A DNA stretch of 64,000 nucleotides from positions 124,001 through 188,000 of the forward strand of contig DAHUXM010000034.1 of assembly GCA_027307165.1 (NCBI GenBank). The letters are read 5' to 3'. The notes beneath the pieces are model-generated. The model saw only the letters and a list, made by a program, of their open reading frames with translations, was not told where the DNA came from and did no database searches. This DNA comes from Gemmatimonadota bacterium. Lineage in GTDB: Bacteria > Gemmatimonadota > Gemmatimonadetes > Gemmatimonadales > Gemmatimonadaceae. This document shows, piece by piece, positions 1 to 64,000 of this stretch (the first letter of the stretch is position 1; the number at the start of each line of letters is the position of its first letter). The translations under genes were made by a program, and so were the position numbers.

Positions 1-129
1 AATCACGATCAGGAGGCCGACCAATGTGAGGATGGTCCGGTGACGGTGGCGATCTTCTTCGCGACGCTCTTCCATGCGCTGATCGATCTCGGCGCGCCAC
101 GGCGTGGCATCCGACAAGAGATCGGTCAT
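1..129 (-). CDS. Small phage membrane protein, partial (holin or XhlA-like candidate)
   Basis: Starts at an ATG at 129 and runs off the left edge after 43 codons. The visible part has a charged, helix-prone stretch (residues 14-31, rich in Glu, Arg and His) followed by the start of a hydrophobic segment (ILTLVGLLIVI, residues 33-43), so it is probably anchored in the inner membrane by a C-terminal helix. This layout resembles XhlA-type lysis accessory proteins and lies where a lysis cassette is expected, after the tail genes, but the fragment is too short to assign. The 170 bases between it and the next gene (130-299) show only a possible 22-codon frame ending in an ATGA overlap with this start. 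Confidence 0.5.
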   Translation of the reverse strand, partial: MTDLLSDATPWRAEIDQRMEERREEDRHRHRTILTLVGLLIVI

Positions 130-299
130 TGGCCGAGCGCTCGGCAGAGATAAGACGAGGGTGTCCGCTTCGGCATATACTGTCTCTCCAGCATCTGTTC
201 GATGCTTCGGGGGGATCACGAGTGAGATTCGTTATGGTCTTACGTCACCCGTGCATGATGCTGGAGAGTGCGCTCCGAACACAGATACAGGGTCCAGCT

Positions 300-584
300 T
301 TAGGTGTGAGATTTGCCCGTATTGCTGTCCTCTGCCGTCTCAGCCAGCAGCCGGGCCAGCACGTGAGGTGCGCAGGCGGCGTGCATCTCGATCCGGGAAA
401 CCGGCATGTCCAGCATCCGGGCGACAAAGGGCGGGAGCTTGGATCGGTCCACTTCGCCGCCGCCGTTCACATGGCCGGCGACCAGGTACAGCACAATCGG
501 TTCGTCGTGATCGTTGATCGACTTACCGGCGCAAGCGCAGTCGTCCGAGCCGCAGTCGCAGAAGTAGTGCATTCGTTGAGTCAT
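300..584 (-). CDS. Hypothetical phage protein, Cys-rich N-terminus (94 aa)
   Basis: Not recognised. Five cysteines lie in or near the N-terminal motif FCDCGSDDCAC (residues 8-18), which could bind a metal; the rest is soluble and mixed. The start codon overlaps the stop of the upstream gene by four bases (ATGA), which supports both genes and suggests translational coupling. It sits just after the tail protein genes, a place often used for tail-accessory or lysis genes, but nothing in the sequence shows which. Confidence 0.6.
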   Translation of the reverse strand: MTQRMHYFCDCGSDDCACAGKSINDHDEPIVLYLVAGHVNGGGEVDRSKLPPFVARMLDMPVSRIEMHAACAPHVLARLLAETAEDSNTGKSHT

Positions 585-1111
585 GGCGTAACCCTTGTGG
601 ATGCTGTCGCAGCAGCGGTTATAGCCGCCTGTTTGATCGCCTGCAATGACTGAGTAGCCGGGACCATTCCCGCCGACCGGGCAGTCGCCATATGGGCCAG
701 TGCACGAGAGCGCGCCAGCACACGGTCACAGATCAAGCGCGCCACTTTGTCGTACTCGTCGGATAGCGTGACCTGACCCGTGGCGAGCGCTATGTCGCGG
801 ATCGTGAGCTCGTGCGAGTCGGCTTCCGTGCCGGTCGCTACACCGTTGGCGTCTGTCTCGTGGCCCGCGATCGTGTACATCACGCCTTCGGTCAATGCGT
901 GATCCCTCGGGTAGAGTCCCACGACCGCGTATGTAGTAGCGCCCCCGTCCTGTGGATCGCAGAGATACAGTCGCTCGTAGGGTTGGAGCGTGGCGGGGCG
1001 CTGTGCCCCTGTGATCTCAGTGTATGGTCCGGGCCATGTCTCGCCCGGCCCCGGATGCACGGTGAGCGGCGTCCATGTTTTGAGCGTTGGGATTTTTAGT
1101 GGACTTGTCAT
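581..1111 (-). CDS. Hypothetical phage protein downstream of the tail protein (176 aa)
   Basis: Start set at 1111, where ATG overlaps the TGA of the large tail gene by four bases (ATGA); a longer reading to 1273 would run far into that gene and is less likely. The N-terminal half (through about residue 95) is rich in Pro, Gly and Thr and reads like a beta-structured domain; the C-terminal third (from about residue 100) is helical and Ala-rich. No family was recognised. Position and coupling suggest a tail-tip or fibre-assembly role (inference only). Confidence 0.65.
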   Translation of the reverse strand: MTSPLKIPTLKTWTPLTVHPGPGETWPGPYTEITGAQRPATLQPYERLYLCDPQDGGATTYAVVGLYPRDHALTEGVMYTIAGHETDANGVATGTEADSHELTIRDIALATGQVTLSDEYDKVARLICDRVLARSRALAHMATARSAGMVPATQSLQAIKQAAITAAATASTRVTP

Positions 1112-1530
1112 GCAGGCACCTTGTTGTGTGAGAGGATGCCGCGCAGCACGTAGGTGTGCGCGCCCTCGACTTCGATCACCATCACCGGCCCCATGCCCGC
1201 ATCCTCGATATGGCTCACGACGCCCGGAACCGTTCCGGCCAGCTTCATTCCTTGCCGCAAACTGAACACACACATCTTCACCACTTCGCGCGCGTTATCG
1301 GGATTCTGGACATACACCGGATGCGTGGGGCTTGCGATGATCTCGCGGCCATCGGTCAACACCAGTCGCGCGCGGCCGGTACGTGCAATCCGTTGAACGT
1401 GCGACACCTGATGCACACCCCACTCGCCCGTCGCTTCGTGCGCGGTCCGGACGAGATCGCCGACAGAGAGATCGCCTGCGCGCCGTTCCGTGCCGTCCGC
1501 AAGCAATATCGGCTCGTCGGGATCGGCGCA
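1108..1530 (-). other. Hint (bacterial intein-like) domain within the tail protein
   Basis: Residues 1256-1395 of the tail protein. Block A begins with Cys1256 in ATCADPDEPILLADG; block B is GREIIASPTHPVYV with His1325; the end reads VVSHIEDAG, HTYVLRG and SHN, giving the conserved His1390-Asn1391 pair. The residue after Asn is Lys, not Cys, Ser or Thr, and only four residues (KVPA) follow. Canonical splicing is therefore unlikely; known bacterial intein-like domains with this end cleave at one or both borders. No homing-endonuclease insert is present. Cleavage could release the upstream tail protein from its own C-terminal domain during maturation (inference). Confidence 0.8.
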
Positions 1531-4500
1531 TGTTGCACCGCCGCCACCACCAGATGACGCCGGCGTAACCTGTCCCGCGAAGTAGATCCGATCGTCGTTG
1601 ATCACATCATGGATCGAGTTGGACGCGAGCCAGCCAGACGACCCCGAGCCGCCCGCGAACGTGTCGTCGTAGCAATACACGTAGACCGGCTGACCCGCGG
1701 GCCACGTGCCGAGCGACCCCGAGTTATACGCGATGACGGACGATCCAATCTGCGCGTCGTGCTGTTGCACAGATACAGACGTACCGCTCGATGTAACGGG
1801 CATGATCGGCGTCGTCGTGCCGTGGGAGAATTGCAGCACCGTTCCGAACGGGCCGGCCGACGCGAGCATCTTGAGGTTCTTCTGGCCTTGGAGCCGCGCG
1901 TTCGAGTCGAGCGCGGAGTATCCGCGCGCGCCGCCCTGCGCCGTTGTCGGCGACATTTCCTGAATCGTCACGTCATCGAAGAACGCCTGTCCCGTGATAT
2001 TGCCGGTATAGCCAAGCTGCAGCCGGAACCGGAGTATCGTCGTTACCGTATTGAGCCACAGTGAGTGGACGAAATGCCACTGGCCATTATCGTTCCCCGT
2101 TCCGCCCGTCGCGTGAATGCCGACCGCTGGGATGGTGGAACTCGGGTCGTCGCCGACTTTGTCGAACATCGTAAACCCCGCCGACGGCTGTCCCGGAGCA
2201 ACACCGCCGAGATTCAGGACTGCCCCATATCCCGCGCCGGTCAAACCACCGCAATTGATCCACGCGGAGAGCTTGTACACGCGCCCTGCGATCACCGGCA
2301 CATCCTGATATGCGTACGAGTCGTTCGCCGTAACGGAGTTGTCAATCAACCACGACCGAGAGCCGAGCTTCTTAACGGCGTCGTAAGACTTCATCGTGTT
2401 GCCGTTCTCGAATGTCCACCCGACGAGGCCGCCCAACACTCCGTCTTCCGCGTTGCCGTTGGCGAGCAAGTTGGGGCCTGCGGTTCCCATCGAGGCTGCG
2501 AGCACGTCCGCGTTTACCGATGCAGCTCCCGTCGAGCGATACAACGCATTCGGCCGCCCCGAGTCCAGATAAGCGAGCTTCGTACCGCCGAAGGTGAGTC
2601 CGTTGTTGATCGAGTCGGCATTGTCAGGATCGCCGGAGAGTGGTTTGGCATACATCGTGTTGACTGCGCGACCGCCCGAATCCTGCGCACCGCTCGACGC
2701 TTGACCGGTGGTGTTGGAGAGGAACGGAATGAGCCCCTGAACCTGTGTCTCGCTGACATAGGTATCCGATCCGACGGTGACGACCAGCTTGAACCACTTC
2801 GAGTTTTTGACATTCGGCGAAATACTCGCACTGAACCCCGCGCCAGACAGCGGATTGGACGAATTGGATCCCGAGTACGTCGCCGTCCCCGAATACTGAC
2901 CCCGGCTGTAGCCCTGATAGATCGCCCACGCATAGGTCGGCGGCAGATTCGTCGCAGTCGCCGTGATCGTGACGGGTGAGACCGTGTCGTCGGTCTGATT
3001 GTTGGTGAGCGAAGGGACGAGTGAAGCGGACGGAGCCGTGCTTCCCGACTGAGCGGGAATTGTCACGACGTTGCTTACGGTCTGCGAATCTTTAAGACCC
3101 GTGAATGCGTAAACCCTGTCAGCACCGCCTGGAGCGTTTCGAGCGACTGTGATCGGTGACGCTGAGGGCGCTCCTGCTGTCCCCCCATCGATCGATACAA
3201 GCACGCCATCCCCTGACCACGCAATCGAATAGGACGATGCGCCGGGTGTCACCGTGACGGTCAGGTTGGGCCCGAAAGCCGTCTTGTCCTGATTCAGGAT
3301 CGTCCGCTGGATCGTTTCAGAGCCGCCACCCGTAAGTGCGGCCTTGAACGTTGCAGAGGCCGGAACAGAGTTGAACGCTGCTCTGTTTACAGTGACCACC
3401 TCGCCACTCGGGACGGTCTTTGGCGTATCAGCTGCGATAGCTCCGACACTTGAGCCTGTTCCCGTAGTGCCGTGAAGCGTGACCGTGATAACGGGTGTGC
3501 CACCACCTGTAGCGGGATTGGATGCCGTCACAGTGAAGGGCTGCGTGGTCGCGGTTTGCGTTCCCGGTGTGACAGTAAGGTCAGGAGTGGTGACACCTGC
3601 ACCCAATGGAGAGATCGTGACCGTGTCACCCGTCACCTGTCCGTTCTTGAGCCCCGAGAACGCATAGGTGTGTTCCGATCCGTCGCGAGCAACAGTGATG
3701 GGGGAGGCGCTTGGAGTAGTGTACGCCCCACCATCGATCGAGAGCGTTACGCTGTCTCCACTCCACGCGATCGAGTACGACGTCACGCCCGGAGTGGGGG
3801 TTACCGTCAAGTTGGGCCCCGTGAAATCAACAGAGCTTGAGCCGTACCTGATCCACGTGCGGAAGCGCCCCTTGGGCTGACCTCCCAGATCGATCGTCGA
3901 CTTGAGTACGCCGCCAGAGTACGACTGAGTTATCGCAGTAACACCACCCAACTGATCGACGCTGTAGTGGATCCCGTTCGCCAGCATCTTGCCGTAGTCG
4001 TACAGCTGAGCAAACCAGAACGCATTGGTGGTGAATCTCTGCTGGAGCCACGGCGTTTCCAGATCGGAGCGCATGGCATCGGCCATCGCTTGAGCTTGCG
4101 TGGCACTGAGCGTGACCGTTCCCGCGACATCGACCCGCATGTACCGGAGTCCATACCGGGTGAGCGAATCGGATGCTGTAAACGCACTTGCCGAGAACGT
4201 GGGAGAGCTACCGTCCGACTGAGCTACAAGCGTGCAACCCGTAGTCCCGTTGAACGCGCTCACTTTGAACAACGCGCTTCCGACCAGGATGCAATCGCCA
4301 TTCGAGAGGACGCCCGACTGCGAAACGGAGAACGTGGCCGATCCAGACGTACAGGACACCGTTCCCGAGAGTGCAGCGGGAGAACTTACGTGCTGCTGGC
4401 CCAAACTTGCATCGATGTAGTACAGATCGATGTAGGTTCTGACACCTGATATGTCGATCGAGTTGAGCGGGATAGCCGTGTATTCGCTCGATCCAATCGT

Positions 4501-5295
4501 CCAATCCGGAGTCGTCGCGTTCCGTGGCGGCTGGATCAGCGTCAGGCGATTGACGTTGGAGCTGTCGTACTTGTAGTGCACCACGAGACCGGCAAGCTGC
4601 ACCAGTTTGGTGATTGCATCCATCAGGCTCCCCGTCGCCGGACGGTAGCCCATGTTGACGTAGAACGCGGGTGAGTATCCGGGAGAGTAGAGCGTGATAC
4701 CACTCGATCCCGTTACAGACAGCCCGCCCAAAGAAATGTCCGCCCCGACCCCAAGCGTATCATCGATCAACTGCTGGATCACGGTTTCGACGAGTACGGG
4801 GCCACTGGAACAGTAGGTGCGGACTATCCTGATCTGCGCATCGAGCAAGGCCGCTTCCATCCCGCGGCCCGTCAACCGGATTTCGCTTGGACGCTCCTGC
4901 GGGTCGATCAGATCGATGTATCCCGATCCCGTTTCCTTCCAATCGCCTGACGATGGTGTCGAGCCCTGTGCCTTTGTCGCAGTCGATGCGCGCCATTTGC
5001 GCCGGACGTCCAACATGGGAGCGTATGCGCCTGCTCCGTTCCGGTTGATCGTCGAATCTTCTCTTAGCGGACAGAGCGAGAGCGTCCCGGTATCTCTCAG
5101 CAAGGACGCCTGAAACGACATCGTGTTGCCGTCGATATTCTCGGACGTCTGCCACGAGTTGAGCCAGTCTGGTGTACTCAATCCCGTAGATACGTCAACC
5201 CACGACCCGTCAGGATTCGTGATCTCGAGCTTCCCGAACGACGCAAGGGTTGAAGCGCCTGCCTGCGTTCTCTCGCCAGTGGTTGTGGTGCGCAT
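1108..5295 (-). CDS. Large phage tail protein with Ig-like repeats, carbohydrate-binding-like domain and C-terminal Hint domain
   Basis: 1395 residues, placed two genes after the tape measure, the usual site of tail-tip and host-recognition proteins. Residues 1 to about 490 look like the tail-hub or attachment part. Two similar units of about 78 residues follow (about 492-568 and 673-753), each opening with GPNLTVT and containing SYSIAWSGD and SASPITVAR, so they are probably Ig-like beta modules. Residues about 938-1113 resemble a jelly-roll carbohydrate-binding domain (ANGNAEDG near the start, FFDDVTI near the end). A Gly-rich linker leads to Cys1256 and a 140-residue Hint domain ending in SHNK. 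It probably binds the cell surface. Three bases separate it from the upstream gene. The domain calls are from pattern, not alignment. Confidence 0.85.
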   Translation of the reverse strand: MRTTTTGERTQAGASTLASFGKLEITNPDGSWVDVSTGLSTPDWLNSWQTSENIDGNTMSFQASLLRDTGTLSLCPLREDSTINRNGAGAYAPMLDVRRKWRASTATKAQGSTPSSGDWKETGSGYIDLIDPQERPSEIRLTGRGMEAALLDAQIRIVRTYCSSGPVLVETVIQQLIDDTLGVGADISLGGLSVTGSSGITLYSPGYSPAFYVNMGYRPATGSLMDAITKLVQLAGLVVHYKYDSSNVNRLTLIQPPRNATTPDWTIGSSEYTAIPLNSIDISGVRTYIDLYYIDASLGQQHVSSPAALSGTVSCTSGSATFSVSQSGVLSNGDCILVGSALFKVSAFNGTTGCTLVAQSDGSSPTFSASAFTASDSLTRYGLRYMRVDVAGTVTLSATQAQAMADAMRSDLETPWLQQRFTTNAFWFAQLYDYGKMLANGIHYSVDQLGGVTAITQSYSGGVLKSTIDLGGQPKGRFRTWIRYGSSSVDFTGPNLTVTPTPGVTSYSIAWSGDSVTLSIDGGAYTTPSASPITVARDGSEHTYAFSGLKNGQVTGDTVTISPLGAGVTTPDLTVTPGTQTATTQPFTVTASNPATGGGTPVITVTLHGTTGTGSSVGAIAADTPKTVPSGEVVTVNRAAFNSVPASATFKAALTGGGSETIQRTILNQDKTAFGPNLTVTVTPGASSYSIAWSGDGVLVSIDGGTAGAPSASPITVARNAPGGADRVYAFTGLKDSQTVSNVVTIPAQSGSTAPSASLVPSLTNNQTDDTVSPVTITATATNLPPTYAWAIYQGYSRGQYSGTATYSGSNSSNPLSGAGFSASISPNVKNSKWFKLVVTVGSDTYVSETQVQGLIPFLSNTTGQASSGAQDSGGRAVNTMYAKPLSGDPDNADSINNGLTFGGTKLAYLDSGRPNALYRSTGAASVNADVLAASMGTAGPNLLANGNAEDGVLGGLVGWTFENGNTMKSYDAVKKLGSRSWLIDNSVTANDSYAYQDVPVIAGRVYKLSAWINCGGLTGAGYGAVLNLGGVAPGQPSAGFTMFDKVGDDPSSTIPAVGIHATGGTGNDNGQWHFVHSLWLNTVTTILRFRLQLGYTGNITGQAFFDDVTIQEMSPTTAQGGARGYSALDSNARLQGQKNLKMLASAGPFGTVLQFSHGTTTPIMPVTSSGTSVSVQQHDAQIGSSVIAYNSGSLGTWPAGQPVYVYCYDDTFAGGSGSSGWLASNSIHDVINDDRIYFAGQVTPASSGGGGGATCADPDEPILLADGTERRAGDLSVGDLVRTAHEATGEWGVHQVSHVQRIARTGRARLVLTDGREIIASPTHPVYVQNPDNAREVVKMCVFSLRQGMKLAGTVPGVVSHIEDAGMGPVMVIEVEGAHTYVLRGILSHNKVPA

Positions 5296-5298
5296 CGA

Positions 5299-5664
5299 CT
5301 ATGAGGCCGTCACGAACTTGACCGCCAATGTCAACTGTCGAACGAATGGCGAGATGCCGGGGATGAGCACGCCCGATGTCAGGGCAACGCTACAGGTCAC
5401 AGTGGCAAGGGAGTTGTTGAACAGATCTCCCTGGCATGGGATCTGGGCCATGTTGCCGATCGCTGCACGAAGGAGAGCCTCGTCCGTTGCGTCCAAGTAT
5501 CCGGTCACGACGGTGAATGTTCTTTTCACGGCACGGATACTGTTCCGCTCCGATCCACTCACTGAGTCGGTTACGTCACCTACGAATACGGGAGGCCCCT
5601 CCTGTGCCGAGACGTAAGGCACATCGACCTGCGAGCCGCCGACGTTCAGGATGATCACGCTCAT
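5299..5664 (-). CDS. Small phage tail protein downstream of the tape measure (121 aa)
   Basis: No named family is certain. The protein is largely beta-like (VSGSERNSIRAVKRTFTVVTGYL in the first half), as expected for distal tail components of siphoviruses. Its start overlaps the tape-measure stop by four bases and its stop is three bases before the large tail protein, so all three are co-translated. A role in distal-tail or tail-tip assembly is inferred from place only. Confidence 0.65.
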   Translation of the reverse strand: MSVIILNVGGSQVDVPYVSAQEGPPVFVGDVTDSVSGSERNSIRAVKRTFTVVTGYLDATDEALLRAAIGNMAQIPCQGDLFNNSLATVTCSVALTSGVLIPGISPFVRQLTLAVKFVTAS

Positions 5665-8180
5665 GATGGCATCAGCTCCATCGTTTCAGCGACAGTCGTC
5701 CCCATGCCACCGATTCCGTTGCCGATGTTGCGGATCGCCTTGACCACAGCCTTTGCGGTCGCTTCTGGGTCATTGGAAGCGGGGACGGTGATGTTGATCG
5801 TGTTGCCTGTTACCGTGGCACCCGTAGACGTCGAGCTCGTTGTCGTTGGAGGTGTGATTCCGGGGAACGATGCCGGAGTTGAGAACTGACCGAAATACCT
5901 CTCGGCGAAGAATCCCGTAGGAGCGTTCGCGAGCTGAGTGATTGCCTGATTCGCGAGCTGAGTCTTTTCGGCAAGCTGCACCTGAGCCAGAGATGCCATG
6001 TACGCGGCATCCCGTCCGGCCAGAATTGCAGCGTTCATTTCTTCCTGCTGCTTGACAGCCAAGTCTTCCAAGTCAGCCTGATACGAGAGCCCCTTTGCTC
6101 TATCGAGCCGAGCGGCAAGGCTCTCTTTGTCGAAGGTCTGCTGTATCGCGTACTGCTGCGTGATCTGCTGTTTCTGCTTGGCGAATAGCGCGTCGTCTGC
6201 TGCAAGCTGTTGATTGCGTTCGGTCTCCCGCTTCTTGCCTGAGAGCGCGCTATTGATCTGACTCTTCCGCGCGTCGTCTGCTGCCTGTGCTGCTGCAAGC
6301 TGACCGCCCAGCGCGTCGTGATTCACAGAAGCTGAAAGGGTCGCGATCATTGACTTGATCGACTCGGACGCTTCCTGTATTGCCCTTGCGGCGTCGTGCG
6401 ACTGACTCCCAAGCCCCAGGATCTGCTTACCCAGTGACGCGACAGAGAGGACCGCTTGCGCGTCGGCTATCGGATTGTGGAATCCCTCTGCTGCTGCCGA
6501 CTTTACGTTGTCTGCTGCGTTCGCTGCCGTGTTCAGGATGTTGGCTATCTTCCCGCCCTTGGGACCGCCGAACAGGTTTGCGGCATCGGCTCCCGTACGG
6601 AGTCCGCTTGTGATCTTGTCCGTGAGTGACGTCTGGTCAGACTTGGGTGCGTTGGCGCCGATGTCCTTCAGTTGCTTGTTGATGTTCTCCAACACTATCT
6701 GGAGCACCTTGCCCGACGCGCCCATTCTCTGCAGTTGATCGATGACAACGGCGCCGGACTGGACAGCAGATTTCCGGAGATTGTCCATCACGGTGCCTTT
6801 GCCTTCGTCTACCGGCCCCTTACCTTCGGCTGCGTTGATCGCGTTCCGAAGCGTGATTCTGTCCTGCGTATCCCGTGCAGCGCTTACGGCGGCGTCGAAC
6901 GCCTTCATGGCTGGCGATCCGTTCGCGAGCAATTCAGTGGGAACGGATTTGAGACTTGCCCCGCCTATGAACTTGGCGCGCGCGGCTATCGCTCTATCGG
7001 CTTCCTCGACTTCCTTCTTGTACCATGTAATGCTCGTCTCGACCGACTGTTGAACTGCTACAGATCCCGTCGTGATCGCGTCCAGGTACGCGGGCTTCTT
7101 CTCACGCCCCTTCCGTTCCTTATGGAACAGGGCGTCACCCAGCGATTGTGTGTCACCGATCAACGCCGCGCGTCTGACATTGTCGGTCTGCGTCTTACCT
7201 AAGCGAGCAATCTCAGCGACATCGCTCTTGTAGAGTGCGAGCGCGCGCTGACGCTCTGCGTGCGTCGCGTTGTTGCTCTTGACAAGGAGCGCTAGATTGC
7301 CCGCGTAGTCCCGCTCTGCGTCGCCTCTCTGCTGATAGTTGAGTTGTGATTTGTATTGCTGTGCGTCGAACAGTTCTGCGTTGGCCGCCGCGAGTGCTTT
7401 CTCCGCGTTCGTTACCGCGACGGGAGAGACGGTACGCACCGATGCGCCACCGAGACTGGCATCAGGGTGCGAAACGCCTCGCTGAGCTTTGGCCAGCGCT
7501 GCCTGCGCGTCCGCGATATCCTGCGTGGCCTTGGCGAGCTGCAGATCACCAACGGCGACTTGAGCGGTTATCGACGTCGCGTGCATCTTCTTCATCGCGT
7601 CGCTGACCTTGTCGCCCAGCTCGTCGGCCTGCTCGCCCAATAGCTTCCATCCGCCGATGATTGCGGCAATACCGAGTCCGATCCCGACCGTCCACGGGCC
7701 ACCTAAAAACAGGTTGCTCAGTATGCTCCCAAAGCGCCCGGTGATTGTGGACACTCCAGCCAGTCGTGCATCCAACGCGCCGAATGAATAGGCAAGTCGG
7801 CTCAACCCAGGCAGCGTCTTGGTCGTGGCGGTGGCAACGCTTTCGAGGCTCGCCGCTGTCCGAGCGACATTCTCCCGGTACGCAGCGGTCTCCGCTTTCT
7901 GGAGCGTCATGATGTAGCGTGCGGTTGCCTCTTCGGCCTTCCGTGTGGCTGCGGCGTTCGTGACGGCCGCACTACCGAGCCGGGCAACTGCTGCCTGCGT
8001 TGCTGCACTCTGCGACGCAAGGAATTGCTGTGCCTTCGTGAGGCCAGTGGACGACCCTATAAGGCGAGCGTTCGCGGCTTCGCCTTGCGTCGCCATCTTG
8101 TCTAGAGCAGCGCCGGTCTCCTGCGCGGCCTGAACTGCCTGACCGTTCTGGATCGTGAGCTTTAGAGTTGCGGTGTCCAT
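5661..8180 (-). CDS. Phage tail tape measure protein
   Basis: 839 residues, the length determinant and scaffold of the tail tube. The sequence is dominated by long Ala-, Gln- and Lys-rich helices (for example residues 15-130 and 190-330), with one strongly hydrophobic stretch at about 160-190 (LFLGGPWTVGIGLGIAAIIG) typical of tape measures, which insert into the host membrane during DNA entry. A second helical block covers about 590-740. At roughly 1.5 angstrom per residue, the usual rule for siphoviruses, a tail of about 120 nm would be expected (inference). Its start touches the stop of the upstream tail-chaperone frame, the classical order chaperone then tape measure. Confidence 0.9.
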   Translation of the reverse strand: MDTATLKLTIQNGQAVQAAQETGAALDKMATQGEAANARLIGSSTGLTKAQQFLASQSAATQAAVARLGSAAVTNAAATRKAEEATARYIMTLQKAETAAYRENVARTAASLESVATATTKTLPGLSRLAYSFGALDARLAGVSTITGRFGSILSNLFLGGPWTVGIGLGIAAIIGGWKLLGEQADELGDKVSDAMKKMHATSITAQVAVGDLQLAKATQDIADAQAALAKAQRGVSHPDASLGGASVRTVSPVAVTNAEKALAAANAELFDAQQYKSQLNYQQRGDAERDYAGNLALLVKSNNATHAERQRALALYKSDVAEIARLGKTQTDNVRRAALIGDTQSLGDALFHKERKGREKKPAYLDAITTGSVAVQQSVETSITWYKKEVEEADRAIAARAKFIGGASLKSVPTELLANGSPAMKAFDAAVSAARDTQDRITLRNAINAAEGKGPVDEGKGTVMDNLRKSAVQSGAVVIDQLQRMGASGKVLQIVLENINKQLKDIGANAPKSDQTSLTDKITSGLRTGADAANLFGGPKGGKIANILNTAANAADNVKSAAAEGFHNPIADAQAVLSVASLGKQILGLGSQSHDAARAIQEASESIKSMIATLSASVNHDALGGQLAAAQAADDARKSQINSALSGKKRETERNQQLAADDALFAKQKQQITQQYAIQQTFDKESLAARLDRAKGLSYQADLEDLAVKQQEEMNAAILAGRDAAYMASLAQVQLAEKTQLANQAITQLANAPTGFFAERYFGQFSTPASFPGITPPTTTSSTSTGATVTGNTINITVPASNDPEATAKAVVKAIRNIGNGIGGMGTTVAETMELMPS

Positions 8181-8596
8181 CAGTCGTTACCGGGATGAAG
8201 TAGCACGTGATCCAACTGGATGAGCACGCGCAACTCTCGCCGGCTTACCTGGTTACCAGTGAGCCGCATCCACGATTCGATGGTCGAGTACGTCACGGGA
8301 GCAACGCCCAATTGCGAGACACCACTACGACCACAGATCTCGAGCGTCCAGTCGTAGAGGTACCGGAGCGACTCGGGGAAGGGTGGGCCTTTGAGCGCTT
8401 TGAGAGCTTCCGCATACCCACTACGGTCCGGGCCGCGCCTCGCGACGCTCTCGTAGTGCGCACGCACCGAGTGGCCGTCCTTGTCTTTGGCATCGAGTCG
8501 CGCCCGGTGGCGTGCATACTCTACGAGTTGACGGGCGCGACGGTAAAAAGCGCGTCGCGATTGTTGAGACCGATGGAGACCTGATCGTATATCCAC
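8180..8596 (-). CDS. Tail assembly chaperone, downstream frame (gpT-like), probably made by -1 frameshift
   Basis: Lies between the tail-chaperone G-like gene and the tape measure and overlaps the former by 76 bases in the -1 frame, as in the lambda G/T pair. The body (PPFPESLRYLYDWTLEIC, then VAPVTYSTIESWMRLTG) is like other tail-assembly chaperone C-domains. The only listed start is a GTG at 8596 inside the upstream gene with no clear ribosome site, so expression as a fusion with the upstream product through frameshifting is the better reading. The residues encoded before the slip site would then not be made in this frame. Confidence 0.7.
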   Translation of the reverse strand: MDIRSGLHRSQQSRRAFYRRARQLVEYARHRARLDAKDKDGHSVRAHYESVARRGPDRSGYAEALKALKGPPFPESLRYLYDWTLEICGRSGVSQLGVAPVTYSTIESWMRLTGNQVSRRELRVLIQLDHVLLHPGND

Positions 8597-8925
8597 GGTG
8601 CGGCGGTCAACACGGCCTTCACGTTCTCGTCAGTGACTGGGATGTCCGCGCCATTGTCCTCAATGCCGTGCCATCCGACGATCGCCCATCCGTTGACGAC
8701 GATGTTCCGTTCCTGACCGGCGAGCTCGACCGCGCCCTCTTCCTGCTGCGCGTCGCGGAACGCCTTCGCCTTGGCCTGATACTGATCGGAGTAGACGCCT
8801 ACGATGTCGATCGTTGAGCGCGTGCCATCGGATGCGTAGTCGGGCTTGCCGCCCGGCCCGTTCAGTCGAATGGTTGCCGGCCTGTTCTCGCCAGCAAGAG
8901 TCTCCGGTATTTTCTTGATGTCCAT
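8521..8925 (-). CDS. Tail assembly chaperone, upstream frame (gpG-like, 134 aa)
   Basis: Follows the major tail protein cluster and precedes the overlapping T-like frame and tape measure. Start set at ATG 8925 (MDIKKIPETL), preceded by GAGGAAAG about seven bases upstream; a longer frame to 8973 lacks support. The product is a compact mixed protein (GWAIVGWHGIEDNG in the middle; NRDALFTVAPVNS at the end). In siphoviruses such proteins bind the tape measure during tail polymerisation, and a minority product extended by frameshift recruits tube subunits (family knowledge). No sequence match to a named family could be checked. Confidence 0.7.
   Translation of the reverse strand: MDIKKIPETLAGENRPATIRLNGPGGKPDYASDGTRSTIDIVGVYSDQYQAKAKAFRDAQQEEGAVELAGQERNIVVNGWAIVGWHGIEDNGADIPVTDENVKAVLTAAPWIYDQVSIGLNNRDALFTVAPVNS
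8545..8549 (-). promoter_or_regulatory. Candidate -1 ribosomal frameshift site
   Basis: On the minus strand the overlap of the two chaperone frames contains GCG CTT TTT ACC (zero-frame codons), a run of five T. Slipping back one base after the TTT codon gives TAC CGT CGC and enters the T-like frame. This is not the canonical X XXY YYZ heptamer, but a Phe tRNA can re-pair perfectly on the T run. It is the only homopolymer run in the overlap. Confidence 0.4.
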
Positions 8926-9099
8926 CTGAGTGCTTTCCTCTTGTGTGGGCGGTCTCTCTACCGGCGATGGCACTCCCAGCGCGACTGAAGTCTGCTGGCA
9001 CCGCCGGAGAGAGCCGCTGTATTCCTGATTTCCATTCGTTCACTTCGGCGTGCAGAGTACGTGCACGCTCCCTGCATTCACTTCGTACTTCGATTCCTG

Positions 9100-9366
9100 C
9101 TAATTGCGGTCGGGCTCTTCCGGTTCTGCTACTGGTGCGCCGGTTGAGGGCGAGCTCGGCGTGATGGCGAACTGGATCGTGAGCGAGGCTTTCACCGTCA
9201 CGGTGTCGTTCGGATCGATGGCGTTCATCATCTTCCCGATGTAGTCCCGAGCCGATACCAACGTCGGCCACGCTTCGGGATTGCTTGCCGCCGCGGCCTT
9301 CGCCTGAGTCGCAACGTCTGCGTTGACCTGACCGGGCGTACCCGACGCTGAGATTTCGATCTGCAT
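9100..9366 (-). CDS. Small phage protein between tail tube and tail chaperone (88 aa)
   Basis: Unrecognised. Ala- and Asn-rich N-terminal half (QAKAAAASNPEAW), a short beta-like part (TVTVKASLTIQFAI, residues 55-68) and a Pro/Glu-rich tail. It lies 13 bases after the tail-tube gene and before the chaperones. The following 174 bases (8926-9099) hold no gene I can support. Confidence 0.6.
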   Translation of the reverse strand: MQIEISASGTPGQVNADVATQAKAAAASNPEAWPTLVSARDYIGKMMNAIDPNDTVTVKASLTIQFAITPSSPSTGAPVAEPEEPDRN

Positions 9367-9379
9367 GATTGAGTGTCCT

Positions 9380-10588
9380 TTATGCAGCTGAGGTGAGGAT
9401 CGTGAGCATGCTATCGTCGTAGCCCGCGACGCCCGCGCCCTTGGTGCCCGTCATGAACGGGAGTGCCGTTACCATCGCACCGTCGCCACCGATCGTCTTG
9501 TCAACGCCGGTCAGCTTGACGCGCGGGATGAAGATCGAGATGAAGTCCTTGGGCTCCACTTCCGGCGCGGTCAACAGGAGGTGAAGCTCGAACTCGGTTT
9601 CCGACGTGAAGTTGGTGAGGTTGGAGAGATCGGCGCGGAGCAGCGAGATTGATCCCGACAGTTCTGCGTTGTTCTCGAAGACGTCAGGGGTCACGATGTA
9701 GAGTCCGGGCTGACCTTTTGCCGTCATGTCCAACGTGAGATCGAACGCCGTTGGAGTGGCGATGTCCGCACCGTTCAGGCGAATCACCGCATCGACGAAG
9801 GTCAAGCCGATCGAGGTCGAGAGAACCGGGGCCGTGTAGAAGGGAGATGCCGATGTTGCAAGCGGCACCAGGTCCGCGCCTACCAGTCCGAACTCGACCA
9901 CTGCCATCCCGTCCGGCTGGCCCGAGAGCTTCATCGAAGAGACACGTACACCCGTCGCCTGTTCCGACTGATCGATGTCGGCGTCGTACTCTTCAAACGT
10001 GAAGCTCCGACGAACAGGGGTTGCCCCCTGAATGAGCTTCTTGGCGATCTGGAGCGAGAACGACGTGTCAGCAGTAGCGTTCACGACGAGCGTTTCGGCT
10101 ACGGTCAACACCAAAGCTGTGACGCCCGTCACGCGGAGATTCTTGTTGTTGTTGCCCGGAGTGGACGAGGCGGTCAGCCTTACAACGTCGCCCACCCGGA
10201 CGCCTGCCGTGATCCATGAACCTGCCGTTGCAGTGATCGTGTTGGGGCCGGTAGCTGTCTTGATCGACGTGAGGCCTGCTGTTGCTGCTGTGACAGCCGT
10301 TGCCGCAACCCATGTCGAGCGCATCACCGCTTCCAAGAGAGGATCGAACGTGCCGACCGAAATGTCAGCCGGGTACGATCCTGTCACGCTCTTGCTGCCG
10401 AGTCTTCCCATCGGCGTCTTACCGTCCGATCGGATCTCGCCGGGCTTGATGGTTGCTCTCGCGAGCTTCAAACCCGATCCCGCATTCGGACGGAACTGAT
10501 TCGCGCCGGTAACTACGGCGGGAGGCGTGTTGAAAGTCGTCTCGGCCTTGTAGGCGATGAGAATGTTTTTGCCGGTCTGTAGCGTCAT
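9380..10588 (-). CDS. Major tail (tail tube) protein
   Basis: 402 residues in the standard position between the tail terminator and the tail chaperones. The N-terminal part reads as a tube subunit (GEIRSDGKTPMGRLGSKSV, residues about 50-68, then VTGSYPADISVGTFDPLLEAVMR), and a Thr/Ala-rich insertion of Ig-like composition lies at about 95-180. The second half has alternating beta-strands (FDLTLDMTAKGQPGLYIV, FELHLLLTAPEVEPKDF). It would polymerise into the non-contractile tail tube. The family (phage tail-tube groups with a large inserted domain) is inferred from context and strand pattern. Confidence 0.82.
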   Translation of the reverse strand: MTLQTGKNILIAYKAETTFNTPPAVVTGANQFRPNAGSGLKLARATIKPGEIRSDGKTPMGRLGSKSVTGSYPADISVGTFDPLLEAVMRSTWVAATAVTAATAGLTSIKTATGPNTITATAGSWITAGVRVGDVVRLTASSTPGNNNKNLRVTGVTALVLTVAETLVVNATADTSFSLQIAKKLIQGATPVRRSFTFEEYDADIDQSEQATGVRVSSMKLSGQPDGMAVVEFGLVGADLVPLATSASPFYTAPVLSTSIGLTFVDAVIRLNGADIATPTAFDLTLDMTAKGQPGLYIVTPDVFENNAELSGSISLLRADLSNLTNFTSETEFELHLLLTAPEVEPKDFISIFIPRVKLTGVDKTIGGDGAMVTALPFMTGTKGAGVAGYDDSMLTILTSAA

Positions 10589-10600
10589 TGGATGATCCTG

Positions 10601-11056
10601 TTATGTGGTGGAGTTGATGCTGAGCACGCGATAAGGGATCGTCGCGACGACGAGCACGAATCCAGGCTTCGCCTGTCGAGCCTGCCCGCGGTATGGAGCG
10701 TGATCGCCACGGATCCGGACTACCAATCCCGAGTTGTCAGCGAGCGGGATGAATGATCCGGCTGGGAACAGAGCGAGCAGGGAATCGATCTTGTCGTTCA
10801 GATCCTTCTCGCCAGTGTTCGCCACTCCGTACCATCTGATGACGTAGAGGCCGGTATCTTCGACGAGTCCGTTCTGCACCATTCCCTTGAGCGTGGAAGT
10901 GGCAGGGACGTAATCCTCTTCGATGTACTCGTGTCCTTGGGTCGGCTGGTACGACGTGTTGCCGTAGACTCTGTCCGGAGATGGTGGAAGGGCGTCACAC
11001 TTGAGCAACTGTGACCTGAGCGCCAACTGCACACCGTTCGATGAGGGGCGCGTCAC
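10601..11056 (-). CDS. Tail terminator protein, DUF4128-like (151 aa)
   Basis: Start set at GTG 11056, which overlaps the upstream stop as GTGA; a longer frame to 11308 would cover most of the upstream gene. The sequence has the pattern of DUF4128 and related tail terminators: an N-terminal helix (NGVQLALRSQLL), then GHEYIEEDYVPA, and GLYVIRWYGVANTG with a following helix (DLNDKIDSLLALFP), and a final strand YRVLSINSTT. Such proteins cap the tail tube and join it to the connector. Its order, between the gp10-like protein and the tube gene, agrees. Confidence 0.75.
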   Translation of the reverse strand: MTRPSSNGVQLALRSQLLKCDALPPSPDRVYGNTSYQPTQGHEYIEEDYVPATSTLKGMVQNGLVEDTGLYVIRWYGVANTGEKDLNDKIDSLLALFPAGSFIPLADNSGLVVRIRGDHAPYRGQARQAKPGFVLVVATIPYRVLSINSTT

Positions 11057-11472
11057 GATGCACTTCCTGATTCGTTGCCGATTACACGCTGAGTAACCGC
11101 ATCGACGATCTTGTCGAAGCCGGCAAGCGTTAAAGCAACCGAGTGAAATCCGCCGACCTCTGACCGCAAGTACAGCTTCTGCGTTCCGTGCTTTGTCGCG
11201 TAGTACGCATCGGAGCCGATACGGCGTTCGCCGTCCTCGATGTAGGGCGCGTACTCGACGTTGGTCGAGATCACCGCTTCGTTTTTTGACGGATAATCCT
11301 TGATCCAATTTGCTTTGAGCCTGCCCGTATCAACCGGCTGACCTGGTGCGCCCGTTACTTGCGATCCTTCGACAATAGATTCGTGCGCCAAGTCGACGAC
11401 ACCCGTGAAGATGTCGCGCTCTTGCGTTTCGATCTTCCGATTGAATGCTCGGATGTCATCGGCGAATCCCAT
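11053..11472 (-). CDS. Neck / tail-completion protein, HK97 gp10-like (139 aa)
   Basis: Has the typical pattern of HK97 gp10-type proteins: helical N-terminus (residues 1-33), PVDTGRLKANW (residues 46-56) and VEYAPYIEDGERRIG (residues 71-85), with a C-terminal helix. These proteins form part of the neck between connector and tail. It is placed between the head-closure gene and the tail terminator and overlaps the latter by four bases. Family call from motif PVDTGRLK and context. Confidence 0.82.
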   Translation of the reverse strand: MGFADDIRAFNRKIETQERDIFTGVVDLAHESIVEGSQVTGAPGQPVDTGRLKANWIKDYPSKNEAVISTNVEYAPYIEDGERRIGSDAYYATKHGTQKLYLRSEVGGFHSVALTLAGFDKIVDAVTQRVIGNESGSAS

Positions 11473-11474
11473 TG

Positions 11475-11849
11475 TCAGGCAGCCCCAATCACGCGGTAGA
11501 GGATGGGCGTGCCGTCAGGAGCCAAGGCATCGACGGGGAAGGACACCGCGTATTTGGTTCCGGCGAATGTGAACGGGTCGCTCTGCTTGGGATCGAACGC
11601 CATTCCTTGTGCCGCGACTACCAGGACGATGGAATTGGCGAGCACAAGTCCACCCGCTTCCATCTTCGCCAACTCTCTAAACGTGGCGCGTACTCTGATC
11701 GCACTACTGGTAGAGGTCGTGACTACGGGAACCATATTACCCGACGCTTCGTCGACGCTGTTCACCGTGCGGGTGAATACGACAGTAGATCCAGCATCAG
11801 CTATCGCCTCTGCTGCGTCGATGATGTCGTCCGAGTATTGGGTAGTCAT
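11475..11849 (-). CDS. Head-closure / head-tail joining protein (124 aa)
   Basis: Small, mainly beta protein with an N-terminal helix (DDIIDAAEAIADAG) and a C-terminal strand pattern (PILYRVIGAA) like the stopper proteins that follow the adaptor in siphovirus operons. Three bases from the upstream adaptor and two bases from the downstream neck gene. Assigned from order and size; no conserved motif proves it. Confidence 0.65.
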   Translation of the reverse strand: MTTQYSDDIIDAAEAIADAGSTVVFTRTVNSVDEASGNMVPVVTTSTSSAIRVRATFRELAKMEAGGLVLANSIVLVVAAQGMAFDPKQSDPFTFAGTKYAVSFPVDALAPDGTPILYRVIGAA

Positions 11850-11852
11850 GGC

Positions 11853-12413
11853 TTACGCCCGCTCCACCGTAGTGGGCTCGGACGCCATCGTGAGCGGATA
11901 GATTTCGCGCCAGACTGACGGGTAAACGCGGAGACCAAACCGACGTTCTGAGACCGACACGTACTCAGTCGAGATGACGTCGATCTGTTTCTTTGCGATG
12001 TTGGCGGTCTTGTCGACGCCCCATATATCGGATGTGCCGGCTTTCAGGATTTCCAAGGCGAGCATGACGCAAGCCCGAATCATCCGGACCGGGATCTTCG
12101 TGTTGTCGAGGTAGAATCCCCACTGACCTGAAACCGTGTACGCCTCCGGCCCCAACCGGCTCTGGCCGTAATCAGGGTCGTAGACTCCATATCTGGGCCA
12201 TGCCAACGCTTGATCGAAGCTCGATTTGATGCCCTGATACTCGATCACGTTGAGCAAGGACGTAGCGTAGATGAGCGCTTGCGTCTGAGCGGTTGCGTCA
12301 GACCCCCACGCCGAGCTATTGGGCGTGGCGTCGATGATGGCTTGCGCGTCGGCCACGCTCGCGAATGCGTTAGATGCTACGCCGCCGGCCGTCGCGTCGA
12401 GTGTGAGAGGCAC
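11853..12413 (-). CDS. Head-tail connector (adaptor), DnaT-like family (186 aa)
   Basis: N-terminus SNAFASVADAQAIIDATPNS followed by a helix ending in WGSDATAQTQALIYATSLLN fits the phage adaptor family often annotated DnaT-like; the name is historical, and in phages these proteins sit between portal and stopper. A Trp-Pro-Arg segment (ALAWPRYGVYD, residues 69-79) is typical of the family. Start is GTG at 12413, three bases after the upstream small gene. The last part (ERRFGLRVYPSVWREIYPL) would contact the neck (inference). Confidence 0.75.
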   Translation of the reverse strand: MPLTLDATAGGVASNAFASVADAQAIIDATPNSSAWGSDATAQTQALIYATSLLNVIEYQGIKSSFDQALAWPRYGVYDPDYGQSRLGPEAYTVSGQWGFYLDNTKIPVRMIRACVMLALEILKAGTSDIWGVDKTANIAKKQIDVISTEYVSVSERRFGLRVYPSVWREIYPLTMASEPTTVERA

Positions 12414-12416
12414 GGC

Positions 12417-12590
12417 CTACCGCCCCTGCCTTTGCTTCCGCGACATCTGCGGGCGATGCTTGTCGCGCCCGGAATCCTGATCGCCTTCCTGTTCGCGTGC
12501 AGCGTCGAGCTCTCTGACAGCGAGCGGATGCTTGTCGTCGATCAGCACTTCACGGTCGAACTTGGTGATGTACATCTTCACTACTGCCAT
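12417..12590 (-). CDS. Small phage protein after the coat gene (57 aa)
   Basis: ATG at 12590 with GAGAG eleven bases upstream; 57 codons ending three bases before the adaptor start. The sequence begins MAVVKMYITKFDREV and ends in a very charged tail (SGRDKHRPQMSRKQRQGR). Its size and place between coat and adaptor match the short unknown proteins often found there; the basic C-terminus could bind DNA or the capsid wall (inference). Confidence 0.65.
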   Translation of the reverse strand: MAVVKMYITKFDREVLIDDKHPLAVRELDAAREQEGDQDSGRDKHRPQMSRKQRQGR

Positions 12591-12699
12591 GTGCGTAGGC
12601 TCTCGTGCTTGGCGTGAAAGCGTTCGTGCGAGGGAGGATCCTGGCTACTATGGCGGGTGAAGGATTTCACTCCCTCACCCGCGTCACTTCAAACCGCTG

Positions 12700-13977
12700 T
12701 TACGCGGCGTACCCGCGGACTGCGAGGTTCGGGTCGAGCGTCTTGACACCGAACAGGATGTCGAGCGCGACCTTGACCGTTGAGCTGTCGCCCACATAGA
12801 ACAGGCGGCTCCGGAGGGAGAGACCGGTGATCGGATCCGAGATCGTTGCGATCTTGGCCCCGAGCTGGTTGCCCATGTCGGAGAGCGGGGCCGTTGCGAG
12901 GCAGAAGGCATTCGAGTGGAATGCGATGTTCTGCGTCTTGGCTGCACCACCCAGGAAGATCGTGACGACCTCCGTTCCGGCCGTCGCTTTCTTGAGGCCG
13001 GGGGTGATGGTGATCACGAACGCCGATCCGTCGGCATCCGTCGCGTCGGCCGCGATGTTGTACTGCTGCGGGTCGCCGGCGATCGAGAGGATGTCGCCGG
13101 CCTTGACGGTGATCCCTGCCGTTACAGCCGAGATCGAGATCGATGTCGCGCCGACAGCGTTCGCGCCGTCCACGGTTCCGGTCGAGTCAGCCGCAACGCC
13201 CGAGGTGTGGGACGGCGCGTTCTGATTGGCGAAGGTGTCGAAGCCGTACAGCGTGCCGAGCGAGCCGTCGCGGAGACCCGACGCCTGCGGGTTCTGGAGC
13301 ACGGTCATGGCGTTCTGAAACGCCATCTGCTCGTTCGATCCGATCTGCAAGTGCAGAAGGGATTCGTCACGCATCGGAACCTTGTTGTCGAACATCACCT
13401 TCTTGAGCTTCGTGATGTCGGAAAGGGCCGGCGTCGCGGACATCTGCGTGTACCACGGGATCTGCTTGTAGAGCCCGTTCAGCGTCTGATCGACGATGTC
13501 GGCCAGTGCCACAGCTGCGGGTCGGATGTGGTCGCTGATGATCTTGTCACTGGTGAGCGAGAGATCCTTGTCGGTCAGCGAGAACTTCACTTCCTTCCAC
13601 GTATTGAGCGTGATCGCTACGGACTCGGTGGCGAGATTCTGATCGGCCGAGGGAGCGTCAGCAGCTGTGAACGTGGAGGGCCGGCGAACCTGAATCGTAT
13701 CGCCCAACACCTGCGGATTCGGGTTGTAGCCCTTGTAGACTCGACCCGACATACCGAGCGCCTTCTCCAACTGGATCAGCGCTTCCTGGGCGAAGAACGT
13801 CTCGTTGTAGTTGCCGAGCGTGTTGGTTGCGCCCATTACGGCCAAGCCCTTCAGCCCGACAGCCACGCCAACGCCGGCAGATACGCCGGTCGTGAGTGCG
13901 TGCAGGTGTGCGCCGAAGATGCAGAGGATGAGAGCAGGCAAGAGAAGAATCGCCGCCCACTTTAAAGCGTTACGCAT
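12700..13977 (-). CDS. Major capsid protein, P22 coat (gene 5) family, with hydrophobic N-terminal extension
   Basis: From residue 48 the protein follows the P22-type coat pattern: NTLGNYNETFFAQEALIQLE, then VYKGYNPNPQVLGDTIQVRRP, and an inserted beta domain near residues 270-350 with AGDILSIAGDPQQYNI, like the I-domain of that family. The start chosen here (ATG 13977) has GGAG eight bases upstream, whereas the alternative ATG at 13836 (MGATNTLG) has only a weak site. The longer form adds 47 residues with a strongly hydrophobic stretch (WAAILLLPALILCIFG, residues 7-22). The extension is odd for a coat protein; it may be cleaved, or it may serve membrane-associated assembly. The coat call is firm, the start is not. 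Confidence 0.88.
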   Translation of the reverse strand: MRNALKWAAILLLPALILCIFGAHLHALTTGVSAGVGVAVGLKGLAVMGATNTLGNYNETFFAQEALIQLEKALGMSGRVYKGYNPNPQVLGDTIQVRRPSTFTAADAPSADQNLATESVAITLNTWKEVKFSLTDKDLSLTSDKIISDHIRPAAVALADIVDQTLNGLYKQIPWYTQMSATPALSDITKLKKVMFDNKVPMRDESLLHLQIGSNEQMAFQNAMTVLQNPQASGLRDGSLGTLYGFDTFANQNAPSHTSGVAADSTGTVDGANAVGATSISISAVTAGITVKAGDILSIAGDPQQYNIAADATDADGSAFVITITPGLKKATAGTEVVTIFLGGAAKTQNIAFHSNAFCLATAPLSDMGNQLGAKIATISDPITGLSLRSRLFYVGDSSTVKVALDILFGVKTLDPNLAVRGYAA

Positions 13978-14056
13978 GGTGGTGCTCCGTTGAGTGTTGT
14001 TGAGCGGCCGGCCACCATGTGCAAAGGGCGCGTACCGCGATGAGTTTCCATCGACA

Positions 14057-14110
14057 GCCGCGCCCAGCGCAGAACTGTTTACTCCGAATTGTCCGCCGCG
14101 CCCAGCGCGG
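14057..14110. repeat. Two 14-base direct repeats with a GC hairpin upstream of the coat gene
   Basis: The sequence gccgcgcccagcgc occurs at 14057-14070 and again at 14095-14108. The second copy forms a perfect 6-base stem with a 3-base loop (14096-14101 with 14105-14110). They lie in the 176-base space between scaffold and coat genes, which has no other content I can name. No T run follows on either strand, so a simple terminator is unlikely; an mRNA-processing or attenuation element that lifts coat expression is possible. Confidence 0.5.
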
Positions 14111-14153
14111 GGTCACTGCATTACTTCACTGTGCTTGTCCCGCGATCAAAGGC

Positions 14154-14906
14154 TCAGCCTTCGATGCGGAACGGAACCTTGAGCTTCTCTGCTTCTGCTC
14201 TTGCAGCGCGGTACTTCTGCACATCCCGGCCCTCTTCGGCGGTGAGTACGATGGCGCCGTCTCCGCCCTTCCGGATGGGGTTGCCGCCATTTGATCCACC
14301 ACCCGAACCGCCTGCGGGCTGGTAGTAGCGCGGCTTCTCCGCCTTGAACGTTTCCGCGAAGAACTTCTCCACCGTCATTCCCGTTGGATCGCCATCAGCG
14401 TCGTACACGACAGGCTTTCCGGTCTTTTCATCGAGCTTGATGCGCCCCTTGGCCTTGACCAATGCAGCTACATCCTCCACATCCTCAGGCGTGACCTTGG
14501 CCTTCGCGCATGCGTCGCGAATGGCGATGTCGAGCTTCAGGTCGTTCAACTCCTGCGCGCGCTCCTTGAGAGACTGGTTTTCCTTCACCACCGGGTCCAA
14601 CGCCTCTGCGACGCGCTTCGCCGTAATCTTCTCGAAATCGCCCGCCTTTTTCTGGCGCTCCTCTTCGGTTTCCTGGTGCTGCCTGAGCAGCTCCGCAACG
14701 TCTTCCGGCTTCCGGTCACCGATCACGGCCTTGAGGCGGTCGCGCTCTTCGGCGGCTGCCTTCTTCTCAGCGAGTAGAGTGCGCTGACTCGCTTTCAGTC
14801 CGGCGACATCGGAGTCGTCTGGAACCCACTTGCCTTCACGCTCGATGTATCCACCGCGAACGGCTTCGGGTACATCTTCGGCCTTCTCAAACGTTGGGAG
14901 CGGCAT
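14154..14906 (-). CDS. Capsid scaffolding protein (250 aa)
   Basis: Placed between portal/head genes and the coat gene. Residues about 35-130 are almost purely helical and charged (KASQRTLLAEKKAAAEERDR, ENQSLKERAQELNDLKLDIA), giving a coiled coil, followed by a Gly-rich hinge (GGSGGGSNGG) and a short helical C-terminus that would touch the coat protein. Length and layout are those of scaffolds that are absent from the finished head. A good ribosome site (AGAGGAA) lies before ATG 14906. The 143 bases upstream of it (14907-15049) hold no supported gene. Confidence 0.83.
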   Translation of the reverse strand: MPLPTFEKAEDVPEAVRGGYIEREGKWVPDDSDVAGLKASQRTLLAEKKAAAEERDRLKAVIGDRKPEDVAELLRQHQETEEERQKKAGDFEKITAKRVAEALDPVVKENQSLKERAQELNDLKLDIAIRDACAKAKVTPEDVEDVAALVKAKGRIKLDEKTGKPVVYDADGDPTGMTVEKFFAETFKAEKPRYYQPAGGSGGGSNGGNPIRKGGDGAIVLTAEEGRDVQKYRAARAEAEKLKVPFRIEG

Positions 14907-15049
14907 TCATTTCCTCTGCGTAGTGCGGACGCGTTGGGATAATCAGTCGTGGCAGTGGTGTTGCTGCCTCATGCGTCATGATACAGAGCCGTGCAGCGGG
15001 GAAGTAGAGAATAGGGGCAATAATCACCCCTAAAGTCGCACGCGAGTGC

Positions 15050-15364
15050 CTACGCGACTTCGGAACTGGATTCCGACCCACGGCTCCATACGAGCCGGAA
15101 CGATTTCGCGCGGCTCTCCCCGGACGGAGCGGTCTCGATGTATCCGCTCTTGATCAGCGATCTCAACGCCAGCCGAACGGTAACGGCGTCCATGTTGAGG
15201 CGACGTTGTATGCCGATCGCCTTGATCGTGACGTAACGGGCGAATCCGCAGCGCGTGGCGAGGTAGCCGTAGACGGCATGCGCGCTGATTCGGAGCTGCC
15301 TGTCAGTCGCCAAGTCGCGGCCCGCCGGATAATCCAATGGCGGCCGATCCGTATCGACTATCAC
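15050..15364 (-). CDS. Winged-helix DNA-binding protein inside the head operon (104 aa)
   Basis: Start set at GTG 15364, which overlaps the upstream stop as GTGA. The centre looks like a winged helix: AHAVYGYLATRCGFARYV, then TIKAIGIQRRLNMDAVTVR as the helix-turn-helix, and LRSLIKSGYIETAP as wing. Such folds are typical of phage regulators and replication proteins. A DNA-binding gene between the head-morphogenesis and scaffold genes is unusual and may control late genes or be a transferred small gene (a moron). The family is not identified. Confidence 0.65.
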   Translation of the reverse strand: MIVDTDRPPLDYPAGRDLATDRQLRISAHAVYGYLATRCGFARYVTIKAIGIQRRLNMDAVTVRLALRSLIKSGYIETAPSGESRAKSFRLVWSRGSESSSEVA

Positions 15365-16317
15365 GCTGCCATCCCGTTCGCGGGACGCTGGCGGTAGATC
15401 GAAACGCATCTGCAGTTGTACTCAGTATCTCCGGGAATCATCTGACCGTTTGAATACGGCTGATCCCACGGAACGGTATCGCCTTCCATCGCAATGTGGC
15501 TGTCGCGTTCTCTCGAATCCATGACGCCGCGCCACGTCTTCACCAGTCGATTGGGATCGTACACGCCTTTCTGGATCGCGTCCTGCATTGCCAGGTGTTG
15601 TCCCAACTTCTGAGCATCGAGAGTCGCGGTCCGGGCTACCGTTTCGGCATTCTGCGCTATCCGCTTCTTCCGGTACGCTTCGACCATCTTGTCAACCTGC
15701 TCGGGAGTGAGGTCGCCCTTTGCGATCGTTCGGTCGAAGCGTTTATCTCTCAACGTATAGTCTGCAACGCTTCGTCCGTTCTGGCCCGTCAACGCGTCCC
15801 TGAAATTCTGGACTTGCTCAAGCTGGCTCGGCCCCAATCCTACCACTGTCCGCAAGTCGCGCGCGATCGTGCGCGGGCCTACGCCATCCCTCAATCCATT
15901 CTCGACAAAGGCCCGTACCGTCTCACGGACGTCGTTCTCGAGATCGCCCACGACCTTTGTTTCAAGCGATCGGATTCCATCTATCACGTGCGGGCTCAAG
16001 ACGTCGAACGCGATCGTAACGCCGGGCAACGTCGCGGGGATGGCTATCTGCTTCGCGTAGTAGGTGACCGACTGGCCCACTGACCTTCTGATCTGATCAC
16101 GTACGGGCTGGAATGCTGTGTCCATCAACGCCTGCCTTAGAGCCGCGTCCAATAGAGCGTCCAGATTGCCGGTCGAGATGATGCGGGCGAGCTGAGACTC
16201 GGACAGCGATTCGCGGATGAGGCGGAATGCCTTCAAGACCGCAAGCTGAACGTCGGGCTGCATGGAAGCCGCTCTCCGTTGAGCTTTGAGCCAGAATACC
16301 GAGTCTGCGGCGCTCAA
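15361..16317 (-). CDS. Phage head morphogenesis protein (SPP1 gp7 / Mu gpF-like)
   Basis: 318 residues, helical for most of its length. The C-terminal part has the family signature: TWRGVMDSRERDSHIAMEG followed by YSNGQMIPGDTEYNCRCVSI, with the closing CRC motif. Homologues are minor head proteins present in a few copies, connected to the portal and to DNA ejection. Position directly after the portal gene (one small gene between) is standard. It starts right after the TAA of the 90-residue gene and ends in a GTGA overlap. Confidence 0.88.
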   Translation of the reverse strand: MSAADSVFWLKAQRRAASMQPDVQLAVLKAFRLIRESLSESQLARIISTGNLDALLDAALRQALMDTAFQPVRDQIRRSVGQSVTYYAKQIAIPATLPGVTIAFDVLSPHVIDGIRSLETKVVGDLENDVRETVRAFVENGLRDGVGPRTIARDLRTVVGLGPSQLEQVQNFRDALTGQNGRSVADYTLRDKRFDRTIAKGDLTPEQVDKMVEAYRKKRIAQNAETVARTATLDAQKLGQHLAMQDAIQKGVYDPNRLVKTWRGVMDSRERDSHIAMEGDTVPWDQPYSNGQMIPGDTEYNCRCVSIYRQRPANGMAA

Positions 16318-16590
16318 TTAATCCGACCCCGTGATGGAATCTTCCGCGCGTTCCGCCGCGGTATCCTCGCGCGATGCTGCCAGTGTTTCCGGAGTCTCAA
16401 TTCCGATCCCCTCGATACAAGCGAGTTTGATCACCTGTATCGATCCGTAGATCCCTATCGTCTCGACGAATGCGCTACCGGACATCCATGCTGACCTGAT
16501 CTTGTCCCACTGATCGATCCGGCACTGATAGGCGCTGTTGCTCTCTTTCGTGTAGGGCGCGACGTATCCAGCTTCACGCCTCCGCGTCAT
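16318..16590 (-). CDS. Small phage protein between portal and head morphogenesis genes (90 aa)
   Basis: Unrecognised. It begins with a basic stretch (MTRRREAGYV) and has a hydrophobic but not membrane-long segment (GIYGSIQVIKLACIEGIGI, residues 46-64). Its start overlaps the portal stop by four bases and its stop abuts the next start, so the gene is real in context. It may help in portal or prohead assembly (inference from place). Confidence 0.6.
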   Translation of the reverse strand: MTRRREAGYVAPYTKESNSAYQCRIDQWDKIRSAWMSGSAFVETIGIYGSIQVIKLACIEGIGIETPETLAASREDTAAERAEDSITGSD

Positions 16591-18269
16591 GCTGCTTCCT
16601 TCACTGGTTCCACCGGATCACCCTCGACGGGTGCGCCCTTCGCGGGAGCAATGTCCGGCTTGCCCTTGCCGGCCGCGCCCGCCGCGTCCTCGGTATCCGC
16701 CATCTGTGCCGCCAGTAGTTTGAGTGAGCTCAACCGCAATGCGACGTCGTCCGGAAGTTCACCCGTTGCGATGTAGGTGACGAACGAATCCATATCGAGC
16801 CTGTCGGCTGCTACTGCATTCCAGAGTACGGCTGCGATCTGCGGATCAACGTGCGGGCTTGCATACGTCGTGTTGATCTTGATCTCGGGAGCCGGAACCC
16901 CTCGGTACATGGCGTGGAATTTCAACGCCTGCTCCATTCCGTCCTGCAATCCTCGACCCACTGTTGCATGGGTCGAGTTCTCCGCCGCGTCGTCAAGCTG
17001 GGCGGCGGTAGCGGTTTCCGTTCCCGACTGCTTACCACGTGCCAGGAACGACATCCCGATGGCTGCCATCTGGTCAACCAGGTCGTCCTTTTCCGCTTTT
17101 GACGAATCCAAGGCTTGTGGATCGGCTGCGACATATGCCGCTTTCGCCTCCGCGTTCTTGGAAACGAGTACCGAGTTCGGCCCGACGTTGATCTCTTTCT
17201 TCCTGCCCGTTTCATCCACTTCCTGATCGAATCCCGCGAGGAAGAGAGTAGGCGCGTGGCACAATCTCATCAGATAACGTCTATCTGATGTCACCTGATA
17301 GTGATCGATGTTGAGCTCTGCCTGCGCGAGTAGAGCAGGATCGCAAACGAACGGGGCTTTGGGCGGGTGGCTGTAGACGATTGCAAGCGGGATCTCGCGG
17401 AAGGGTTTGTGACCCGACTGCAACATGTTGCCACTGTTGATCATGGCGAAGTGCTCGCCTGACGTTCCTTGGGAGTTCCGCTTCTCCCACACCTGAAACG
17501 TGACGCCCGTGTCTTCCAACGAGAGGACCCGGTAACGATCCCTGCAATCGACGCCGAACGTTCCTGATCTGACATCGGTCGGTTCGTAGATCACGACCTG
17601 ACGGACGATGGCCTGACGGGCGTAGCTCTTCACCTGTTCGGCTGAGAGTATTCCCATCGTGTAATCGCGCAAAAGTGCAACCCAGTCGGGAACGTCCACG
17701 ACCCACGAGATGATCCGTTCGGCTGGAACCGTCACCCAGAACGGACGCAATCCAAGAGCTTGTTCGTCTGCCAACGTCAACCCCATTCCTTCCGGGATCT
17801 GTGGAGCGTCCACCAGAATTCCAACGAATCCACCGTTGATTGCTTCCGTTGCCAGTGTCTTGGCGAACACCTCTCCGTGCGTCCCCTTGCCGTCGATGTC
17901 TTCCCAGTCTGCCTTGATCAGTGGATCGGCATCATCTGAGAGTTCAGGAGGCTCTTTGCAGATCATCCCGACAGAGGCTTGAACCGTTCTCTGGTAGTAA
18001 CCTGTTACGTGAGCGATACCGGCCCGAATGGCATACTTGTCTTCCTTCTCAGCCGGCCACTTGGGGAGGTACGTTTTGCCGCGCGCCTTGACCGCTGTCG
18101 ATCCGGACATCAGATCTTCGCAGAGCTGCCTTGCTGCCTGAGCTGCTTTGTATTCGTCTCGCTTGTAATCGGGGCGGCTCTTTGTATCGGCGTCTCCGTT
18201 ACCTGCCGGGATGATCGTCAAGCTATCCGCCGAAGCGGATCCGCCGTTACCTGTATATGGGGTCGTCAT
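16587..18269 (-). CDS. Phage portal protein, DUF4055 family
   Basis: 560 residues. The N-terminal part (YAIRAGIAHVTGYYQRTVQA, residues 79-98, then MICKEPPEL) and the central RPFWVTVPAERIISW and FREIPLAIVYSHPPK segments match the DUF4055 group, which serves as portal in many siphoviruses with P22-type or HK97-type coats. The portal forms the dodecameric ring at one vertex and binds the terminase. The C-terminus is Ala/Pro/Lys-rich and probably disordered. Located 21 bases after the large terminase gene, as expected. Confidence 0.88.
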   Translation of the reverse strand: MTTPYTGNGGSASADSLTIIPAGNGDADTKSRPDYKRDEYKAAQAARQLCEDLMSGSTAVKARGKTYLPKWPAEKEDKYAIRAGIAHVTGYYQRTVQASVGMICKEPPELSDDADPLIKADWEDIDGKGTHGEVFAKTLATEAINGGFVGILVDAPQIPEGMGLTLADEQALGLRPFWVTVPAERIISWVVDVPDWVALLRDYTMGILSAEQVKSYARQAIVRQVVIYEPTDVRSGTFGVDCRDRYRVLSLEDTGVTFQVWEKRNSQGTSGEHFAMINSGNMLQSGHKPFREIPLAIVYSHPPKAPFVCDPALLAQAELNIDHYQVTSDRRYLMRLCHAPTLFLAGFDQEVDETGRKKEINVGPNSVLVSKNAEAKAAYVAADPQALDSSKAEKDDLVDQMAAIGMSFLARGKQSGTETATAAQLDDAAENSTHATVGRGLQDGMEQALKFHAMYRGVPAPEIKINTTYASPHVDPQIAAVLWNAVAADRLDMDSFVTYIATGELPDDVALRLSSLKLLAAQMADTEDAAGAAGKGKPDIAPAKGAPVEGDPVEPVKEAA

Positions 18270-18290
18270 GGGATTGTCGTTTCGGTTGGG

Positions 18291-19679
18291 TTAGCCGATT
18301 GAGTAGTCGGAGATTGACATTCTGTTGCCGCCGGATACCGGGAAGCGGTAGTTCACGTAGTAGCCCAGGGCGTCACTGATATGTGTCAGCTTGGGATCGA
18401 TCTTCTTGTCGATCTCACCCGATCCCCCGTCCAGCGTTCTCACGCCTTCCAGGTCGCGAACGACGTGCGGTGCAGTTGATGGATCGACCATCATCCGAAT
18501 CGTGCCGTCGATCGAACAGGTGCGCGAGTTCATCGCGTTCACCCTTGCACGTTCTGCCGGGTTGCTGTTGGGGACGTAGAACGAAACTCTGTCACCAAAT
18601 CCCTTGAGTCCCTGAGCGGAATCGCCACCCGTGAGAACCTTTCTCGCCAGATCCCAGTCCGATCCCTCGACCTTGGCCGTTCCACGTGCCCCACCCGTTG
18701 CGTCACCGTAGACCTGTACGCCAGCCTCGTGGTCTCGCCAGTCGGACAGAATCTTCCGGCAGACTGCGGGAGTGTTGGAATTGTTCTCTATCCACACTTC
18801 ACCGATCACAGCCGTCCCGATCAGTCCATTCGGGAATGGTAATTCCTGCGCGATCGCAGCCACGCCCGGAGCGACGTTGAAGTCGAGGCAGACGATGAGT
18901 GGTTGGCTCGGATTGTACCGATCACGGAGACGCGCTTTGTTCGCGTCGGTGAACTGGTAGTAGACACGGCCCACGAAGTTGACGAACGAGGCTTCGTATT
19001 CCTGATCGTACGTGAGCGGGTCCAGATCACGCTTGGCCGCGGCGATCTCCTTGGCCGGCAAGATGTCGGCACTCTTCCACGTGTAAGCTCCCCATTCACT
19101 TTCCGGCCCGCGCTCCAACATCTCGGCCTGCGCCTTCGTGAACGTCTCGTAGTAATGGTTTCGTCCCTCCGGCACTCCTATCAGATCACACCAACCATTC
19201 CGATCAGAAAGCGCGGGGCGGACGTTCTCGCCCCACGCCTTTGCCTTCATGTTCGCATACTCGTCCAAGATGCCGCCGTCCCACGGTGATCCTTCAATGC
19301 GCTCGGGTTTGTCGAGTCCAACGACTGAGATTTCGCTACCCGTAACGAGTCGGATGGTGAGCTCCGTTTCCGACGGTGACCCCATCCAAAACTGTTTCGT
19401 CATCGCCTTCAAGTCGGCCCAGTAGATTCGCTTCGCTTGATCTCTGGTCGGCGCGGCCGCGAAGAATCGTGGCGTCTGATCGTGCGCGATGAGCTCGAGA
19501 CGCAAGGCTCTTCGGATCAGCTTCCGCTTGGCTCGCTCCGTTTTCCCTGATCGTCTTCCAGCCGGCACAACGTTGAAGCGGTGCGGACTTGTGGCGTAGG
19601 CCAGCTGAACAGGATGGGCACGTAGCGGCGTCCACCTTCGGGGGAGGGTAGTGTCGATGACCGCGACAGTAGCCGTCAT
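18291..19679 (-). CDS. Terminase large subunit
   Basis: 462 residues. Walker A AGRRSGKT at about residues 40-47, Walker B GGILDEYANMK at about 133-143, and the nuclease part with LIVCLDFNVAPG, VYGDATGGARG and HISDALGYYV carrying the expected acidic residues. The ATPase drives DNA into the prohead and the nuclease cuts the concatemer. The start overlaps the small terminase stop by four bases. Packaging mode (cos or headful) cannot be read from the window. Confidence 0.95.
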   Translation of the reverse strand: MTATVAVIDTTLPRRWTPLRAHPVQLAYATSPHRFNVVPAGRRSGKTERAKRKLIRRALRLELIAHDQTPRFFAAAPTRDQAKRIYWADLKAMTKQFWMGSPSETELTIRLVTGSEISVVGLDKPERIEGSPWDGGILDEYANMKAKAWGENVRPALSDRNGWCDLIGVPEGRNHYYETFTKAQAEMLERGPESEWGAYTWKSADILPAKEIAAAKRDLDPLTYDQEYEASFVNFVGRVYYQFTDANKARLRDRYNPSQPLIVCLDFNVAPGVAAIAQELPFPNGLIGTAVIGEVWIENNSNTPAVCRKILSDWRDHEAGVQVYGDATGGARGTAKVEGSDWDLARKVLTGGDSAQGLKGFGDRVSFYVPNSNPAERARVNAMNSRTCSIDGTIRMMVDPSTAPHVVRDLEGVRTLDGGSGEIDKKIDPKLTHISDALGYYVNYRFPVSGGNRMSISDYSIG

Positions 19680-20422
19680 GCTGCCTGATCCAATCCGTCG
19701 GCTTCGTCCATCTTCCGCATCTCTTCCCGCACCTGTCTCGCAACCTCGGCGGGATCAACGGACGATTCCTTCTCCTTGTAGAAGCCCAACAGCTTGGCGA
19801 CTTCGGAGCGTGCGTCCTGCTGCGAGTGCATCTTGATCTCGATGCCGTCCTTCGTTTGCTTGACGCCGGCGTAGAGCAGACGGGCCGCGGGCGAGAGGTT
19901 CCGCGTGTCGTGCAGGAAGACTTCTCCGTCTCCCATTCCGTTGCATTCCGGGCAATCGTCACGGGGCGGCTTCCTCCGGTCGAACCCTTCGCCCCCCTGC
20001 CGGTCGAACACTTCCTTGCTGTTCTTGGTCTGCTTCGCTTCCCAGATCCGGAAAGCCCGCGTCATTTCAGCATGGGTGAACTGATATTCGAAGTTGATCC
20101 CGTAGCAATGACGGCAACACACGCGCCTGAATTGGATCAGCTCGTTGGGGTCAGCATTCGCAAGTTCCCAGTTCTGGCGTACAAGCGCGTCGGCTGTGAT
20201 CTCGAGACGCTCGGCTCTTTTGGCTTGCGCGGCCTGAATGGCCGATGCGATTTGAGGTTTTGTGAGGTTTTCAGCGCCGATCGCTGCAGCTGTTCTCGTG
20301 CTGTATCCCGCGCGGATGGCTGCCTGCGTGGCGCTCATATCGATCAAGTACTCAGCGACGAACGCGGCCTGCTTCCCCGTCAACGGACGTTCGGGCCGTT
20401 CGGGCTCCTTGGCCTTTGCCAC
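19676..20422 (-). CDS. Terminase small subunit with zinc-ribbon insert
   Basis: 248 residues, start GTG 20422. Residues 14-60 match the small-terminase helix-turn-helix: LTGKQAAFVAEYLIDMSATQ, AAIRAGYSTRTAA and a following helix. A central pair of cysteine knuckles, CCRHCYG (residues about 102-108) and CPECNG (about 157-162), suggests a zinc-binding insert known in longer members of this family. The C-terminal helix would contact the large subunit. It recognises the packaging site. One base separates its start from the RusA stop. Confidence 0.9.
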   Translation of the reverse strand: MAKAKEPERPERPLTGKQAAFVAEYLIDMSATQAAIRAGYSTRTAAAIGAENLTKPQIASAIQAAQAKRAERLEITADALVRQNWELANADPNELIQFRRVCCRHCYGINFEYQFTHAEMTRAFRIWEAKQTKNSKEVFDRQGGEGFDRRKPPRDDCPECNGMGDGEVFLHDTRNLSPAARLLYAGVKQTKDGIEIKMHSQQDARSEVAKLLGFYKEKESSVDPAEVARQVREEMRKMDEADGLDQAA

Positions 20423-20423
20423 C

Positions 20424-20837
20424 TTACCCGATCCTCTCGATCACGATGTCGAGTCTTGGACGGGCGCGATCTACCGGCCCACGGATCCAGTGTACGTCGT
20501 CTATCTGGGAGTCATCTTCGTAGGCTGCGTCGATCAGGGAGTCGTGTGTGAGTTTTTCCCAGTTCGATATATCGCGCGCTTTGTCGCGGTCAGGCTCGTA
20601 GACTGTGGCCGTGATGCGGATTCGACCGTTCACTCGCTTGCGGAGACACTGGAACTGGGCGAGTTGGTGGGCGCTGTCCTTGGCCTTCCGGTATTTGGAG
20701 GTCAGGATCATCCGTCCACCAATGACGCCGTACTTCTCATTGTCGCTGACAAGTACGGGCCACGGTAGTGATACAGTCAGTCGATCACACGCATCCGTTG
20801 ACTGGTTAACGTGTGGTTCTGCGGTTCTCGCACCCAT
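20424..20837 (-). CDS. rusA: Holliday-junction resolvase, RusA family
   Basis: 137 residues. The C-terminal half carries the RusA motif pattern: DRDKARDISNWEKLTHDSLIDA followed by YEDDSQIDDVHW, with the conserved Asp residues used for metal binding and the Asn-x-x-Lys step. RusA cuts four-way junctions and, in phages, clears branched DNA before packaging, which fits its place just before terminase. The only in-frame start is ATG 20837, which lies inside a perfect inverted repeat and has no ribosome site. Confidence 0.88.
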   Translation of the reverse strand: MGARTAEPHVNQSTDACDRLTVSLPWPVLVSDNEKYGVIGGRMILTSKYRKAKDSAHQLAQFQCLRKRVNGRIRITATVYEPDRDKARDISNWEKLTHDSLIDAAYEDDSQIDDVHWIRGPVDRARPRLDIVIERIG

Positions 20838-20866
20838 ACAGGGGAGTATGGGAACCTGTATGGGTG
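20831..20866. promoter_or_regulatory. Perfect 12-base inverted repeat over the rusA start codon
   Basis: Arms cacccatacagg (20831-20842) and cctgtatgggtg (20855-20866) with a 12-base spacer that contains a third partial copy (gtatggg). The rusA ATG lies in the left arm. In mRNA the start codon would be buried in a strong hairpin; in DNA the site looks like an operator for a dimeric protein. No T run follows on either strand. It marks the boundary between the small-gene block and the packaging genes. Confidence 0.6.
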
Positions 20867-20908
20867 GAGTTCAAGATGCGGAGCAAGTTGGTGGAGAGAA
20901 TCTTTCCG

Positions 20909-21133
20909 CTACTCTTTCAGCGGATCGTCGAACTGAACGACGACCACTCCGTTGGGGAGGTTGCCGGCGACTGTTCCCGGCTTGCCGTCTATCACGACGC
21001 GCGTACCGATGGGCGTCGAGAATACTTCGCGAATCATCTCATATCTCCAACTGCTGTCAGGAGCCTCAATCGGGCCAAGTGAGTGTACGCGGGGCCGCGT
21101 GACGGGGCAGACGATCACATGTTCGTCAGTCAT
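20909..21133 (-). CDS. Hypothetical phage protein, SH3-like barrel suspected (74 aa)
   Basis: Start overlaps the upstream stop as ATGA. The C-terminal half (TPIGTRVVIDGKPGTVAGN then GVVVVQFDDPLKE) has the strand and Gly pattern of small barrel proteins; the N-terminal half is unstructured. Function unknown. The 71 bases that follow hold the inverted repeat near rusA. Confidence 0.6.
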   Translation of the reverse strand: MTDEHVIVCPVTRPRVHSLGPIEAPDSSWRYEMIREVFSTPIGTRVVIDGKPGTVAGNLPNGVVVVQFDDPLKE

Positions 21134-21498
21134 CTCTCTGGCGGTAGAAGGGCAGCGAGCTTGGCGGTAAGGCGGTCAAGCTCAAGGGCGTCTTCATCGC
21201 CGCTGCCGTATTCGGCCCGAATGGCCGACGCGGCGCACTCCATGACATAGACATCCTTTCGCGTGATCTTGTACGACGACGTATCGGGAAGGGCTGCATT
21301 CGCCAGCGCGATGATGATGGCGAGGTGTGCGGCGCTATCGTGCGAGGAGGCATCGTCAGACCCGCGGTTGTCAATCGTGAGACCCATTACTGGGTCTATG
21401 GCTGCGGAGAAGCCATCCATGCCATACTGCGTTCCGCGTTGCGCGGATTTCCGCCTCCATTCGTCCGCCGAGAGCGCCGGCTTGATCTCGTCAGTCAT
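21130..21498 (-). CDS. Hypothetical phage protein (122 aa)
   Basis: Not recognised. Residues 50-75 are helical and Ala-rich (SSHDSAAHLAIIIALANAAL); the second half has a charged helix pair ending in LPPER. It is the first gene after a 123-base space with a hairpin and a -10-like box, so it may begin a transcription unit together with rusA and the packaging genes. Confidence 0.55.
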   Translation of the reverse strand: MTDEIKPALSADEWRRKSAQRGTQYGMDGFSAAIDPVMGLTIDNRGSDDASSHDSAAHLAIIIALANAALPDTSSYKITRKDVYVMECAASAIRAEYGSGDEDALELDRLTAKLAALLPPER

Positions 21499-21504
21499 CC
21501 TTTA

Positions 21505-21510
21505 ATTCTA
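21505..21510 (-). promoter_or_regulatory. Possible -10 box (TAGAAT) for a near-leaderless transcript
   Basis: Minus-strand TAGAAT (21510 to 21505) is followed after six bases by the ATG at 21498, so the predicted transcript begins at or next to the start codon. A weak TTCCCC lies 17 bases upstream of the box. The same box and a similar distance to the start codon occur before the chromosomal sigma-factor gene. Confidence 0.35.
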
Positions 21511-21570
21511 TCCTCTGAATTGGAATCGGGGAATCCGTCGACATGCTGCAAGCATTTGCGGCGCAATAGC

Positions 21571-21593
21571 TTAACCCCGGTTTGAGGGGTTAA
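21571..21593. promoter_or_regulatory. Perfect 8-base inverted repeat in an intergenic space
   Basis: Arms ttaacccc (21571-21578) and ggggttaa (21586-21593) with a 7-base loop, in the largest gap of the small-gene block (21499-21621). No T run follows it, so an operator or RNA-processing hairpin is as likely as a terminator. Two imperfect copies of a motif beginning cgtcgac and ending ctgca sit on both sides (near 21537 and 21606). Confidence 0.45.
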
Positions 21594-21621
21594 AACGCCC
21601 ATTTCGTCGACCTTCTGCAGG

Positions 21622-21852
21622 TCAGTCATTGTCTCTGGTATCAGGGGATGGAGAGAGGGCGGCGCGCAGTTGCGCTTCGGCGCTCAATGCACGACGCCGC
21701 CAATCGCCGTACCACCCGATCCGGTCGGCGACTTCTTCGCAAGTGTAGACGCGACCTTCAGCGACAGCGCTGGCGTGGACATCCGCGTGGGCGCGTTCTG
21801 CAATTCGGAGCAATTCCGGATCGCGGATCAATTCGAGCGTTAGGCTGCTCAC
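21622..21852 (-). CDS. Hypothetical phage protein (76 aa)
   Basis: GTG start at 21852 overlaps the upstream stop (GTGA). Helical and charged: ELIRDPELLRIAERAH at the N-terminus, then CEEVADRIGWYGDWRRRALS in the middle. No family recognised; it belongs to the run of short coupled genes of unknown role between the HNH gene and the packaging genes. Confidence 0.55.
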   Translation of the reverse strand: MSSLTLELIRDPELLRIAERAHADVHASAVAEGRVYTCEEVADRIGWYGDWRRRALSAEAQLRAALSPSPDTRDND

Positions 21853-22217
21853 GTAGTATCCCCCTCAATCTCTGATCCGAGTAGACGAGAGATCGCGGCG
21901 TCACGCTTCCGAGCGCACGGAGGGCAGAGCAGGAGATGCGTTCCACGACTTGCGTGATTGCGCTCCCAGTCGCCGCACTTGATTGACTTTCCCATCCAGT
22001 AACCCCCGCCACCGCACCCCTTAACTGCTTCCCGGAGTGCATCGAGGGCAGCCTTATCGACCGCGCGTTGCAGGTTAGCGGCGTTTACAATGAGCGCCGC
22101 GACTGCCGCGACTGCATCGGGCCCTGTCGAGAGTCCGTAAAGTCCGAGATCAGTCACGGCGGCGAGCACGAGCTTGCGTGTCGCGGTGGGCCCTTCGCCT
22201 GCTGTGTTATCTGACAC
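21849..22217 (-). CDS. Hypothetical phage protein with Cys residues in the C-terminal half (122 aa)
   Basis: Start set at GTG 22217 (VSDNTAGEGPTATRK), which shares one base with the upstream TAG; a TTG at 22226 is the alternative. A helical half is followed by KCGDWERN and LLLCPPCARKRD, which could coordinate a metal. The first seven codons match the start of the upstream gene almost base for base. Confidence 0.55.
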   Translation of the reverse strand: MSDNTAGEGPTATRKLVLAAVTDLGLYGLSTGPDAVAAVAALIVNAANLQRAVDKAALDALREAVKGCGGGGYWMGKSIKCGDWERNHASRGTHLLLCPPCARKRDAAISRLLGSEIEGDTT

Positions 22218-22453
22218 TATTTGCAATCCTCCATTTCGCGGTAGCTCCGGATCATCGCGACCACATCGCCGCTCACGGCTGCCCGATCTGCGCGCTGTAG
22301 GACGCCCTCGATCATCATCGCGCCGAACACACCGACGCCACCGGGAAGCGCCTTGTAGGTTGCGAGCAGCTCGCGGGTGCGGGCCTGCATCTTGGGAAAG
22401 TCCTCACCGAGCGTCATCGCATTTCCGGCCATTTCTTCGCCTGCTGTGTTATC
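22193..22453. repeat. Duplicated gene-start sequence (19 identical bases, two copies)
   Basis: The plus-strand sequence cttcgcctgctgtgttatc occurs at 22193-22211 and 22435-22453, and the match continues for six further bases with one mismatch. Both copies encode the first residues of neighbouring small genes, so the 5' ends were copied from one to the other or both genes were made by duplication. Confidence 0.75.
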
Positions 22454-22459
22454 GGACAC
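22217..22459 (-). CDS. Hypothetical phage protein (80 aa)
   Basis: Start set at GTG 22459, because the first residues VSDNTAGE repeat those of the next gene. The C-terminal half (FGAMMIEGVLQRADRAAVS then GDVVAMIRSYREME) resembles a small protein widely seen in early regions of temperate phages, where role is unknown. It overlaps the upstream gene by 11 bases. Confidence 0.6.
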   Translation of the reverse strand: MSDNTAGEEMAGNAMTLGEDFPKMQARTRELLATYKALPGGVGVFGAMMIEGVLQRADRAAVSGDVVAMIRSYREMEDCK

Positions 22460-22718
22460 TGGACGGAACCTCAACAAGCACGTAGCCGCAGCGACGGATG
22501 TACTCAAGGCCTGCGCTCGGGTTGCCGGGATTCCCCTCCGCGCAACTATCTGCGGCTCTGTTCCGCTCATCACGGATCTGATGCAGCGAGTTCGCGAGCT
22601 TGATCCTGTTGCGGCCACCGATAAACGCAAGCCACGCCCCGAGACGGACGCCGTTGGTCTGGAATGACGCGGGCTGTCCGTCCAGTGTGTGCATGTACAT
22701 CGTGCGAGTCTTAGCCAT
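22449..22718 (-). CDS. Hypothetical phage protein (89 aa)
   Basis: Start set at ATG 22718 (MAKTRTMYMHTLDGQPASFQ); longer readings would cover the upstream gene. The middle segment (RLGAWLAFIGGRNRIKLANS) and the C-terminal RRCGYVLVEVP suggest a small folded domain of beta and helix, reminiscent of compact phage DNA-binding or inhibitor proteins, but no family can be named. Confidence 0.55.
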   Translation of the reverse strand: MAKTRTMYMHTLDGQPASFQTNGVRLGAWLAFIGGRNRIKLANSLHQIRDERNRAADSCAEGNPGNPSAGLEYIRRCGYVLVEVPSSVR

Positions 22719-23040
22719 TTGTCTTACCCTGGTTGGAAGATGGGAATTGAGCCGCGTCGATTGCATCGCGGAGCGCGCGTTGCGGATCACCGCAGAACGG
22801 GACCTTGACCCAACCGAATGCCGCATCTCTGCACAGCGTTTCCGGTGTCAAATCTCCAGCCACGAGACCGGCGTGCGATTCCAGCCATTCGATTCGTGCG
22901 GTATCGCGTTCTGCGCTCTCTAGACGGGAGCGGAGGCCTGCCAACTCAGACGCGACCTCACCCAATTCATCGGTCAGTTGTGTGATTAGCGGCTCGAACC
23001 AAGCTGCTACGTCCTCGCGGTACATTCGCTTGTCAAGCAT
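22711..23040 (-). CDS. Hypothetical phage protein, coiled-coil N-terminal half (109 aa)
   Basis: ATG 23040 has a strong ribosome site (GGAGGGAGGAAG) just upstream. Residues 14-60 form a coiled coil (LITQLTDELGEVASELAGLR) that runs into SAERDTARIEWLESHAG; almost the same join (ESAEADRKRLDWLE) is found in the next gene upstream. The C-terminal part (RALRDAIDAAQ) also has a partner there (TLREAIDDAMA). The two genes are therefore diverged copies or share recombined modules. Function unknown. Confidence 0.6.
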   Translation of the reverse strand: MLDKRMYREDVAAWFEPLITQLTDELGEVASELAGLRSRLESAERDTARIEWLESHAGLVAGDLTPETLCRDAAFGWVKVPFCGDPQRALRDAIDAAQFPSSNQGKTNG

Positions 23041-23422
23041 TGCTTCCTCCCTCCTGGTTACGGGCTGCGAACTCTGCCATTGCGTCGTCAATTGCTTCGC
23101 GGAGTGTATTGCCATCACCGATCGCGCCTGAAATCATCGTACTGTCCGACTCGATAGACCACGCCGGAGAGCCAGTCTCGCCCCAATTCAGCGCGCCATG
23201 CTCCGTCCGCTCCAACCAGTCCAGCCGCTTCCTATCCGCCTCTGCACTCTCCACCTGCAACGTGAGCCGGGTAATCTCTGATTCGGCGGTTGAGAGGGCA
23301 GAGAGGATGGTGCGGATGGAATTGCTGAGCGGCAGATAACCATTCCATCCTGCGATGTCCGTCAATTCAGCCTTCGCAGCTTCTACCTGTTCAGCCGTGT
23401 ACTCTGGCGTGGGTGTGGTCAT
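23033..23422 (-). CDS. Hypothetical phage protein sharing modules with its neighbours (129 aa)
   Basis: ATG 23422 overlaps the upstream stop as ATGA. The N-terminus EYTAEQVEAAKAELTDI and the coiled part EITRLTLQVESAEADRKRLD reappear in other genes of this block (24031-24591 and 22711-23040). The C-terminal half (WSIESDSTMISGAIGDGNTL, then REAIDDAMAEF) is a compact domain common in phage early regions. Role unknown. Confidence 0.6.
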   Translation of the reverse strand: MTTPTPEYTAEQVEAAKAELTDIAGWNGYLPLSNSIRTILSALSTAESEITRLTLQVESAEADRKRLDWLERTEHGALNWGETGSPAWSIESDSTMISGAIGDGNTLREAIDDAMAEFAARNQEGGSNA

Positions 23423-23853
23423 GTGATGATCCCCTGTTCGCGGAGCGTGCGGAGTGCGTGCGCCGTACCACCAGCCCAATCCTCGCAATGCGCGGTGCGG
23501 ATAATCGTCATGTATTCGCATTCCTCGGCGATGCCGACGACTGCGGTGCTTCCAGAGTCGCCGTAATTCGCGACCCACATTGGCGTCTCGCGAGTCATGC
23601 GATACGTGCCGCCCTTGTAACCTTCGAACGTCGATCGGTTAGCTGCGCGCAGCACGGATACCAAATCGGCCACGGTCAGCATCTTCGTGTCGCTGAACTC
23701 TGCGAACCCGATCGCCAGATGGTCGTAATATCCTCGATAGCTATCGACCCCCGTTGGCACCATCCCGCAGAAGTCGAAGCGCACGTCCTGATCCTGCGGA
23801 CGCTGCTCCAATAGGTCTGTCAATTCCCCCAGCGTGATCGGCTGCGTGTTCAT
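23419..23853 (-). CDS. Hypothetical phage protein (144 aa)
   Basis: Coupled at both ends by ATGA overlaps. Begins with a helix (ITLGELTDLLEQRPQDQDV), continues with FCGMVPTGVDSYRGYYDHLA and ends with ALRTLREQGIIT. The layout (short helix, then a conserved FxFCGxxPT-like core and a final helix) is seen in proteins of unknown function in actinobacterial and proteobacterial phages; I recognise the type but no activity. Confidence 0.62.
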   Translation of the reverse strand: MNTQPITLGELTDLLEQRPQDQDVRFDFCGMVPTGVDSYRGYYDHLAIGFAEFSDTKMLTVADLVSVLRAANRSTFEGYKGGTYRMTRETPMWVANYGDSGSTAVVGIAEECEYMTIIRTAHCEDWAGGTAHALRTLREQGIIT

Positions 23854-24041
23854 GGCTTAGTCTCCGGTGATGGAAATGATGCAGACGGCGGAGCTTCGGC
23901 ATCACGCCTTGCAATCTCACGCTCGACCGCCTCGTATAGGTCTAATGCATCCCGAGCAAACATGATGTTAATGCCGCCATACTCTGCTGCTGCATGCATT
24001 GCGACCGCCATCATCGACACGGTGTGCTGCTTATCGGTCAC
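23850..24041 (-). CDS. Small hypothetical phage protein (63 aa)
   Basis: Start set at GTG 24041, inside the end of the upstream gene (11-base overlap); the longer frame to 24122 lies wholly in that gene and is not favoured. Helical (TVSMMAVAMHAAAEYGGINI, then ALDLYEAVEREIARRD) with a Pro/Ser tail. Unknown role. Confidence 0.5.
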   Translation of the reverse strand: MTDKQHTVSMMAVAMHAAAEYGGINIMFARDALDLYEAVEREIARRDAEAPPSASFPSPETKP

Positions 24042-24591
24042 GGCTTGACCTCTCTGGTGAGAGTGATGCACGGGGATGTTCTCGGTCGAGCGCTTCGACC
24101 TGGGCCACGGCAAGAGCGGCAATCTTCACGAGCGCGTCACGCCGCATGGCCTGATTAGAGCCGGACACGGTCACGCTTGCACGATGCTCGAACTTCTGCC
24201 GGTAGTCACGCCAATCCGAGATGATGTGCCGGTCGTCGTGTTCCGGCCCACCCCATTGCGCATCCTGCCGCGCACGTTCGGCTCGAATGTCGGCGTATAC
24301 TCCTTCATCCGGCAGGCGTTCGCCGGGCGAGCCGATTGAGATAAGCACTTCGCCGACCTCTGGCTCGTGCTGCGCGAGTTTGGAAAGCCCCATCGTCTGC
24401 ATCCACGGTCGTTCGCTCTCCACCTGCAACGTGAGCCGCCGGATCTCTGCGAGGACGGTACGAATGTCGTCCCGCGATATGTGTGTGGGATGCCAGCATT
24501 CGGCGGGCTCCGTGATGATTGCGGTCAACCCCTCAACAACTTCCGCTACCTGTTCAGCCGTGTACTCTGGCGCGTGGGGGTCAGCCGACAT
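24031..24591 (-). CDS. Hypothetical phage protein with a two-part structure (186 aa)
   Basis: The N-terminal part (EYTAEQVAEVVEGLTAI and RLTLQVES) matches the gene at 23033-23422. The C-terminal part (ADIRAERARQDAQWGGPEHD, then QAMRRDALVKIAALAVAQVEAL) is a module common in temperate phages, with an invariant QWGG and a closing helix; its activity is not known. The mix suggests fusion of a shuffled front to a conserved core. Confidence 0.65.
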   Translation of the reverse strand: MSADPHAPEYTAEQVAEVVEGLTAIITEPAECWHPTHISRDDIRTVLAEIRRLTLQVESERPWMQTMGLSKLAQHEPEVGEVLISIGSPGERLPDEGVYADIRAERARQDAQWGGPEHDDRHIISDWRDYRQKFEHRASVTVSGSNQAMRRDALVKIAALAVAQVEALDREHPRASLSPERSSRDR

Positions 24592-24802
24592 CGTTCCTCC
24601 ATCCCGCCGGACGAGGTGGATCAGGCGGCCCGGGCGGAGTGTCGGGTAACTGACGCGCGTAGTACAGGCGTTGATTGCACACGAAGCAGTACTGGATTTT
24701 GCCGGTCAGCGCATCGATGTGCCCGCATGCAGTAGTGTTGTAGGCCAGCGGCGTGCCGCATCCGCGTTCAGCGCCTGCGATAGCCTCGGACTTGAAACTC
24801 AT
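24581..24802 (-). CDS. Small phage protein with a probable zinc ribbon (73 aa)
   Basis: ATG 24802 overlaps the upstream stop (ATGA). Cysteines at CGTP, ACGH and CFVC (residues about 15, 26, 39 and 42) with a helix start after them make a zinc-ribbon-like arrangement. The C-terminus is Pro-rich (PDTPPGPPDPPRPAGW). Unknown function, perhaps nucleic-acid binding. Confidence 0.55.
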   Translation of the reverse strand: MSFKSEAIAGAERGCGTPLAYNTTACGHIDALTGKIQYCFVCNQRLYYARQLPDTPPGPPDPPRPAGWRNDVG

Positions 24803-25314
24803 GGCTTCCCCTCCGGTGATGTACGGGATGCGAGATTGGCCGTCGTGTCGGGCAACACCGGCCACGCGCGCCGCAGTTCTTCGATCTGCTCAACAACCTC
24901 TCGCGCTGCCGATCCGTACCCGATTGCGTGGCCAGCGCCACCGCTGCTTTGCGTGCGGACAGCGCCGCGCATCAGATCATCCGTGTGGCTGGCAACCTTC
25001 TCAGCAATTGAGATACAGGCGTCGTAGGTGCGACCGGCGATTGCATCCCGTTCCCGCTGTGCTTTGTCGAGGGCGTCTGCGAGCTTGACTATTACCACGT
25101 GATGCCTAGGGGTCCAGTGTGGCGCCCCCTTCCATGACTCAACAACGCCGCGCGCCTCCGCGATTAGCTCGTGCACGTCCGGCATCTCGTCTGCCTTACC
25201 TGCTATCGGTGCGGGAGATTGCCCGCTCAGCATGGTGCGCATCCGATCGAACGTCGGGCGCGCTGCCTCGCGGCATTGCTTGTTGAGGGCTTCGGTTCCT
25301 TCGCTGTCGCTCAT
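24799..25314 (-). CDS. Hypothetical phage protein, helical (171 aa)
   Basis: ATGA-coupled at both ends. Mainly helical (HELIAEARGVVESWKGAPHW, VVIVKLADALDKAQRERDAI, REVVEQIEELRRAW). The pattern of an N-terminal helix ending in a Trp-rich turn is common in phage accessory proteins of unknown role. No motif for catalysis is visible. Confidence 0.58.
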   Translation of the reverse strand: MSDSEGTEALNKQCREAARPTFDRMRTMLSGQSPAPIAGKADEMPDVHELIAEARGVVESWKGAPHWTPRHHVVIVKLADALDKAQRERDAIAGRTYDACISIAEKVASHTDDLMRGAVRTQSSGGAGHAIGYGSAAREVVEQIEELRRAWPVLPDTTANLASRTSPEGKP

Positions 25315-25757
25315 TGTTCGCTCTGGTTAGGTGTGGATGGGGCATCTCCTCTCGCACGGATAGCAGCGGTGAGTACATCGCATAAATCCCATGCGGCCCT
25401 GAGTCTAGCGCCGTCATCGTTGTCGCCCGCCTGCATCGCGTCGATAAACTCATCGAGTCCGTTCCACTGGTTGTCCCGCTCTGCCTGTACCGCAGCTTTG
25501 ATCTGTGCAGGGATGGAGGATAGCTGGTCGAGTAGAAACCCAATGTCGGACGGAGCGTTGGCGATGAATGCCTGATCTTCACCAGGCTGATGGTCGCCGG
25601 TCTGATGATCGAAATTCACCGTACAGATCGTCCCGCCCGAGCCGAGATGCCACACGCAAGCGTCGTCAGTTTCGACCTCCCACGGTCCCGGCGTGATCCC
25701 CGCAAGCCGATTCCGTATCTCTTCGATTCGCTGCTCTACTGCTTTGGTATCAGACAT
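25311..25757 (-). CDS. Ead/Ea22-like phage accessory protein (148 aa)
   Basis: The N-terminus RIEEIRNRLAGITPGPWEV and the later DQAFIANAPSDIGFLLDQLS follow the pattern of Ead/Ea22-type proteins, frequent in the early or delayed-early regions of lambdoid and other temperate phages. Role not known. A long charged helix (QIKAAVQAERDNQWNGLDEF) follows. The C-terminal 30 residues are mostly disordered. Confidence 0.65.
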   Translation of the reverse strand: MSDTKAVEQRIEEIRNRLAGITPGPWEVETDDACVWHLGSGGTICTVNFDHQTGDHQPGEDQAFIANAPSDIGFLLDQLSSIPAQIKAAVQAERDNQWNGLDEFIDAMQAGDNDDGARLRAAWDLCDVLTAAIRARGDAPSTPNQSEQ

Positions 25758-25989
25758 GAGAGGGAGCCTCGGGAATTGGTTCTGAGAGAAAGGCGATGCT
25801 TATCGAGATGATGACGTTGTGATCTTTGCCGCAGCTCCCGCACGTAACCGTCGTGCTGTCGCCGTCCATCTTCAATTCGCGGAGATAATCGCAGTTGTCG
25901 TAATCGACGTCGCCGCAGTAGGGACAAACGATCTGATCCTCGTACTCTGGCACTTTTGCTCTGGTATCTGTCTCTAGATGTGAGGTCAT
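25750..25989 (-). CDS. Small zinc-ribbon phage protein (79 aa)
   Basis: Two knuckles, CPYCG and CGSCG, about 30 residues apart form a classic zinc ribbon, suggesting nucleic-acid contact. ATG 25989 is preferred to a TTG at 26019, though neither has a clear ribosome site; the 56-base space upstream separates it from the HNH gene and might hold a promoter. Eight-base overlap with the next gene. Confidence 0.6.
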   Translation of the reverse strand: MTSHLETDTRAKVPEYEDQIVCPYCGDVDYDNCDYLRELKMDGDSTTVTCGSCGKDHNVIISISIAFLSEPIPEAPSHV

Positions 25990-26045
25990 GGGTTGATTGA
26001 GGTATAAGTACTGCTGCAAGATTCATACTGTGAACACTGCGCTTT

Positions 26046-26456
26046 CTATGCTGCGTGTTTCCTGTTCGTGTGTCGTGTTGGATGGTTCAACATCTCGATC
26101 TCTTCGTGATGCGGCTTGCAGAGTACTTGCAAATCTTCCGGCAATTCGCTGCCTCCAAAACGCGCATACGTTTTGTGGTGAACAGTCAGATAGTGACGCA
26201 CGGGGCAGCGCATGATACCGGACTCTCCGTTCGCCTTCGTGTACTCGCACTGATGGCCCGCTCTCTCGATTGCTGCGATGCGGATCACCTTCCACTCTGC
26301 CGACTGCATGTACTTGGCGTAGCGCGCTCTCCGCTCTTTCTTCCGTCTGGGATTGTGGCCCAACGGCTTCCCGCGTGGTTTCTTCCACGGATCTTTCACG
26401 GAGAGCTTCGCCTTCCGCTTCTTGAAGCCGGTACGCTTTAGCGGCGTGCGCTTCAT
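26046..26456 (-). CDS. HNH endonuclease family protein (136 aa)
   Basis: A very basic N-terminal 45 residues (KRTGFKKRKAKLSVKDPWKK) leads to an HNH core: CEYTKANGESGIMRC as first knuckle, LTVHHKTYARFGG with His93-His94, and ELPEDLQVLCKPHHEEIEM with His116-His117. This is the short free-standing HNH type found near phage replication or packaging genes; some assist terminase, others act as nickases or homing enzymes. ATGA overlap with the upstream gene. Confidence 0.83.
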   Translation of the reverse strand: MKRTPLKRTGFKKRKAKLSVKDPWKKPRGKPLGHNPRRKKERRARYAKYMQSAEWKVIRIAAIERAGHQCEYTKANGESGIMRCPVRHYLTVHHKTYARFGGSELPEDLQVLCKPHHEEIEMLNHPTRHTNRKHAA

Positions 26457-27085
26457 GCCGCCTCTTGACGCTCAGATGTTGCCTCTGCTACTGGCCCGAT
26501 CGACGGCACCTGTACGTCGAATACGTCATCGAAATCGAGACTGGTCAGAGTCCAGACAATCGAGGTTCCCGAATCTCTCTGTGATACGTCCTTCACAAGT
26601 GACGCACCGTAGAGCCTTCGTATTCTGGACTTGACTACCGAGAGTGCCAGTCCGGAATGGCGCGCTACGTCTTGCAACGTCGCCTCTTCCAACGTCCTCA
26701 AACTCTCGTACACGATGCGAAGCGTGACCGCTGACGGGTGGGAGATTTTCTTCTTCTTCGCTCCGTACACCAAGCACGGAACACCACGAACCTGAAACTC
26801 CGGCAGTACTCTTACTCCCGCTGCCCGAGCCGCCAGTGCGTACGCTCTTCGGTTCAACTCAGCCATTTGTCCCGCTGATCCGTCGCACGCGTAACAGAAT
26901 TGCTCGACCGGAATCCCTGACTCGTTGGAGACCTGTTTCAATGCCTCCATGATGTGATCCGGTCCATGCCGTTCGCAGTCCGCTAATTCTCCCGATTCTT
27001 CCGATCCGCATTCGGTATTGCATTCGTTGTTGCATTCCGATTGAGCAATGAGTGCCAGTACGTACTGATCTGTGATCTGTATCAT
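26453..27085 (-). CDS. Winged-helix protein with Cys-rich N-terminus (210 aa)
   Basis: Residues about 110-165 look like a winged helix: AVTLRIVYESLRTLEEATLQ, DVARHSGLALSVVKSRIRRL and a strand pair (LVKDVSQRDSGTSIVWTL), like MarR- or IclR-type DNA readers. The first 45 residues hold six cysteines (CNNECNTECGS, DCERHG), possibly a metal site. It stands between the HNH and helicase groups and could regulate early transcription or replication (inference). Confidence 0.65.
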   Translation of the reverse strand: MIQITDQYVLALIAQSECNNECNTECGSEESGELADCERHGPDHIMEALKQVSNESGIPVEQFCYACDGSAGQMAELNRRAYALAARAAGVRVLPEFQVRGVPCLVYGAKKKKISHPSAVTLRIVYESLRTLEEATLQDVARHSGLALSVVKSRIRRLYGASLVKDVSQRDSGTSIVWTLTSLDFDDVFDVQVPSIGPVAEATSERQEAA

Positions 27086-27555
27086 GCTGCCGCCTTCTCC
27101 TTGTTCATCCCGCGCATATTACGCGGTGATTCATGAGGAATACCGAGCAACGCCCTGGTCAGATACACGACGCGATCCCATCGCTTGTCGATCATGTTCC
27201 ACGTACTCGATAACGTCCCGGTTTCTTCCTCGACCATTCGCGTCATCGCGTCGTATGGCGTTACCTCACCATGCGCCACCTTGAACGCGTTGATGCTCGC
27301 TTCATGCTTCGACTCTGCGAGTCTGGCCCTGACGTTGAGCCACATCTGATGTTGCCGTTCTCTCTTCTCTTGCCGCGCCTTGGCGTTCTGCCATTGCAGC
27401 TTTCGTCTGGCGAGTATCAAAGCGTGCGAGCAATCCTTGCAGCGCGTCTTTTTTCGGCGTGCTGAATTCGGCTTTGCGCAGTCGATACACGGATAGTTCC
27501 GCGGTATGTCGTTTGGACGCTTCGCTCTCGGTGATCCGATTACGTTTGCGCTCAC
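27082..27555 (-). CDS. Zinc-finger phage protein with basic coiled region (157 aa)
   Basis: PCIDCAKPNSARRKKTRCKDC (residues 22-42, cysteines spaced C-x2-C-x12-C-x2-C) is a short zinc finger; the next 50 residues are strongly basic and helical (RRKLQWQNAKARQEKRERQH). The layout suggests a nucleic-acid-binding accessory of replication. It lies directly after the DnaB-like helicase gene with ATGA coupling at both ends, so a helper role for the helicase is a reasonable guess. Confidence 0.6.
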   Translation of the reverse strand: MSANVIGSPRAKRPNDIPRNYPCIDCAKPNSARRKKTRCKDCSHALILARRKLQWQNAKARQEKRERQHQMWLNVRARLAESKHEASINAFKVAHGEVTPYDAMTRMVEEETGTLSSTWNMIDKRWDRVVYLTRALLGIPHESPRNMRGMNKEKAAA

Positions 27556-28973
27556 AAGAGCTCCCGGTTGCGATCCTGATTTGCGAGTCGTTCCCGCATC
27601 CGTTGATGAGCTTTGTCGCTACCCAATAGCTGGAAGTCGGGATACATCTTGAGCTTTGCGACGAATGGGGCCGTTCTTCTGCACGCGGCGAAGTTGACCT
27701 CAAGGATCGGTGAAGCCATCGGGTTGTAGAGCATGTCGTTGTAGAGCAGGATCGCGAAATCGGCGTCCTGTATCGGGCCTGACGCTCCCTGCGCGTCACC
27801 TTTCTGCGGGCGCTTGTCGTCCCGCTTGTCGATCTCCTTGAAGTTGCATTGGAAGGGCGCGAACAGGACGACGTTCAATCTTTTCGCCAGCCCCTTTAGC
27901 GCTCTCGTAACGGTGTTGATTTCCTCGTCACCGCGCCGTCCGCGGAGTCCAGCTTGTACGAGTTGGATGTAGTCCACGATCAGAAACGAGAGCGACGGGA
28001 TTCGTGACTTGAGATCCGTGCAACGTGTAAGAACATCACTCAGCTCGGGATACGATTCATCGTCGATGTGGAGACGATCTTCGATCAGATTGCCCGACAC
28101 GAGGAAGCGTTTCCACTCGTCCGTTACGAGCGAACCCCTCGCGATGGAACTGATCGGGATCGTCGCATCCGCCGAGATCAATCTTTCGATTTGCTGGTCA
28201 CGCCCGATTTCAGCGGAGACCTTGCCGCCGATCTCACCCGAACGAATGAGGTTCAACGCGAAGTTGTCGACCAGTGCCGTTTTCCACCCTTTGGGAACCG
28301 CCCCCACGGTCACGAACTCGCTCGGACGGAACCCTTGTGTCACATCGTCAATTTCAGGGAAACCGGTTGCCAGTCCCGGAACGCGCCCCTCGCTCGTCGC
28401 CACTCCGCGGAGATGGATCGCATCGGCTACGCGGTCGATGTCGGCCCGACTCACCACTCGGAACCCCTGCTCGCCGTCGTCAACCGCGATTGGTAGCGTG
28501 TCGGCCTGCAACTGTCTCGCTATCTCGTCAGGCTCCGCATCTTCCCGCATAGCCATCATCCGGGCAGTGTCGGCAGCCTTGATCAGCTGCCGGCGTTGCG
28601 CGTGACGGTGGACGATCTTGGCGTGATGTTCGACGTTTGCTGCACTCGGTACGACTTCGATCAGGTACGCCAGGTATTCCCGCCCTCCCGTCGCTTCCAG
28701 CGTTCCCGACCGCTCGAGCTCGGCGACGATCGTCAACGGATCGACTGCAATATCCTTCGCGTGGAGCGTCAACATCGCGTCGAACATTCTCTTGTGCGCG
28801 GCGTTGAAAAACGCATCCCTGTCCAAGGTCTTTGAGACCGATGGGATCACATCCGGATCGCAGAGCATCGCCGATAACACGGCCTGTTCGGCGATTTCGG
28901 AATACGGGAGTGCTGTATCGGGTCGAGTTGCTACCGGGTGGGAGCTTGGGATGTGGGCAATAACGCTCGTCAT
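27552..28973 (-). CDS. Replicative DNA helicase, DnaB-like, with an altered P-loop
   Basis: 473 residues with start at ATG 28973 (ATGA overlap); a longer frame to 29066 is not favoured. N-domain: EQAVLSAMLCDP and YLAYLIEVVPSAANVEHHA, the standard DnaB N-terminal pattern. The RecA-like domain begins with PGLATGFPEIDDVTQGF. The P-loop reads GAVPKGWKT (residues 224-232): Trp230 replaces the Gly that normally precedes the Lys. The catalytic Glu region is SAEIGRDQQIERL, and Walker B is LSFLIVDYIQLVQ. The final domain has VVLFAPFQCNFKEIDKRD. Family identity is firm; whether the odd P-loop still works is open. No loader of the DnaC type is seen. Confidence 0.88.
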   Translation of the reverse strand: MTSVIAHIPSSHPVATRPDTALPYSEIAEQAVLSAMLCDPDVIPSVSKTLDRDAFFNAAHKRMFDAMLTLHAKDIAVDPLTIVAELERSGTLEATGGREYLAYLIEVVPSAANVEHHAKIVHRHAQRRQLIKAADTARMMAMREDAEPDEIARQLQADTLPIAVDDGEQGFRVVSRADIDRVADAIHLRGVATSEGRVPGLATGFPEIDDVTQGFRPSEFVTVGAVPKGWKTALVDNFALNLIRSGEIGGKVSAEIGRDQQIERLISADATIPISSIARGSLVTDEWKRFLVSGNLIEDRLHIDDESYPELSDVLTRCTDLKSRIPSLSFLIVDYIQLVQAGLRGRRGDEEINTVTRALKGLAKRLNVVLFAPFQCNFKEIDKRDDKRPQKGDAQGASGPIQDADFAILLYNDMLYNPMASPILEVNFAACRRTAPFVAKLKMYPDFQLLGSDKAHQRMRERLANQDRNRELL

Positions 28974-29950
28974 GCTGCCACCCCAGGCGCGTCCTGAAGC
29001 AGTTTCGCAACCCTCTCCTCGTACCGGGCCGACTCGCCCTGCTTCATGCCTCGTAGCGTCATCCACGGGGCCACAATCCGCAGCTCTCGCTTGACTCTCT
29101 CGGGGTCTTTGATCTTGTGCTCGGCTGCCAGCTCATCAATTCGTGCGTCGTGCTGCTCGATCGGCAAAACCTGCGAGAATCCGTGTTCGACGTAGAACCT
29201 GATCAGACGGGCGGCGTAGGCTGTGGGATTCTGCGCCTTTGCATCACGGCTGGCACCCCCGAACGTCGCGGTGAACTTGGGTAGCGAGAGGAATTGCGGT
29301 TTGGTGGCGCGGAGGTACACGCCCAATTCGGCGGCAACCCGCTCGATGCCGAACTTGTCGACGATCGATGACAGCATCTTGGCTGCACCCGTTGGGGCTT
29401 TCGCTTCGGGAAACACTTCGGCCCATACCCGATTGATCTCTGCCATCCACGGCGCGGGCTTGCCCCGCGTCCGTCCCGAAGGGGTAGGGGTTTGTTGTTT
29501 GTTCTTAGTTGGTAATGGAGTAGGTAACGGAATGCTTTCGTTCGGCTTTACGTCGGCTTTGCCGATTGAAAGCTCCGGCTTTTCCGAATTAAAGCCGCCG
29601 CTTTCCGTTTCATTACCTACGGCTTTCGCCGGACGGCCTCCTTTCTTGCCGTTCTCGGACATCTTCTGGCGGTATTCTTCCTGCTTGGCGCGCTCTTTTT
29701 CGAGGCGTTCGTTGAACCATCGGCCATCCCTGCAAGCGAAGCATTCTTGCACTACGGGCCATGCACGGACCAGAACCGATTTCTTCACGCGACACCAACG
29801 TGCGAGCGTCTCGATTTCGTACAAAAATCCGTGCTGATTCCAATCCAAACACAGCAACCAGATGTAAACGTGCGTCTGTTCAGGCGTCATAAGCCCCGGC
29901 TTTCCGCCCATGTAGTCATCGGGGTAAAACTGGAAAGCGGGAGACTTCAC
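28970..29950 (-). CDS. Replication initiator-type protein, DUF1376 domain (326 aa)
   Basis: Start GTG 29950 (GTGA overlap). Residues 1-90 match DUF1376: SPAFQFYPDDYMGGKPGLMT, then YIWLLCLDWNQHGFLYEIET, a winged-helix module typical of phage O-like replication proteins. A Lys-rich helix (EEYRQKMSENGKKGGRPAKA) is followed by a disordered Pro/Thr part and a helical C-domain (about residues 165-315). The gene is directly upstream of the DnaB-like helicase, as for initiator-helicase pairs. Confidence 0.82.
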   Translation of the reverse strand: MKSPAFQFYPDDYMGGKPGLMTPEQTHVYIWLLCLDWNQHGFLYEIETLARWCRVKKSVLVRAWPVVQECFACRDGRWFNERLEKERAKQEEYRQKMSENGKKGGRPAKAVGNETESGGFNSEKPELSIGKADVKPNESIPLPTPLPTKNKQQTPTPSGRTRGKPAPWMAEINRVWAEVFPEAKAPTGAAKMLSSIVDKFGIERVAAELGVYLRATKPQFLSLPKFTATFGGASRDAKAQNPTAYAARLIRFYVEHGFSQVLPIEQHDARIDELAAEHKIKDPERVKRELRIVAPWMTLRGMKQGESARYEERVAKLLQDAPGVAA

Positions 29951-31971
29951 GCAGCCATGACCTCGCGCTCGACGCTGTAATTTGCCGCGACTATCGCTGC
30001 AGCCATGTCCGGGCAAACGCTATTGCCGATCATCCGGACCTGCGCCGTCTTGTTCATCGCGACACGGTCGCCTGTGTTCGGATCGATCCCGTATTCGAGG
30101 ATGTATGCGTCGTTAAAGCCTTGCGCGCGGGCGAGTTCGCGCGGCACCAACATCCTCATCCCGATGTCGGTGATGACGTATTCCGCGCCTTCGACCGTCA
30201 CCAGCCCAAACCGCTCCTTGCTCGTCACTGTGCGCATTGGATCGAACAGCGTCGCGCCCTCTTTTTCATTGCCGTAATAAACAGCGAGGAAGGCCGCTAC
30301 CTCGCGTGTGTGGCCCGGAACGCCGCCGTCTTCGAGACGCCGAGCGTTGCCGCGATCGCCTGATACGTCAGGCCCCGCGTGCGCAGACCCTTCGCTCTCC
30401 GCGCGATTGCGGCGGGAATGTTCGTGCGTGAACGCAGCCCGGTTCTGTATGCGTGGAGCTGATTCTCGCTCCGCGTGACCAGTTCCAGGTTCGCCGGAGA
30501 GTTGTCTGTCTTCACTCCGTTCCGATGATTGGGCTCCATACCGTCCGGAATCGGACCGCGCAGGATCGTCCACACAAGGCGGTGCGCCCATACGAGATGC
30601 TGCCGGGAGTCCAGACAGACCTTGACGAGCAGATACCCGCTCTTCGCGCGCGTCTCGACTCGCCTCGGTGCTGCGAGTGACATGGTGTTCATGTTCCGGA
30701 GTTTCCATACGGTGCCGTCCGGTCGCACCTCGATCACGCCCATCCTGACAAGAGTCAGCGCGGCTTCCATCGCTTCCATGTGTGTGCTCCAGTGTTGCTG
30801 TAACGAGTGAGTGATGATCGACTGATGTGACAGTGGCCATCGGCAAGTCGAGTTGTGATCCCACCACGCCGGTGTAATGTTTCGCGAGGAATGCAGCCAC
30901 CAGCGCGTGCTTGCCGCCGCCACCAACTACGGTCCCGAGCGGTTGGTGCAGGTCGAGCGAGCGCGGCGACTGGCCCGCTCCGTTGTTCCGGTGCTTGTCC
31001 TCGCCGTATCCGGTCTGGATCAGCGTCGGCGCGATGAGCGCTCTTTCGCCGCGGTGCGCCCCCGTGATGGTCGACATCGGGGCTTCGAGCGATTCAATGC
31101 GGTCCGACCCGTGATGCGTCAGCGGGACGGCGTAGGGTGTGACGACCATATGGTGCCCGCCAGTCGTGACGGTGGGCAATGGATCCGTAATGCTCGTTGC
31201 TGCGTGGCCGCTCGTATTCACCACGATGAAGGGGCGCGGCGATTCGATCACATACCGGCGGATGCCACGCGCGATGCGCCGGAGCGTGTTCTCCGCGAGT
31301 GGCTTCTTGCGCTCGAATATCGACGGACACGGAATCGACCAGTCGATGCACTCGGCTGCGGTGCGCCACGGGAGCGCGCGGCCCTTGCCATGCGTCGGCT
31401 TGGGCCACACGATCGGCTGACCGTCGCGACGGGCAATGAGGAACAAACGCTTCCGGATCGTCGGCGCACCGTAGTCGCAGGCCCTCAGCTCGCGATGCTC
31501 GACGACGTAACCGAGCCGGCGAAGTCTTGCGGTAAAGCGGCGGAACGTATCACCACGACGCAACTTGTCCGGCATCCCATCAGGGCCGAGTGGCCCCCAC
31601 GTCTGGAATTCCTCGACGTTCTCCAACACGATCACGCGCGGACGCACGGCCTTCGCCCACCGACAGGCGACCCACGCCAGGCCGCGAATCTTCTTGGATA
31701 CAGGCTTGCCGCCCTTGGCCTTGCTGAAATGCTTGCAGTCTGGTGACAGCCACATGAGGCCTACCGGACGACCCGCGCATGCTTCGACGGGATCGACGGC
31801 CCAGACATTCTCGCAGTAGTGCTTCGAGTCCGGATGGTTCGCCGCATAAAGCGCGATTGCTTCGAGATCGTGATTGATCGCGATGTCCGGAGAGCGGCCT
31901 GTTGCCATTTCGATGCCGAGCGACGCGCCGCCACCACCGGCGAACGAGTCGACAATGATCTCGCGGGTCAT
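29947..31971 (-). CDS. DNA (cytosine-5) methyltransferase, interrupted between motifs VIII and IX
   Basis: 674 codons. Motif I FAGGGGASLG (10-19), motif IV SPDCKHFS with catalytic Cys79, motif VI ENVEEF (117-122), motif VIII RKRLFLIAR, and, after the interruption, motif IX RELARAQGF and motif X IGNSVCPDMAAAI. Residues about 398-555 are unlike the rest: polar, charged and full of Arg, Ser, Glu and Gly; they are the alternative-frame reading of an HNH gene placed between 7-base repeats. Without the 474 bases the frame rejoins as LEHTREVAAFL, giving about 516 residues. The target-recognition region is repeated (HALVAAFLAKHYTG and EVAAFLAVYYGN). It probably protects phage DNA from restriction. 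Confidence 0.88.
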   Translation of the reverse strand: MTREIIVDSFAGGGGASLGIEMATGRSPDIAINHDLEAIALYAANHPDSKHYCENVWAVDPVEACAGRPVGLMWLSPDCKHFSKAKGGKPVSKKIRGLAWVACRWAKAVRPRVIVLENVEEFQTWGPLGPDGMPDKLRRGDTFRRFTARLRRLGYVVEHRELRACDYGAPTIRKRLFLIARRDGQPIVWPKPTHGKGRALPWRTAAECIDWSIPCPSIFERKKPLAENTLRRIARGIRRYVIESPRPFIVVNTSGHAATSITDPLPTVTTGGHHMVVTPYAVPLTHHGSDRIESLEAPMSTITGAHRGERALIAPTLIQTGYGEDKHRNNGAGQSPRSLDLHQPLGTVVGGGGKHALVAAFLAKHYTGVVGSQLDLPMATVTSVDHHSLVTATLEHTHGSDGSRADSCQDGRDRGATGRHRMETPEHEHHVTRSTEASRDAREERVSARQGLSGLPAASRMGAPPCVDDPARSDSGRYGAQSSERSEDRQLSGEPGTGHAERESAPRIQNRAAFTHEHSRRNRAESEGSAHAGPDVSGDRGNARRLEDGGVPGHTREVAAFLAVYYGNEKEGATLFDPMRTVTSKERFGLVTVEGAEYVITDIGMRMLVPRELARAQGFNDAYILEYGIDPNTGDRVAMNKTAQVRMIGNSVCPDMAAAIVAANYSVEREVMAA
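30297..30779 (-). CDS. HNH homing-type endonuclease nested in the methyltransferase gene (160 aa)
   Basis: Reads in a different frame within the methyltransferase gene. Starts at ATG 30779 with GGAG six bases upstream. The N-terminal part (WKLRNMNTMSLAAPRR, then GYLLVKVCLDSRQHLVWAHR) is a NUMOD-like strand pattern. The HNH core is VWAHRLVWTILRGPIPDG (His66), MEPNHRNGVKTDNSPANLEL (His85, Asn97) and ENQLHAYRTG (His109). The end (LTYQAIAATLGVSKTAAF, residues 137-154) is a helix-turn-helix. These are the marks of free-standing or intron-borne HNH homing enzymes. Its limits agree within nine bases with a 474-base in-frame insertion. Confidence 0.85.
   Translation of the reverse strand: MEAMEAALTLVRMGVIEVRPDGTVWKLRNMNTMSLAAPRRVETRAKSGYLLVKVCLDSRQHLVWAHRLVWTILRGPIPDGMEPNHRNGVKTDNSPANLELVTRSENQLHAYRTGLRSRTNIPAAIARRAKGLRTRGLTYQAIAATLGVSKTAAFRATHAR
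30306..30786. repeat. 7-base direct repeats flanking the HNH insertion
   Basis: The heptamer gtgtgtg (plus strand) occurs at 30306-30312 and 30780-30786, 474 bases apart, a multiple of three. Excising one repeat plus the enclosed sequence restores an uninterrupted methyltransferase frame. The repeat is simple (alternating GT), so chance is possible, but the fit with the HNH gene borders is close. Confidence 0.55.
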
Positions 31972-32828
31972 GCTGCCACCTTCCTGATTCCAGCATCCGT
32001 TACAGCGCTCAACAAGAGCGAAAGCATATCATTCCCGGCATATGTTCCCTTGGGTGATACCAACGTCGTTTCCTTGCTCGGATAGGTGATCAATGCTGTT
32101 CCTGGTACCGAGAGCAACGCGATGATGTCGTCCAGCAGGATCATCGGCGCGGCTTCCGGTACCATCGGTGGCGCGGTGTACGGCGCGGGAATCTTCGGCT
32201 CGCGATGCGTCGGCAGTAGCGCGACCTTCGGCGCCGGGATCTCGATCGGCTTCGGCCATTCGAACTTCCGCCGCGCGCTTCGATATTCCGGCACCTTGTC
32301 GCCGAATTGCGCACACGCCAAGCGCTGAAGCCCTGGCGGGGCCAGCTCTTCGATCGTCATGCCTTCGTCGCCCGGTGCGTCCACGACCGGTGCCGCTGCC
32401 ACGGGGCGAACCTTGCGAGGTCGTCCGGGTCCACGCTTGACGGTCGGCGCGAAGGGCTTGTACTCGATCTTCTTCCGAGGCACCGCCGTCTGATGCAACG
32501 GATGGACGCAATGCGGGGTGGTGCAACTCGTCCGAATGTTCGCACCGTCTGGTACTTCGCATCGGTGATACAGGATCCACGCAAGCCGGCCAGCGCCGAT
32601 CAGTACCGACCCCATCGTAAAGAGCCCCATATCCTTGTTGATGAGTCCCGCCCACTTCCAACACGCGTTCGGATCATCCGGGGATGGCTGCTCCAACTTC
32701 GATAGGAACTTGTCCAGGACGCTCCGATCTACCGTGCGCGGGCCGTGAGCCTTACGAAGGGTCGCGGTGAATGGCATGAACCCAGCGAATGCGTTTCCGT
32801 ATCCAGTATCAGGGATATTAGAGATCAT
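31968..32828 (-). CDS. Phage DNA-binding protein with degenerate HNH-like zinc loop and AT-hook (286 aa)
   Basis: Start ATG 32828 (ATGA). Residues 56-112 resemble an HNH/His-Cys loop: ACWKWAGLINKDMGLFTMG, RLAWILYHRCEVP and IRTSCTTPHCVHPLH; the fold-forming Cys and His are kept, but the catalytic pattern is incomplete. Residues 131-140 (KRGPGRPRKV) form an AT-hook. A Pro-rich part follows, and the end is a small helical domain. It may target DNA beside the methyltransferases on both sides, or be a decayed homing enzyme reused as a regulator. Confidence 0.65.
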   Translation of the reverse strand: MISNIPDTGYGNAFAGFMPFTATLRKAHGPRTVDRSVLDKFLSKLEQPSPDDPNACWKWAGLINKDMGLFTMGSVLIGAGRLAWILYHRCEVPDGANIRTSCTTPHCVHPLHQTAVPRKKIEYKPFAPTVKRGPGRPRKVRPVAAAPVVDAPGDEGMTIEELAPPGLQRLACAQFGDKVPEYRSARRKFEWPKPIEIPAPKVALLPTHREPKIPAPYTAPPMVPEAAPMILLDDIIALLSVPGTALITYPSKETTLVSPKGTYAGNDMLSLLLSAVTDAGIRKVAA

Positions 32829-35062
32829 GCTGCACTCTCGGACTGCGAAAACAGATCGGTTGCCCGATGCTCGCATGCGTTCGCGAGATTCCGTGCAGCC
32901 TGCCCGAAGTACGAACCTTTCAACTCGATCCCGAGGAAGCGCCGGCCTTCTTCCAACGCGACAACGCCCTCCGATCCGATGCCCGCGAACGGAGATAGAA
33001 CAACGTCGCCCGGATTCGACCACAGCATCAACGCGCGCCGGATCACTTCTAGTTGCAGCGGGCAGATGTGCCGTTCGTCTGCGTTCTCTCTGGCGCTCCG
33101 GTATTGGAGTGTGTCTTGTGGGTCAATGTCCATCCAGACCGGACTCGCGTAACGCTGCCAGAGCGACACGGGGAATTCTTCCGGCGTGTGGCTGATTGGT
33201 TCCGCGTTCTCGCCCGGCTTCCGCATCGTCACCAGATAGTCCGCGATGCCCTGGCGGGACATTGACGAATCTTTCCGGATCGTCTTGTGCAAGAGCCCAA
33301 GCGCTTTCGTGCGCTGCATTGCGGTTACCGGGTCTTTCCAGATCGCCACTTCGGAGTGGTATACGAACCCCACTCCCTGAAACGACTTGATTAGCTGGCC
33401 CCGGAAATCCGTCAGTCCGATCACGCCATCCCGCGCCTTGCTCGTGGGCAGGTTCATGCAATGGAACGACACGAGTCTGCCCGGCTTCAGGACGCGATAC
33501 AGCTCCTTTATCACGAACGCGAAGTGCGCGAAGAACGTCCCGTGATCCAGACAGTTCCCCAGGTCTCTATCACTCGCCGAATACGTGTAGAGTGACGCGA
33601 AGGGGGGCGAGAATATCGAGAAATCGACCGATGCGTCGGGCTGCTCTCGCAACACTTCCACGCAATCGCCGCGGTAGAGCGTCCATCGGTCGCCGCGTTC
33701 GTCCTGCTTCACGTCGCGCACGTATTCGTCAGACGTTCGGACTGATCCCTGTATCGCTTCACGCGATAACTGGCGGGTGTGTTCCAGCATCGACGTTGCC
33801 ATTCGTTCGGCGTCCGCCTCCTTGCGCCTAATGTTGGCGACTACGGCCCCTTCCGTCTCGGCTGTGATGCAATGCACCGTGACGGGTTCGGTCTGACCGA
33901 AGCGCCAGCAACGACGGACGGCTTGGTAATACTGTTCCCATGAATCGGAGAGGCCCACAAAGGCCATCTGGTGGCAATGCTGCCAGTTCATTCCGAACCC
34001 GCAGATTGAGGGCTTGCTTATCAGAACGCGGATGTCACCCCGCGCGAATGCCAGCATCGCAAACTCTTTCTTGTCGGCTGGATCTGATCCCGTGACTTCG
34101 ACGGCATCCGGTATCGCTTTCGTGAGCGCTTGACTCTCGCTGTTCAACTGGCACCAGATGATCCATGATCCAGGTGTGTTGTTTACCAGTTCGGCACAAG
34201 CGTCTACGCGCTCGGATATTGATGCGCGGCGGGCTTTGATCCTCTCCTGTAGCGTGGATGCCGGGGTCGCGAATAGCTCGCCATCAGACGGTGGTGCATC
34301 CACAACAACAGAGCGAACGTCGCACGGCGGCAGTTCGTAACCTTCGTCACCATAACCAAGGTCAGAAGGCTTGCGGATCATTACGGCCCATGATGTGATC
34401 CACTTCCAGAAGTCGGCTTCCGCGTGACCTTTCAGTCGCCAGTTCTGTGTTTCTCCGCCGTCATGGATGAAGAACGTCGCCAGCATTTCGGCGCGGCTCA
34501 TGATCCCTAGAAACTCTGCGTGCGTCCCCAACTCCATGAAATCGTTCGGGGCGGGAGTAGCCGTGCAGCACAAACGGTAAGGTGTGTTGCGGAACGCCTC
34601 GGTCAGCATCGTCCGCGTCGCGCCGTCGAACGATTTCAGGATCGAGGATTCGTCCAAGACAACACCGTCGAAGTCCGCAACATCGAACGAATCCAATCGC
34701 TCGTAATTCGTGACGGTAATGCCGTCCTGTATCTCGCTCGCGTTCCGTGCGTAATGCGCGGTAATGCCGAAGCCGGGAGCCTGCGCTACTGTCTGTTGAG
34801 CAACAGCAAGGGGCGCCAGCACCAAGACGCGCCCTTCTGTGGCTGCCATGATCTGACGCGCCCATTCGAGCTGGATCGGCGTCTTGCCCAATCCGCAATC
34901 GGCGAACACGGCAGCGCGCCCACGACGCAACGCCCACGACGTTATGTCAGCCTGAAACGGAAACAGTGGAGCGGTGAAGTCTGATACTGAATCGAGGCCG
35001 GTAGCGGGACACGCCGGCACCTTCGATGCGAGGAAGTCAGCGTAATCGAGTGTAGCGCTCAT
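32825..35062 (-). CDS. Helicase-DNA methyltransferase fusion protein
   Basis: 745 residues. Residues 1 to about 440 are an SNF2-type helicase: Walker A FADCGLGKT (53-61), DEAD-box equivalent GVVLDESSILK, motif III CCTATPAPND, and motif VI FGMNWQHCHQMAFVG with QAVRRCWRFGQ. The C-terminal part (about 465-745) is an N4/N6 DNA methyltransferase of the beta class order: catalytic motif IV IFSPPF first, and the AdoMet site LSPFAGIGSEGV near the end. No nuclease domain is seen. Such phage fusions are known; the helicase may move along DNA to methylate it and block host restriction (inference). Confidence 0.88.
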   Translation of the reverse strand: MSATLDYADFLASKVPACPATGLDSVSDFTAPLFPFQADITSWALRRGRAAVFADCGLGKTPIQLEWARQIMAATEGRVLVLAPLAVAQQTVAQAPGFGITAHYARNASEIQDGITVTNYERLDSFDVADFDGVVLDESSILKSFDGATRTMLTEAFRNTPYRLCCTATPAPNDFMELGTHAEFLGIMSRAEMLATFFIHDGGETQNWRLKGHAEADFWKWITSWAVMIRKPSDLGYGDEGYELPPCDVRSVVVDAPPSDGELFATPASTLQERIKARRASISERVDACAELVNNTPGSWIIWCQLNSESQALTKAIPDAVEVTGSDPADKKEFAMLAFARGDIRVLISKPSICGFGMNWQHCHQMAFVGLSDSWEQYYQAVRRCWRFGQTEPVTVHCITAETEGAVVANIRRKEADAERMATSMLEHTRQLSREAIQGSVRTSDEYVRDVKQDERGDRWTLYRGDCVEVLREQPDASVDFSIFSPPFASLYTYSASDRDLGNCLDHGTFFAHFAFVIKELYRVLKPGRLVSFHCMNLPTSKARDGVIGLTDFRGQLIKSFQGVGFVYHSEVAIWKDPVTAMQRTKALGLLHKTIRKDSSMSRQGIADYLVTMRKPGENAEPISHTPEEFPVSLWQRYASPVWMDIDPQDTLQYRSARENADERHICPLQLEVIRRALMLWSNPGDVVLSPFAGIGSEGVVALEEGRRFLGIELKGSYFGQAARNLANACEHRATDLFSQSESAA

Positions 35063-35331
35063 GTCGCACTTCCTGACAGTCTCGCCGGCTGCGTCAGATG
35101 ATCAGAACACACCCCACGATCAACGCTTTTTGCTCTTTCACTCTGTACGTGTCTTAGATGTGATTGAGCGTTATCGAATGCTATTCTTGCATCCAATAGT
35201 TGAGGGGATAGTTGATCGTAGGGAAGGGATGTTACGAGCTGATTGAGATCAGCGTGTGTGATGGATGCAGCCTGTTTTGCTGCGATCCATGCTGCGTCAT
35301 CAGATGAGGGAATCGGGAAGGGGCCTTTCAT
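35059..35331 (-). CDS. Small phage protein, helical (90 aa)
   Basis: ATGA-coupled at both ends. Helical pattern (SDDAAWIAAKQAASITHADL then LLDARIAFDNAQSHLRHVQS). No family recognised. It sits directly upstream of the helicase-methyltransferase gene and may be an accessory of it. Confidence 0.55.
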   Translation of the reverse strand: MKGPFPIPSSDDAAWIAAKQAASITHADLNQLVTSLPYDQLSPQLLDARIAFDNAQSHLRHVQSERAKSVDRGVCSDHLTQPARLSGSAT

Positions 35332-35633
35332 TCGTTCACCTCGATGTACAGGCGTTCGATGAACTTCCCGGCCATGATCGCGAGGCCGCGGCGTGTGCGG
35401 CTTACGTCTTCCCGCAGCGTATACTCGACGCCGTCGATGATCGCGCGATAGTGCGAGGCTTGAGTTTGCGTTTCGTCCTCAAAACCCTGCGAGTAGACGT
35501 CCACGTAGCCGTGGCGGGTGGCGACCACGCCGTCGTAGTACCGGCTTCCCCGCTCGCCGTGGATGCTGATCCGGCCGATTGATGAGTTGATCGTCTGGCG
35601 CCAGTCGTAGGCGCCGTGCTGTCCGCGCTTCAT
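35328..35633 (-). CDS. Small phage protein (101 aa)
   Basis: ATGA-coupled at both ends. A mostly beta protein (RISIHGERGSRYYDGVVATR, HYRAIIDGVEYTLREDVSRT) closing with a helix and AGKFIERLYIEVNE. Not recognised; the early location near the methylation genes gives no firm clue. Confidence 0.55.
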   Translation of the reverse strand: MKRGQHGAYDWRQTINSSIGRISIHGERGSRYYDGVVATRHGYVDVYSQGFEDETQTQASHYRAIIDGVEYTLREDVSRTRRGLAIMAGKFIERLYIEVNE

Positions 35634-36325
35634 ACTGTCACCGCCGATGATGGAAAGGACGGCGCGTCAACAGGAAGGGTTGTGCTGTCAGGGTCAAGCG
35701 GCATGATCGCAATGATCCACGAGCCGTCCTTTCCTTCGATCCATCCAGCGGTCCGCGGGCCAGCCTGCCGCCACGTTGCCCGCGCAAACCGCGCGTCAGT
35801 AACGGGGAAGTCGTGGAGGACGCGGCGAAGAAGCGCCTTATTGAAGATCCCGTTGAACAGACGCGCTCTCTCTTTGCCACCGTACTGATCAGGTGAGCAG
35901 AGCACGCAAGCGACGTATTTCTTGCCCCAGCAGGTCTCGCACTCCGCGTCGTGAAGGTCACCGCATGAGCATTCATGCTCAGCACGGCCCTGACCGTGAC
36001 AGGCGTGACACGGAACCTTTCTCACGCCCTTGCAGCCCGCGCAAACCTGTCCGATTGGAGCGCACGCGGCGAACTCTCGAAGTGCGCCCATGTCGAGATC
36101 GATCGGAGGAACTGCTGGCGCTTGTAATACCTTCGCCCAACTCATCGTCGATGGCGGCAGGCCGAGGTCGGCCTTGACAAGCGCCATGATGTGACCGTTC
36201 GTTCCCGCCGTCCACGTCTCGCTCTGGAACTGGACGGAATGCGCACGGTTCAAGTCGTGGTAATCGTCCTCGCTGCACGCTGCGAGAACCCATGCGGGTA
36301 CAGTCTGTTCGGATGACTCAGCCAT
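35630..36325 (-). CDS. DNA clamp-like phage protein with a DnaJ-type zinc-finger insert (231 aa)
   Basis: Start ATG 36325 (8-base overlap); a longer frame to 36382 is not favoured. The centre has repeated CxxC knuckles: CAGCKG, CHACHG, CSCG, CETCWG and CVLC (residues about 95-145), like the cysteine-rich domain of DnaJ. Around it, TNGHIMALVKADL before and LRRVLHDFP plus GSWIIAIMPLD after are similar to elements of beta-clamp-like phage proteins (a GH-x-L strand and a closing MP). A sliding-clamp-like protein with an inserted zinc module is my reading; the zinc module is clear, the clamp part is a guess. Confidence 0.6.
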   Translation of the reverse strand: MAESSEQTVPAWVLAACSEDDYHDLNRAHSVQFQSETWTAGTNGHIMALVKADLGLPPSTMSWAKVLQAPAVPPIDLDMGALREFAACAPIGQVCAGCKGVRKVPCHACHGQGRAEHECSCGDLHDAECETCWGKKYVACVLCSPDQYGGKERARLFNGIFNKALLRRVLHDFPVTDARFARATWRQAGPRTAGWIEGKDGSWIIAIMPLDPDSTTLPVDAPSFPSSAVTV

Positions 36326-36557
36326 TGGAGCCTCTATGGCGAACCGACAGGACTTCGCGCGGAATCCATCGCTGTACCACACGCCGGCGTCGGACGAACA
36401 CGATAAGGTCTTTCGAGAATCCTGAGGCGAGCACGATGCCTTCCGTCCTCTCCCCGCCGGACAGCCTCGCGCCGTGCGCGTTCGGAACCCAAACCAACTT
36501 CGAGTGAGCGGCAGGGCTGGCGGGGCGTTTCGCGAGTCTCTGATGGTGAGTGCTCAT
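36318..36557 (-). CDS. Small phage protein (79 aa)
   Basis: ATG 36557 overlaps a preceding TGA as ATGA; a GTG two codons further up is the alternative. Basic and Ser/Gly-rich (LAKRPASPAAHSKLVWVPNA, then LIVFVRRRRVVQRW). A short beta pattern with an Arg-rich end could be nucleic-acid binding. Unknown. Confidence 0.5.
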   Translation of the reverse strand: MSTHHQRLAKRPASPAAHSKLVWVPNAHGARLSGGERTEGIVLASGFSKDLIVFVRRRRVVQRWIPREVLSVRHRGSNG

Positions 36558-36634
36558 GCCCACACCTTCACATTCCCGGCGGCAGTGAGCACGCTACGGA
36601 GGAAGAGATGGACTGCTACGAGGATGCGCTTCAC
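36554..36634 (-). CDS. Possible 26-residue phage peptide
   Basis: GTG at 36634 and TGA ending at 36554 give a 26-codon frame (KRILVAVHLFLRSVLTAAGN) that overlaps by four bases with both a frame ending at 36631 and the gene starting at 36557. Double coupling is the only support. The upstream frame ending at 36631 enters from comM and has no start in phage sequence, so its first part would lie at the other end of the prophage: the attachment point may cut a phage gene. Confidence 0.35.
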   Translation of the reverse strand: MKRILVAVHLFLRSVLTAAGNVKVWA

Positions 36635-38032
36635 GCTGCACCCCCGGACTTGATGACGTTACCGCGGGCCGGGACGCGGAAGCTGCGCTCTAGCCGATAC
36701 TCATTTGTATGGCTTGCTCCCGCGGACATTCGCAAGGAAGGTACCGCGTTCGACTTGCCGATTGCACTCGGCATTCTGGTCGCGACGGGGCAGATCGATC
36801 CCGGCGCCGTGGAGAATCGGATGTTCGTGGGCGAATTGAGTCTGGATGGCGCGGTGCGCAACATACGCGGCGCGCTCTCGGTCGCACGCCACGTCGGCCG
36901 CGTTTCGCCGGGATCTGTGCTCGTCGTTCCGCCAGCGAATCACGCCGAGGCCGGTCGCGTCACGAATATTCTGCTGGCCGCGCCGGCGACGTTGCGCGAG
37001 TTGGTCCTGCAGCTGCGTTGTGACGAGCTCCTGGTCGCCCGTGCGGCGGAGTCAGCGGAATCTCAGCGTGCGTATGAAGTCGACTTCTCGGATGTCGTGG
37101 GTCAGGAAAGCGCGAAGCGCGCGCTGGAAGTTGCGGCTGCAGGCTCGCACAATCTGGTAATGATCGGGCCGCCAGGAGCCGGCAAGACGATGCTCGCGCG
37201 TCGTCTTCCGACGATTCTTCCCGATCTCAGCGAGGAAGAAGCGCTCGAAGTGATTGCGATCCATTCGGTTGCTGGGGTGTTGTCGCCTGAGATTACGCTT
37301 GGCGCGCGCCCATTTCGTGCGCCGCATCACTCGATATCGGGTGCAGGTCTCATTGGAGGCGGAAGCAGCCCGCGCCCCGGAGAGGTTAGCCTCGCGCACA
37401 ACGGAGTCCTCTTTCTCGACGAGATGCTGGAGTTTTCGCGCGGGGTGCTGGACGGATTGCGACAGCCGTTGGAGGACGCATCGGTCGTCATCGCACGCGC
37501 GGCGATGTCGGTGAGCTTTCCCGCGCGATTCACATTGGTCGGCGCCACCAATCCCTGTCCTTGCGGAAGAGCCGGCGAGCCCGGTCGCAAGTGCAGTTGC
37601 GGAGCGGCAGAAGTTGCAAAGTACGCTGCGCGAATGTCGGGTCCGCTCGTCGACAGAATCGACATGCACGTGCCCGTTGGTGCAGTTGCATTGCGTGACC
37701 TGAGTGCAGATGCCGAAGGTGGCGATAATTCTGCGGCAATGCGCGACAGGGTCGGTCGTGCGCGCTACGTGCAACGCGCGCGGTACCGGGCGTTGCGTGG
37801 CGTCACGTGCAACGCGCACGTTCCCGGACGCTGGCTCGATCGCCACACGCCGATCGACACGGATGCGCGCACTCTGTTGCACTCGGCGGCTTCCGCACTC
37901 GATCTGTCGGCACGTGCATATCACCGCGTCCTCAAGGTTGCGCGCACCATCGCAGATCTGAACGGCGACGAGCGAATCGGGCCGCCGCATGTTGCAGAAG
38001 CGTTGCGGTACCGACCATCGGTGCGGAAGTGA
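36608..38032 (+). pseudogene. comM: comM (yifB) interrupted by the prophage; 3' part with phage-derived start
   Basis: ComM is a hexameric AAA+ helicase that helps branch migration of imported DNA in natural transformation. Codons from about 36,713 match ComM from LAPADIRKEGTAFDLPIALG onward: Walker A GPPGAGKTMLARRLP, Walker B LFLDEMLEFSRGVLDG, a four-Cys loop NPCPCGRAGEPGRKCSC and the C-terminal domain to RYRPSVRK. About 70-75 N-terminal residues are missing. An ATG at 36608 with GGAGG just upstream, both in phage sequence, opens the frame with 35 foreign residues, so a truncated protein could be made. Loss of the N-domain should inactivate it, unless the phage excises. Confidence 0.88.
36700..36722. 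other. Phage-chromosome junction (attachment site region)
   Basis: To the right of about 36,713 (cttgctcccgcggac) the plus strand encodes LAPADIRKEG, a highly conserved ComM segment. To the left the ComM motif that should precede it (a Val-Asn or similar after the N-domain) is missing and the sequence becomes phage. The exact core cannot be set without the left junction. No tRNA gene is present here. Confidence 0.6.
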
Positions 38033-38164
38033 CCGACTCCTCGTCGGGTGATTTTCGGGAGGTGACCGGGACGCTCGCGATGCGAATCAGGGCCGCCACG
38101 TTATTCTTCGGGTACGGCATCGGGTGGCCCGTCGCCCACCGTCATTACGAGACACGGAGAAACG

Positions 38165-38668
38165 ATGAACGATACGTCCGCTTCCGATTACTCAGTCCCC
38201 GCCGGCGTCGACATCGGCCACACACATCTCAAGGTCGCCGACCTCGATCGCGCCCTGTCGTTCTATCACGGTGTGCTCGGCTTCGACGTAACGCAACGCT
38301 ACGGGACACAGGCGGCGTTCGTTTCGGCCGGAGGCTATCACCATCACATCGGGCTCAACACGTGGGAGAGCCGTGGCGGTACAGCTCCTCCGCCGGGGCA
38401 CACCGGGCTTTACCACGTCGCGATCCGGTATCCTACGCAGCGCGATCTGGCGATAGCCGTCAGGCGCGTCATCGATGCGGGGATACCGTTGCAGGGCGCA
38501 GCGGACCACGGAGTGAGCGAGGCGATCTATCTGAGCGATCCGGACGGGAATGGGATCGAGCTGTACTGGGATCGTCCGATCGAGGAATGGCCACGATCGG
38601 AAGGCGGGTTCCCGCTGATGGGGACAGATCCGCTGGATCTGGATAAGCTGCTGCAAAAGGTGGATTGA
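38165..38668 (+). CDS. VOC-family protein (glyoxalase/dioxygenase superfamily)
   Basis: 167 residues with two beta-alpha-beta-beta-beta units. GHTHLKVADLDRALSFYHGV (residues 18-37) provides the first metal His; HHHIGLNTWES and GLYHVAIRYPT provide another, and SDPDGNGIELYWD the Glu. This pattern is of catechol 2,3-dioxygenase-like members of the family. Substrate unknown. A GGAG site lies before ATG. The 132 bases between comM and this gene show no further gene. Confidence 0.85.
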   Translation: MNDTSASDYSVPAGVDIGHTHLKVADLDRALSFYHGVLGFDVTQRYGTQAAFVSAGGYHHHIGLNTWESRGGTAPPPGHTGLYHVAIRYPTQRDLAIAVRRVIDAGIPLQGAADHGVSEAIYLSDPDGNGIELYWDRPIEEWPRSEGGFPLMGTDPLDLDKLLQKVD

Positions 38669-38689
38669 CTACTCCGGGTTGAAAATGGA

Positions 38690-38707
38690 TTCCCGCGTTG
38701 GCGGGAA
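38690..38707. repeat. REP-like palindrome, ttcccgc-gttg-gcgggaa
   Basis: Perfect 7-base arms (38690-38696 and 38701-38707). Related imperfect palindromes lie at 40947-40972 and 62878-62891, always between genes. They look like members of a chromosomal REP-type family carrying a CCCGC/GCGGG core. None is in the prophage part, as far as read. Confidence 0.55.
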
Positions 38708-38778
38708 CGACGACTCGTGCCGGAACGTCAAAGCTGCGCAGGGTAGGCGGGGCCACCCGCTACCGGCTAATTTTCGGG

Positions 38779-39408
38779 ATGTTCGGCTGCCTTAGAAGAG
38801 TTGGATGCCTCATAGTTCTGGCCGTGATCGTCGCCGCCGGCTACTACTGGTGGACGATAAAAGCCTCTCCTTCGGCCCCCACGCCCGGTGCATGGCACGC
38901 GGTGACCGCCGCCGATGCATCGGCAGGCGAGTCCGCTGTCAACGGTCTGAGAGCGAACCAGGGCAAGGTGTTCGCCAATCTCACGCCCGCTCAGGCCGTC
39001 GCTTACCTGATCCAGGCGACTGCGAAACAGCTGCCTCCATCGTCGACCGACGTCGGAGCAATGGTCTCGGGCGACCAGCTTCACGTCCGCGCAGTCGTGC
39101 CCCTCCGCGAGCTCGGTGCTGATCGCGCTCTCGGTCCGCTCGCGTCGATGCTCAGCGCGCGCGACACCGTCGAGCTGGCGGGCCGCGTCGATCTCATCAA
39201 GGCGGGGCTGGCACAGATGCACGTCACAAAGGCGCAGATCCATCAACTCGCAGTGCCAAATGCAATGATTCCAAAGCTCGTGCAACAGATCCGGCACGAC
39301 GCACCACCGGGAATCGCACCGGATGCATTTCCGATTCCGCTCCCCAGTTACATCGGTGATATTCGAATCGCCGATGGCAAAGTCACGCTCTACAAGAACG
39401 TCCAATAA
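38779..39408 (+). CDS. Conserved hypothetical membrane-anchored protein (209 aa)
   Basis: Start set at ATG 38779; the upstream in-frame TTG lies within a REP-like palindrome. Residues 5-24 (LRRVGCLIVLAVIVAAGYYW) form one N-terminal membrane anchor; the rest would be outside the cytoplasmic membrane. The soluble part has helix (AVAYLIQATAKQL) and strand (ISDQLHVRAVVPL-like) patterns but no known domain. The stop overlaps the aldehyde dehydrogenase start (TAATG), so the two genes are coupled. Confidence 0.65.
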   Translation: MFGCLRRVGCLIVLAVIVAAGYYWWTIKASPSAPTPGAWHAVTAADASAGESAVNGLRANQGKVFANLTPAQAVAYLIQATAKQLPPSSTDVGAMVSGDQLHVRAVVPLRELGADRALGPLASMLSARDTVELAGRVDLIKAGLAQMHVTKAQIHQLAVPNAMIPKLVQQIRHDAPPGIAPDAFPIPLPSYIGDIRIADGKVTLYKNVQ

Positions 39409-40907
39409 TGAAAGTCTTCAAGAACTTCGTCGCTGGTGCATGGGTCGAGCCGTCCACCGGCAAGTATTTCGACAACCGCAATCCCGCTGATCTCAATGAT
39501 GTGATCGGAAAGTTTCCGCTCTCGAATTCGACCGACGTCGATCGCGCCGTCGCGAGCGCAAAACGCGGATTCGACTTGTGGAAGGCGACTCCTGCACCGC
39601 AGCGTGGCGACATCCTGCGCAAGGCAGGCGATCTGCTCGTCGCGCGGAAGGAAGAGATCGCCGACGCGATGACGCGTGAGATGGGCAAGCCGCTCACCGA
39701 GACGCGCGGCGACGTCCAGGAAGGCATTGACACCGCCTACTACGCAGCGACGATGGGACGCCAGCTCTCAGGACGCACCGTTCCGTCCGAGCTGCGCAAC
39801 AAGTGGGCGATGAGCTTCCGCCGTCCGATCGGCGTTGCGGGGCTGATCTGCCCATTCAATTTCCCGATGGCGATCCCCACGTGGAAGATGTTCCCCGCGC
39901 TCGTGTGCGGGAACTCGGTGATCTTCAAGCCCGCCGAGGATGTGCCGCACACGGGCACATTGCTCGTCGAGATCCTGCTCGACGCAGGACTTCCACCAGA
40001 AGTGATTCAGCTGCTGCACGGGACCGGTGAAGACGTCGGCGCTCCACTGGTCGAGCATCCCGACGTTCCGCTCATCTCGTTCACAGGATCGACCGCGACC
40101 GGCAGCATCGTCGGTGCAACCTGCGGGCGCATGCACAAGCGCCTGTCGCTCGAGATGGGCGGCAAGAACGCCCAGATCGTGCTCGACGACGCAGATCTCG
40201 ATCTTGCACTCGAAGGCGCGCTCTGGGGCGCGTTCGGAACTACGGGCCAGCGCTGCACCGCGACCAGCCGGCTCATCCTGCAGAAGGGAATCCACGACAA
40301 CTTCCTCGGCATGCTCGTTGAGCGCACCAAGGCGTTGAAGCTCGGCGACGGCAGAAAGAAGGGCGTCGACGTCGGGCCAGTCATCAACGAAGCAGCGCTC
40401 CGGAAGATCGAGCACTACGTCGATATCGGGCAGGCAGGCGGCGCGGACATCGTCTGCGGCGCGCAGCGTCCCAGCGGCGATGCTTTCAAGGACGGCCTCT
40501 TCTACGAGCCGACGATCTTCACACGTGTTGAGCCGACGCAGAGGATCGCCTTCGAAGAGATCTTCGGGCCGGTGCTGTCGGTAATCCGCGTCTCGACGCC
40601 GGACGAGGCGTTTGCAGTGAACAATGCCGTCAAGTACGGCCTCTCGTCATCCGTCTACACGCGGGACGTCAACATCTCGTTCCGGGCTCTGCAGGAGCTC
40701 GACAACGGCATAACGTACATCAACGCCCCAACCATCGGCGCCGAGGCACATCTGCCCTTTGGAGGGGTAAAGCAGACGGGCAATGGCCATCGCGAGGGCG
40801 GATGGGAAGTGTATGATTTCTATTCCGAAACCAAGGTTGGTTACGTCGACTATTCCGGCACGCTGCAGCGGGCACAGATCGACACTTACCTTGGGACGCC
40901 GGACTAG
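39408..40907 (+). CDS. NAD(P)-dependent aldehyde dehydrogenase
   Basis: 499 residues, full length. Active-site Cys283 in [11 protein letters not shown], general-base Glu249 in LSLEMGGKN, Asn151 in [10 protein letters not shown] and the cofactor Gly-rich turn FTGSTATG are present, and the closing region has [16 protein letters not shown]. The style is that of alpha-ketoglutaric semialdehyde, aminoadipate semialdehyde or succinate semialdehyde enzymes; substrate cannot be set from sequence alone. It oxidises an aldehyde to the acid in the cytoplasm. Downstream is a REP-like element and a separate promoter. Confidence 0.93.
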
Positions 40908-40946
40908 ACAGACTTCTTATTGCTTATTGCACATGAGGGAATACTC

Positions 40947-40972
40947 GTCATTCCCGCTTCCGGGGGGATGAC
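40947..40972. repeat. REP-like imperfect palindrome
   Basis: gtcattcccgc and ggggggatgac pair around a short loop in the 116-base space after the aldehyde dehydrogenase gene. It could slow transcription or end it; no T run follows. Related to the element at 38690. Confidence 0.5.
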
Positions 40973-40989
40973 GGCATCTGGTAGCACGC

Positions 40990-41017
40990 TTGAGGACTGG
41001 GCACACAGAGGTATACT
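40990..41017 (+). promoter_or_regulatory. Probable promoter of lepB, leaderless
   Basis: TTGAGG (40990-40995) and TATACT (41012-41017) with a 16-base spacer are close to sigma-70 consensus. The GTG at 41024 begins seven bases after the -10 box, so transcription should start at the start codon. Confidence 0.6.
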
Positions 41018-41023
41018 GAACTC

Positions 41024-41707
41024 GTGATGCGTGGATTCGTGCGAGCGGTTTTGCAGCTGGGAGCGTCGGTGCTGCTGTTCCTGGTAACGCGCGCTCTGGT
41101 GGTCGAGATGTACAAGATCCCGACACCGAGCATGCAGCGCACGCTGCTCGTTGGTGACTTCCTGGTGGTCAACAAGATGGTGTACGGCCCGGAGCTGCCG
41201 TTCACCCACATCAAGCTTCCCGGAATCCACCAGCCGCGCCGCGGCGACGTAATTGTGTTCAAATGGCCGTCCGATCCATCCATCAACTTCGTGAAGCGGG
41301 TGGTCGGCGTGCCGGGCGACACGCTGCTGATGGATGACGGAGTCCTCCAGCGCAACGGGTTCCCGCTCAAGGAGAGCTACGTCACCCATACGTCGGCCGA
41401 CGCCGACATGGCCGTGGACGAGTTCCGCTGGCAGCGCGATTATCTGGTCAAGTCAGCCCGCGCCAGTGAAGCGTACTGGCCCTCCCGCAACAACTGGGGT
41501 CCCCTGGTGGTCCCTCCGCACGATCTCTTCGTGCTCGGCGACAATCGCGACAATTCCCTCGACAGCCGGTACTGGGGCTTCGTTCCCGACTCCCTCGTTC
41601 GCGGCCAGCCGATGTTCGTGTATTTCAGCTACCGGCCCGATTCTGCCTCCGCCTGGAGCTGGCTCACCAACGCCCGCTGGAAGCGGCTTGGAACGATCGT
41701 TCGGTAA
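41024..41707 (+). CDS. lepB: Signal peptidase I
   Basis: 227 residues. One N-terminal membrane helix (residues 5-27) followed by the catalytic Ser36 in IPTPSMQRTL, the Lys91 dyad partner in NFVKRVVGVPGD, and the conserved GDNRDNSLDSRYWG box. It cuts signal peptides of secreted proteins on the outer face of the cytoplasmic membrane. GTG 41024 or the ATG one codon later can start it. A hydrophobic strand near the end supports membrane contact. Confidence 0.95.
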   Translation: MMRGFVRAVLQLGASVLLFLVTRALVVEMYKIPTPSMQRTLLVGDFLVVNKMVYGPELPFTHIKLPGIHQPRRGDVIVFKWPSDPSINFVKRVVGVPGDTLLMDDGVLQRNGFPLKESYVTHTSADADMAVDEFRWQRDYLVKSARASEAYWPSRNNWGPLVVPPHDLFVLGDNRDNSLDSRYWGFVPDSLVRGQPMFVYFSYRPDSASAWSWLTNARWKRLGTIVR

Positions 41708-41748
41708 CTCGAATACCGGCTGGCCGCATCATATGGTGTCAGGCCCCC

Positions 41749-41776
41749 TTTCAACCTGTTGGTGGTCGGGTAGAAT
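41749..41776 (+). promoter_or_regulatory. Possible promoter of the sigma-factor gene
   Basis: TAGAAT (41771-41776) nine bases before the ATG at 41785, with a weak TTTCAA (41749-41754) 16 bases upstream. The transcript would have a leader of one or two bases. The same hexamer stands before the phage gene starting at 21498. Confidence 0.4.
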
Positions 41777-41784
41777 TAGAACGG

Positions 41785-42645
41785 ATGAAGCTGCCGTCCA
41801 AGCGAAAGGAATTTGTTGATGAGGGCCTGCTGGATCAGTACCTCCGGGACATCAGTGCATACCCACTGATCTCCCGCGAAGCTGAAGCTGCACTGGCCGT
41901 CGGCATTCGCGCGGGCGATGAAGAGGCGATGAACCAGCTGGTCCGTGCCAATCTCCGCTTCGTCGTGTCGGTTGCAAAAAAATATCAGAACCAGGGCGTC
42001 AATCTCTCGGATCTAATCAACGAGGGGAATCTGGGACTGATGCGCGCCGCCAAACGTTTCGACGAGACCAAGGGGATCAAGTTCATCTCCTACGCGGTCT
42101 GGTGGATCCGTCAGGCGATTCTGCAGGCACTTGCCGAGCAGTCGCGCATCGTCCGCGTGCCCCTGAACCGTGCAGGTGATCTGCACCGGATCGGAAAGCA
42201 CGCGGCAATGCTGCTCCAGGACCTGGGGCGCGAGCCGACGCATCATGAAATCGCCGAGGGGATGGGAATCTCCGAGGAAGAGGTCGCGCGCACCATGGCG
42301 ATCTCGCACACACACCTTTCGCTCGACGCGCCAATGACGCCGGGCGAAGACAACTCGCTCATAGATCACCTTGCCGATACAAATCGCCTTCTGCCGGATG
42401 AAGAAACTTTCGAGAAGGCACTCATCGAAACTGTCCACAAGTCGCTGCTCATCCTCAAGCCGCGTGAAGCGCGCGTGCTGCGCATGTATTTCGGCCTCGA
42501 CGGCGACGAGCCGATGACGCTCGAGGTAATCGGAGAGGTACTGGGCGTGACGCGCGAGCGCGTGCGCCAGATAAAGGATCGGGCGCTCCTCAAGCTGCGC
42601 CATCACTCCAAGAAGCGCGCGCTCGAATCGTTCCTCGGCTCATGA
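41785..42645 (+). CDS. RNA polymerase sigma factor, RpoD/SigA family without region 1.1
   Basis: 286 residues. Region 1.2 DQYLRDISAYPLISREAE; region 2 NLRFVVSVAKKYQNQGVNLS, DLINEGNLGLMRAAKRFDET and FISYAVWWIRQAILQALAEQ (core binding and -10 reading); region 3 LNRAGDLHRIGKHA; region 4 MYFGLDGDEPMTLEVIGEVL, then GVTRERVRQIKDRALLKLRH for the -35 box. The short form without region 1.1 is the usual primary sigma type in Bacteroidetes and some neighbouring phyla. Whether it is the primary sigma here or a close paralogue cannot be told. Its stop overlaps the rimO start. Confidence 0.92.
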   Translation: MKLPSKRKEFVDEGLLDQYLRDISAYPLISREAEAALAVGIRAGDEEAMNQLVRANLRFVVSVAKKYQNQGVNLSDLINEGNLGLMRAAKRFDETKGIKFISYAVWWIRQAILQALAEQSRIVRVPLNRAGDLHRIGKHAAMLLQDLGREPTHHEIAEGMGISEEEVARTMAISHTHLSLDAPMTPGEDNSLIDHLADTNRLLPDEETFEKALIETVHKSLLILKPREARVLRMYFGLDGDEPMTLEVIGEVLGVTRERVRQIKDRALLKLRHHSKKRALESFLGS

Positions 42646-44036
42646 AGGTGGGGTTGGTCACACTCGGATGTGACAAGAACACGGTCGATTCGGAACGCTA
42701 TCTCGCACAGCTCGCGGCATACGGCGGCGAGATGACGGAAAACCTCGGCGACGCCGAGGTTATAATCGTGAATACGTGCGGCTTCATCGACGCCGCGAAG
42801 AAAGAGTCGCTCGACGCGCTGATCGAGGCGGGCGAGTACAAGACGAGCGGCGTGTGCAGTACTGTCGTCGCAGTCGGCTGCATGGTGGAGCGCCACAAGG
42901 GCGAGCTTCAGGAAGCTCTTCCGGAAGTCGACCTGTTCCTTGGTGCGTCGGAAACGGATCGGCTGATCGAGGAGCTCGCGAGCCGCGGTGTTCTGACCGG
43001 TGATCCGATGCTCGAGCATCCGGGTGTCCGCCTGTACAGCGGTGATCTGCCGCATGTGCGATATCTCAAGGTGAGCGAAGGCTGTGACCACGGGTGCGCC
43101 TTCTGCGCGATCCCGCTGATGCGCGGCAAGCACCGGTCATTCGCTCCGGAAGAAGTCGTGGCCGAAGCGCAACTGCTGGAGATGCAGGGCGCTCGTGAGA
43201 TCAATCTCGTGGCGCAGGATCTGGCGCACTACGGTCGCGACATACGCGATCGCACCGTGCGACTTCCGGACGTGCTGAAGATGCTGGTCGATCAGACGAC
43301 GGTGCCGTGGATCCGGATGTTGTATCTGTATGCGACCGGAATCACACCACAGCTGCTGGAGCTGGTCGCGCGCGAGCCGCGCATCATGCCGTACATCGAC
43401 ATGCCGATTCAGCACGCGTCGGATTCGGTGCTCGAGCGGATGCGACGGCCGGAACGCGCGCGGACCATACGCGCGAACGTGGAGCGCTTTCGCGCTGCAG
43501 TACCGCGCGTCGCGATTCGCACCACGTGCATTGTCGGCTTTCCCGGTGAAACCGAAGGCGACTTCGAGCAGCTGCTGGAGTTTCTCGAGGACGTGCAGTT
43601 CGAGCGCGTTGGCGTCTTCAGCTACTCGCCGCAGGAAGGCACGCGCGCCGCGGAGCTGGACGACGACGTTCCGGAATCAGTCAAGCGCGACAGGCTCGAG
43701 CGCGTTTCGGATCTGCAGAGGATGATTACCGCCGAGCGGTACGACAGCCGCCTCGGCACTCCGGTTCAGGCGCTGGTGGACAGAATCGACGACGATACGG
43801 GTCTCGCGGTAGCCCGGTTGCCGTGGCAGGCGGATGACATAGACGGAGTGACCTTTCTGGACGAGCGGTACGCTCCTGGCACCTTGCTGGAGGTGGTCCC
43901 TCGCGAAGTCGTGGACGATTACGACTTCAGCGCGGAGACGATTCGTGTGATCAGCGCGCCGGCGGGGGATATCCGAGTCTCGCTGCGGCGGCAATTGCCA
44001 CTCGTGTCCACGACCATAGGAAGTTTCGGACGGTGA
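42642..44036 (+). CDS. rimO: Ribosomal protein uS12 methylthiotransferase RimO
   Basis: 464 residues. N-terminal UPF0004 domain with cluster ligands Cys10 (TLGCDKNTVDSE), Cys46 (VNTCGFID) and Cys80 (VGCMVERH); radical-SAM domain with Cys148, Cys152 and Cys155 in EGCDHGCAFCAIP; and a C-terminal TRAM domain. The LGCDKNTVD pattern separates RimO from MiaB. It adds a methylthio group to an Asp of uS12. It shares four bases with the sigma gene and four with the next gene, an operon of three. Confidence 0.95.
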   Translation: MKVGLVTLGCDKNTVDSERYLAQLAAYGGEMTENLGDAEVIIVNTCGFIDAAKKESLDALIEAGEYKTSGVCSTVVAVGCMVERHKGELQEALPEVDLFLGASETDRLIEELASRGVLTGDPMLEHPGVRLYSGDLPHVRYLKVSEGCDHGCAFCAIPLMRGKHRSFAPEEVVAEAQLLEMQGAREINLVAQDLAHYGRDIRDRTVRLPDVLKMLVDQTTVPWIRMLYLYATGITPQLLELVAREPRIMPYIDMPIQHASDSVLERMRRPERARTIRANVERFRAAVPRVAIRTTCIVGFPGETEGDFEQLLEFLEDVQFERVGVFSYSPQEGTRAAELDDDVPESVKRDRLERVSDLQRMITAERYDSRLGTPVQALVDRIDDDTGLAVARLPWQADDIDGVTFLDERYAPGTLLEVVPREVVDDYDFSAETIRVISAPAGDIRVSLRRQLPLVSTTIGSFGR

Positions 44037-45484
44037 GCGTTGCGCGTCTTATGAGCGTGAAATCGACGCTCGTATTCGCGATGGTCTTCCTTGGCGCCTG
44101 CGCCGGCGGGACACGGCGGCCCGTAGTGGCACCGGAGCCTGTTGCATCGGCGCGCACCGAGCCGCGCAGCAATCTTCCACCCTTGAATCTTCCGCCCGAT
44201 TCGTCGCGTCGCCGCGATACGACGGCCGTTCAAGTGGCCGACGTGCCAGTTACCGTGCTGCCGACGATCATCGGCCACAGGTCGTCGCCGGCGCGCGGGA
44301 ATGCGCGCCCCGCGGGCGGTGTTTCCCGCTCCGACAACGATCAGACCGTCCGCATCGCGCTGGCGCTTGGGCGGCCGTCGGCGCGAATCTACGCGACCGG
44401 CGACTGGAGTGTGTATGACGGACCCAGCGGCAAGGCGCTGGCGACACTGCATGCCGGCGACAGCTTCACTGTCGAAGCGCGGGACGGAATGCTCGTATCC
44501 AGCGGTAGCCCGGTTCCATCTGTACGCGGGCCACTGATCGCCCGCGCGACCGACCCCGATGCGTTCGTCGGATTCGACGGTCATCGCTATCGCGGCGAGA
44601 TAGGCATTGCCGTCGCGAACGACGGTGTGTCGGTCATAAATCGCGTCGGCATGGAGGACTATCTGCGCGGTGTGGTGCCGCTCGAGATCGGTACGGATCG
44701 TACCGCGATCGAGAGCGCGGCCGTGGAGGCGCAAGCGATCGCTGCGCGCAGCTTTGCATACACGCGCATGGACGATTCGCGTCCCTACGACATGCTGGCG
44801 ACTGTCGCGGACCAGGTATACGGCGGTGTGGATGCGGAGAGGCCGTTGTCCGATGCCGCCGTTGCCGCAACGCACGACATGGTGATGATGTACGACGGAC
44901 GGGTGATCAACGCGCCGTATCACTCGAACTCCGGTGGCGTGACTGCGGCCGCGAGCGAGGTGTGGCGAAGCGGTGACGAGCCCTATCTCGTATCGGTGAG
45001 CGACAGGATACCTGGCACGGATCACTACTACGGCGAGGACTCGCCACGATTCAGATGGACCCGCACACTCAGCGGATCGGAGCTCGCATCGCTGCTGGAG
45101 CGCTACCTGCCGCAGTATTCGTCGGCGCAGCGCGGTCGCGTCGGGACGTTGCGGAAGATCACGGCCAGTGGCCGCACTCCGTCGGGACGGGTAGCCGGTC
45201 TCGTCTTCGAGACCGATCGCGGCCGGTTCACGGTACGCGGCAACGACGTTCGCTTCGTTCTCCGCACCCCCGGGGGCGACATACTCCCGAGCACGCTGTT
45301 CACGTTCGATGAGACCACGGACAGCCGCGGGCGTGTGACTCAGCTGACCATCAACGGAAGCGGCAACGGTCATGGCGTGGGAATGGACCAGTGGGGGGCG
45401 ATCGCCCGCGCCCGCGCGGGGCAGGACGTGATGACGATTCTTCACACGTACTATCCGGGAACCACGATCGGGCGAGTAATTTAG
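44033..45484 (+). CDS. SpoIID/LytB-domain lipoprotein
   Basis: 483 residues. Signal peptide with lipobox LGAC (start GTG 44033; ATG 44051 would also give a good signal). From about residue 200 the SpoIID pattern appears: VGMEDYLRGVVPLEIG, AAVEAQAIAARSFAYTRM, YHSNSGGVTAAASEVW and GNGHGVGMDQWGA near the end. SpoIID is a lytic transglycosylase for glycan strands without stem peptides. In a non-sporing diderm it would act on cell-wall glycan in the periplasm. Residues 30-105 are a disordered linker. Confidence 0.88.
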   Translation: MSVARLMSVKSTLVFAMVFLGACAGGTRRPVVAPEPVASARTEPRSNLPPLNLPPDSSRRRDTTAVQVADVPVTVLPTIIGHRSSPARGNARPAGGVSRSDNDQTVRIALALGRPSARIYATGDWSVYDGPSGKALATLHAGDSFTVEARDGMLVSSGSPVPSVRGPLIARATDPDAFVGFDGHRYRGEIGIAVANDGVSVINRVGMEDYLRGVVPLEIGTDRTAIESAAVEAQAIAARSFAYTRMDDSRPYDMLATVADQVYGGVDAERPLSDAAVAATHDMVMMYDGRVINAPYHSNSGGVTAAASEVWRSGDEPYLVSVSDRIPGTDHYYGEDSPRFRWTRTLSGSELASLLERYLPQYSSAQRGRVGTLRKITASGRTPSGRVAGLVFETDRGRFTVRGNDVRFVLRTPGGDILPSTLFTFDETTDSRGRVTQLTINGSGNGHGVGMDQWGAIARARAGQDVMTILHTYYPGTTIGRVI

Positions 45485-45487
45485 GTA

Positions 45488-46498
45488 ATGGCATCCACTC
45501 CGCCGATCAGAGTCGCCGTAGTAGGGGCAGGGGCGATCTCGCAGATCGCGCATCTTCCGCTGCTTTCCAAGGCAAGGGGCGCAACGCTGGTCGCACTTTG
45601 CGACAACGATGGCCCCAAGGCGCGCTCCCTCGCCGACCGGTTCGGTGTGCGCGACGTATTCACCGACATCGACGACCTGTTCGATTTCGATCAGGTGGAT
45701 GCAGTGGTGATCGCGACTCCGAACCATCTGCACGAGCCGCACGTGCTTGCCGCCATAAAGGCGGGCGTGGACGTTCTGTGCGAGCGGCCGTTGTCGCTCA
45801 CGTCACGCGGAGTCGAGAGAATACTCGCGACTGCAGCGAAAGCCGGACGGAAAGTCGTGGTGGGCAACAACCACCGGTTCAGGACCGACGTGCAGCAGTT
45901 GCAGCGCTTCATGCGCGGCGGCGAGCTTGGCGCGATCACTGGAATTCGCGGCGGTCACTATCAGTTTCGCGGACAGCAGGGCGGTTGGCGCTATCGGCGT
46001 CCCGAAGCCGGCGGCGGCGCATTCCTGGAGCTTGGTTATCCGCTGCTCGATCTCGCGCTCTGGCTGACGGATTTCCCCGAAGCGGTGCGCGTGAGCGCAC
46101 AGTTCGACCGTGGGCGTGGTGCATCGGCGGTGGAGGACAGCATGGCCGTGCAGATCGAGCTCGGTGGCGGTTTGTTGTTTACGGCGGACGTTGCGTGGAA
46201 CTATGTCGGCGAGGATGATCGCTGGTGGTTCGAGACGCGCGCATCGCGAGGAAGCGCTCGGCTTGCGCCTCTGCGTGTCGTGAAGCTGTTGAATGGCAGA
46301 CCTACCGACGTTTCGCCTACCGGAGCTGCAGCGCGCGAGAGTGCCTTCATTCAGAGCTACCGCGCGGAGCTTGCGCATTTCATAGCGCTCGTACGCGAGG
46401 AGACTCCGTACAAACTCCCGTCAGATCAGCTGGTGGTACAGAAGCTGGTAGAGGCGGTGTACAAGTCTGCCGAAGAAGGGCGCGAAATTCGTTCGTGA
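45488..46498 (+). CDS. Gfo/Idh/MocA-family oxidoreductase
   Basis: 336 residues. N-terminal Rossmann fold with VAVVGAGAISQIAHLP (residues 7-22) for NAD(P), then AVVIATPNHLHEPHVLAAI and DVLCERPLSLTSRGVERIL; the family usually has EKP and here it is ERP, so the cofactor-positioning Lys is Arg. The C-terminal domain is beta-sheet (GGHYQFRGQQGGWRYRRPEA, GGGAFLELGYPLLDLALW). The substrate is probably a sugar or sugar nucleotide. It begins three bases after the previous stop. Confidence 0.86.
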   Translation: MASTPPIRVAVVGAGAISQIAHLPLLSKARGATLVALCDNDGPKARSLADRFGVRDVFTDIDDLFDFDQVDAVVIATPNHLHEPHVLAAIKAGVDVLCERPLSLTSRGVERILATAAKAGRKVVVGNNHRFRTDVQQLQRFMRGGELGAITGIRGGHYQFRGQQGGWRYRRPEAGGGAFLELGYPLLDLALWLTDFPEAVRVSAQFDRGRGASAVEDSMAVQIELGGGLLFTADVAWNYVGEDDRWWFETRASRGSARLAPLRVVKLLNGRPTDVSPTGAAARESAFIQSYRAELAHFIALVREETPYKLPSDQLVVQKLVEAVYKSAEEGREIRS

Positions 46499-46544
46499 GG
46501 CGTACGGATGAAGTGAAGCGCGTGACATCTGCACTCGTGGTGCG

Positions 46545-48122
46545 ATGAAGATCCGCGCCGGCGGCATCGTGCCGAGTCGTGCCGAGGCACTCGCCGCGCT
46601 CGCATCGGCGGCGCTCTTCGCGATATCGTTTCCCCCGTTCAATCTCGTCGTACCGGTACTCCTGTGCCTCGTGCCGATCTCCATATTGGTGACGCACGCG
46701 GCGGATCGGGAAGGGCATGGTTGGCAGGCAGCGCGCGCGGGTTTCTGGTTTGGCTTCATAGGCTACGGCGCAAACCTGTACTGGATCGCGGTCGCGCTGT
46801 TGCTGTATACCAAGCTCGCTCTGCTGGGCTACATCGGCGCTCTCGTCTGGCTTGCACCGGTAGTGGGTGCGACGATGGCCGCGCTCTACTTCGCTCGAAA
46901 GCTGACTGGCTGGCCGCTGGCAATTCTCTTGCCGATCGTGTGGACAGCGTCGGAGCTGGCGCTCAATTACCTGAGTGATCTGTCGTTTCCGTGGCTGCCT
47001 CTCGGACTGGCGTTCGCGCACGCGCCGCTGCTGGCGCAGGTCGCCGATCTGAGCGGAGTGCGCGGCGTCTCGTTCTGCATCGCAGCGGTGAATGGCTTCG
47101 TCGCCGACGCGTGGCTGTACAGGTCGAGCAGACGCGCCGCGACGGCGCGCATCGTCGGTGCCGTGGCGGTACTCGCTGTCGTAGCCGCGTACGGTGAATG
47201 GCGCATGGCGACGATACAGCTCACCCCGCTCGCACGCATCGCGATCATACAGCCGGACATTCCGGAAGAAGTAAAGCTCACGACTCAGGATCCGTCGGCG
47301 CACGTCGCGAAGCTCGTGGCCATGACGCGCGCGGAAGTTGCGCGCTCGTCACCAGATCTGGTAGTATGGCCTGAGGCGGCGCTGGACCGTTTCCTCTGGC
47401 AGTATCCCACGTGGCTCGACTCGCTTCGTGCAGCGGTCGCTGAACATCCAACGCCGATGGTGGTCGGCTTCATGGACTCGAGCGATCCGCGCGTTGTCCC
47501 GTTCGCGTATTACAACGCCGCACTGCTCACCGATCCGCGCGGCAACCTGAGCCCTCAGCCTCCATATCGCAAGCATTACCTCGTTCCCATTGTTGAGCGC
47601 GTGCCGTTCCTCAATCCCGACTGGTTCCAGGGCGTCAATTATTTTGGCGGCTTTGGACGTGGCACCAGAGAAGAACCGTTTCATCTGGCGTTCGGCACGG
47701 CTGGCGTGCTCATCTGCTACGAATCGATCTTTCCACAACTGGCGCGGGACTACGCGAAGCAGGGAACTTCGGTTCTGTTGAACATCACGAACGACGCATG
47801 GTTCCAGCGAAGCAATGCGCCGTACCAGCACTTCGCGCATCTGTCGCTCCGTGCGATCGAGAATCGTCTTCCGATCGTGCGAGCGGCCAACACCGGTATC
47901 TCGGGCTGGATCGATCCGCTCGGACGCGTGCGCGCCGAGACGCCGATCTTCGTACCGCGTAGCGCGACGTACGATGTCGAGGTGACGTCGCAGCGGACGC
48001 TTTACACGCTAGTCGGCGACTGGATGGGGGCGCTGTGTCTTGTCATCACCGTCGGTTTCGTGTTCGCTGCCTGGCGCAGCTCTCGCCTGCGTCGAAAGAG
48101 CGTGGACCGCGCAAGCGCGTAG
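46545..48122 (+). CDS. lnt: Apolipoprotein N-acyltransferase Lnt
   Basis: 525 residues. Six N-terminal membrane helices (residues 10-215) are followed by a nitrilase-like periplasmic domain with VVWPEAALDRF (catalytic Glu), YRKHYLVPIVERVP (catalytic Lys) and VLICYESIFPQL (catalytic Cys), then LNITNDAWF and a last membrane helix near 490-510. It adds the third acyl chain to lipoproteins, which the LolA-type gene further on would carry. Diderm physiology is therefore indicated. Confidence 0.94.
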   Translation: MKIRAGGIVPSRAEALAALASAALFAISFPPFNLVVPVLLCLVPISILVTHAADREGHGWQAARAGFWFGFIGYGANLYWIAVALLLYTKLALLGYIGALVWLAPVVGATMAALYFARKLTGWPLAILLPIVWTASELALNYLSDLSFPWLPLGLAFAHAPLLAQVADLSGVRGVSFCIAAVNGFVADAWLYRSSRRAATARIVGAVAVLAVVAAYGEWRMATIQLTPLARIAIIQPDIPEEVKLTTQDPSAHVAKLVAMTRAEVARSSPDLVVWPEAALDRFLWQYPTWLDSLRAAVAEHPTPMVVGFMDSSDPRVVPFAYYNAALLTDPRGNLSPQPPYRKHYLVPIVERVPFLNPDWFQGVNYFGGFGRGTREEPFHLAFGTAGVLICYESIFPQLARDYAKQGTSVLLNITNDAWFQRSNAPYQHFAHLSLRAIENRLPIVRAANTGISGWIDPLGRVRAETPIFVPRSATYDVEVTSQRTLYTLVGDWMGALCLVITVGFVFAAWRSSRLRRKSVDRASA

Positions 48123-48162
48123 CTGCGCGTGCAGCTGACGCGTGTAGCTGACGCGTGTAGCT
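48121..48162. repeat. Hairpin and 13-base tandem repeat between convergent genes
   Basis: agctgc and gcagct (48121-48136) form a 6-base stem; agctgacgcgtgt then occurs twice in tandem (48133-48145, 48146-48158). It fills the short space between lnt and the convergent lipoprotein gene. It may act as a terminator for both, though no T run is present. Confidence 0.5.
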
Positions 48163-48173
48163 CGGCGATTGCC

Positions 48174-48602
48174 TTAGTGCGCCCGAGCGGTGTCGGGCGA
48201 GGCGGTGGAATCGGAGTCGACTTCCTCGAATCCGATGATGTTGGGTGACAGGGTCCAGATGATTCTTCCAGTCATGTCCGACCCGACGGTAAACACTTCC
48301 GACACGATCGCGCGACGGAGCGGTCGGGTGGCGAGCAGACGATACGGTTCGGAGAAGGACACCGGCTTGAAGGTGAAGCTCCTGGTCGCAGCCGGCGGGA
48401 CGCTACCCAGCAGGGTGCGGGCTCCCGATCGCGTGACAGCGTAGACGGTGAGGTCGGTTGGAAGCGGCAGATTGTTCTGCACTTGGACGATGACAGGGAC
48501 GGTGGGACCCTCGGTCCGCCCCCGAAGCGAGGCACAGCCCGCAACGGCAACGGCAACGACGGCGGCGAGGGCTATGGCTCTGAGCGAAGCTCCGATGAAC
48601 AT
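48174..48602 (-). CDS. Putative lipoprotein of unknown function (142 aa)
   Basis: Signal peptide with hydrophobic residues 8-21 and lipobox VAGC (Cys22 or so). The mature part is beta-rich (PVIVQVQNNLPLPTDLTVYA, then GSVPPAATRSFTFKP, RLLATRPLRRAIVSEVF) and resembles small Ig-like lipoproteins, ending in a Ser/Thr-rich tail. No family named. Divergent from rpmE. Confidence 0.68.
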   Translation of the reverse strand: MFIGASLRAIALAAVVAVAVAGCASLRGRTEGPTVPVIVQVQNNLPLPTDLTVYAVTRSGARTLLGSVPPAATRSFTFKPVSFSEPYRLLATRPLRRAIVSEVFTVGSDMTGRIIWTLSPNIIGFEEVDSDSTASPDTARAH

Positions 48603-48683
48603 CTGATCCTCGGCGTTGGAACAGGCTATACGGGCAAACCCCGGGCCCGTAAGGGCAGTGGCGTCGAGCCCCTCGTTCCCGCA

Positions 48684-48707
48684 GGGGCAGGCGCTGGGGC
48701 CTGCCCC
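48684..48707. promoter_or_regulatory. Hairpin upstream of rpmE
   Basis: A perfect 9-base stem (ggggcaggc / gcctgcccc) with a 6-base loop, 83 bases before the rpmE ATG in the 187-base divergent space. A weak TATCTT box lies at about 48,757. The hairpin could end leftward transcripts or regulate rpmE in its leader; no further evidence. Confidence 0.4.
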
Positions 48708-48789
48708 AACTACGGGGCGCTCCGAATGGCTTCCATCCGATTCCCGGCCGGATTATCTTTAGAGGCTAGCCACACCCGAGGTCAATCCA

Positions 48790-49005
48790 ATGAAACCAGA
48801 CATCCATCCACTGTACGCCACGGCGAAGGTTCACTGTGCGTGCGGCAATACGTTCGAGACACGCTCCACGGTCGCCAACATCAGCACCGACATCTGCGCC
48901 GTTTGCCATCCGTTCTATACGGGCAAGGCGAAGCTGGTCGATACCGCAGGCCGCGTAGAGCGTTTCCGTCAGAAGTACGGACGAAAGGAGAAGGCGACCG
49001 CTTAG
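48790..49005 (+). CDS. rpmE: 50S ribosomal protein bL31
   Basis: 71 residues. Pattern [40 protein letters not shown] and [11 protein letters not shown], the complete bL31 form. CACG and CAVC supply zinc ligands, so this is the zinc-containing type. Preceded by a gene-free region with a hairpin; followed by a strong terminator, so it is a single-gene transcript. Confidence 0.96.
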
Positions 49006-49030
49006 CGGCTCGCGTTCCGATTTACCGAAG

Positions 49031-49059
49031 GCCCACGAATGTCGTGGGCTTTCGTGTTT
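49031..49059 (+). terminator. Rho-independent terminator of rpmE
   Basis: Arms gcccacga (49031-49038) and tcgtgggc (49042-49049) with a 3-base loop, then tttcgtgttt. Strong stem and T-rich tail, 26 bases after the rpmE stop. Confidence 0.85.
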
Positions 49060-49151
49060 CCGACAACCGCGCCGGCATCCAGCGGCGTGCCTTCTTCCGC
49101 TAGCTTGATGAGTGATCTTTTGCAGCGCACCACAATGACCGTCCGCCACCC

Positions 49152-50219
49152 ATGAGTCTCAGAGACCGCCTCGTCACCGCCGTCGCACGGGCTGCCGAAG
49201 TGGAGGCCCAGCTGAGTGATCCGGCAACTGCCCGCGATTCCAGACTGCTGGCAGAGCTTGGCCGCGAACATCGCCAGCTCCAGACTGTCACGTCTCTGGC
49301 ACAGCGTCTCGAGCGGGCGGAGCGCGAGCGTGCGGAAGCGCTCGAGCTTGCAGAGTCGGACGACCCCGAGATGGCGTCGGAGGCGCACGCGGAAGAGCAG
49401 CGGCTCACCGACGAGATCGCGCAGATCGAGATAGAGCTCAAGCCGGCGCTCGTACCACCAGATCCGCTCGACGACCGGCCGGCAATCGTTGAGATCCGCG
49501 CCGGTACCGGCGGCGACGAGGCAGCGCTGTTCGCTGCGGAGCTGTGGCGCATGTACACGCGCTACTGTGAGGCGCGCCGCTGGCGCGTCGAGATCATCTC
49601 GCTCTCCGAAGCGACGCTCGGCGGTGTCAAGGAAGTCATCTTCAAGATCATCGGTACTGGCGCATTCGGTGCGATGCGGTGGGAGTCCGGTGTGCACCGC
49701 GTGCAGCGCGTCCCTGTGACCGAGAGCCAGGGAAGAACTCACACGTCTGCGGCGACTGTCGCGGTGTTGCCGGAAGCCGAAGAAGTCGATGTACGCATCG
49801 AGGACAAGGACCTCCGCATCGATGTCTTCCGCTCGTCCGGACCGGGCGGACAGTCGGTGAACACCACCGACTCGGCGGTGCGCATCACGCACATCCCGTC
49901 CGGCATCGTCGTGTCGCAGCAGGATCAGAAGTCGCAGCTGCAGAACAAGATCAAGGGAATGGAAGTTCTGCGGGCGAGACTGCTGGATGCGCGGCTCGCC
50001 GAGCGTGAAGCTGAGCGCGCACGCATGCGCAAGACGCAGGTCGGAACCGGCGACAGATCGGCAAAGATTCGCACGTACAACTTTCCGCAGAGTCGCGTTA
50101 CGGATCATCGCATTGGACTCACCTCGCACGATCTCGCGAGCATCATGAACGGTGGAATCGAGCCATTCATCGACGCACTGCGCATGGCCGACGTCGAGGA
50201 GCGTCTGAGCGGTGAGTGA
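49152..50219 (+). CDS. prfA: Peptide chain release factor 1
   Basis: 355 residues. The stop-codon-reading tripeptide is PVT (in RVPVTESQG), as in RF1 and not SPF as in RF2, so it reads UAA and UAG. GGQ is at residues 232-234 in [12 protein letters not shown]. The N-terminal helical domain is complete. It overlaps prmC by eight bases, the common pairing of release factor and its methylase. Confidence 0.96.
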
Positions 50220-51090
50220 CATGAGCGGCGGCTTCGCGCGGACCGATGTGCGCAGTGTCGGCGCACTCGCGGTCGAGCTGCAGCTGCTGCTCGGCGACAC
50301 TTCGCCGCGGCTCGCGCAGGACGTGATTGCCGCCCTGCTGGACGTGCCACGGTTCTGGCCTGGTGCCAACGGCAGCGAGGCAGTGGATGATTCGGTTTGC
50401 CACGCCGCGCGGCTCGCGGTCGCACGACTGCGAGCCGGTGCTCCCTTTGCGTATGCGGTGCGCCGCGCCTCGTTCAGGCATCTCACGCTGGACGTGGACG
50501 AACGTGTGCTGATCCCGCGTCCGGAGACCGAGGGGCTGGTCGAGCAGGTGCTGCAGCTTTCGGGCGGCGGGGGCGGTACAGCCGTCGACATCGGGACGGG
50601 TTCGGGTGCGATCGCTCTTTCGCTGGCGAGCGAGGGGATCTTCTACCGGGTCGTGGCGACCGATGTGTCGCTGGATGCCCTGGCGGTCGCCAGGCAGAAC
50701 GCCTCCAGGCTGGCCGGAGCGCTACGGGCGCCGGTCGAATTTCGGCATGGAGCGTTGCTTGCCCCGCTAGGAGACGTGCGCGCTTCGGTAATCGTTTCGA
50801 ACCCCCCTTACATTGCATATCATGAGGCCGCCCAGCTTCCGGCTGGTGTGCGGGATTGGGAGCCGGCGCTGGCGTTGTTGAGCGGCGCAGATGGAATGAC
50901 GGCCACTGTGGCGATAATCCGCGGTGCCGCCGATCTGTTGCACGAGGGCGGCATCCTGGCGCTCGAAGTTGATGCGCGGCGAGCTTCGCTCGTCGCCGAA
51001 TCGCTGGCGGTCGATCCGCGATATCGCGAGATCTCCGTACGGCTGGACCTGGCGGGGCGCGAGCGATTCGTCATCGCGCGACGCTCCTAG
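50212..51090 (+). CDS. prmC: Release factor glutamine methyltransferase PrmC
   Basis: 292 residues. Has [15 protein letters not shown], the AdoMet loop [15 protein letters not shown] and the catalytic NPPYIAYHE. It methylates the Gln of the GGQ motif in RF1 and RF2. GTG 50212 precedes the end of prfA. The N-terminal helical domain is intact. Confidence 0.94.
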
Positions 51091-51099
51091 GAGGTACGT

Positions 51100-51456
51100 G
51101 TGGCACTGGAAGACAAGGCTCGTGAGCTGGGCAGAATCATCGGTCAGAGCGACGAATACCGCGCCGTGACTCGTGCGAATGAAGCGCTGGCGGCAGACGG
51201 CGAAGCCACTGCTTTATTGCGGCAGATGGAAGGGCTCAGGCGCGAGGCGCAGGCCATGATGCAGCGTGGCGACGAGCCGACGGACGATATGGAGAAGCAG
51301 CTCGACGCGCTTCTGACCAAGGTTCAGACCAATCCGTCCTATCAGCGGGTCGCGGTCGCACAGGAGAATCTGGACAAGGTCATGCGCCACGTGAATGACT
51401 GGATCACCGACGGGATCCAGAAAGGCGCACAGAGTTCCATTATCACGCTCGGCTGA
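51100..51456 (+). CDS. YlbF/YmcA-family protein (118 aa)
   Basis: All-helical pattern of the Com_YlbF family (ALEDKARELGRIIGQSDEYR, VTRANEALAADGEATALLR, QTNPSYQRVAVAQENLDKVM). In Bacillus the family forms an RNA-processing complex with YaaT and YmcA; outside Firmicutes the job is not clear. Starts at GTG nine bases after prmC with AGGAGG upstream, and ten bases before tmk, so it belongs to this translation and DNA-precursor operon. Confidence 0.85.
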   Translation: MALEDKARELGRIIGQSDEYRAVTRANEALAADGEATALLRQMEGLRREAQAMMQRGDEPTDDMEKQLDALLTKVQTNPSYQRVAVAQENLDKVMRHVNDWITDGIQKGAQSSIITLG

Positions 51457-51466
51457 GCAACGTACG

Positions 51467-52156
51467 GTGAATCGCGGAGAGCTCATAGTCCTCGAGGGGG
51501 CCGAAGGGGTAGGCAAGACGACGCAAGCGCGCCGGCTTGTCGCAGAGCTTACGCGTAGTGGACTGGATTGCGTCCATGTTCGTGAGCCGGGCGGGACGTC
51601 GCTGGGCGAGGCGATCCGCGACGTGTTGCTACGACCATTTCGTACCATTGCTCCGACGGCGGAGGCGCTGCTGTTCATGGCGTCACGGGCACAGCTCGTG
51701 AGCGAAAAGATTCAACCAGCTGTGATCGCTGGCAACGTGGTGGTGCTGGATCGGTTCTTTCTCTCGACTTACGCCTATCAGATTCACGGACGCGGTCTTC
51801 CCGCGAACGAAGTGCGTGCGGCAAACCACCTGGCTGTCGGAAACCTGGTCCCCACGGTTACGGTCGTGCTTCATCTTCCTGACAACGACGGCCTCGCACG
51901 CGCGGGCAAGCGTTCAGGACACGATTACATGGAACAGCTGGGCGATGAATTTCATGCGCGCGTCGGTGCTGCCTTCGACGATTTCGCAACACCTGACTGG
52001 CAGCGGCGCCATCCGGAGTGCGGTCCGATCGTCAGTATCGATGCGGGTGGATCACCCGACGATGTGTTTCGTCGCATCGTCGCTGCGATCGGTGTCTACG
52101 CGCCGCGACTTGGCGTCGAGCTGACAGCCGCGCTGGAGCAGGAGGTAGCGAAGTGA
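51467..52156 (+). CDS. tmk: Thymidylate kinase
   Basis: 229 residues from GTG 51467; a longer frame starting at 51395 overlaps the previous gene and is not favoured. P-loop GAEGVGKTT (residues 11-19), DR motif VVVLDRFFLSTYAYQ, and the LID region HLPDNDGLARAGKRSG are present. It phosphorylates dTMP. Its stop overlaps the next GTG as GTGA. Confidence 0.94.
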   Translation: MNRGELIVLEGAEGVGKTTQARRLVAELTRSGLDCVHVREPGGTSLGEAIRDVLLRPFRTIAPTAEALLFMASRAQLVSEKIQPAVIAGNVVVLDRFFLSTYAYQIHGRGLPANEVRAANHLAVGNLVPTVTVVLHLPDNDGLARAGKRSGHDYMEQLGDEFHARVGAAFDDFATPDWQRRHPECGPIVSIDAGGSPDDVFRRIVAAIGVYAPRLGVELTAALEQEVAK

Positions 52157-53745
52157 GCAACGGAAGGACACGCCCCAAGACGATCGTGCTTGCCGCGATT
52201 CTCGCGCTAGCTCTCGTGGCGGGTGCATGGATGTTTCAGCGTGGCACCGTCACCACCAGGGTGAACGGCACGAGACTGTTCTCTCAGGTAAGTGCGATCG
52301 TACGCGACAACTACGTCGACACGGTCAGCGACACGCGCATGTACCAGCTCGCACTGGATGGAATGTTGTCCGAGCTGGATGATCCGTACGACACGTATCT
52401 CACGCCGGAGCGGCTGGACAACCTGTCGGAGCGAACGTCGGGAAGTTACGCCGGCATCGGGCTGCAGGTGGACGTGCGCGACGGATCGCTCGTTGTCGTC
52501 AACCCGTTGCCCGGCGGACCGGGTGAGAAGGCTGGCATTCTCACGGGCGACCGCATCGTGCAGATCGACGGGAAGACTGTCAGCGGATGGACGGCCGAGG
52601 AGGTGCAGAAGCTGTTGCGTGGCGTGCCGGGGTCGGTTGTCGAGATTGCAATTCAGCATGCCGGCTCGGCGACTCCAGTGACGCTGAAGCTTACACGCGC
52701 CGCGATTCATCACAGTGCGATCAAACGCGCAGCGTTGCTTCCAGCCGGCGTCGGCTACGTTGCGTTGAGCGTCTTCAGCGATTCGACGGCGCGCGAGCTC
52801 GCGGCAACGGTCGATTCGCTGGTCCATGCCGGCGCGACATCGCTGACGCTGGATCTGCGCTCCAACCCAGGCGGGCTGCTGGATCAGGGCGTTGCGGTGG
52901 CGGATCTCTTTCTGGATCGTGGCGAGCGCGTTGCGAGCACTGCGGGACGTGACTCCAGCGACAACGTGGTGTTCACCGATACCGCGGCGCAGCGGTGGCC
53001 AAAGCTTACGATCGCCATACTCGTGGACGACAAATCCGCGAGTGCTGCAGAAGTTGTCGCAGGTGCGTTGCAGGATCATGACCGCGCGGTCGTGCTTGGG
53101 ATGACGACGTACGGCAAGGGAAGCGTGCAGCACATATTCCCGGTAACGGCTGGTGGCGCGGTACGCCTGACCACGGCTCGGTGGCGCACGCCGCTCGGTC
53201 GATTCATCTCTCGTCCTCCGCCGAACTCGACCGCGGATAACGGCGATTCCGAGCCTGCGCGTCCCAAGTACCGTACCGATGGCGGCCGCACAGTTCTCGG
53301 TGGCGGGGGAATTACGCCCGACGTCACGATTGCCGACACCACTGCATCGCCGGAGAATCTGGCGCTCATGCGCGCGCTGGGAATGAATGTGTCGCGGTTT
53401 CATGACGCGCTGACAGGCTACGCACTGGAGATCAAGGCAACCAACGCGATCAAGTCGCCGGACTTCACCGTCACGCCGGCCATGCTCGACGAGATCTACA
53501 AGCGCATGCAGGCCCGCTCGGTCGATGTCCCTCGCAGCACTTACGATGACGCGGCACCGTTGGTCTCCCGCCTGTTCGCATATGAAGTTGCGCGGTACGT
53601 CTTCGGCGCGGAAGCCGAGTTCCGGAGAAAGGCACAGGATGATCGGGTGTTGATCGCAGCGCAGCGCCTGCTTGGTGCTTCGCGTTCGCAGGCCGACGCG
53701 CTGCACAGAGCGGGAGAGATGCAGCACGCCGGACCGAGTGAGTGA
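52153..53745 (+). CDS. C-terminal processing peptidase (S41 family, PDZ-containing)
   Basis: 530 residues from GTG 52153. N-terminal membrane anchor (TIVLAAILALALVAGAWMF), helix bundle (RDNYVDTVSDTRMYQLALDG), PDZ domain (PLPGGPGEKAGILTGDRIVQ), then the protease with SASAAEVV (Ser297) and TTYGKGSVQ (Lys322), 25 residues apart as in Tsp/CtpA. The C-terminal 130 residues beyond the core are helical and may bind substrate. It cuts proteins in the periplasm. Confidence 0.92.
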   Translation: MSNGRTRPKTIVLAAILALALVAGAWMFQRGTVTTRVNGTRLFSQVSAIVRDNYVDTVSDTRMYQLALDGMLSELDDPYDTYLTPERLDNLSERTSGSYAGIGLQVDVRDGSLVVVNPLPGGPGEKAGILTGDRIVQIDGKTVSGWTAEEVQKLLRGVPGSVVEIAIQHAGSATPVTLKLTRAAIHHSAIKRAALLPAGVGYVALSVFSDSTARELAATVDSLVHAGATSLTLDLRSNPGGLLDQGVAVADLFLDRGERVASTAGRDSSDNVVFTDTAAQRWPKLTIAILVDDKSASAAEVVAGALQDHDRAVVLGMTTYGKGSVQHIFPVTAGGAVRLTTARWRTPLGRFISRPPPNSTADNGDSEPARPKYRTDGGRTVLGGGGITPDVTIADTTASPENLALMRALGMNVSRFHDALTGYALEIKATNAIKSPDFTVTPAMLDEIYKRMQARSVDVPRSTYDDAAPLVSRLFAYEVARYVFGAEAEFRRKAQDDRVLIAAQRLLGASRSQADALHRAGEMQHAGPSE

Positions 53746-54599
53746 GCGAGCGAATTTTCATCATCGGGGCCGGCAAGGTCGGGCGCGGCCTCGCCTATGC
53801 GTTCAGAAGTGCGGGTTTGCAGGTGTTGGGCGTACACGCACGAACGCCACGCGATGGTGCGACGACGAGCGGAGAATATCCGCGCGTGATGAGCGAGGCC
53901 AACGTCATAATCCTGGCAGTTTCGGACAGTGAGCTCGACGCGGCGTGTCACACGCTCGCGCTCGTCGCACGCGAAAAGGGGTCACCCATGACGCACGGCA
54001 CGATCGTGCTTCATACATCCGGCACCGTTACGCCGCCGGCCCTGGAGGAGCTCAGGAGCGCGGGCTCACCAGGTGGGACGTTTCACCCACTCGCGCCATT
54101 TTCCACGGCTGAGCGAGGAGCAGCGGCGCTACACGACGGGTGGGTCGGGATCGACGGCGATCCGACCGCGTGCGCTGCGGCACGCAGACTGGCAGCCGCG
54201 ATCGGCGCCAGAACGGTGAACATTCCATCGAATGGAAAGGCGTTGTACCACGCCGCGGCCGTCATGGCGTCCAATTTTCCTGTCGTACTCGCAGCACTGG
54301 CCGCGCGCATTCTGACACACGCTGGGGTCGAGGAGCGCACGGCGGAGCAGGTGGTGCAGCGGCTCATGGCTGGCGCGGTGTCGAATCTCGAGCACGGATC
54401 ACCGCGCAACGTTCTCACCGGGCCCGCGGCCCGCGGTGATGCGGAAGGAATCGCTGCCCATCGTGCCGCGCTGCGCGACGACCCGGAGTCGCTCGCAGTC
54501 TACGATGCGCTGACGCGCGCCGCGGCGCGCTTAACCGCCGACCATGCCGCCACCATCGATGACGCGAACGTTGGGCGGCGGAGTGAACTGAAACGTTGA
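53742..54599 (+). CDS. DUF2520 / Rossmann-like NAD(P)-binding protein
   Basis: 285 residues. N-terminal Rossmann motif RIFIIGAGKVGRGLAYAFRS, then NVIILAVSDSELDAA and TFHPLAPFSTAERG (conserved in the family), and a C-terminal helical domain (ALYHAAAVMASNFPVVLAAL, GPAARGDAEGIAAHRAAL) like ketopantoate or pyrroline-carboxylate reductases. Members lie near panC/panD in many genomes and are suspected to be reductases; substrate unknown. It overlaps the convergent LolA-like gene by 69 bases. Confidence 0.85.
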   Translation: MSERIFIIGAGKVGRGLAYAFRSAGLQVLGVHARTPRDGATTSGEYPRVMSEANVIILAVSDSELDAACHTLALVAREKGSPMTHGTIVLHTSGTVTPPALEELRSAGSPGGTFHPLAPFSTAERGAAALHDGWVGIDGDPTACAAARRLAAAIGARTVNIPSNGKALYHAAAVMASNFPVVLAALAARILTHAGVEERTAEQVVQRLMAGAVSNLEHGSPRNVLTGPAARGDAEGIAAHRAALRDDPESLAVYDALTRAAARLTADHAATIDDANVGRRSELKR

Positions 54600-55208
54600 T
54601 CGCGGAATCGTGACGTTCGTCCTGAAGCGCGTCACGGTGATCTTCCTTACGAGCCCGCTCGGCTCGGTCGATTCCAGCTGACGCACCAGTCCGTCCGTGT
54701 CGTCTATCCACAGCGTCGCCTTTGTGAAGAGAGCGGTACGCGACTTCGGTACCAGCGTTACCGCGTGTGTTGCCTCGCCGCTGACGACGCTCGCGCCCGC
54801 GTCGGTGACGTCGTAATTGCTCACGGGCGCCGACAGTATCTGTCCCATCGGGTCGACGAGCATGCCGTTCTCACCCGCCGCCGGAAGTCTGATCACCTGT
54901 CCTGGCGCACTGCTCGGGAGATACACCCAGAGATTCGTTCCGTCGGCGACGATGCGATCGGGATTGGTTCCCCCGAATGAGATCGACAGGTGGTTAGGGC
55001 GACGGCGCATGAGTTCGCCGCTGGACGTCAACGTTCGATCAGTCAGCGGGTTCGTGACCGTCTGATCGAATCGAACCGCGATCGTTTCCGCGTTCGCGTA
55101 CGCTGCGATTGCGCGCTGCAGTGTCGCCTCGGGCCGCTGTGCGCCGAGTGATGCGGTAACGCAGAGCATTGCCGGCGCGAGCACGGACACGATGTAGCAT
55201 GATCTCAT
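54531..55208 (-). CDS. lolA: LolA-like outer-membrane lipoprotein carrier protein
   Basis: 225 residues with signal peptide (residues 1-22). The mature part has the LolA pattern: AIAAYANAETIAVRFDQTVT, SSGELMRRRPNHLSISF, VADGTNLWVYLP and VTLVPKSRTALFTKATLWID, with FQFTPPPNVRVID at the end. It carries lipoproteins across the periplasm to the outer membrane. No LolB or LolCDE gene is in the window. Start ATG 55208. Confidence 0.85.
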   Translation of the reverse strand: MRSCYIVSVLAPAMLCVTASLGAQRPEATLQRAIAAYANAETIAVRFDQTVTNPLTDRTLTSSGELMRRRPNHLSISFGGTNPDRIVADGTNLWVYLPSSAPGQVIRLPAAGENGMLVDPMGQILSAPVSNYDVTDAGASVVSGEATHAVTLVPKSRTALFTKATLWIDDTDGLVRQLESTEPSGLVRKITVTRFRTNVTIPRSTFQFTPPPNVRVIDGGGMVGG

Positions 55209-55259
55209 GGCTATCGTGTACCCGCCCGGGGGCCTACCGTTCCGCTGGGCGATTGCGTG

Positions 55260-56294
55260 TCACAGCTCTGGTGAAGGGGGCAGCGCACGGCCAATCGCCA
55301 GAGCCACGCCGCGGAGCTCGATCATGAGATCGGCGAACTGCTTGGGATACAGCGACTGCGCACCGTCCGAGAGTGCGCGATCCGGCTCGGGGTGCATCTC
55401 CACGATGATGCCGTCCGCGCCAGCCGCAACCGCTGCACGCGCCATCGGTGTCACCATGTCCCGCAGTCCCGTGCCATGACTTGGATCGGCGACGATCGGA
55501 AGGTGCGACAGCTCGTGCACCATTGGAATGGAAGTGAGGTCGAACATGTTACGCACAGCAGGGTCGAAGGTCCGAACTCCGCGCTCGCACAGAATCACCT
55601 GGCTGTTGCCCTCGGCGAGGATGTACTCGGCGCTGAGCAGGAGATCCGAGATCGTCGCGGCCATGCCGCGCTTCAGCAAAACAGGCCGGCCGAGTTTCCC
55701 GACAGTCTTGAGCAGCGAATAATTCTGCATGTTGCGCGCGCCTATCTGAATGCAGTCGGCGTGCTCTCCAACCAGTCGCGCTCCCTCATCGTCCATCGCT
55801 TCGGTCACGATTGGAAGCCCGGTCTCTTCGCGCGCCCGAACCAGCAGCTTCAGGCCCTCCACGCCGAGGCCCTGAAACGCATATGGCGAGCTGCGTGGCT
55901 TGAATGCGCCGCCGCGAAGCGCCGTTCCGCCGGCGTCGCGCACCAGCTCGGCAGCGCGAATGATCTGCGCTTCCGATTCAACAGAGCATGGTCCCGCTAT
56001 CACGGGCACATCCTTCCCGCCGAACGAGACCCCGGGCGCAATGGTGACTACGGTCGACTCGGGCCGCCATTCGCGCGACACCTGCTTGTACGGCTGCGTT
56101 ACGTGAATGATTCGCACGACGCTCGGCAACGCTTCGATCCGACCCGCATCGACGCGTCCATCGTTGCCGACGAGTCCTACCGCCGTGCGCTGCGCACCGG
56201 GCATCGGATGCGCGACGTACCCCATCTCGTTTATGACCGCAACTACGCGCTCGACGTCCGCCGCAGGCGCGCCATGGCGCATGACTACAAGCAT
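55260..56294 (-). CDS. aroF: 3-deoxy-7-phosphoheptulonate synthase, type Ibeta
   Basis: 344 residues from ATG 56294 (a start at 56330 is less likely). The N-terminal 75 residues (LVVMRHGAPAADVERVVAVI) form the ferredoxin-like regulatory domain. The barrel has VPVIAGPCSVESEAQI, GGAFKPRSSPYAFQGLG, IQIGARNMQNYSLLKTVG, VLLKRGMAATISDLL and PIVADPSHGTGLRDMV. It makes DAHP, the first step of the shikimate pathway. The regulatory domain suggests feedback inhibition by Tyr or Phe. Confidence 0.93.
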   Translation of the reverse strand: MLVVMRHGAPAADVERVVAVINEMGYVAHPMPGAQRTAVGLVGNDGRVDAGRIEALPSVVRIIHVTQPYKQVSREWRPESTVVTIAPGVSFGGKDVPVIAGPCSVESEAQIIRAAELVRDAGGTALRGGAFKPRSSPYAFQGLGVEGLKLLVRAREETGLPIVTEAMDDEGARLVGEHADCIQIGARNMQNYSLLKTVGKLGRPVLLKRGMAATISDLLLSAEYILAEGNSQVILCERGVRTFDPAVRNMFDLTSIPMVHELSHLPIVADPSHGTGLRDMVTPMARAAVAAGADGIIVEMHPEPDRALSDGAQSLYPKQFADLMIELRGVALAIGRALPPSPEL

Positions 56295-56353
56295 GATGCT
56301 CTCGATCTCAGGTATGGCGCCGAACCGCACACGGCGTGGCGCCGTTCAGTCAA

Positions 56354-59300
56354 TCAAACTCCAGCCGTCGCCGGCTCGGCCTTTGCGGCAGGTATGGATC
56401 CGGCTATCGCCTCTTCGACCGCAGGGCCGCGCAATCGCACACTGACGATGGACGACACGCCGGGCTCCTGCATGGTTACACCGTACACCGCATCAGCCGA
56501 TTCGGTCGTGGTGCGCGGGTTGTGCGTGATCACGATGAACTGCGTGTTCGCCTTGAACTCGTTCAACATCCGCACGAACCGTCCGATGTTCGCATCGTCC
56601 AGCGGAGCGTCCACCTCGTCCATGAGGCAGAACGGGCTCGGCTTCATGAGGAAGATGCCGAACAGCAGGGACAGCGCAACCAGTGCACGCTCACCGCTAG
56701 AGAGCAGATGGATTCGCTGCGTCTTCTTGCCTCGCGGAGATGCGTGGATCTCGATGTCGCTGTCGAGTGGCGCATCGGGATTCTGCAGACGCACGTCGCA
56801 GTCGCCGCCGCCGAACAACGTCATGAATATGTGCCGGAAATTCTCGCGCACCTGCACGAACGTGGTGAGGAACAGCTCTCGCGCCGTCGCATCGATCTCC
56901 CGGATCGCCTGCTGCAGCTTGGCCCGCGCTTCGTCCAGATCTGCACGCTGCTGGCGCAGAAATTCAACGGCCTTGCTCTCCTCCTGATGCTCCTCGATCG
57001 CAAGCGGATTGACCTGGCCGAGCGACTCGAGCTGCGCACGGAGATCGGCGGCTTCGGCCCGCAGCGAATCGTCTTCGTCTTCCAGCTGGACGCATTCAGC
57101 CATCAATTCATCCAGCGGTCGCCGCCATTCGGTTTCCAACCGCTCGCGAATCGCGGTGCGGCGGCCGGATAGCTCGGTGTAGCGCAGCTCCGCGGCATGA
57201 AGCTGATCGGAGATATTCGCAGCCTCCCGCCGCACCTGGTCGAGCGCATGATCCGCTTCCGATAGTCTCTCGTCCGCCAGCCGCACCGCACGCTCCGCGT
57301 CGGACAACTGGGCTTCGGTATCGCGCAGTACGCCATCGCGTGCTTCGAGATCGAGTGCCCAGTCGGCAAGTTGCGAGGTGAGCGCGGCATCATCCTGCGA
57401 AAGCGTGCTCAGCTCCGACTGCAGCGCAGAGAGACGCGATATTGCCATCGTCTCTTCCTCGCGAAGACGGCGCTCGCGGTCGGTGACGACCTGCAGCCTG
57501 GCCTGCGCCTGCGCCTGCTGTACCTGGGCCGCGGTGCGCAGCTCGCGCGTATGATCGTGCGAACTCTCCGCCTCGCTCAATGCACGACGAAGCTCCAGCA
57601 GCGTCGCGTCGTGTGCATGCACCGCATCGTTGATGCGTCCGATCTCAGCCTCGATCTCCGTGGCGCGCTGCACCAGTGCCTCCGCGCGCTCGGAGAGTTT
57701 GGCGAGGGCAACATCCGCCTCGGTCACTTCGCGCGTGGCACGCTGATGACGGCGCAGAATCTCATTCACGCCCTCCTCCGCATGACGCGCCTCACGCGCG
57801 GCGATGGCAGCAGCGTCCGCGGCAGCAGCAGATGCCTGCATTGCAACATCGAGCGTTTCACGCGCACCGCTCGCGATCGCAGCGGCGTTCCGAAGGTTTG
57901 CGGCGGCGGTCTCCATCTCACGCGTGATATCGGTGAGCTCCGCGCGACGACGCAGAGGTCCGGGGCCAGCTACACTGGCTGGCAGCCATACCGCACCGCG
58001 CGCGTCGACGAACGCCGTGGCCTCCTCGACCGCGCGAACGTCGCCGAGCAGTGCGCGCACCCAGCCCGCGGCTACAGGGTCGGTCGCATTGACGAGCGTG
58101 GCGAGATCGTCGGGTGCGGTTTGCGAGGTCGAGGCGAACGTCGCATCGACGGGAAGCAACAGCAGCGGGCCCGGCTGTGTGGCGACGTGCCACGCACGGA
58201 TCGTGTCGGCGGCTGCGCGGTCGCGCACCAGCACTGCATGCACCGTCGCGCCCAGATATCGCTCGATCAGTGCGGCAGGAACGGATCCCGCACTGATGTA
58301 ATCGCTGAGCGGGCCGAGAATGGCTCCGTCGGCAAACTTGCCACGCTCGCGCAGCAATTTTGCCGCCGCGGGCGCCAGGCCCACTCGCTCGCGCTCGAGT
58401 GCCTGGAGCGCGTGTGCACGGCCTTCCAGCGCGGCGTGCGCTTCTTCCGCGCGGAGTGCATCGCTGCGTGCTACAGAATCGGCCTCGCGCGCTGCTCGAA
58501 CATCGGCTTCGGCGGAGTCGCGAATTTCGGCGGTCTCCACCACGCGAACGCGCGCCACGTCCAGAGCGACGCGGGCATCCTCGACTTCCCGCGCAACGAG
58601 CTCCGCGGCATCGAACAACTGCAACTGCTCGTTCCTTATCGCCTCGTGACGGCGGAGCACATCCTGTCGCTCGCGCTCTGCAGCGTCGCGGTCCATCGTC
58701 AGACGATGGACCTGCTCACGCAGCTCACGCGCGCGCCGCTCGGCCTGCTCCACAGCGCCGCGCGCTGCCGAGAGTGCCGTTCGGGCGATTTCCTCGCTGG
58801 TGGTGCGCTCGCTTAGCTGCTCGCTGAGCGCGGAGAGCTCCGCCTCCAGCTGAGCGCGCGAAGCGGCTGCTTCCGACAGCTCGGACTCGACGCGCTGCGC
58901 AGTATCGCCGCGCTCGCGCCGCTCTTCTTCCGCACGCTCGCGATGAGCAGCCGCGTTACGGCGACGCTCTTCAGCGACGGCGATCTCGCCGCGAAGCTGT
59001 TGTGCACGCTCCCGTTGTTCGGCAACGAGGCGCGCGAGCTCGCTACGCCCGCCCTCGGCAGTCGCGCGTGCAGCGTGTGCGGTATCGCGTGCGCCTTCTG
59101 CTGCAAACACACGCTCGTGCTCCGTCGGGGCTGACTCACGCAGCGCGGCGAGGCGGTCGCGAAGCTCGTCCAGCTCGGTGCTCCAGGCCGCCATCTCGCG
59201 GGCTGCGAGCGTGATGTCGACTGAAAACCGGCGACTCGTCAGCTCCGCGTGTCGTTCGGCGCGCTTGCGCTGCCGGGCGAGAGAGCGGACGTGACTTTCC

Positions 59301-59893
59301 TTCTCGTTCAGGAGGTCGCCAAGTCGGGCGAGATCGACAGTGGTCTCCTCCAACCGGCGCTCCGTGCTGCGCTTGCGATCGCGGTAGAGGCCGATGCCGG
59401 CCGCTTCCTCGAACAGCTCGCGACGGTCATCGGGACGATCGGAGAGCAGGGCGTCGAGCATGCGCGATTCGATCACGACGCCGGAGTCAGCGCCGAGTCC
59501 CGTGCCGCGGACCATGTCCTGAATGTCGCGCAGTCTGGCCGGCGAGCGGTTGATGAAGTAGTCGCTCTCGCCGGACCGGCTCAGCCGGCGCGTGATGACA
59601 ACCTCGCGGAACGGAACGTTGAAGCCGCCGTCCTCGTTGTCGAAATGAAGTGACACTTCAGCAATGTTCACCGCCTTGCGCGCGGAAGAACCCTGGAAGA
59701 TCACGTCCTCCATCTTGCCGCCGCGCAGGGTACGTGCACGCTGCTCGCCCAATACCCAGCGCACGGCGTCCGACACGTTGGACTTGCCAGAGCCGTTGGG
59801 GCCCACGATTGCCGTGGCTCCTGGCTCGAAGACCAGTTCAGTGTGATCGGCGAAAGACTTGAATCCGTGCAGCTCGAGTTTGGTCAACCGCAA
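56354..59893 (-). CDS. smc: Chromosome segregation protein SMC
   Basis: 1179 residues, TTG start right after the upstream stop. Walker A AIVGPNGSGKSNVSDAVRWV, a long first coiled coil (about 170-500), the hinge (about 510-660, with LGPLSDYISAGSVPAALIER), a second coiled coil to about 1010, then signature LLSSGERALVALSLLFGIFL and Walker B FCLMDEVDAPLDDANIGRFV. SMC condenses and separates chromosomes together with ScpAB, which are not in the window. Confidence 0.96.
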   Translation of the reverse strand: MRLTKLELHGFKSFADHTELVFEPGATAIVGPNGSGKSNVSDAVRWVLGEQRARTLRGGKMEDVIFQGSSARKAVNIAEVSLHFDNEDGGFNVPFREVVITRRLSRSGESDYFINRSPARLRDIQDMVRGTGLGADSGVVIESRMLDALLSDRPDDRRELFEEAAGIGLYRDRKRSTERRLEETTVDLARLGDLLNEKESHVRSLARQRKRAERHAELTSRRFSVDITLAAREMAAWSTELDELRDRLAALRESAPTEHERVFAAEGARDTAHAARATAEGGRSELARLVAEQRERAQQLRGEIAVAEERRRNAAAHRERAEEERRERGDTAQRVESELSEAAASRAQLEAELSALSEQLSERTTSEEIARTALSAARGAVEQAERRARELREQVHRLTMDRDAAERERQDVLRRHEAIRNEQLQLFDAAELVAREVEDARVALDVARVRVVETAEIRDSAEADVRAAREADSVARSDALRAEEAHAALEGRAHALQALERERVGLAPAAAKLLRERGKFADGAILGPLSDYISAGSVPAALIERYLGATVHAVLVRDRAAADTIRAWHVATQPGPLLLLPVDATFASTSQTAPDDLATLVNATDPVAAGWVRALLGDVRAVEEATAFVDARGAVWLPASVAGPGPLRRRAELTDITREMETAAANLRNAAAIASGARETLDVAMQASAAAADAAAIAAREARHAEEGVNEILRRHQRATREVTEADVALAKLSERAEALVQRATEIEAEIGRINDAVHAHDATLLELRRALSEAESSHDHTRELRTAAQVQQAQAQARLQVVTDRERRLREEETMAISRLSALQSELSTLSQDDAALTSQLADWALDLEARDGVLRDTEAQLSDAERAVRLADERLSEADHALDQVRREAANISDQLHAAELRYTELSGRRTAIRERLETEWRRPLDELMAECVQLEDEDDSLRAEAADLRAQLESLGQVNPLAIEEHQEESKAVEFLRQQRADLDEARAKLQQAIREIDATARELFLTTFVQVRENFRHIFMTLFGGGDCDVRLQNPDAPLDSDIEIHASPRGKKTQRIHLLSSGERALVALSLLFGIFLMKPSPFCLMDEVDAPLDDANIGRFVRMLNEFKANTQFIVITHNPRTTTESADAVYGVTMQEPGVSSIVSVRLRGPAVEEAIAGSIPAAKAEPATAGV

Positions 59894-61195
59894 TTACGGT
59901 GTTCTCCCTGTGCGATATACGAGTGTAGGTGTGAGCTTTTCAGCACGCAGCGTCAGCATCAACGCGGCCGCGTCTTCCGGCCGCTCGAAGGCGCCCGCGT
60001 AGAGTTTGAGCGATCCGTCCTTCTGTGCGAGGACGTACGAGCCCCACTTTCTGGCTTCCGGATATTTCCTGACGAGCTCGCTGGGCCTTCCAACCGCCGA
60101 GCTGTCTATCAGGAGGGCGTACGGCGTGCGCACGACCGTGCCAAGCTGTGGCGTCGGCGTAACGTTCTTGTGCCGCAGCACGGCGAGCTCGGCGTCGGCT
60201 TCGTTTCTCATCGGGTATGCGCCGACGATCAACTTGAAATATCTATCGCGATTGGGTCCCACCGGTACCGGTGAAATGGTGCCGGCCGGAAGAATGTCAC
60301 GAAAGCGGGCGAGTGTCTCGTTCGCGTCGTCCTTCGAATTCCATGCGGTCACCTCGACAGCGTACGCGGATGCAGAGGCCGAGTCGGCCGGATTCGCAGG
60401 TGGCGGAACCGTAACTGAATCCACGGGCGCGACGACGGGTGGCGCCACAACCACCGGCGCCGGCTGCCTGAATGCAGGCTTCCTGGTGGTGCTGGACGCC
60501 TCGTTCGCGAAGCGGAAGTAGAGTCCCGCGCCGACCAGTGCTACGAGCAGCAGTAGCAGTGCCGCGATCTTCCAGATCGGCAGTGGATTCTTGACCGGCC
60601 CGCGCGGCCTCGCGTGCAATGCGTTCGGCACGCGAGCCAGAACGTTGATGTACGGCGCGAAATCCAGCGGAGTCGCACCAACCAGCACTACACCATCCAG
60701 CTGGTCGATCAGCTCCTTGAGACCTGGAGCGTCCGCCGGTGCAACCAGCAACAGCAGTGCACCGACTTCGCGGAACCCGTTCGCGAGCCGCTGCCAGCGG
60801 GCGTTGCGATAGATCTCCGGATCGGCCACGCTGCCCGTTCCGCTTGGCATGATGAACAGATTGCCAGTGGTGTCGATTGGCTGCGCGATCTTGTTGAGCG
60901 ACACGCCGAAGGTGAAGCTGTCCGAGATGCCGTGCGGATCGTCGCTTGTCACGAGTGCCTGAATCGGCTCGATCTCACCAACCAGATCGCCGATCGCGAT
61001 CCGCCGGTGCTCGGCTTCCGCCAGACCGATTCCGATGGCGACGTGGGCTGCCGCGAGTACGTCGGTTCCGGTCACGACGGCTGCGGAATAGCTGCCGAGC
61101 ATGGGAGCAATCTGCCGGCCGGCGGCTTCCCAACCCGTTCCGTGATTTCCGGTCTCGGTGGACACTGGCGTCGACACTGGCGTGGTCTTGATCAT
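59894..61195 (-). CDS. SPOR-domain protein with a degenerate ParA/MinD-like N-terminal domain
   Basis: 433 residues. The N-terminal 185 residues have the strand-helix order of a ParA/MinD ATPase (AAAHVAIGIGLAEAEHRRIA as first helix, IAIGDLVGEIEPIQ), but no P-loop Lys is visible. One membrane helix lies at about 208-228 (IAALLLLLVALVGAGLYFRF), then a Pro/Val linker and two SPOR-like repeats (AVEVTAWNSKDDANETLARF, YLKLIVGAYPMRNEA-like; WGSYVLAQKDGSLKLYAGAF). SPOR domains bind denuded peptidoglycan at division sites. Start overlaps the next gene. Confidence 0.75.
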   Translation of the reverse strand: MIKTTPVSTPVSTETGNHGTGWEAAGRQIAPMLGSYSAAVVTGTDVLAAAHVAIGIGLAEAEHRRIAIGDLVGEIEPIQALVTSDDPHGISDSFTFGVSLNKIAQPIDTTGNLFIMPSGTGSVADPEIYRNARWQRLANGFREVGALLLLVAPADAPGLKELIDQLDGVVLVGATPLDFAPYINVLARVPNALHARPRGPVKNPLPIWKIAALLLLLVALVGAGLYFRFANEASSTTRKPAFRQPAPVVVAPPVVAPVDSVTVPPPANPADSASASAYAVEVTAWNSKDDANETLARFRDILPAGTISPVPVGPNRDRYFKLIVGAYPMRNEADAELAVLRHKNVTPTPQLGTVVRTPYALLIDSSAVGRPSELVRKYPEARKWGSYVLAQKDGSLKLYAGAFERPEDAAALMLTLRAEKLTPTLVYRTGRTP

Positions 61196-62775
61196 GGCTG
61201 CCCGGGAAATACCCAGTAGGACCTCTTTGAATCGCGGCCGATCTGCTCAGCCGCCGCGCGATTCGGATACGGACCAAGTACTACGCGATAGATGGTGGTA
61301 CCCGCGCGCTGCGAGGGTACGACTCGAGCCCGAGCGCCACCCACGGAGATGCTGTCGGCGAGTATGCGTGCCTTGCCCTCGTTGAGTAGCGCCGCAAACG
61401 AGACAGTGAACGGCGCTGCGGCCGATGCAGTGGGCGGCGGAGCGGCAGCAGGAAGCGTCGGCACGTGCGCCGGCTGGTGCGGTGGCTGTGCGGGCTGTGC
61501 TGCAGCTGCGACCGGAGCTGTGACGGGAGCTGTGACGGGAGCTGCAGGTGCCGGTTTCGCGGTCGTATCGGCCGTCGCAACATGTGTCGAATCCGCCGCA
61601 TGCCGCACGGAATCGCTGGTCGTTGTATCGGCGGTCGCGAACGAAACGGGCTGATCGACGCCAGCGGCGCGCGGCCGGAATCCATTCCAGAACGTGAAGT
61701 ACCAGAAGTCGCTTGCTCCCCCAGCGACCGTGCGCACTGCCTGCAGGGTTTCGCCATCGACGAAGATCACGTCGCGGCCGGAATTCAGCGCGATCGCGCC
61801 GTCGGGAGCGGTTGCCGGAAGGTCTTCCGTCCACTTTGTGCGCACCGATCCGACCACGTGGTTCGTGGCGACTGCGATAACCCAGGCGGAATCACCGCGC
61901 GCGGGTCGCGCAATCACGTAACGGCCCAGTCCGTCCATGCGAAGATCCGAGATCTCGCCGGGAAGTTGAACCGTCGACGCGACCTTGTCGGTGTATCTGT
62001 CGACCACAGCGAGCGACGAGTCCCCGGTTGTTGCCACGTAAATTCTGTCGCCGCTCGGAGTCGGTGCCAGCGCGACGATGTGCCCGCGCACACGGATCGA
62101 AGGAACCTCGCTCAGGTCGCGTCCACGCACTCCCACGAGCGCGGTATCGGTCGCGACGTAAACGCGGTCACCCACCTGCGCGTGAACGCCGCGCATGGTG
62201 ATGGGAAGCGTGACCGTGTCGCGGAGCCTTGTGTCCGGCGGATGGATGAGCCAGAGAACCGCATCGTTTCCGTGCTGGGCGTCGATCACGAGGCCGCCAT
62301 CTGCCTGCGGGAAGACGGCGCGCGCAGGGTAGGGCGGCGTGAACTTCCAGTCCCCCGAGCGGGTGAGTCGAATGACCGTTCCCTTGTCGTCGACTCCGTA
62401 TATGTCGGTTCCCGTGGGGGCGGTCAACGAAGCGAGCTGGGCCTTGGTCGCGATTACGGATGCGCTCATCCGGAGGTCCACGCGCCCTGGCTGGCCCTTG
62501 GCGTCTACGATGGCGAGCGCGCCGCCTTCCGGATCGAAGCCCAGGACACGGTCTACGGAGGTCGTACGGCCCGTCCAGATGACGGAATCGAGCCGCGGAT
62601 AGAGGTAGGCGCGGACGGTGCCGCCCTTTCGGGGCAGCCGGATCAGAATTGGATCTGGACCGCGGGCGGCCTCAGCGCGAGCCGCATTTCCTACGGTGTC
62701 CGTATTCGCTTTGCGCTCTCGGCCGCAGGCAATCGCGGAGAGAAGCAACAAGGAGATGGAGAGCCGTCTGTGCAC
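61192..62775 (-). CDS. Beta-propeller lipoprotein with C-terminal SPOR domain
   Basis: 527 residues, GTG start at 62775. Signal peptide with lipobox IAC (residues about 15-17). Residues 40-390 have repeated beta-propeller blades of the YVTN/surface-protein type (GDRIYVATTGDSSLAVVDRY, RVYVATDTALVGVRGRDLSE). A long Ala/Pro/Thr linker is followed by a SPOR domain (FTVSFAALLNEGKARILADS to VVLGPYPNRAAAEQIGRD). It is coupled with the other SPOR gene, which suggests a pair acting at the division wall. Confidence 0.82.
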   Translation of the reverse strand: MHRRLSISLLLLSAIACGRERKANTDTVGNAARAEAARGPDPILIRLPRKGGTVRAYLYPRLDSVIWTGRTTSVDRVLGFDPEGGALAIVDAKGQPGRVDLRMSASVIATKAQLASLTAPTGTDIYGVDDKGTVIRLTRSGDWKFTPPYPARAVFPQADGGLVIDAQHGNDAVLWLIHPPDTRLRDTVTLPITMRGVHAQVGDRVYVATDTALVGVRGRDLSEVPSIRVRGHIVALAPTPSGDRIYVATTGDSSLAVVDRYTDKVASTVQLPGEISDLRMDGLGRYVIARPARGDSAWVIAVATNHVVGSVRTKWTEDLPATAPDGAIALNSGRDVIFVDGETLQAVRTVAGGASDFWYFTFWNGFRPRAAGVDQPVSFATADTTTSDSVRHAADSTHVATADTTAKPAPAAPVTAPVTAPVAAAAQPAQPPHQPAHVPTLPAAAPPPTASAAAPFTVSFAALLNEGKARILADSISVGGARARVVPSQRAGTTIYRVVLGPYPNRAAAEQIGRDSKRSYWVFPGQP

Positions 62776-62877
62776 CGCGGGAATTTAACCGATGAAGCGC
62801 GTCTTCGGGACGGTTCCAGCAGCAGGATGCGCTGCTGCTCGTCGCCGGAGAGTCGTCACCCCGCTAGTCGCCCGTCA

Positions 62878-62891
62878 CCCGCGAAAGCGGG
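62878..62891. repeat. REP-like palindrome (cccgc-gaaa-gcggg)
   Basis: A 5-base stem with a GAAA loop, part of a longer gtcacccgcgaaagcgggggatc element, in the 273-base space 62776-63048. No gene is visible in that space. It is related in core to the elements at 38690 and 40947. Confidence 0.5.
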
Positions 62892-63021
62892 GGATCATGG
62901 TAGAGGATCAGGTCACGCTGCCCATGTTTGCACGTGTCGCCTTCGGTTGATGAACAGCCGATCTCCTGATTTCCCAGGAGATCCGTCACGCGGCAGGCGT
63001 AAACGACGGTGGCGAACGTAG

Positions 63022-63041
63022 GGCGCGGATGCATCCGCGCC
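63022..63041. repeat. Perfect 20-base palindrome after the beta-barrel gene
   Basis: ggcgcggatg (63022-63031) followed at once by catccgcgcc (63032-63041), just past the stop of the minus-strand gene. As RNA it forms a strong hairpin, with TGTCCCTTT on the plus side only. It may end transcription of the barrel gene weakly or of rightward reads; a dimeric-protein binding site is an alternative. Confidence 0.55.
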
Positions 63042-63048
63042 TGTCCCT

Positions 63049-64000
63049 TTAATAAGCCACGCCCAACGAGAACGTCCAGTTGTAGCCCGTGTATCCCGGC
63101 CGGTCCAACGGCCGCGCGATCGACCAGTTCAGTATCGCGAGATTGAACAGATTCACGCGAATTGTCCCGCCGTAGCTGCGCAGGAAGTATCGGTCGATGT
63201 CCAGATTCGGGTTGAAGTTGCGCGGCCGCGCGAAGTGGATCGCCTGGCCCGCGTTCCATGCAAGGCCCGCGTCATAGAACAGTGCGCCGTCGACGGGCGG
63301 TATTCCGATCGGAAGCGCTCCCAGATCGAAGCGCCGGATGATGGGGAAGCGCAGCTCCTCGTTGAACACGACTGCGCGCGTTCCGATCAGCTGCGGCGCC
63401 GCGCAGCCGTTTGCATACACGCTGCCCGTGTTGAGGAACGACGAACACGAATAACCGCCGTAGAAGCTCGACTGGTCGTACCCGCGTACGAAGTCCGGAC
63501 TGCCAACGTAGATCGGTAGCTGGAACGCGTCACGCCCGTAGGAGCCATCAAAGAACAGGCGCGTCGCGAATGTCAGCGTATTGAACACGATCGGATCGTA
63601 TCGCCGGTAGTCGGCCGTGTAATTCATGAACTTGAGATTGCCGATCGCGGGCGACACAGCGAAGCGCATGCGCCGGCCACTTACCGGCCCCGTGTTGCCG
63701 AACAGCGAGTTGTCGGTAACATACGCCGCGTTCGGAGACAGGAAGGACAGCGTGCCGAGTGACTGCCCGTTGGTCTGGGAGAAATTGCCCAGATAGTCGT
63801 ACGTCTGCGTAACGTAGCCGCGCCCGATCGCACTGGCGCCGAGTCCAAGCTCGAACCGCTGGAACCGGTTCAACGGATACGCCGCCGTGATCGAGGCGCT
63901 TCGTATTACGTAGCGCAGGAACTGGAATTGATACTGCGAACCATCGGGTGATACCTGCGCGGCCGTATTGAGATACGCAACATCCTGCGACACGCCCGTT
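63049..64000 (-). CDS. Outer-membrane beta-barrel protein (BamA/surface antigen-like), 3' part
   Basis: The frame runs off the right edge; at least 316 residues are visible. It has alternating barrel strands (YPLNRFQRFELGLGASAIG, MRFAVSPAIGNLKFMNYTAD, TLTFATRLFFDGSYGRDAFQ), a conserved VRGYDQSSFYGG turn like the VRGF/Y motif of the Omp85 group, EELRFPIIRRFDLG, and the last strand WTFSLGVAY with C-terminal aromatic residue needed for assembly. It is probably a TolB-linked or BamA-like barrel; the part before the barrel is not in the window. Confidence 0.8.
   Translation of the reverse strand, partial: TGVSQDVAYLNTAAQVSPDGSQYQFQFLRYVIRSASITAAYPLNRFQRFELGLGASAIGRGYVTQTYDYLGNFSQTNGQSLGTLSFLSPNAAYVTDNSLFGNTGPVSGRRMRFAVSPAIGNLKFMNYTADYRRYDPIVFNTLTFATRLFFDGSYGRDAFQLPIYVGSPDFVRGYDQSSFYGGYSCSSFLNTGSVYANGCAAPQLIGTRAVVFNEELRFPIIRRFDLGALPIGIPPVDGALFYDAGLAWNAGQAIHFARPRNFNPNLDIDRYFLRSYGGTIRVNLFNLAILNWSIARPLDRPGYTGYNWTFSLGVAY

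Follow-up and report, generated by a model that had tools for sequence, protein, structure and literature searches.

Described Hint domains and the domain in the window

A-type BIL domains have been described as a class without Cys, Ser or Thr at position +1 (PMC7664689, PMC7765530), and BIL domains, which lack this nucleophile, give mostly cleaved products (PMC7664689). In Tetrahymena, the BIL2 domain of the BUBL1 polyubiquitin locus releases the protein that precedes it and forms a Lys isopeptide bond without ATP (PMC8616854). Pretoxin HINT domains (PF07591) belong to the same superfamily and make up the C-terminal part of large secreted proteins. The hedgehog autoprocessing domain is also a C-terminal Hint domain, with a thioester that is attacked by an outside nucleophile; a sterol-recognition region is required, and the terminal His-Asn is not used.

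The domain that we describe here closes a tail protein encoded in the window (the whole 64,000-nucleotide stretch analysed, which is a piece of a 497-kb contig in a 3.7-Mb bacterial genome). With the A-type BIL domain of Clostridium thermocellum (PDB 2lwy) it shares the Hint fold (Z 18.5) and the His-Asn end, and as in that class position 1 is Cys or Ser (here C1256), the domain ends in His-Asn (H1390-N1391) and no Cys, Ser or Thr stands at +1, which is Lys. It differs in closing a phage tail protein, in following a Gly-rich linker, and in having almost no C-terminal flank and a Lys at +1/+2 that is conserved in its family. The fold of Tetrahymena BIL2 is similar as well (PDB 6y75, 6tmm; Z 18.9-19.7), but that domain comes from a ciliate and is placed between two ubiquitin-like domains, and ligation by the phage domain is a proposal. 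Unlike the hedgehog domain (PDB 1at0; Z 19.7), the window domain has no sterol-recognition region behind it, as the protein stops 4 residues past Asn1391.

Class 1 inteins (Ssp DnaB, Mtu RecA, Corynebacterium phage TerL) share the fold, Cys1, His and His-Asn with the window domain. However, they lie inside a conserved protein with a C-extein that opens with Cys, Ser or Thr, whereas only 4 residues follow Asn1391 here and the first is Lys1392; an internal insertion site, an endonuclease and the block-F Asp are also missing. Class 3 inteins have no Cys or Ser at position 1 and carry WCT and a block-F Cys, whereas Cys1 is present in the window domain and block-F position 4 is Val. In contrast to pretoxin HINT domains, no toxin domain follows, only KVPA, and the group-1 phage relatives introduced below score under the Pfam cut-off.

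The domain is a member of the Hint (Hedgehog/intein fold) superfamily, based on a whole-domain alignment of an AlphaFold2 model with a mean pLDDT of 95.4. Using Foldseek and VIA-align, model residues 1-139 align with inteins, hedgehog and BIL structures (Z 18-20, rmsd 1.5-2.0), the named matches being the Ssp DnaB and Mtu RecA inteins, the hedgehog autoprocessing domain and BIL domains. When the family profile was compared with PDB sequences, the C. thermocellum BIL domain 2lwy (E 6e-18) came ahead of the Spl DnaX mini-intein (9e-18). We read the domain, with a probability of roughly 60%, as an appended C-terminal auto-processing domain of the A-type BIL kind on a phage tail tip protein.

The tail gene and its C-terminal module

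Within the tail run of a prophage, the tail gene comes last among the large genes (Table 1). Upstream of it we recognised genes for the small and large terminase subunits, portal, head morphogenesis and scaffold proteins, a P22-type coat protein, head-tail adaptor, tail terminator, tail tube and tail assembly chaperone, followed by the tape-measure-like gene and the small gene in the Dit position. The stop codon of the tail gene and the ATG of the next gene share bases (ATGA). In the middle of the tail protein (window 3000-3850) there are two similar Ig-like repeats (ITVARDG.../ITVARNAPGG, GPNLTVT). Elsewhere on the prophage side, window positions 29947-38032 include a C-5 cytosine methylase and a fusion gene of a helicase and an N6-N4 methylase, and a host-type Mg-chelatase-like gene begins at 36608. 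To the left of the window (L150, G000:C37), the C-terminal part of the gene at 11762-13558 holds an extended array of nearly identical repeats of the AGEQ/ATGSAGE type.

Table 1. Features of the tail gene, its neighbours and the C-terminal Hint domain (positions in the window)
Feature	Position	Strand	Basis and remarks
Next gene after tail gene	581-1111	minus	Without family match
Tail tip / adhesin gene	1108-5295	minus	ORF, 1395 aa, C-terminal Hint domain
C-terminal flank K1392-V-P-A	1111-1122	minus	Lys at +1, without Cys/Ser/Thr
Terminal His1390-Asn1391, predicted Asn cyclisation site	1123-1128	minus	TIGR01443 match
Hint (BIL-like) domain	1123-1530	minus	Residues Cys1256-Asn1391; family HMM, AF2, PDB folds
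Block F His1380 (motif AHTY)	1156-1158	minus	Alignment; HTY was in the search pattern
Block B S1322-P-T-H1325	1321-1332	minus	His invariant in 33 phage C-terminal Hint domains
Cys1256, predicted N-S acyl shift nucleophile	1528-1530	minus	Directly after Gly-rich linker; invariant in 33 aligned domains
Gly-rich linker SSGGGGGAT	1531-1557	minus	Sequence; adjoins Cys1256; low pLDDT in 299-residue model
Pre-Hint module	1558-1806	minus	Residues ~1164-1246; weak alignment with gpJ-like phage proteins
CBM_4_9-like (carbohydrate-binding) region, weak	2257-2472	minus	Residues 942-1013; Pfam 19.7 bits, below cut-off of 25.9
Conserved N-terminal region of tail protein	3826-5295	minus	Residues ~1-490; homologues in 3 other genomes of the phylum
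Small tail gene (Dit position)	5299-5664	minus	Position only; without family match
Tape-measure-like protein	5661-8180	minus	Length and position; without clear family match

The first base of the Cys1256 codon is base 1530, the Asn1391 codon occupies bases 1125-1123, and the gene ends with KVPA and a TGA stop. An HMM built from 32 phage C-terminal Hint domains, with the window copy left out, matches the window domain at 91.9 bits (E 2e-24 at Z = 1e6). With the same HMM, 500 shuffled versions of the whole protein reached no more than 5.8 bits, and thus the match is far above chance. Curated intein models gave 25.0 bits for Pfam Intein_splicing (cut-off 35.8), 22.3 for TIGR01445 (cut-off 24.5) and 15.9 for TIGR01443 (cut-off 15.6). 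In the window copy, Val takes the place of the block-F Asp found in class 1 inteins and Ser that of the block-B Thr (as in some other phage members), and a Trp that is nearly invariant across the phage family is absent. Given these three departures, reduced activity is possible, and by its sequence the window copy could be slow or inactive. A first-pass annotation of this DNA had described a full Hint domain closing the tail protein with no splicing partner at its end. The closing position and the lack of a usable partner hold, and so does "full" for Cys1, the block-B and block-F His and the terminal His-Asn, but not for the block-F Asp or for block B, which reads S-x-x-H rather than T-x-x-H.

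The domain might instead be a degenerate and inactive intein or BIL relic that is being lost, which we consider rather improbable. The weak matches to curated intein models would fit, as would the absence of a comparable domain from about 395 genomes of the phylum. In a search of these genomes for close relatives of the domain we found only a 71-residue match within a 1514-residue open frame, which we read, from the flanking frame, as a probable intein inside a UvrD/PcrA-type helicase. There are no close homologues of the window domain in the data, and a scan of viral contigs with this domain alone gave 12 pattern matches, none of them confirmed. The open frame, the core catalytic residues and the confident fold argue against a relic, as does purifying selection on the related phage domains (see below).

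How the domain came to stand at the end of the protein is suggested by a homologue from a genome of the same class (L148), a 955-aa protein with 25% identity to residues 936-1227 of the window protein. It ends in ...GTPGGGTTLR after the pre-Hint module and has no Hint domain. Since this homologue stops at the Gly-rich linker, the Hint domain is an appended and optional module, and nothing behind it qualifies as a meaningful C-extein. In two homologues the N-terminal part makes up a complete short protein, of 442 and 453 aa; together with the end of L148, these indicate that nothing is missing behind the Hint domain and that no longer protein was interrupted. The tail protein without its Hint part found no match in the phage collection. 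The region directly before the linker can be aligned, weakly, with gpJ-like proteins (24-30% identity over the whole span); a model of the last 299 residues has low confidence before the linker, and no fold could be assigned to the pre-Hint module.

Canonical splicing of KVPA onto the tail protein by a true intein would agree with the whole Hint fold and with the presence of Cys1 and His-Asn. However, the +1 residue is not a nucleophile of the required kind, no homing endonuclease is present, and the Hint-less homologue ends at the linker. We consider canonical splicing extremely improbable, and rejected it on the sequence evidence of the +1 Lys and the Hint-less homologue.

Recurrence in phages and the lysine beside the terminal asparagine

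In a fecal phage (L003) and in an IMG/VR contig (L004), gpJ-like proteins close with a Gly-rich linker followed by a Hint domain with GVLSHNIKQQEQLQ. The wider family was collected with a DNA pattern scan for HTY..G.L..HN in viral contigs, which returned at least 120 stretches. At least 45 closed frames end 2-27 residues past His-Asn, and in these the Hint domain opens with Cys after a linker that is Gly-rich in most; with L003 and L004, the C-terminal Hint domains number at least 47. The carriers include gpJ-like tail proteins (tail-fibre J matches) and, on our reading of the sequences, apparently gpI-like tail proteins as well, next to other proteins of tail type. At least five named genomes have the domain (three Sphingomonas, one Pyxidicoccus and one Myxococcus). 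A C-terminal Hint end is common to many unrelated phage tail proteins. With dozens of tail proteins carrying such an appendage, the arrangement is less special than the first-pass annotation implied. In the open-access literature, which excludes most subscription journals, we found no description of Hint domains at the C-terminus of phage tail proteins. On this coverage, BIL-like Hint domains as recurrent C-terminal appendages on phage tail proteins, together with their conserved Lys, appear to be a new form of a known kind of domain.

Across 33 aligned phage domains, in a family with a mean column identity of about 36%, no variation occurs at Cys1, the block-B His, HTY or His-Asn. HTY, Gly, Leu and His-Asn were part of the scan pattern, whereas Cys1 was found by its position after the linker, so that only the invariance of Cys1 and the block-B His is independent. 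It is conceivable, although we think it unlikely, that the Hint domain stays uncleaved on the virion as a folded cap or binding domain, with the catalytic residues kept for structure. The relaxed intein residues of the window copy (Val for the block-F Asp, Ser for the block-B Thr, no Trp) are compatible with this, and a flexible linker would suit a distal binding domain. On the other side, Cys1, the block-B His and His-Asn are exactly what this divergent family keeps, and a structural cap would have no use for a Cys at residue 1 and a terminal His-Asn.

Recurrence also bears on the possibility, in our view very unlikely, that this is a pretoxin-type HINT domain whose C-terminal toxin was lost. 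HINT proteins of the polymorphic-toxin kind from Streptomyces plasmids match remotely (~30-32% identity, E 2e-4), and PF07591 matches weakly in phage relatives. However, given that a short end after His-Asn recurs in at least 45 proteins, the C-terminal arrangement is a stable state. Furthermore, PF07591 finds no match in 298 genomes of the phylum (G000 included), and no toxin-like gene was recognised right behind the tail gene.

The residues that follow the terminal Asn were compared across the family. Among the matches listed, group 1 comprises 20 clusters at below 60% identity; 19 of them have a Lys at +1/+2, all 20 have one within +3 of His-Asn, and none has Cys, Ser or Thr at +1. Lys accounts for 1.9% of the Hint domains and for none of the tails beyond +3. 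Considering the non-redundant domains among the matches listed, Lys stands at +1/+2 in 29 of the 34 that lack a +1 nucleophile and in 1 of the 21 intein-like ones that have it (Fisher p 2e-9), statistics that are inflated by shared ancestry, yet adjoining positions vary freely. Given that the scan pattern stopped at His-Asn, Lys was not selected for. The association of a +1/+2 Lys with phage domains that lack a +1 nucleophile is new here. The Lys could act in thioester resolution or in Asn cyclisation, or it could simply have been inherited with the domain.

Two further sets of phage Hint domains were observed. A second C-terminal group has an LVHN end and other spacing (L021, L024, L060, L061, L077, L088, L101), with HN-SK in some members; the Hint domains of L061, L077, L094 and L101 come after REPNNARQP/PFTYQ-type repeats. 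In the other set, the BIL-like domains are internal (L009, L018, L019, L027, L036, L055, L071, L074, L100, L103, L115), with HN-K followed by ~100 to 2000 residues and often preceded by a Pro-rich stretch. If active, these internal domains would be expected to split large phage proteins into two pieces.

Because the window domain has no close homologue, selection could be assessed only for related domains. Of 14 close pairs of such phage domains, 13 have a Hint dN/dS of 0.05-0.33 and the 14th is identical; the related phage domains are under purifying selection. Two pairs (L014/L098 and L024/L128) share nearly identical Hint DNA but have strongly diverged upstream parts, with the similar stretch starting ~100 and ~450 bases before the Hint domain and extending downstream. 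In these two pairs, the pattern is the one expected if upstream adhesins were swapped while the C-terminal end stayed constant.

Proposed processing and its implications

By analogy with other Hint domains, this domain probably cuts itself off, or ties the tail end to something, during tail maturation. We infer the cleavage reactions and their timing from the Hint family; a conserved fold alone does not prove cleavage in virions. In this scenario, the domain would fold and Cys1256 would take over the acyl group of Thr1255 in an N-S shift, with the help of His1325, leaving a thioester at the end of the flexible Gly-rich linker. Asn1391 may then cyclise, assisted by His1390, and free the KVPA end. 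No canonical branched splicing intermediate would form, because there is no +1 nucleophile. The thioester could be resolved by water or by an amine, for example that of the conserved Lys or of the N-terminus newly exposed on the released tail. The Hint domain would leave either way, and the mature tail protein would end at the Gly-rich linker, the natural end of the Hint-less homologue. The first-pass annotation, whose observation is confirmed, had proposed self-cleavage or linkage to a nucleophile, and this interpretation is partly supported. Thioester chemistry at Cys1256 and cyclisation of Asn1391 are what the conserved residues predict, and a linking reaction has its precedent in the Lys isopeptide of Tetrahymena BIL2 (PMC8616854). 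The further ideas of the first-pass annotation, a role at the cell surface and a diversified or armed adhesin, found no support.

Most likely, the purpose of such trimming would be the timing or end-processing of tail maturation; protecting the tail end is another conceivable purpose. Lys-assisted ligation instead of plain cutting is possible. More specifically, we tentatively suggest, as an unlikely alternative, that the thioester reacts with the conserved Lys beside the terminal Asn, or with a Lys on an adjacent tail subunit or on the host surface, which would create an ATP-independent isopeptide bond at the tail tip. If so, these phages would have a family-wide counterpart of the ubiquitin-like conjugation by BIL2 in ciliates.

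An appended auto-processing domain, if active, would mean that self-cleaving intein-type domains shape the tail ends of many tailed phages, and the prediction of mature tail tip proteins from genes would change. It would also be one of few biological roles for bacterial intein-like domains, and a new source of small domains that form a thioester with no need of a C-extein nucleophile. The conserved Lys leads to the specific proposal that some phage Hint domains may ligate and not just cut.

Follow-up and report, generated by a model that had tools for sequence, protein, structure and literature searches.

A phage C5-methyltransferase gene that stays open across an out-of-frame HNH homing-type endonuclease gene

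How does a methyltransferase gene remain open through an endonuclease gene that lies inside it in another frame, and does this openness mean that both frames are under selection? The question is raised by a locus in a 64,000-nucleotide stretch of a Gemmatimonadota contig, the whole of which we call the window. Its minus strand carries a phage C5-cytosine DNA methyltransferase (MTase) gene (29947..31971) of 674 codons, assigned from its open reading frame (ORF), from Pfam (PF00145, E 9.9e-28) and from PHROG DNA-methyltransferase families that match on either side of the insert (phrog_116 over residues 1-668; phrog_23072 with its best stretch at 553-673). Within it, also on the minus strand, lies an HNH endonuclease gene (30297..30779) of 160 codons plus TAG, which runs from an ATG at 30777-30779 to a TAG at 30297-30299. 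Counted along the MTase gene, this ATG has base offset 1192, which puts it in the +1 frame, and the MTase frame is unbroken through all 674 codons, bearing out the initial annotation's claim that it stays open across 474 bases encoding the HNH protein in another frame.

The MTase part before the insert (30787..31971, minus; residues about 1-395) comprises the catalytic core and a repeated target-recognition region, as judged from an alignment of 39 sequences (A1) and from an AlphaFold2 model in which block means over residues 1-200 range from 53 to 97, with 17 of the 20 blocks reaching at least 80 and lower values in the target-recognition region. The part after the insert (29947..30305, minus), which holds VAAFLAVYYG..., RELARAQGF and MIGNSVCP, is recognized by identity to relatives, residues 553-671 being 61-65% identical to the enzymes of genomes G157 (locus L093), G042 (L094) and G262 (L208). 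The conserved motifs and both flanks of the insert are undamaged, with 0 frameshifts and 0 stops. The insertion falls where the repeated target-recognition region ends C-terminally, ahead of RELARAQGF; its earlier placement between motifs VIII and IX, labels that we take to apply to this enzyme, is right, if loose, as a description of that point.

The HNH ORF matches HNH_3 (PF13392, E 5.2e-18; residues 64-108 of the 161-residue query, 30459..30593, minus) and HNH families of PHROG (best E 1.1e-27). At its C-terminus, three predicted helices form a helix-turn-helix (residues 123-158; 30306..30413, minus) that AlphaFold2 models to residue 158 of 160, with block means of 83-97 over residues 121-160, and alignments with relatives, L087 and L125 among them, reach the end of the protein; the first 41 residues score below 50 pLDDT. 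No sequence relative was found in the PDB at E up to 0.1, and the top solved fold for the model is I-HmuI (1u3e; E 5.6e-4, probability 1.00, TM-score only 0.44). The pairing of an HNH domain with a predicted DNA-binding C-terminal helix-turn-helix is likewise that of I-HmuI-type HNH homing endonucleases. The gene for I-HmuI lies in a group I intron, whereas Rfam finds no intron here. A GGAG seven bases before the HNH ATG (30787..30790, minus; read from the sequence) is a plausible Shine-Dalgarno site; of the claim that the gene has its own ribosome site, the motif itself holds, but it sits among MTase codons in the flank and not inside the insert.

The insert is less sharply bounded than first supposed. 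Its 474 bases (30306..30779, minus), a multiple of three as annotated, are delimited from the sequence and the relatives' alignment in one register allowed by a 7-base repeat, and its exact ends are unproven. Copies of GTGTGTG do stand at 30306-30312 and 30780-30786, with the last HNH codons and stop in or beyond the right repeat, and removal of the insert gives a join that reads LEHTREVAAFLAVYYG. However, the repeat is not significant: random pairs of zones in the window share a 7-mer in about 4.5% (30 bases), 15% (50 bases) or 35% (80 bases) of cases, and the description of the gene as 'precisely' inserted between meaningful repeats does not survive this comparison. Nor is the empty site shown to be exact: the nearest relative, L093, has 11 residues (TATL-TPHDGGDRREQ-VRAFL), as does L071, where the join leaves 5 (TATL-EHTRE-VAAFL). 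The last insert residues (DGG...RE) show a possible match to the DGGDRRE of L093, which could mean that the right boundary belongs deeper within the insert; we set this reading aside, since the predicted third helix of the HNH helix-turn-helix is encoded there, but the likeness is one reason why the exact boundary is given as unproven. In longer relatives, further target-recognition repeats occupy the insert region, as seen in the rows viewed of an alignment of 151 distinct sequences (what remained of 166 loci once the window's own three entries and 12 duplicate ORFs were dropped).

For the comparison of MTase ORFs 390 loci were gathered, from which 22 (L212-L233, the null sample together with the ShiLan and Pacc40 loci) were removed to leave 368, 333 of them with an MTase ORF. 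Among the 262 distinct full-length MTase ORFs of this set, which include the window's own and the distant C5 enzymes L098, L103 and L210, one contains a nested ORF matching an HNH profile, namely that of the window; none of the other 261 has such an ORF or any segment resembling the insert. An unaligned stretch of more than 90 residues is absent from 258 of the 261, and the remaining three are the distant C5 enzymes, in which such stretches arise because similarity is low. HNH matches that merely touch one end of an MTase (L187, L238, L344, L306, L067) were not counted as nested insertions. The absence of the insert segment from uninterrupted homologues, the check that the annotation proposed, is thus borne out (261 of 261), although not to a proven exact boundary. 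The insertion turned up a second time neither in the genomes of the genus (4), family (179) and order (288), own genome included in each, nor among the best 80 of 171 loci in GTDB contigs, nor in four IMG/VR scans (best 80 of 394, 9 of 9, best 80 of at least 548 and best 80 of at least 599), nor among the best 40 of 344 and best 30 of 834 records of a phage collection. With one copy found across the order, the GTDB contigs, IMG/VR and the phage-collection matches listed, neither mobility nor boundaries can be derived from distribution.

Read in the MTase frame, the insert is modelled by AlphaFold2 without secondary structure (residues 397-553; block pLDDT 19-30 over 391-560), in agreement with its annotation as disordered, while residues 611-660 score 84-93. 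Overall the model is of low quality (mean pLDDT 55, pTM 0.51), and low confidence alone does not single out the insert because the native target-recognition stretches flanking it also score below 50 (residues 331-604). Searched against all ORFs of the 368 loci, the MTase-frame insert matched no other MTase ORF, its best other match being a short ORF of L043 (E 0.017); homologues without HNH that keep a similar linker were therefore not found among the MTase ORFs of that set. In the phage collection, whose records lay outside it, 21 of 344 records cover 80% or more of the query, and in some the alignment crosses the insert region (Sansa, for example, 99%).

Chance is the simplest explanation for the openness of the MTase frame. 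In 20,000 synonymous shuffles of the HNH gene the frame was open in a fraction of 0.113 (0.116 in a repeat), and it was open in 6964 of 74247 same-length windows from 280 ORFs of this genome (9.4%) and in 4.4% of same-length gene stretches within the window; multiplied by one third for a length divisible by three, these rates give a chance of 1.5-4%. The shifted frame of a gene of 63% GC contains few stops, and the divisibility of the insert length by three would be a coincidence.

We consider it likely that a bare homing-type HNH gene of a prophage was inserted into the phage MTase gene, leaving an MTase read through a frame that is open by chance. An I-HmuI-like gene encoding HNH_3 and a helix-turn-helix would have entered bare, with no detectable intron or intein, where the variable target-recognition region ends. 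Translation of the HNH protein would then probably begin at its own ATG, using the GGAG that belongs to upstream MTase codons, whereas ribosomes starting at the MTase ATG meet no stop, as the sequence shows, and would produce a 674-residue MTase carrying about 158 residues predicted to be unstructured. Insertions may also have been filtered, in their survival, by the harm they did to the host gene. That the HNH protein homes, that its gene is expressed and that the long MTase is active are steps we infer.

A less likely but still tenable alternative is that the MTase was already dead or dispensable and that the insertion came in recently as a hitch-hiker and has yet to decay, in which case the open frame means nothing. 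The single copy, the lack of a close relative and an openness attributable to chance favour it, as does the argument, in the portion of PMC11855218 dealing with the mycobacteriophage ShiLan, that its methylase is non-essential since close relatives lack it; against it stand the undamaged motifs and flanks, free of frameshift or stop. The two readings, an insertion whose open frame is due to chance and a dead MTase, are compatible, since the former makes no demand that the enzyme be active.

Dual coding under selection, which the initial annotation proposed and by which the long MTase would be needed, its frame kept open and both frames constrained, we regard as unlikely. There are 158 open codons in an insert divisible by three, with conserved MTase residues undamaged on both sides, and in the published ShiLan case the host frame is likewise open through the HNH gene (same shuffling, P = 0.018). 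However, openness here has P = 0.11 by shuffling, about one in ten being expected from the HNH protein and codon usage alone, and we therefore reject it as evidence of dual coding; even the 1.5-4% that allows for length belongs to a finding picked for its odd look, and no related copy of the insertion was found.

It is very improbable that the MTase is made as two separate halves that then assemble, in the manner of the Aeh1 NrdA with mobE: free-standing HNH insertion into an enzyme gene is reviewed in the section of PMC2988022 on this system, and Aeh1 mobE resembles the present case as an HNH gene placed in a phage enzyme gene with no intron around it, but there nrdA is split in two. Here no stop closes a first half, and the MTase frame continues through. 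Although phage group I introns often carry HNH enzymes of this type, carriage by a self-splicing intron or an intein is the least probable reading, since none of 4227 Rfam families matched positions 29000-33000 at E up to 1, the 483-base HNH ORF fills the 474-base insert and so leaves no room for a group I core, the HNH gene is out of the MTase frame (offset 1), and Pfam finds only DNA_methylase in the MTase-frame reading, all of which upholds the annotated view of an element borne by neither.

The architecture of an HNH gene within a methylase gene was already published in 2025 for the mycobacteriophage methylases of ShiLan and Pacc40 (PMC11855218). The passages of that paper on ShiLan describe an HNH gene in another frame of a phage methylase gene, a host frame open through the insert with no intron or intein found, and a host-frame product predicted as a low-confidence loop, much as seen here. 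They also describe a GTG start without a detectable ribosome-binding site and copies with a disjunct distribution, in contrast to the ATG with GGAG and the singleton insertion of the window. The ShiLan host is an N6/N4 methylase (PF01555) rather than a C5 enzyme (best BLASTP E 0.06, not significant), and its HNH, which bears CxxC pairs, is encoded at frame offset 2 instead of 1; the two HNH domains share no more than a remote likeness (39% over 57 residues, E 2e-5). For Pacc40 gp60, the second published case, the same paper gives an HNH-like product of 160 residues, read in an alternate frame of a methylase gene whose enzyme is a helicase-methylase; that alternate ORF lies at offset 2 and gave no BLASTP match to the present HNH protein at E up to 10. 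Because MTase class, HNH subfamily and frame offset differ and a plausible Shine-Dalgarno site is present here, the insertion, as judged from sequence comparison, is of the same kind as those of ShiLan and Pacc40, a new member of independent origin. Descent from either was considered and rejected, the HNH similarity not being full-length, the offset being another and, for ShiLan, the host class as well.

Numerically, the locus carries a warning: in a GC-rich genome, a host frame can be expected to be open across such an insert about one time in ten, and openness alone is therefore not evidence of dual coding. As a separate instance in an enzyme class unlike that of ShiLan, it suggests that a recently described arrangement recurs. 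We are doubtful that an unspliced homing gene in coding sequence, its shifted frame serving as a harmless disordered linker, represents a general strategy with real selection on two frames. If true, it would, together with ShiLan and Pacc40, have had at least a third independent origin, in another MTase class, HNH family and frame, and phage methyltransferases would be favoured hosts of unspliced, frame-preserving insertion.

The methyltransferase gene at 29947-31971 (minus strand) is a single open frame of 674 codons that matches the C-5 cytosine methylase family (Pfam PF00145, E = 9.9e-28), and both sides of the 474-base insert at 30306-30779 (minus strand) match PHROG methyltransferase families. 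Nested within it is a gene for a 160-residue HNH_3 endonuclease (E = 5.2e-18), which runs on the minus strand from an ATG at 30777-30779 to a TAG at 30297-30299 and starts at offset 1192 of the methyltransferase gene, in frame +1. The initial annotation's observation of an out-of-frame HNH gene in an open methyltransferase frame was real and well read. A GGAG at 30787-30790, itself part of upstream methyltransferase codons, is the probable Shine-Dalgarno sequence of the HNH gene, while the TAG is an out-of-phase reading of the downstream methyltransferase codons GTA GCG. The top solved fold for the HNH protein is the HNH homing endonuclease I-HmuI (Foldseek E = 5.6e-4, probability 1.00, TM-score only 0.44).

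Downstream of the methyltransferase gene lie genes for a primosomal-like protein (28970-29950) and a DnaB-like helicase (27552-29066). Given the neighboring genes and the major head, portal and terminase genes between 12700 and 19679, the host gene is most likely part of a prophage. Directly upstream, an ORF at 31968-33023 (minus strand) is similar to PHROG families of HNH endonucleases (E = 1.7e-9), although its 31968-32954 part gave no Pfam match; the ORF shows no clear relationship to the nested HNH (E = 0.03). Annotated HNH genes also stand directly upstream of methylases in the mycobacteriophages ShiLan (gp64) and Pacc40 (gp59). The mechanical ORF at 32825-35062 (minus strand) overlaps this HNH-like ORF by about 200 bases and encodes a Helicase_C and N6/N4-methylase fusion (Pfam; SNF2 match below cut-off), a layout resembling that reported for Pacc40 gp60.

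Among 368 loci scanned, 333 carry a methyltransferase ORF, and only one of the 262 distinct, full-length ORFs, the window's own, contains a nested HNH-profile ORF. Long unaligned stretches were flagged in three others (L098, L103 and L210), all distant C5 enzymes, and the methyltransferase-frame reading of the insert matched no other methyltransferase ORF of the 368 loci. When 151 distinct relatives are aligned with the insert-free window protein, the insertion region is naturally variable and composed of repeated units among the rows listed. By eye, the target-recognition region of this methyltransferase family (30787-31233, minus strand, in the window) shows repeated units of ~30-45 residues, present in differing numbers from one relative to another. 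Between TATL and VRAFL, the closest relative, L093 (78% identical over residues 1-250), carries 11 residues against 5 in the joined window sequence, and L071 likewise carries 11 there. The proposed GTGTGTG repeats do not prove the ends, since a shared 7-mer turns up in about 4.5%, 15% and 35% of randomly chosen zone pairs of 30, 50 and 80 bases. Together, these comparisons make an insertion well supported in kind, but leave its exact ends unproven. At the right edge, the AlphaFold2 model of the HNH protein is confident through its three C-terminal helices (residues 121-160, block pLDDT 83-97; residues 1-41, under 50), and relatives, L087 and L125 among them, match it up to the C-terminal end, some extending a few residues beyond, so the residues at that edge appear to belong to the HNH protein.

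Elsewhere, at L306:3878-4462, a ShiLan-like HNH open frame overlaps a methyltransferase 3' end by 168 bases, stop-to-stop. L287:1911-3503 and L323:1920-3512, on the same contig, hold a C5 methyltransferase as two adjacent ORFs, separated by a single in-frame stop ahead of the final 73 residues.

The suggestion of dual coding under selection is unsupported by the numbers for this single copy. Synonymous codon shuffling of the HNH gene (n = 20,000) left a mean of 1.84 stops in the methyltransferase frame; 11.3% of the shuffles had no stop at all (11.6% on repeat). A second estimate used 280 mechanical ORFs, each 200 codons or longer, drawn from the window and from 20 stretches of its genome: 6964 of 74247 158-codon windows (9.4%) were open in the corresponding frame, and 493 of 11184 (4.4%) in the window alone. 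Allowing a further factor of one third for a length that is a multiple of three, the total coincidence would come to roughly 1.5-4%, which is no strong argument for selection in a case picked for its oddness. For the zero stops of the ShiLan HNH, the shuffling test gave P = 0.018.

An intron was rejected, as 29000-33000 had no match at E up to 1 among 4227 Rfam families and the insert is taken up by the HNH ORF. An intein was dismissed because the HNH is out of the methyltransferase frame, and genes-in-pieces of the kind PMC2988022 describes for Aeh1 nrdA because no stop divides the host gene. By default, then, translation would yield the 674-residue protein. In its structure model, insert residues 397-553 lack secondary structure (block pLDDT 19-30 over 391-560) and residues 611-660 reach 84-93, but the whole model is poor (mean pLDDT 55, pTM 0.51); the native target-recognition sequence flanking the insert likewise falls under 50, yet with some strands and one helix. 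The model is thus consistent with a disordered insert, without bearing out enzyme function.

The same arrangement was described in mycobacteriophage methylases in 2025: the ShiLan domain is a stop-free insert in the methylase frame with an HNH endonuclease encoded in another frame, and PMC11855218 reports that it bears neither an intron nor an intein signature and is predicted to form a loop within the long protein. Pacc40 is the second example described there, and Applejack is named as a further one in a 2025 genome announcement (PMC12613952); the literature searched for out-of-frame or hidden HNH yielded nothing further. ShiLan gp65 is an N6/N4 methylase (PF01555) without significant similarity to the window's C5 enzyme (best BLASTP E = 0.06). 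The hidden ORFs of ShiLan and Pacc40 lie at offset 2, whereas the window's HNH lies at offset 1; its similarity to ShiLan's is limited to 39% over 57 residues, and no similarity was found with that of Pacc40. Its ribosome site is plausible, while ShiLan's is absent according to PMC11855218. Given the different methylase class and offset and the remote or missing HNH similarity, the window's insertion most likely arose independently, as another case of this kind. An unspliced homing gene lodged in a tolerated frame is a plausible reading, for which precedents have been published.
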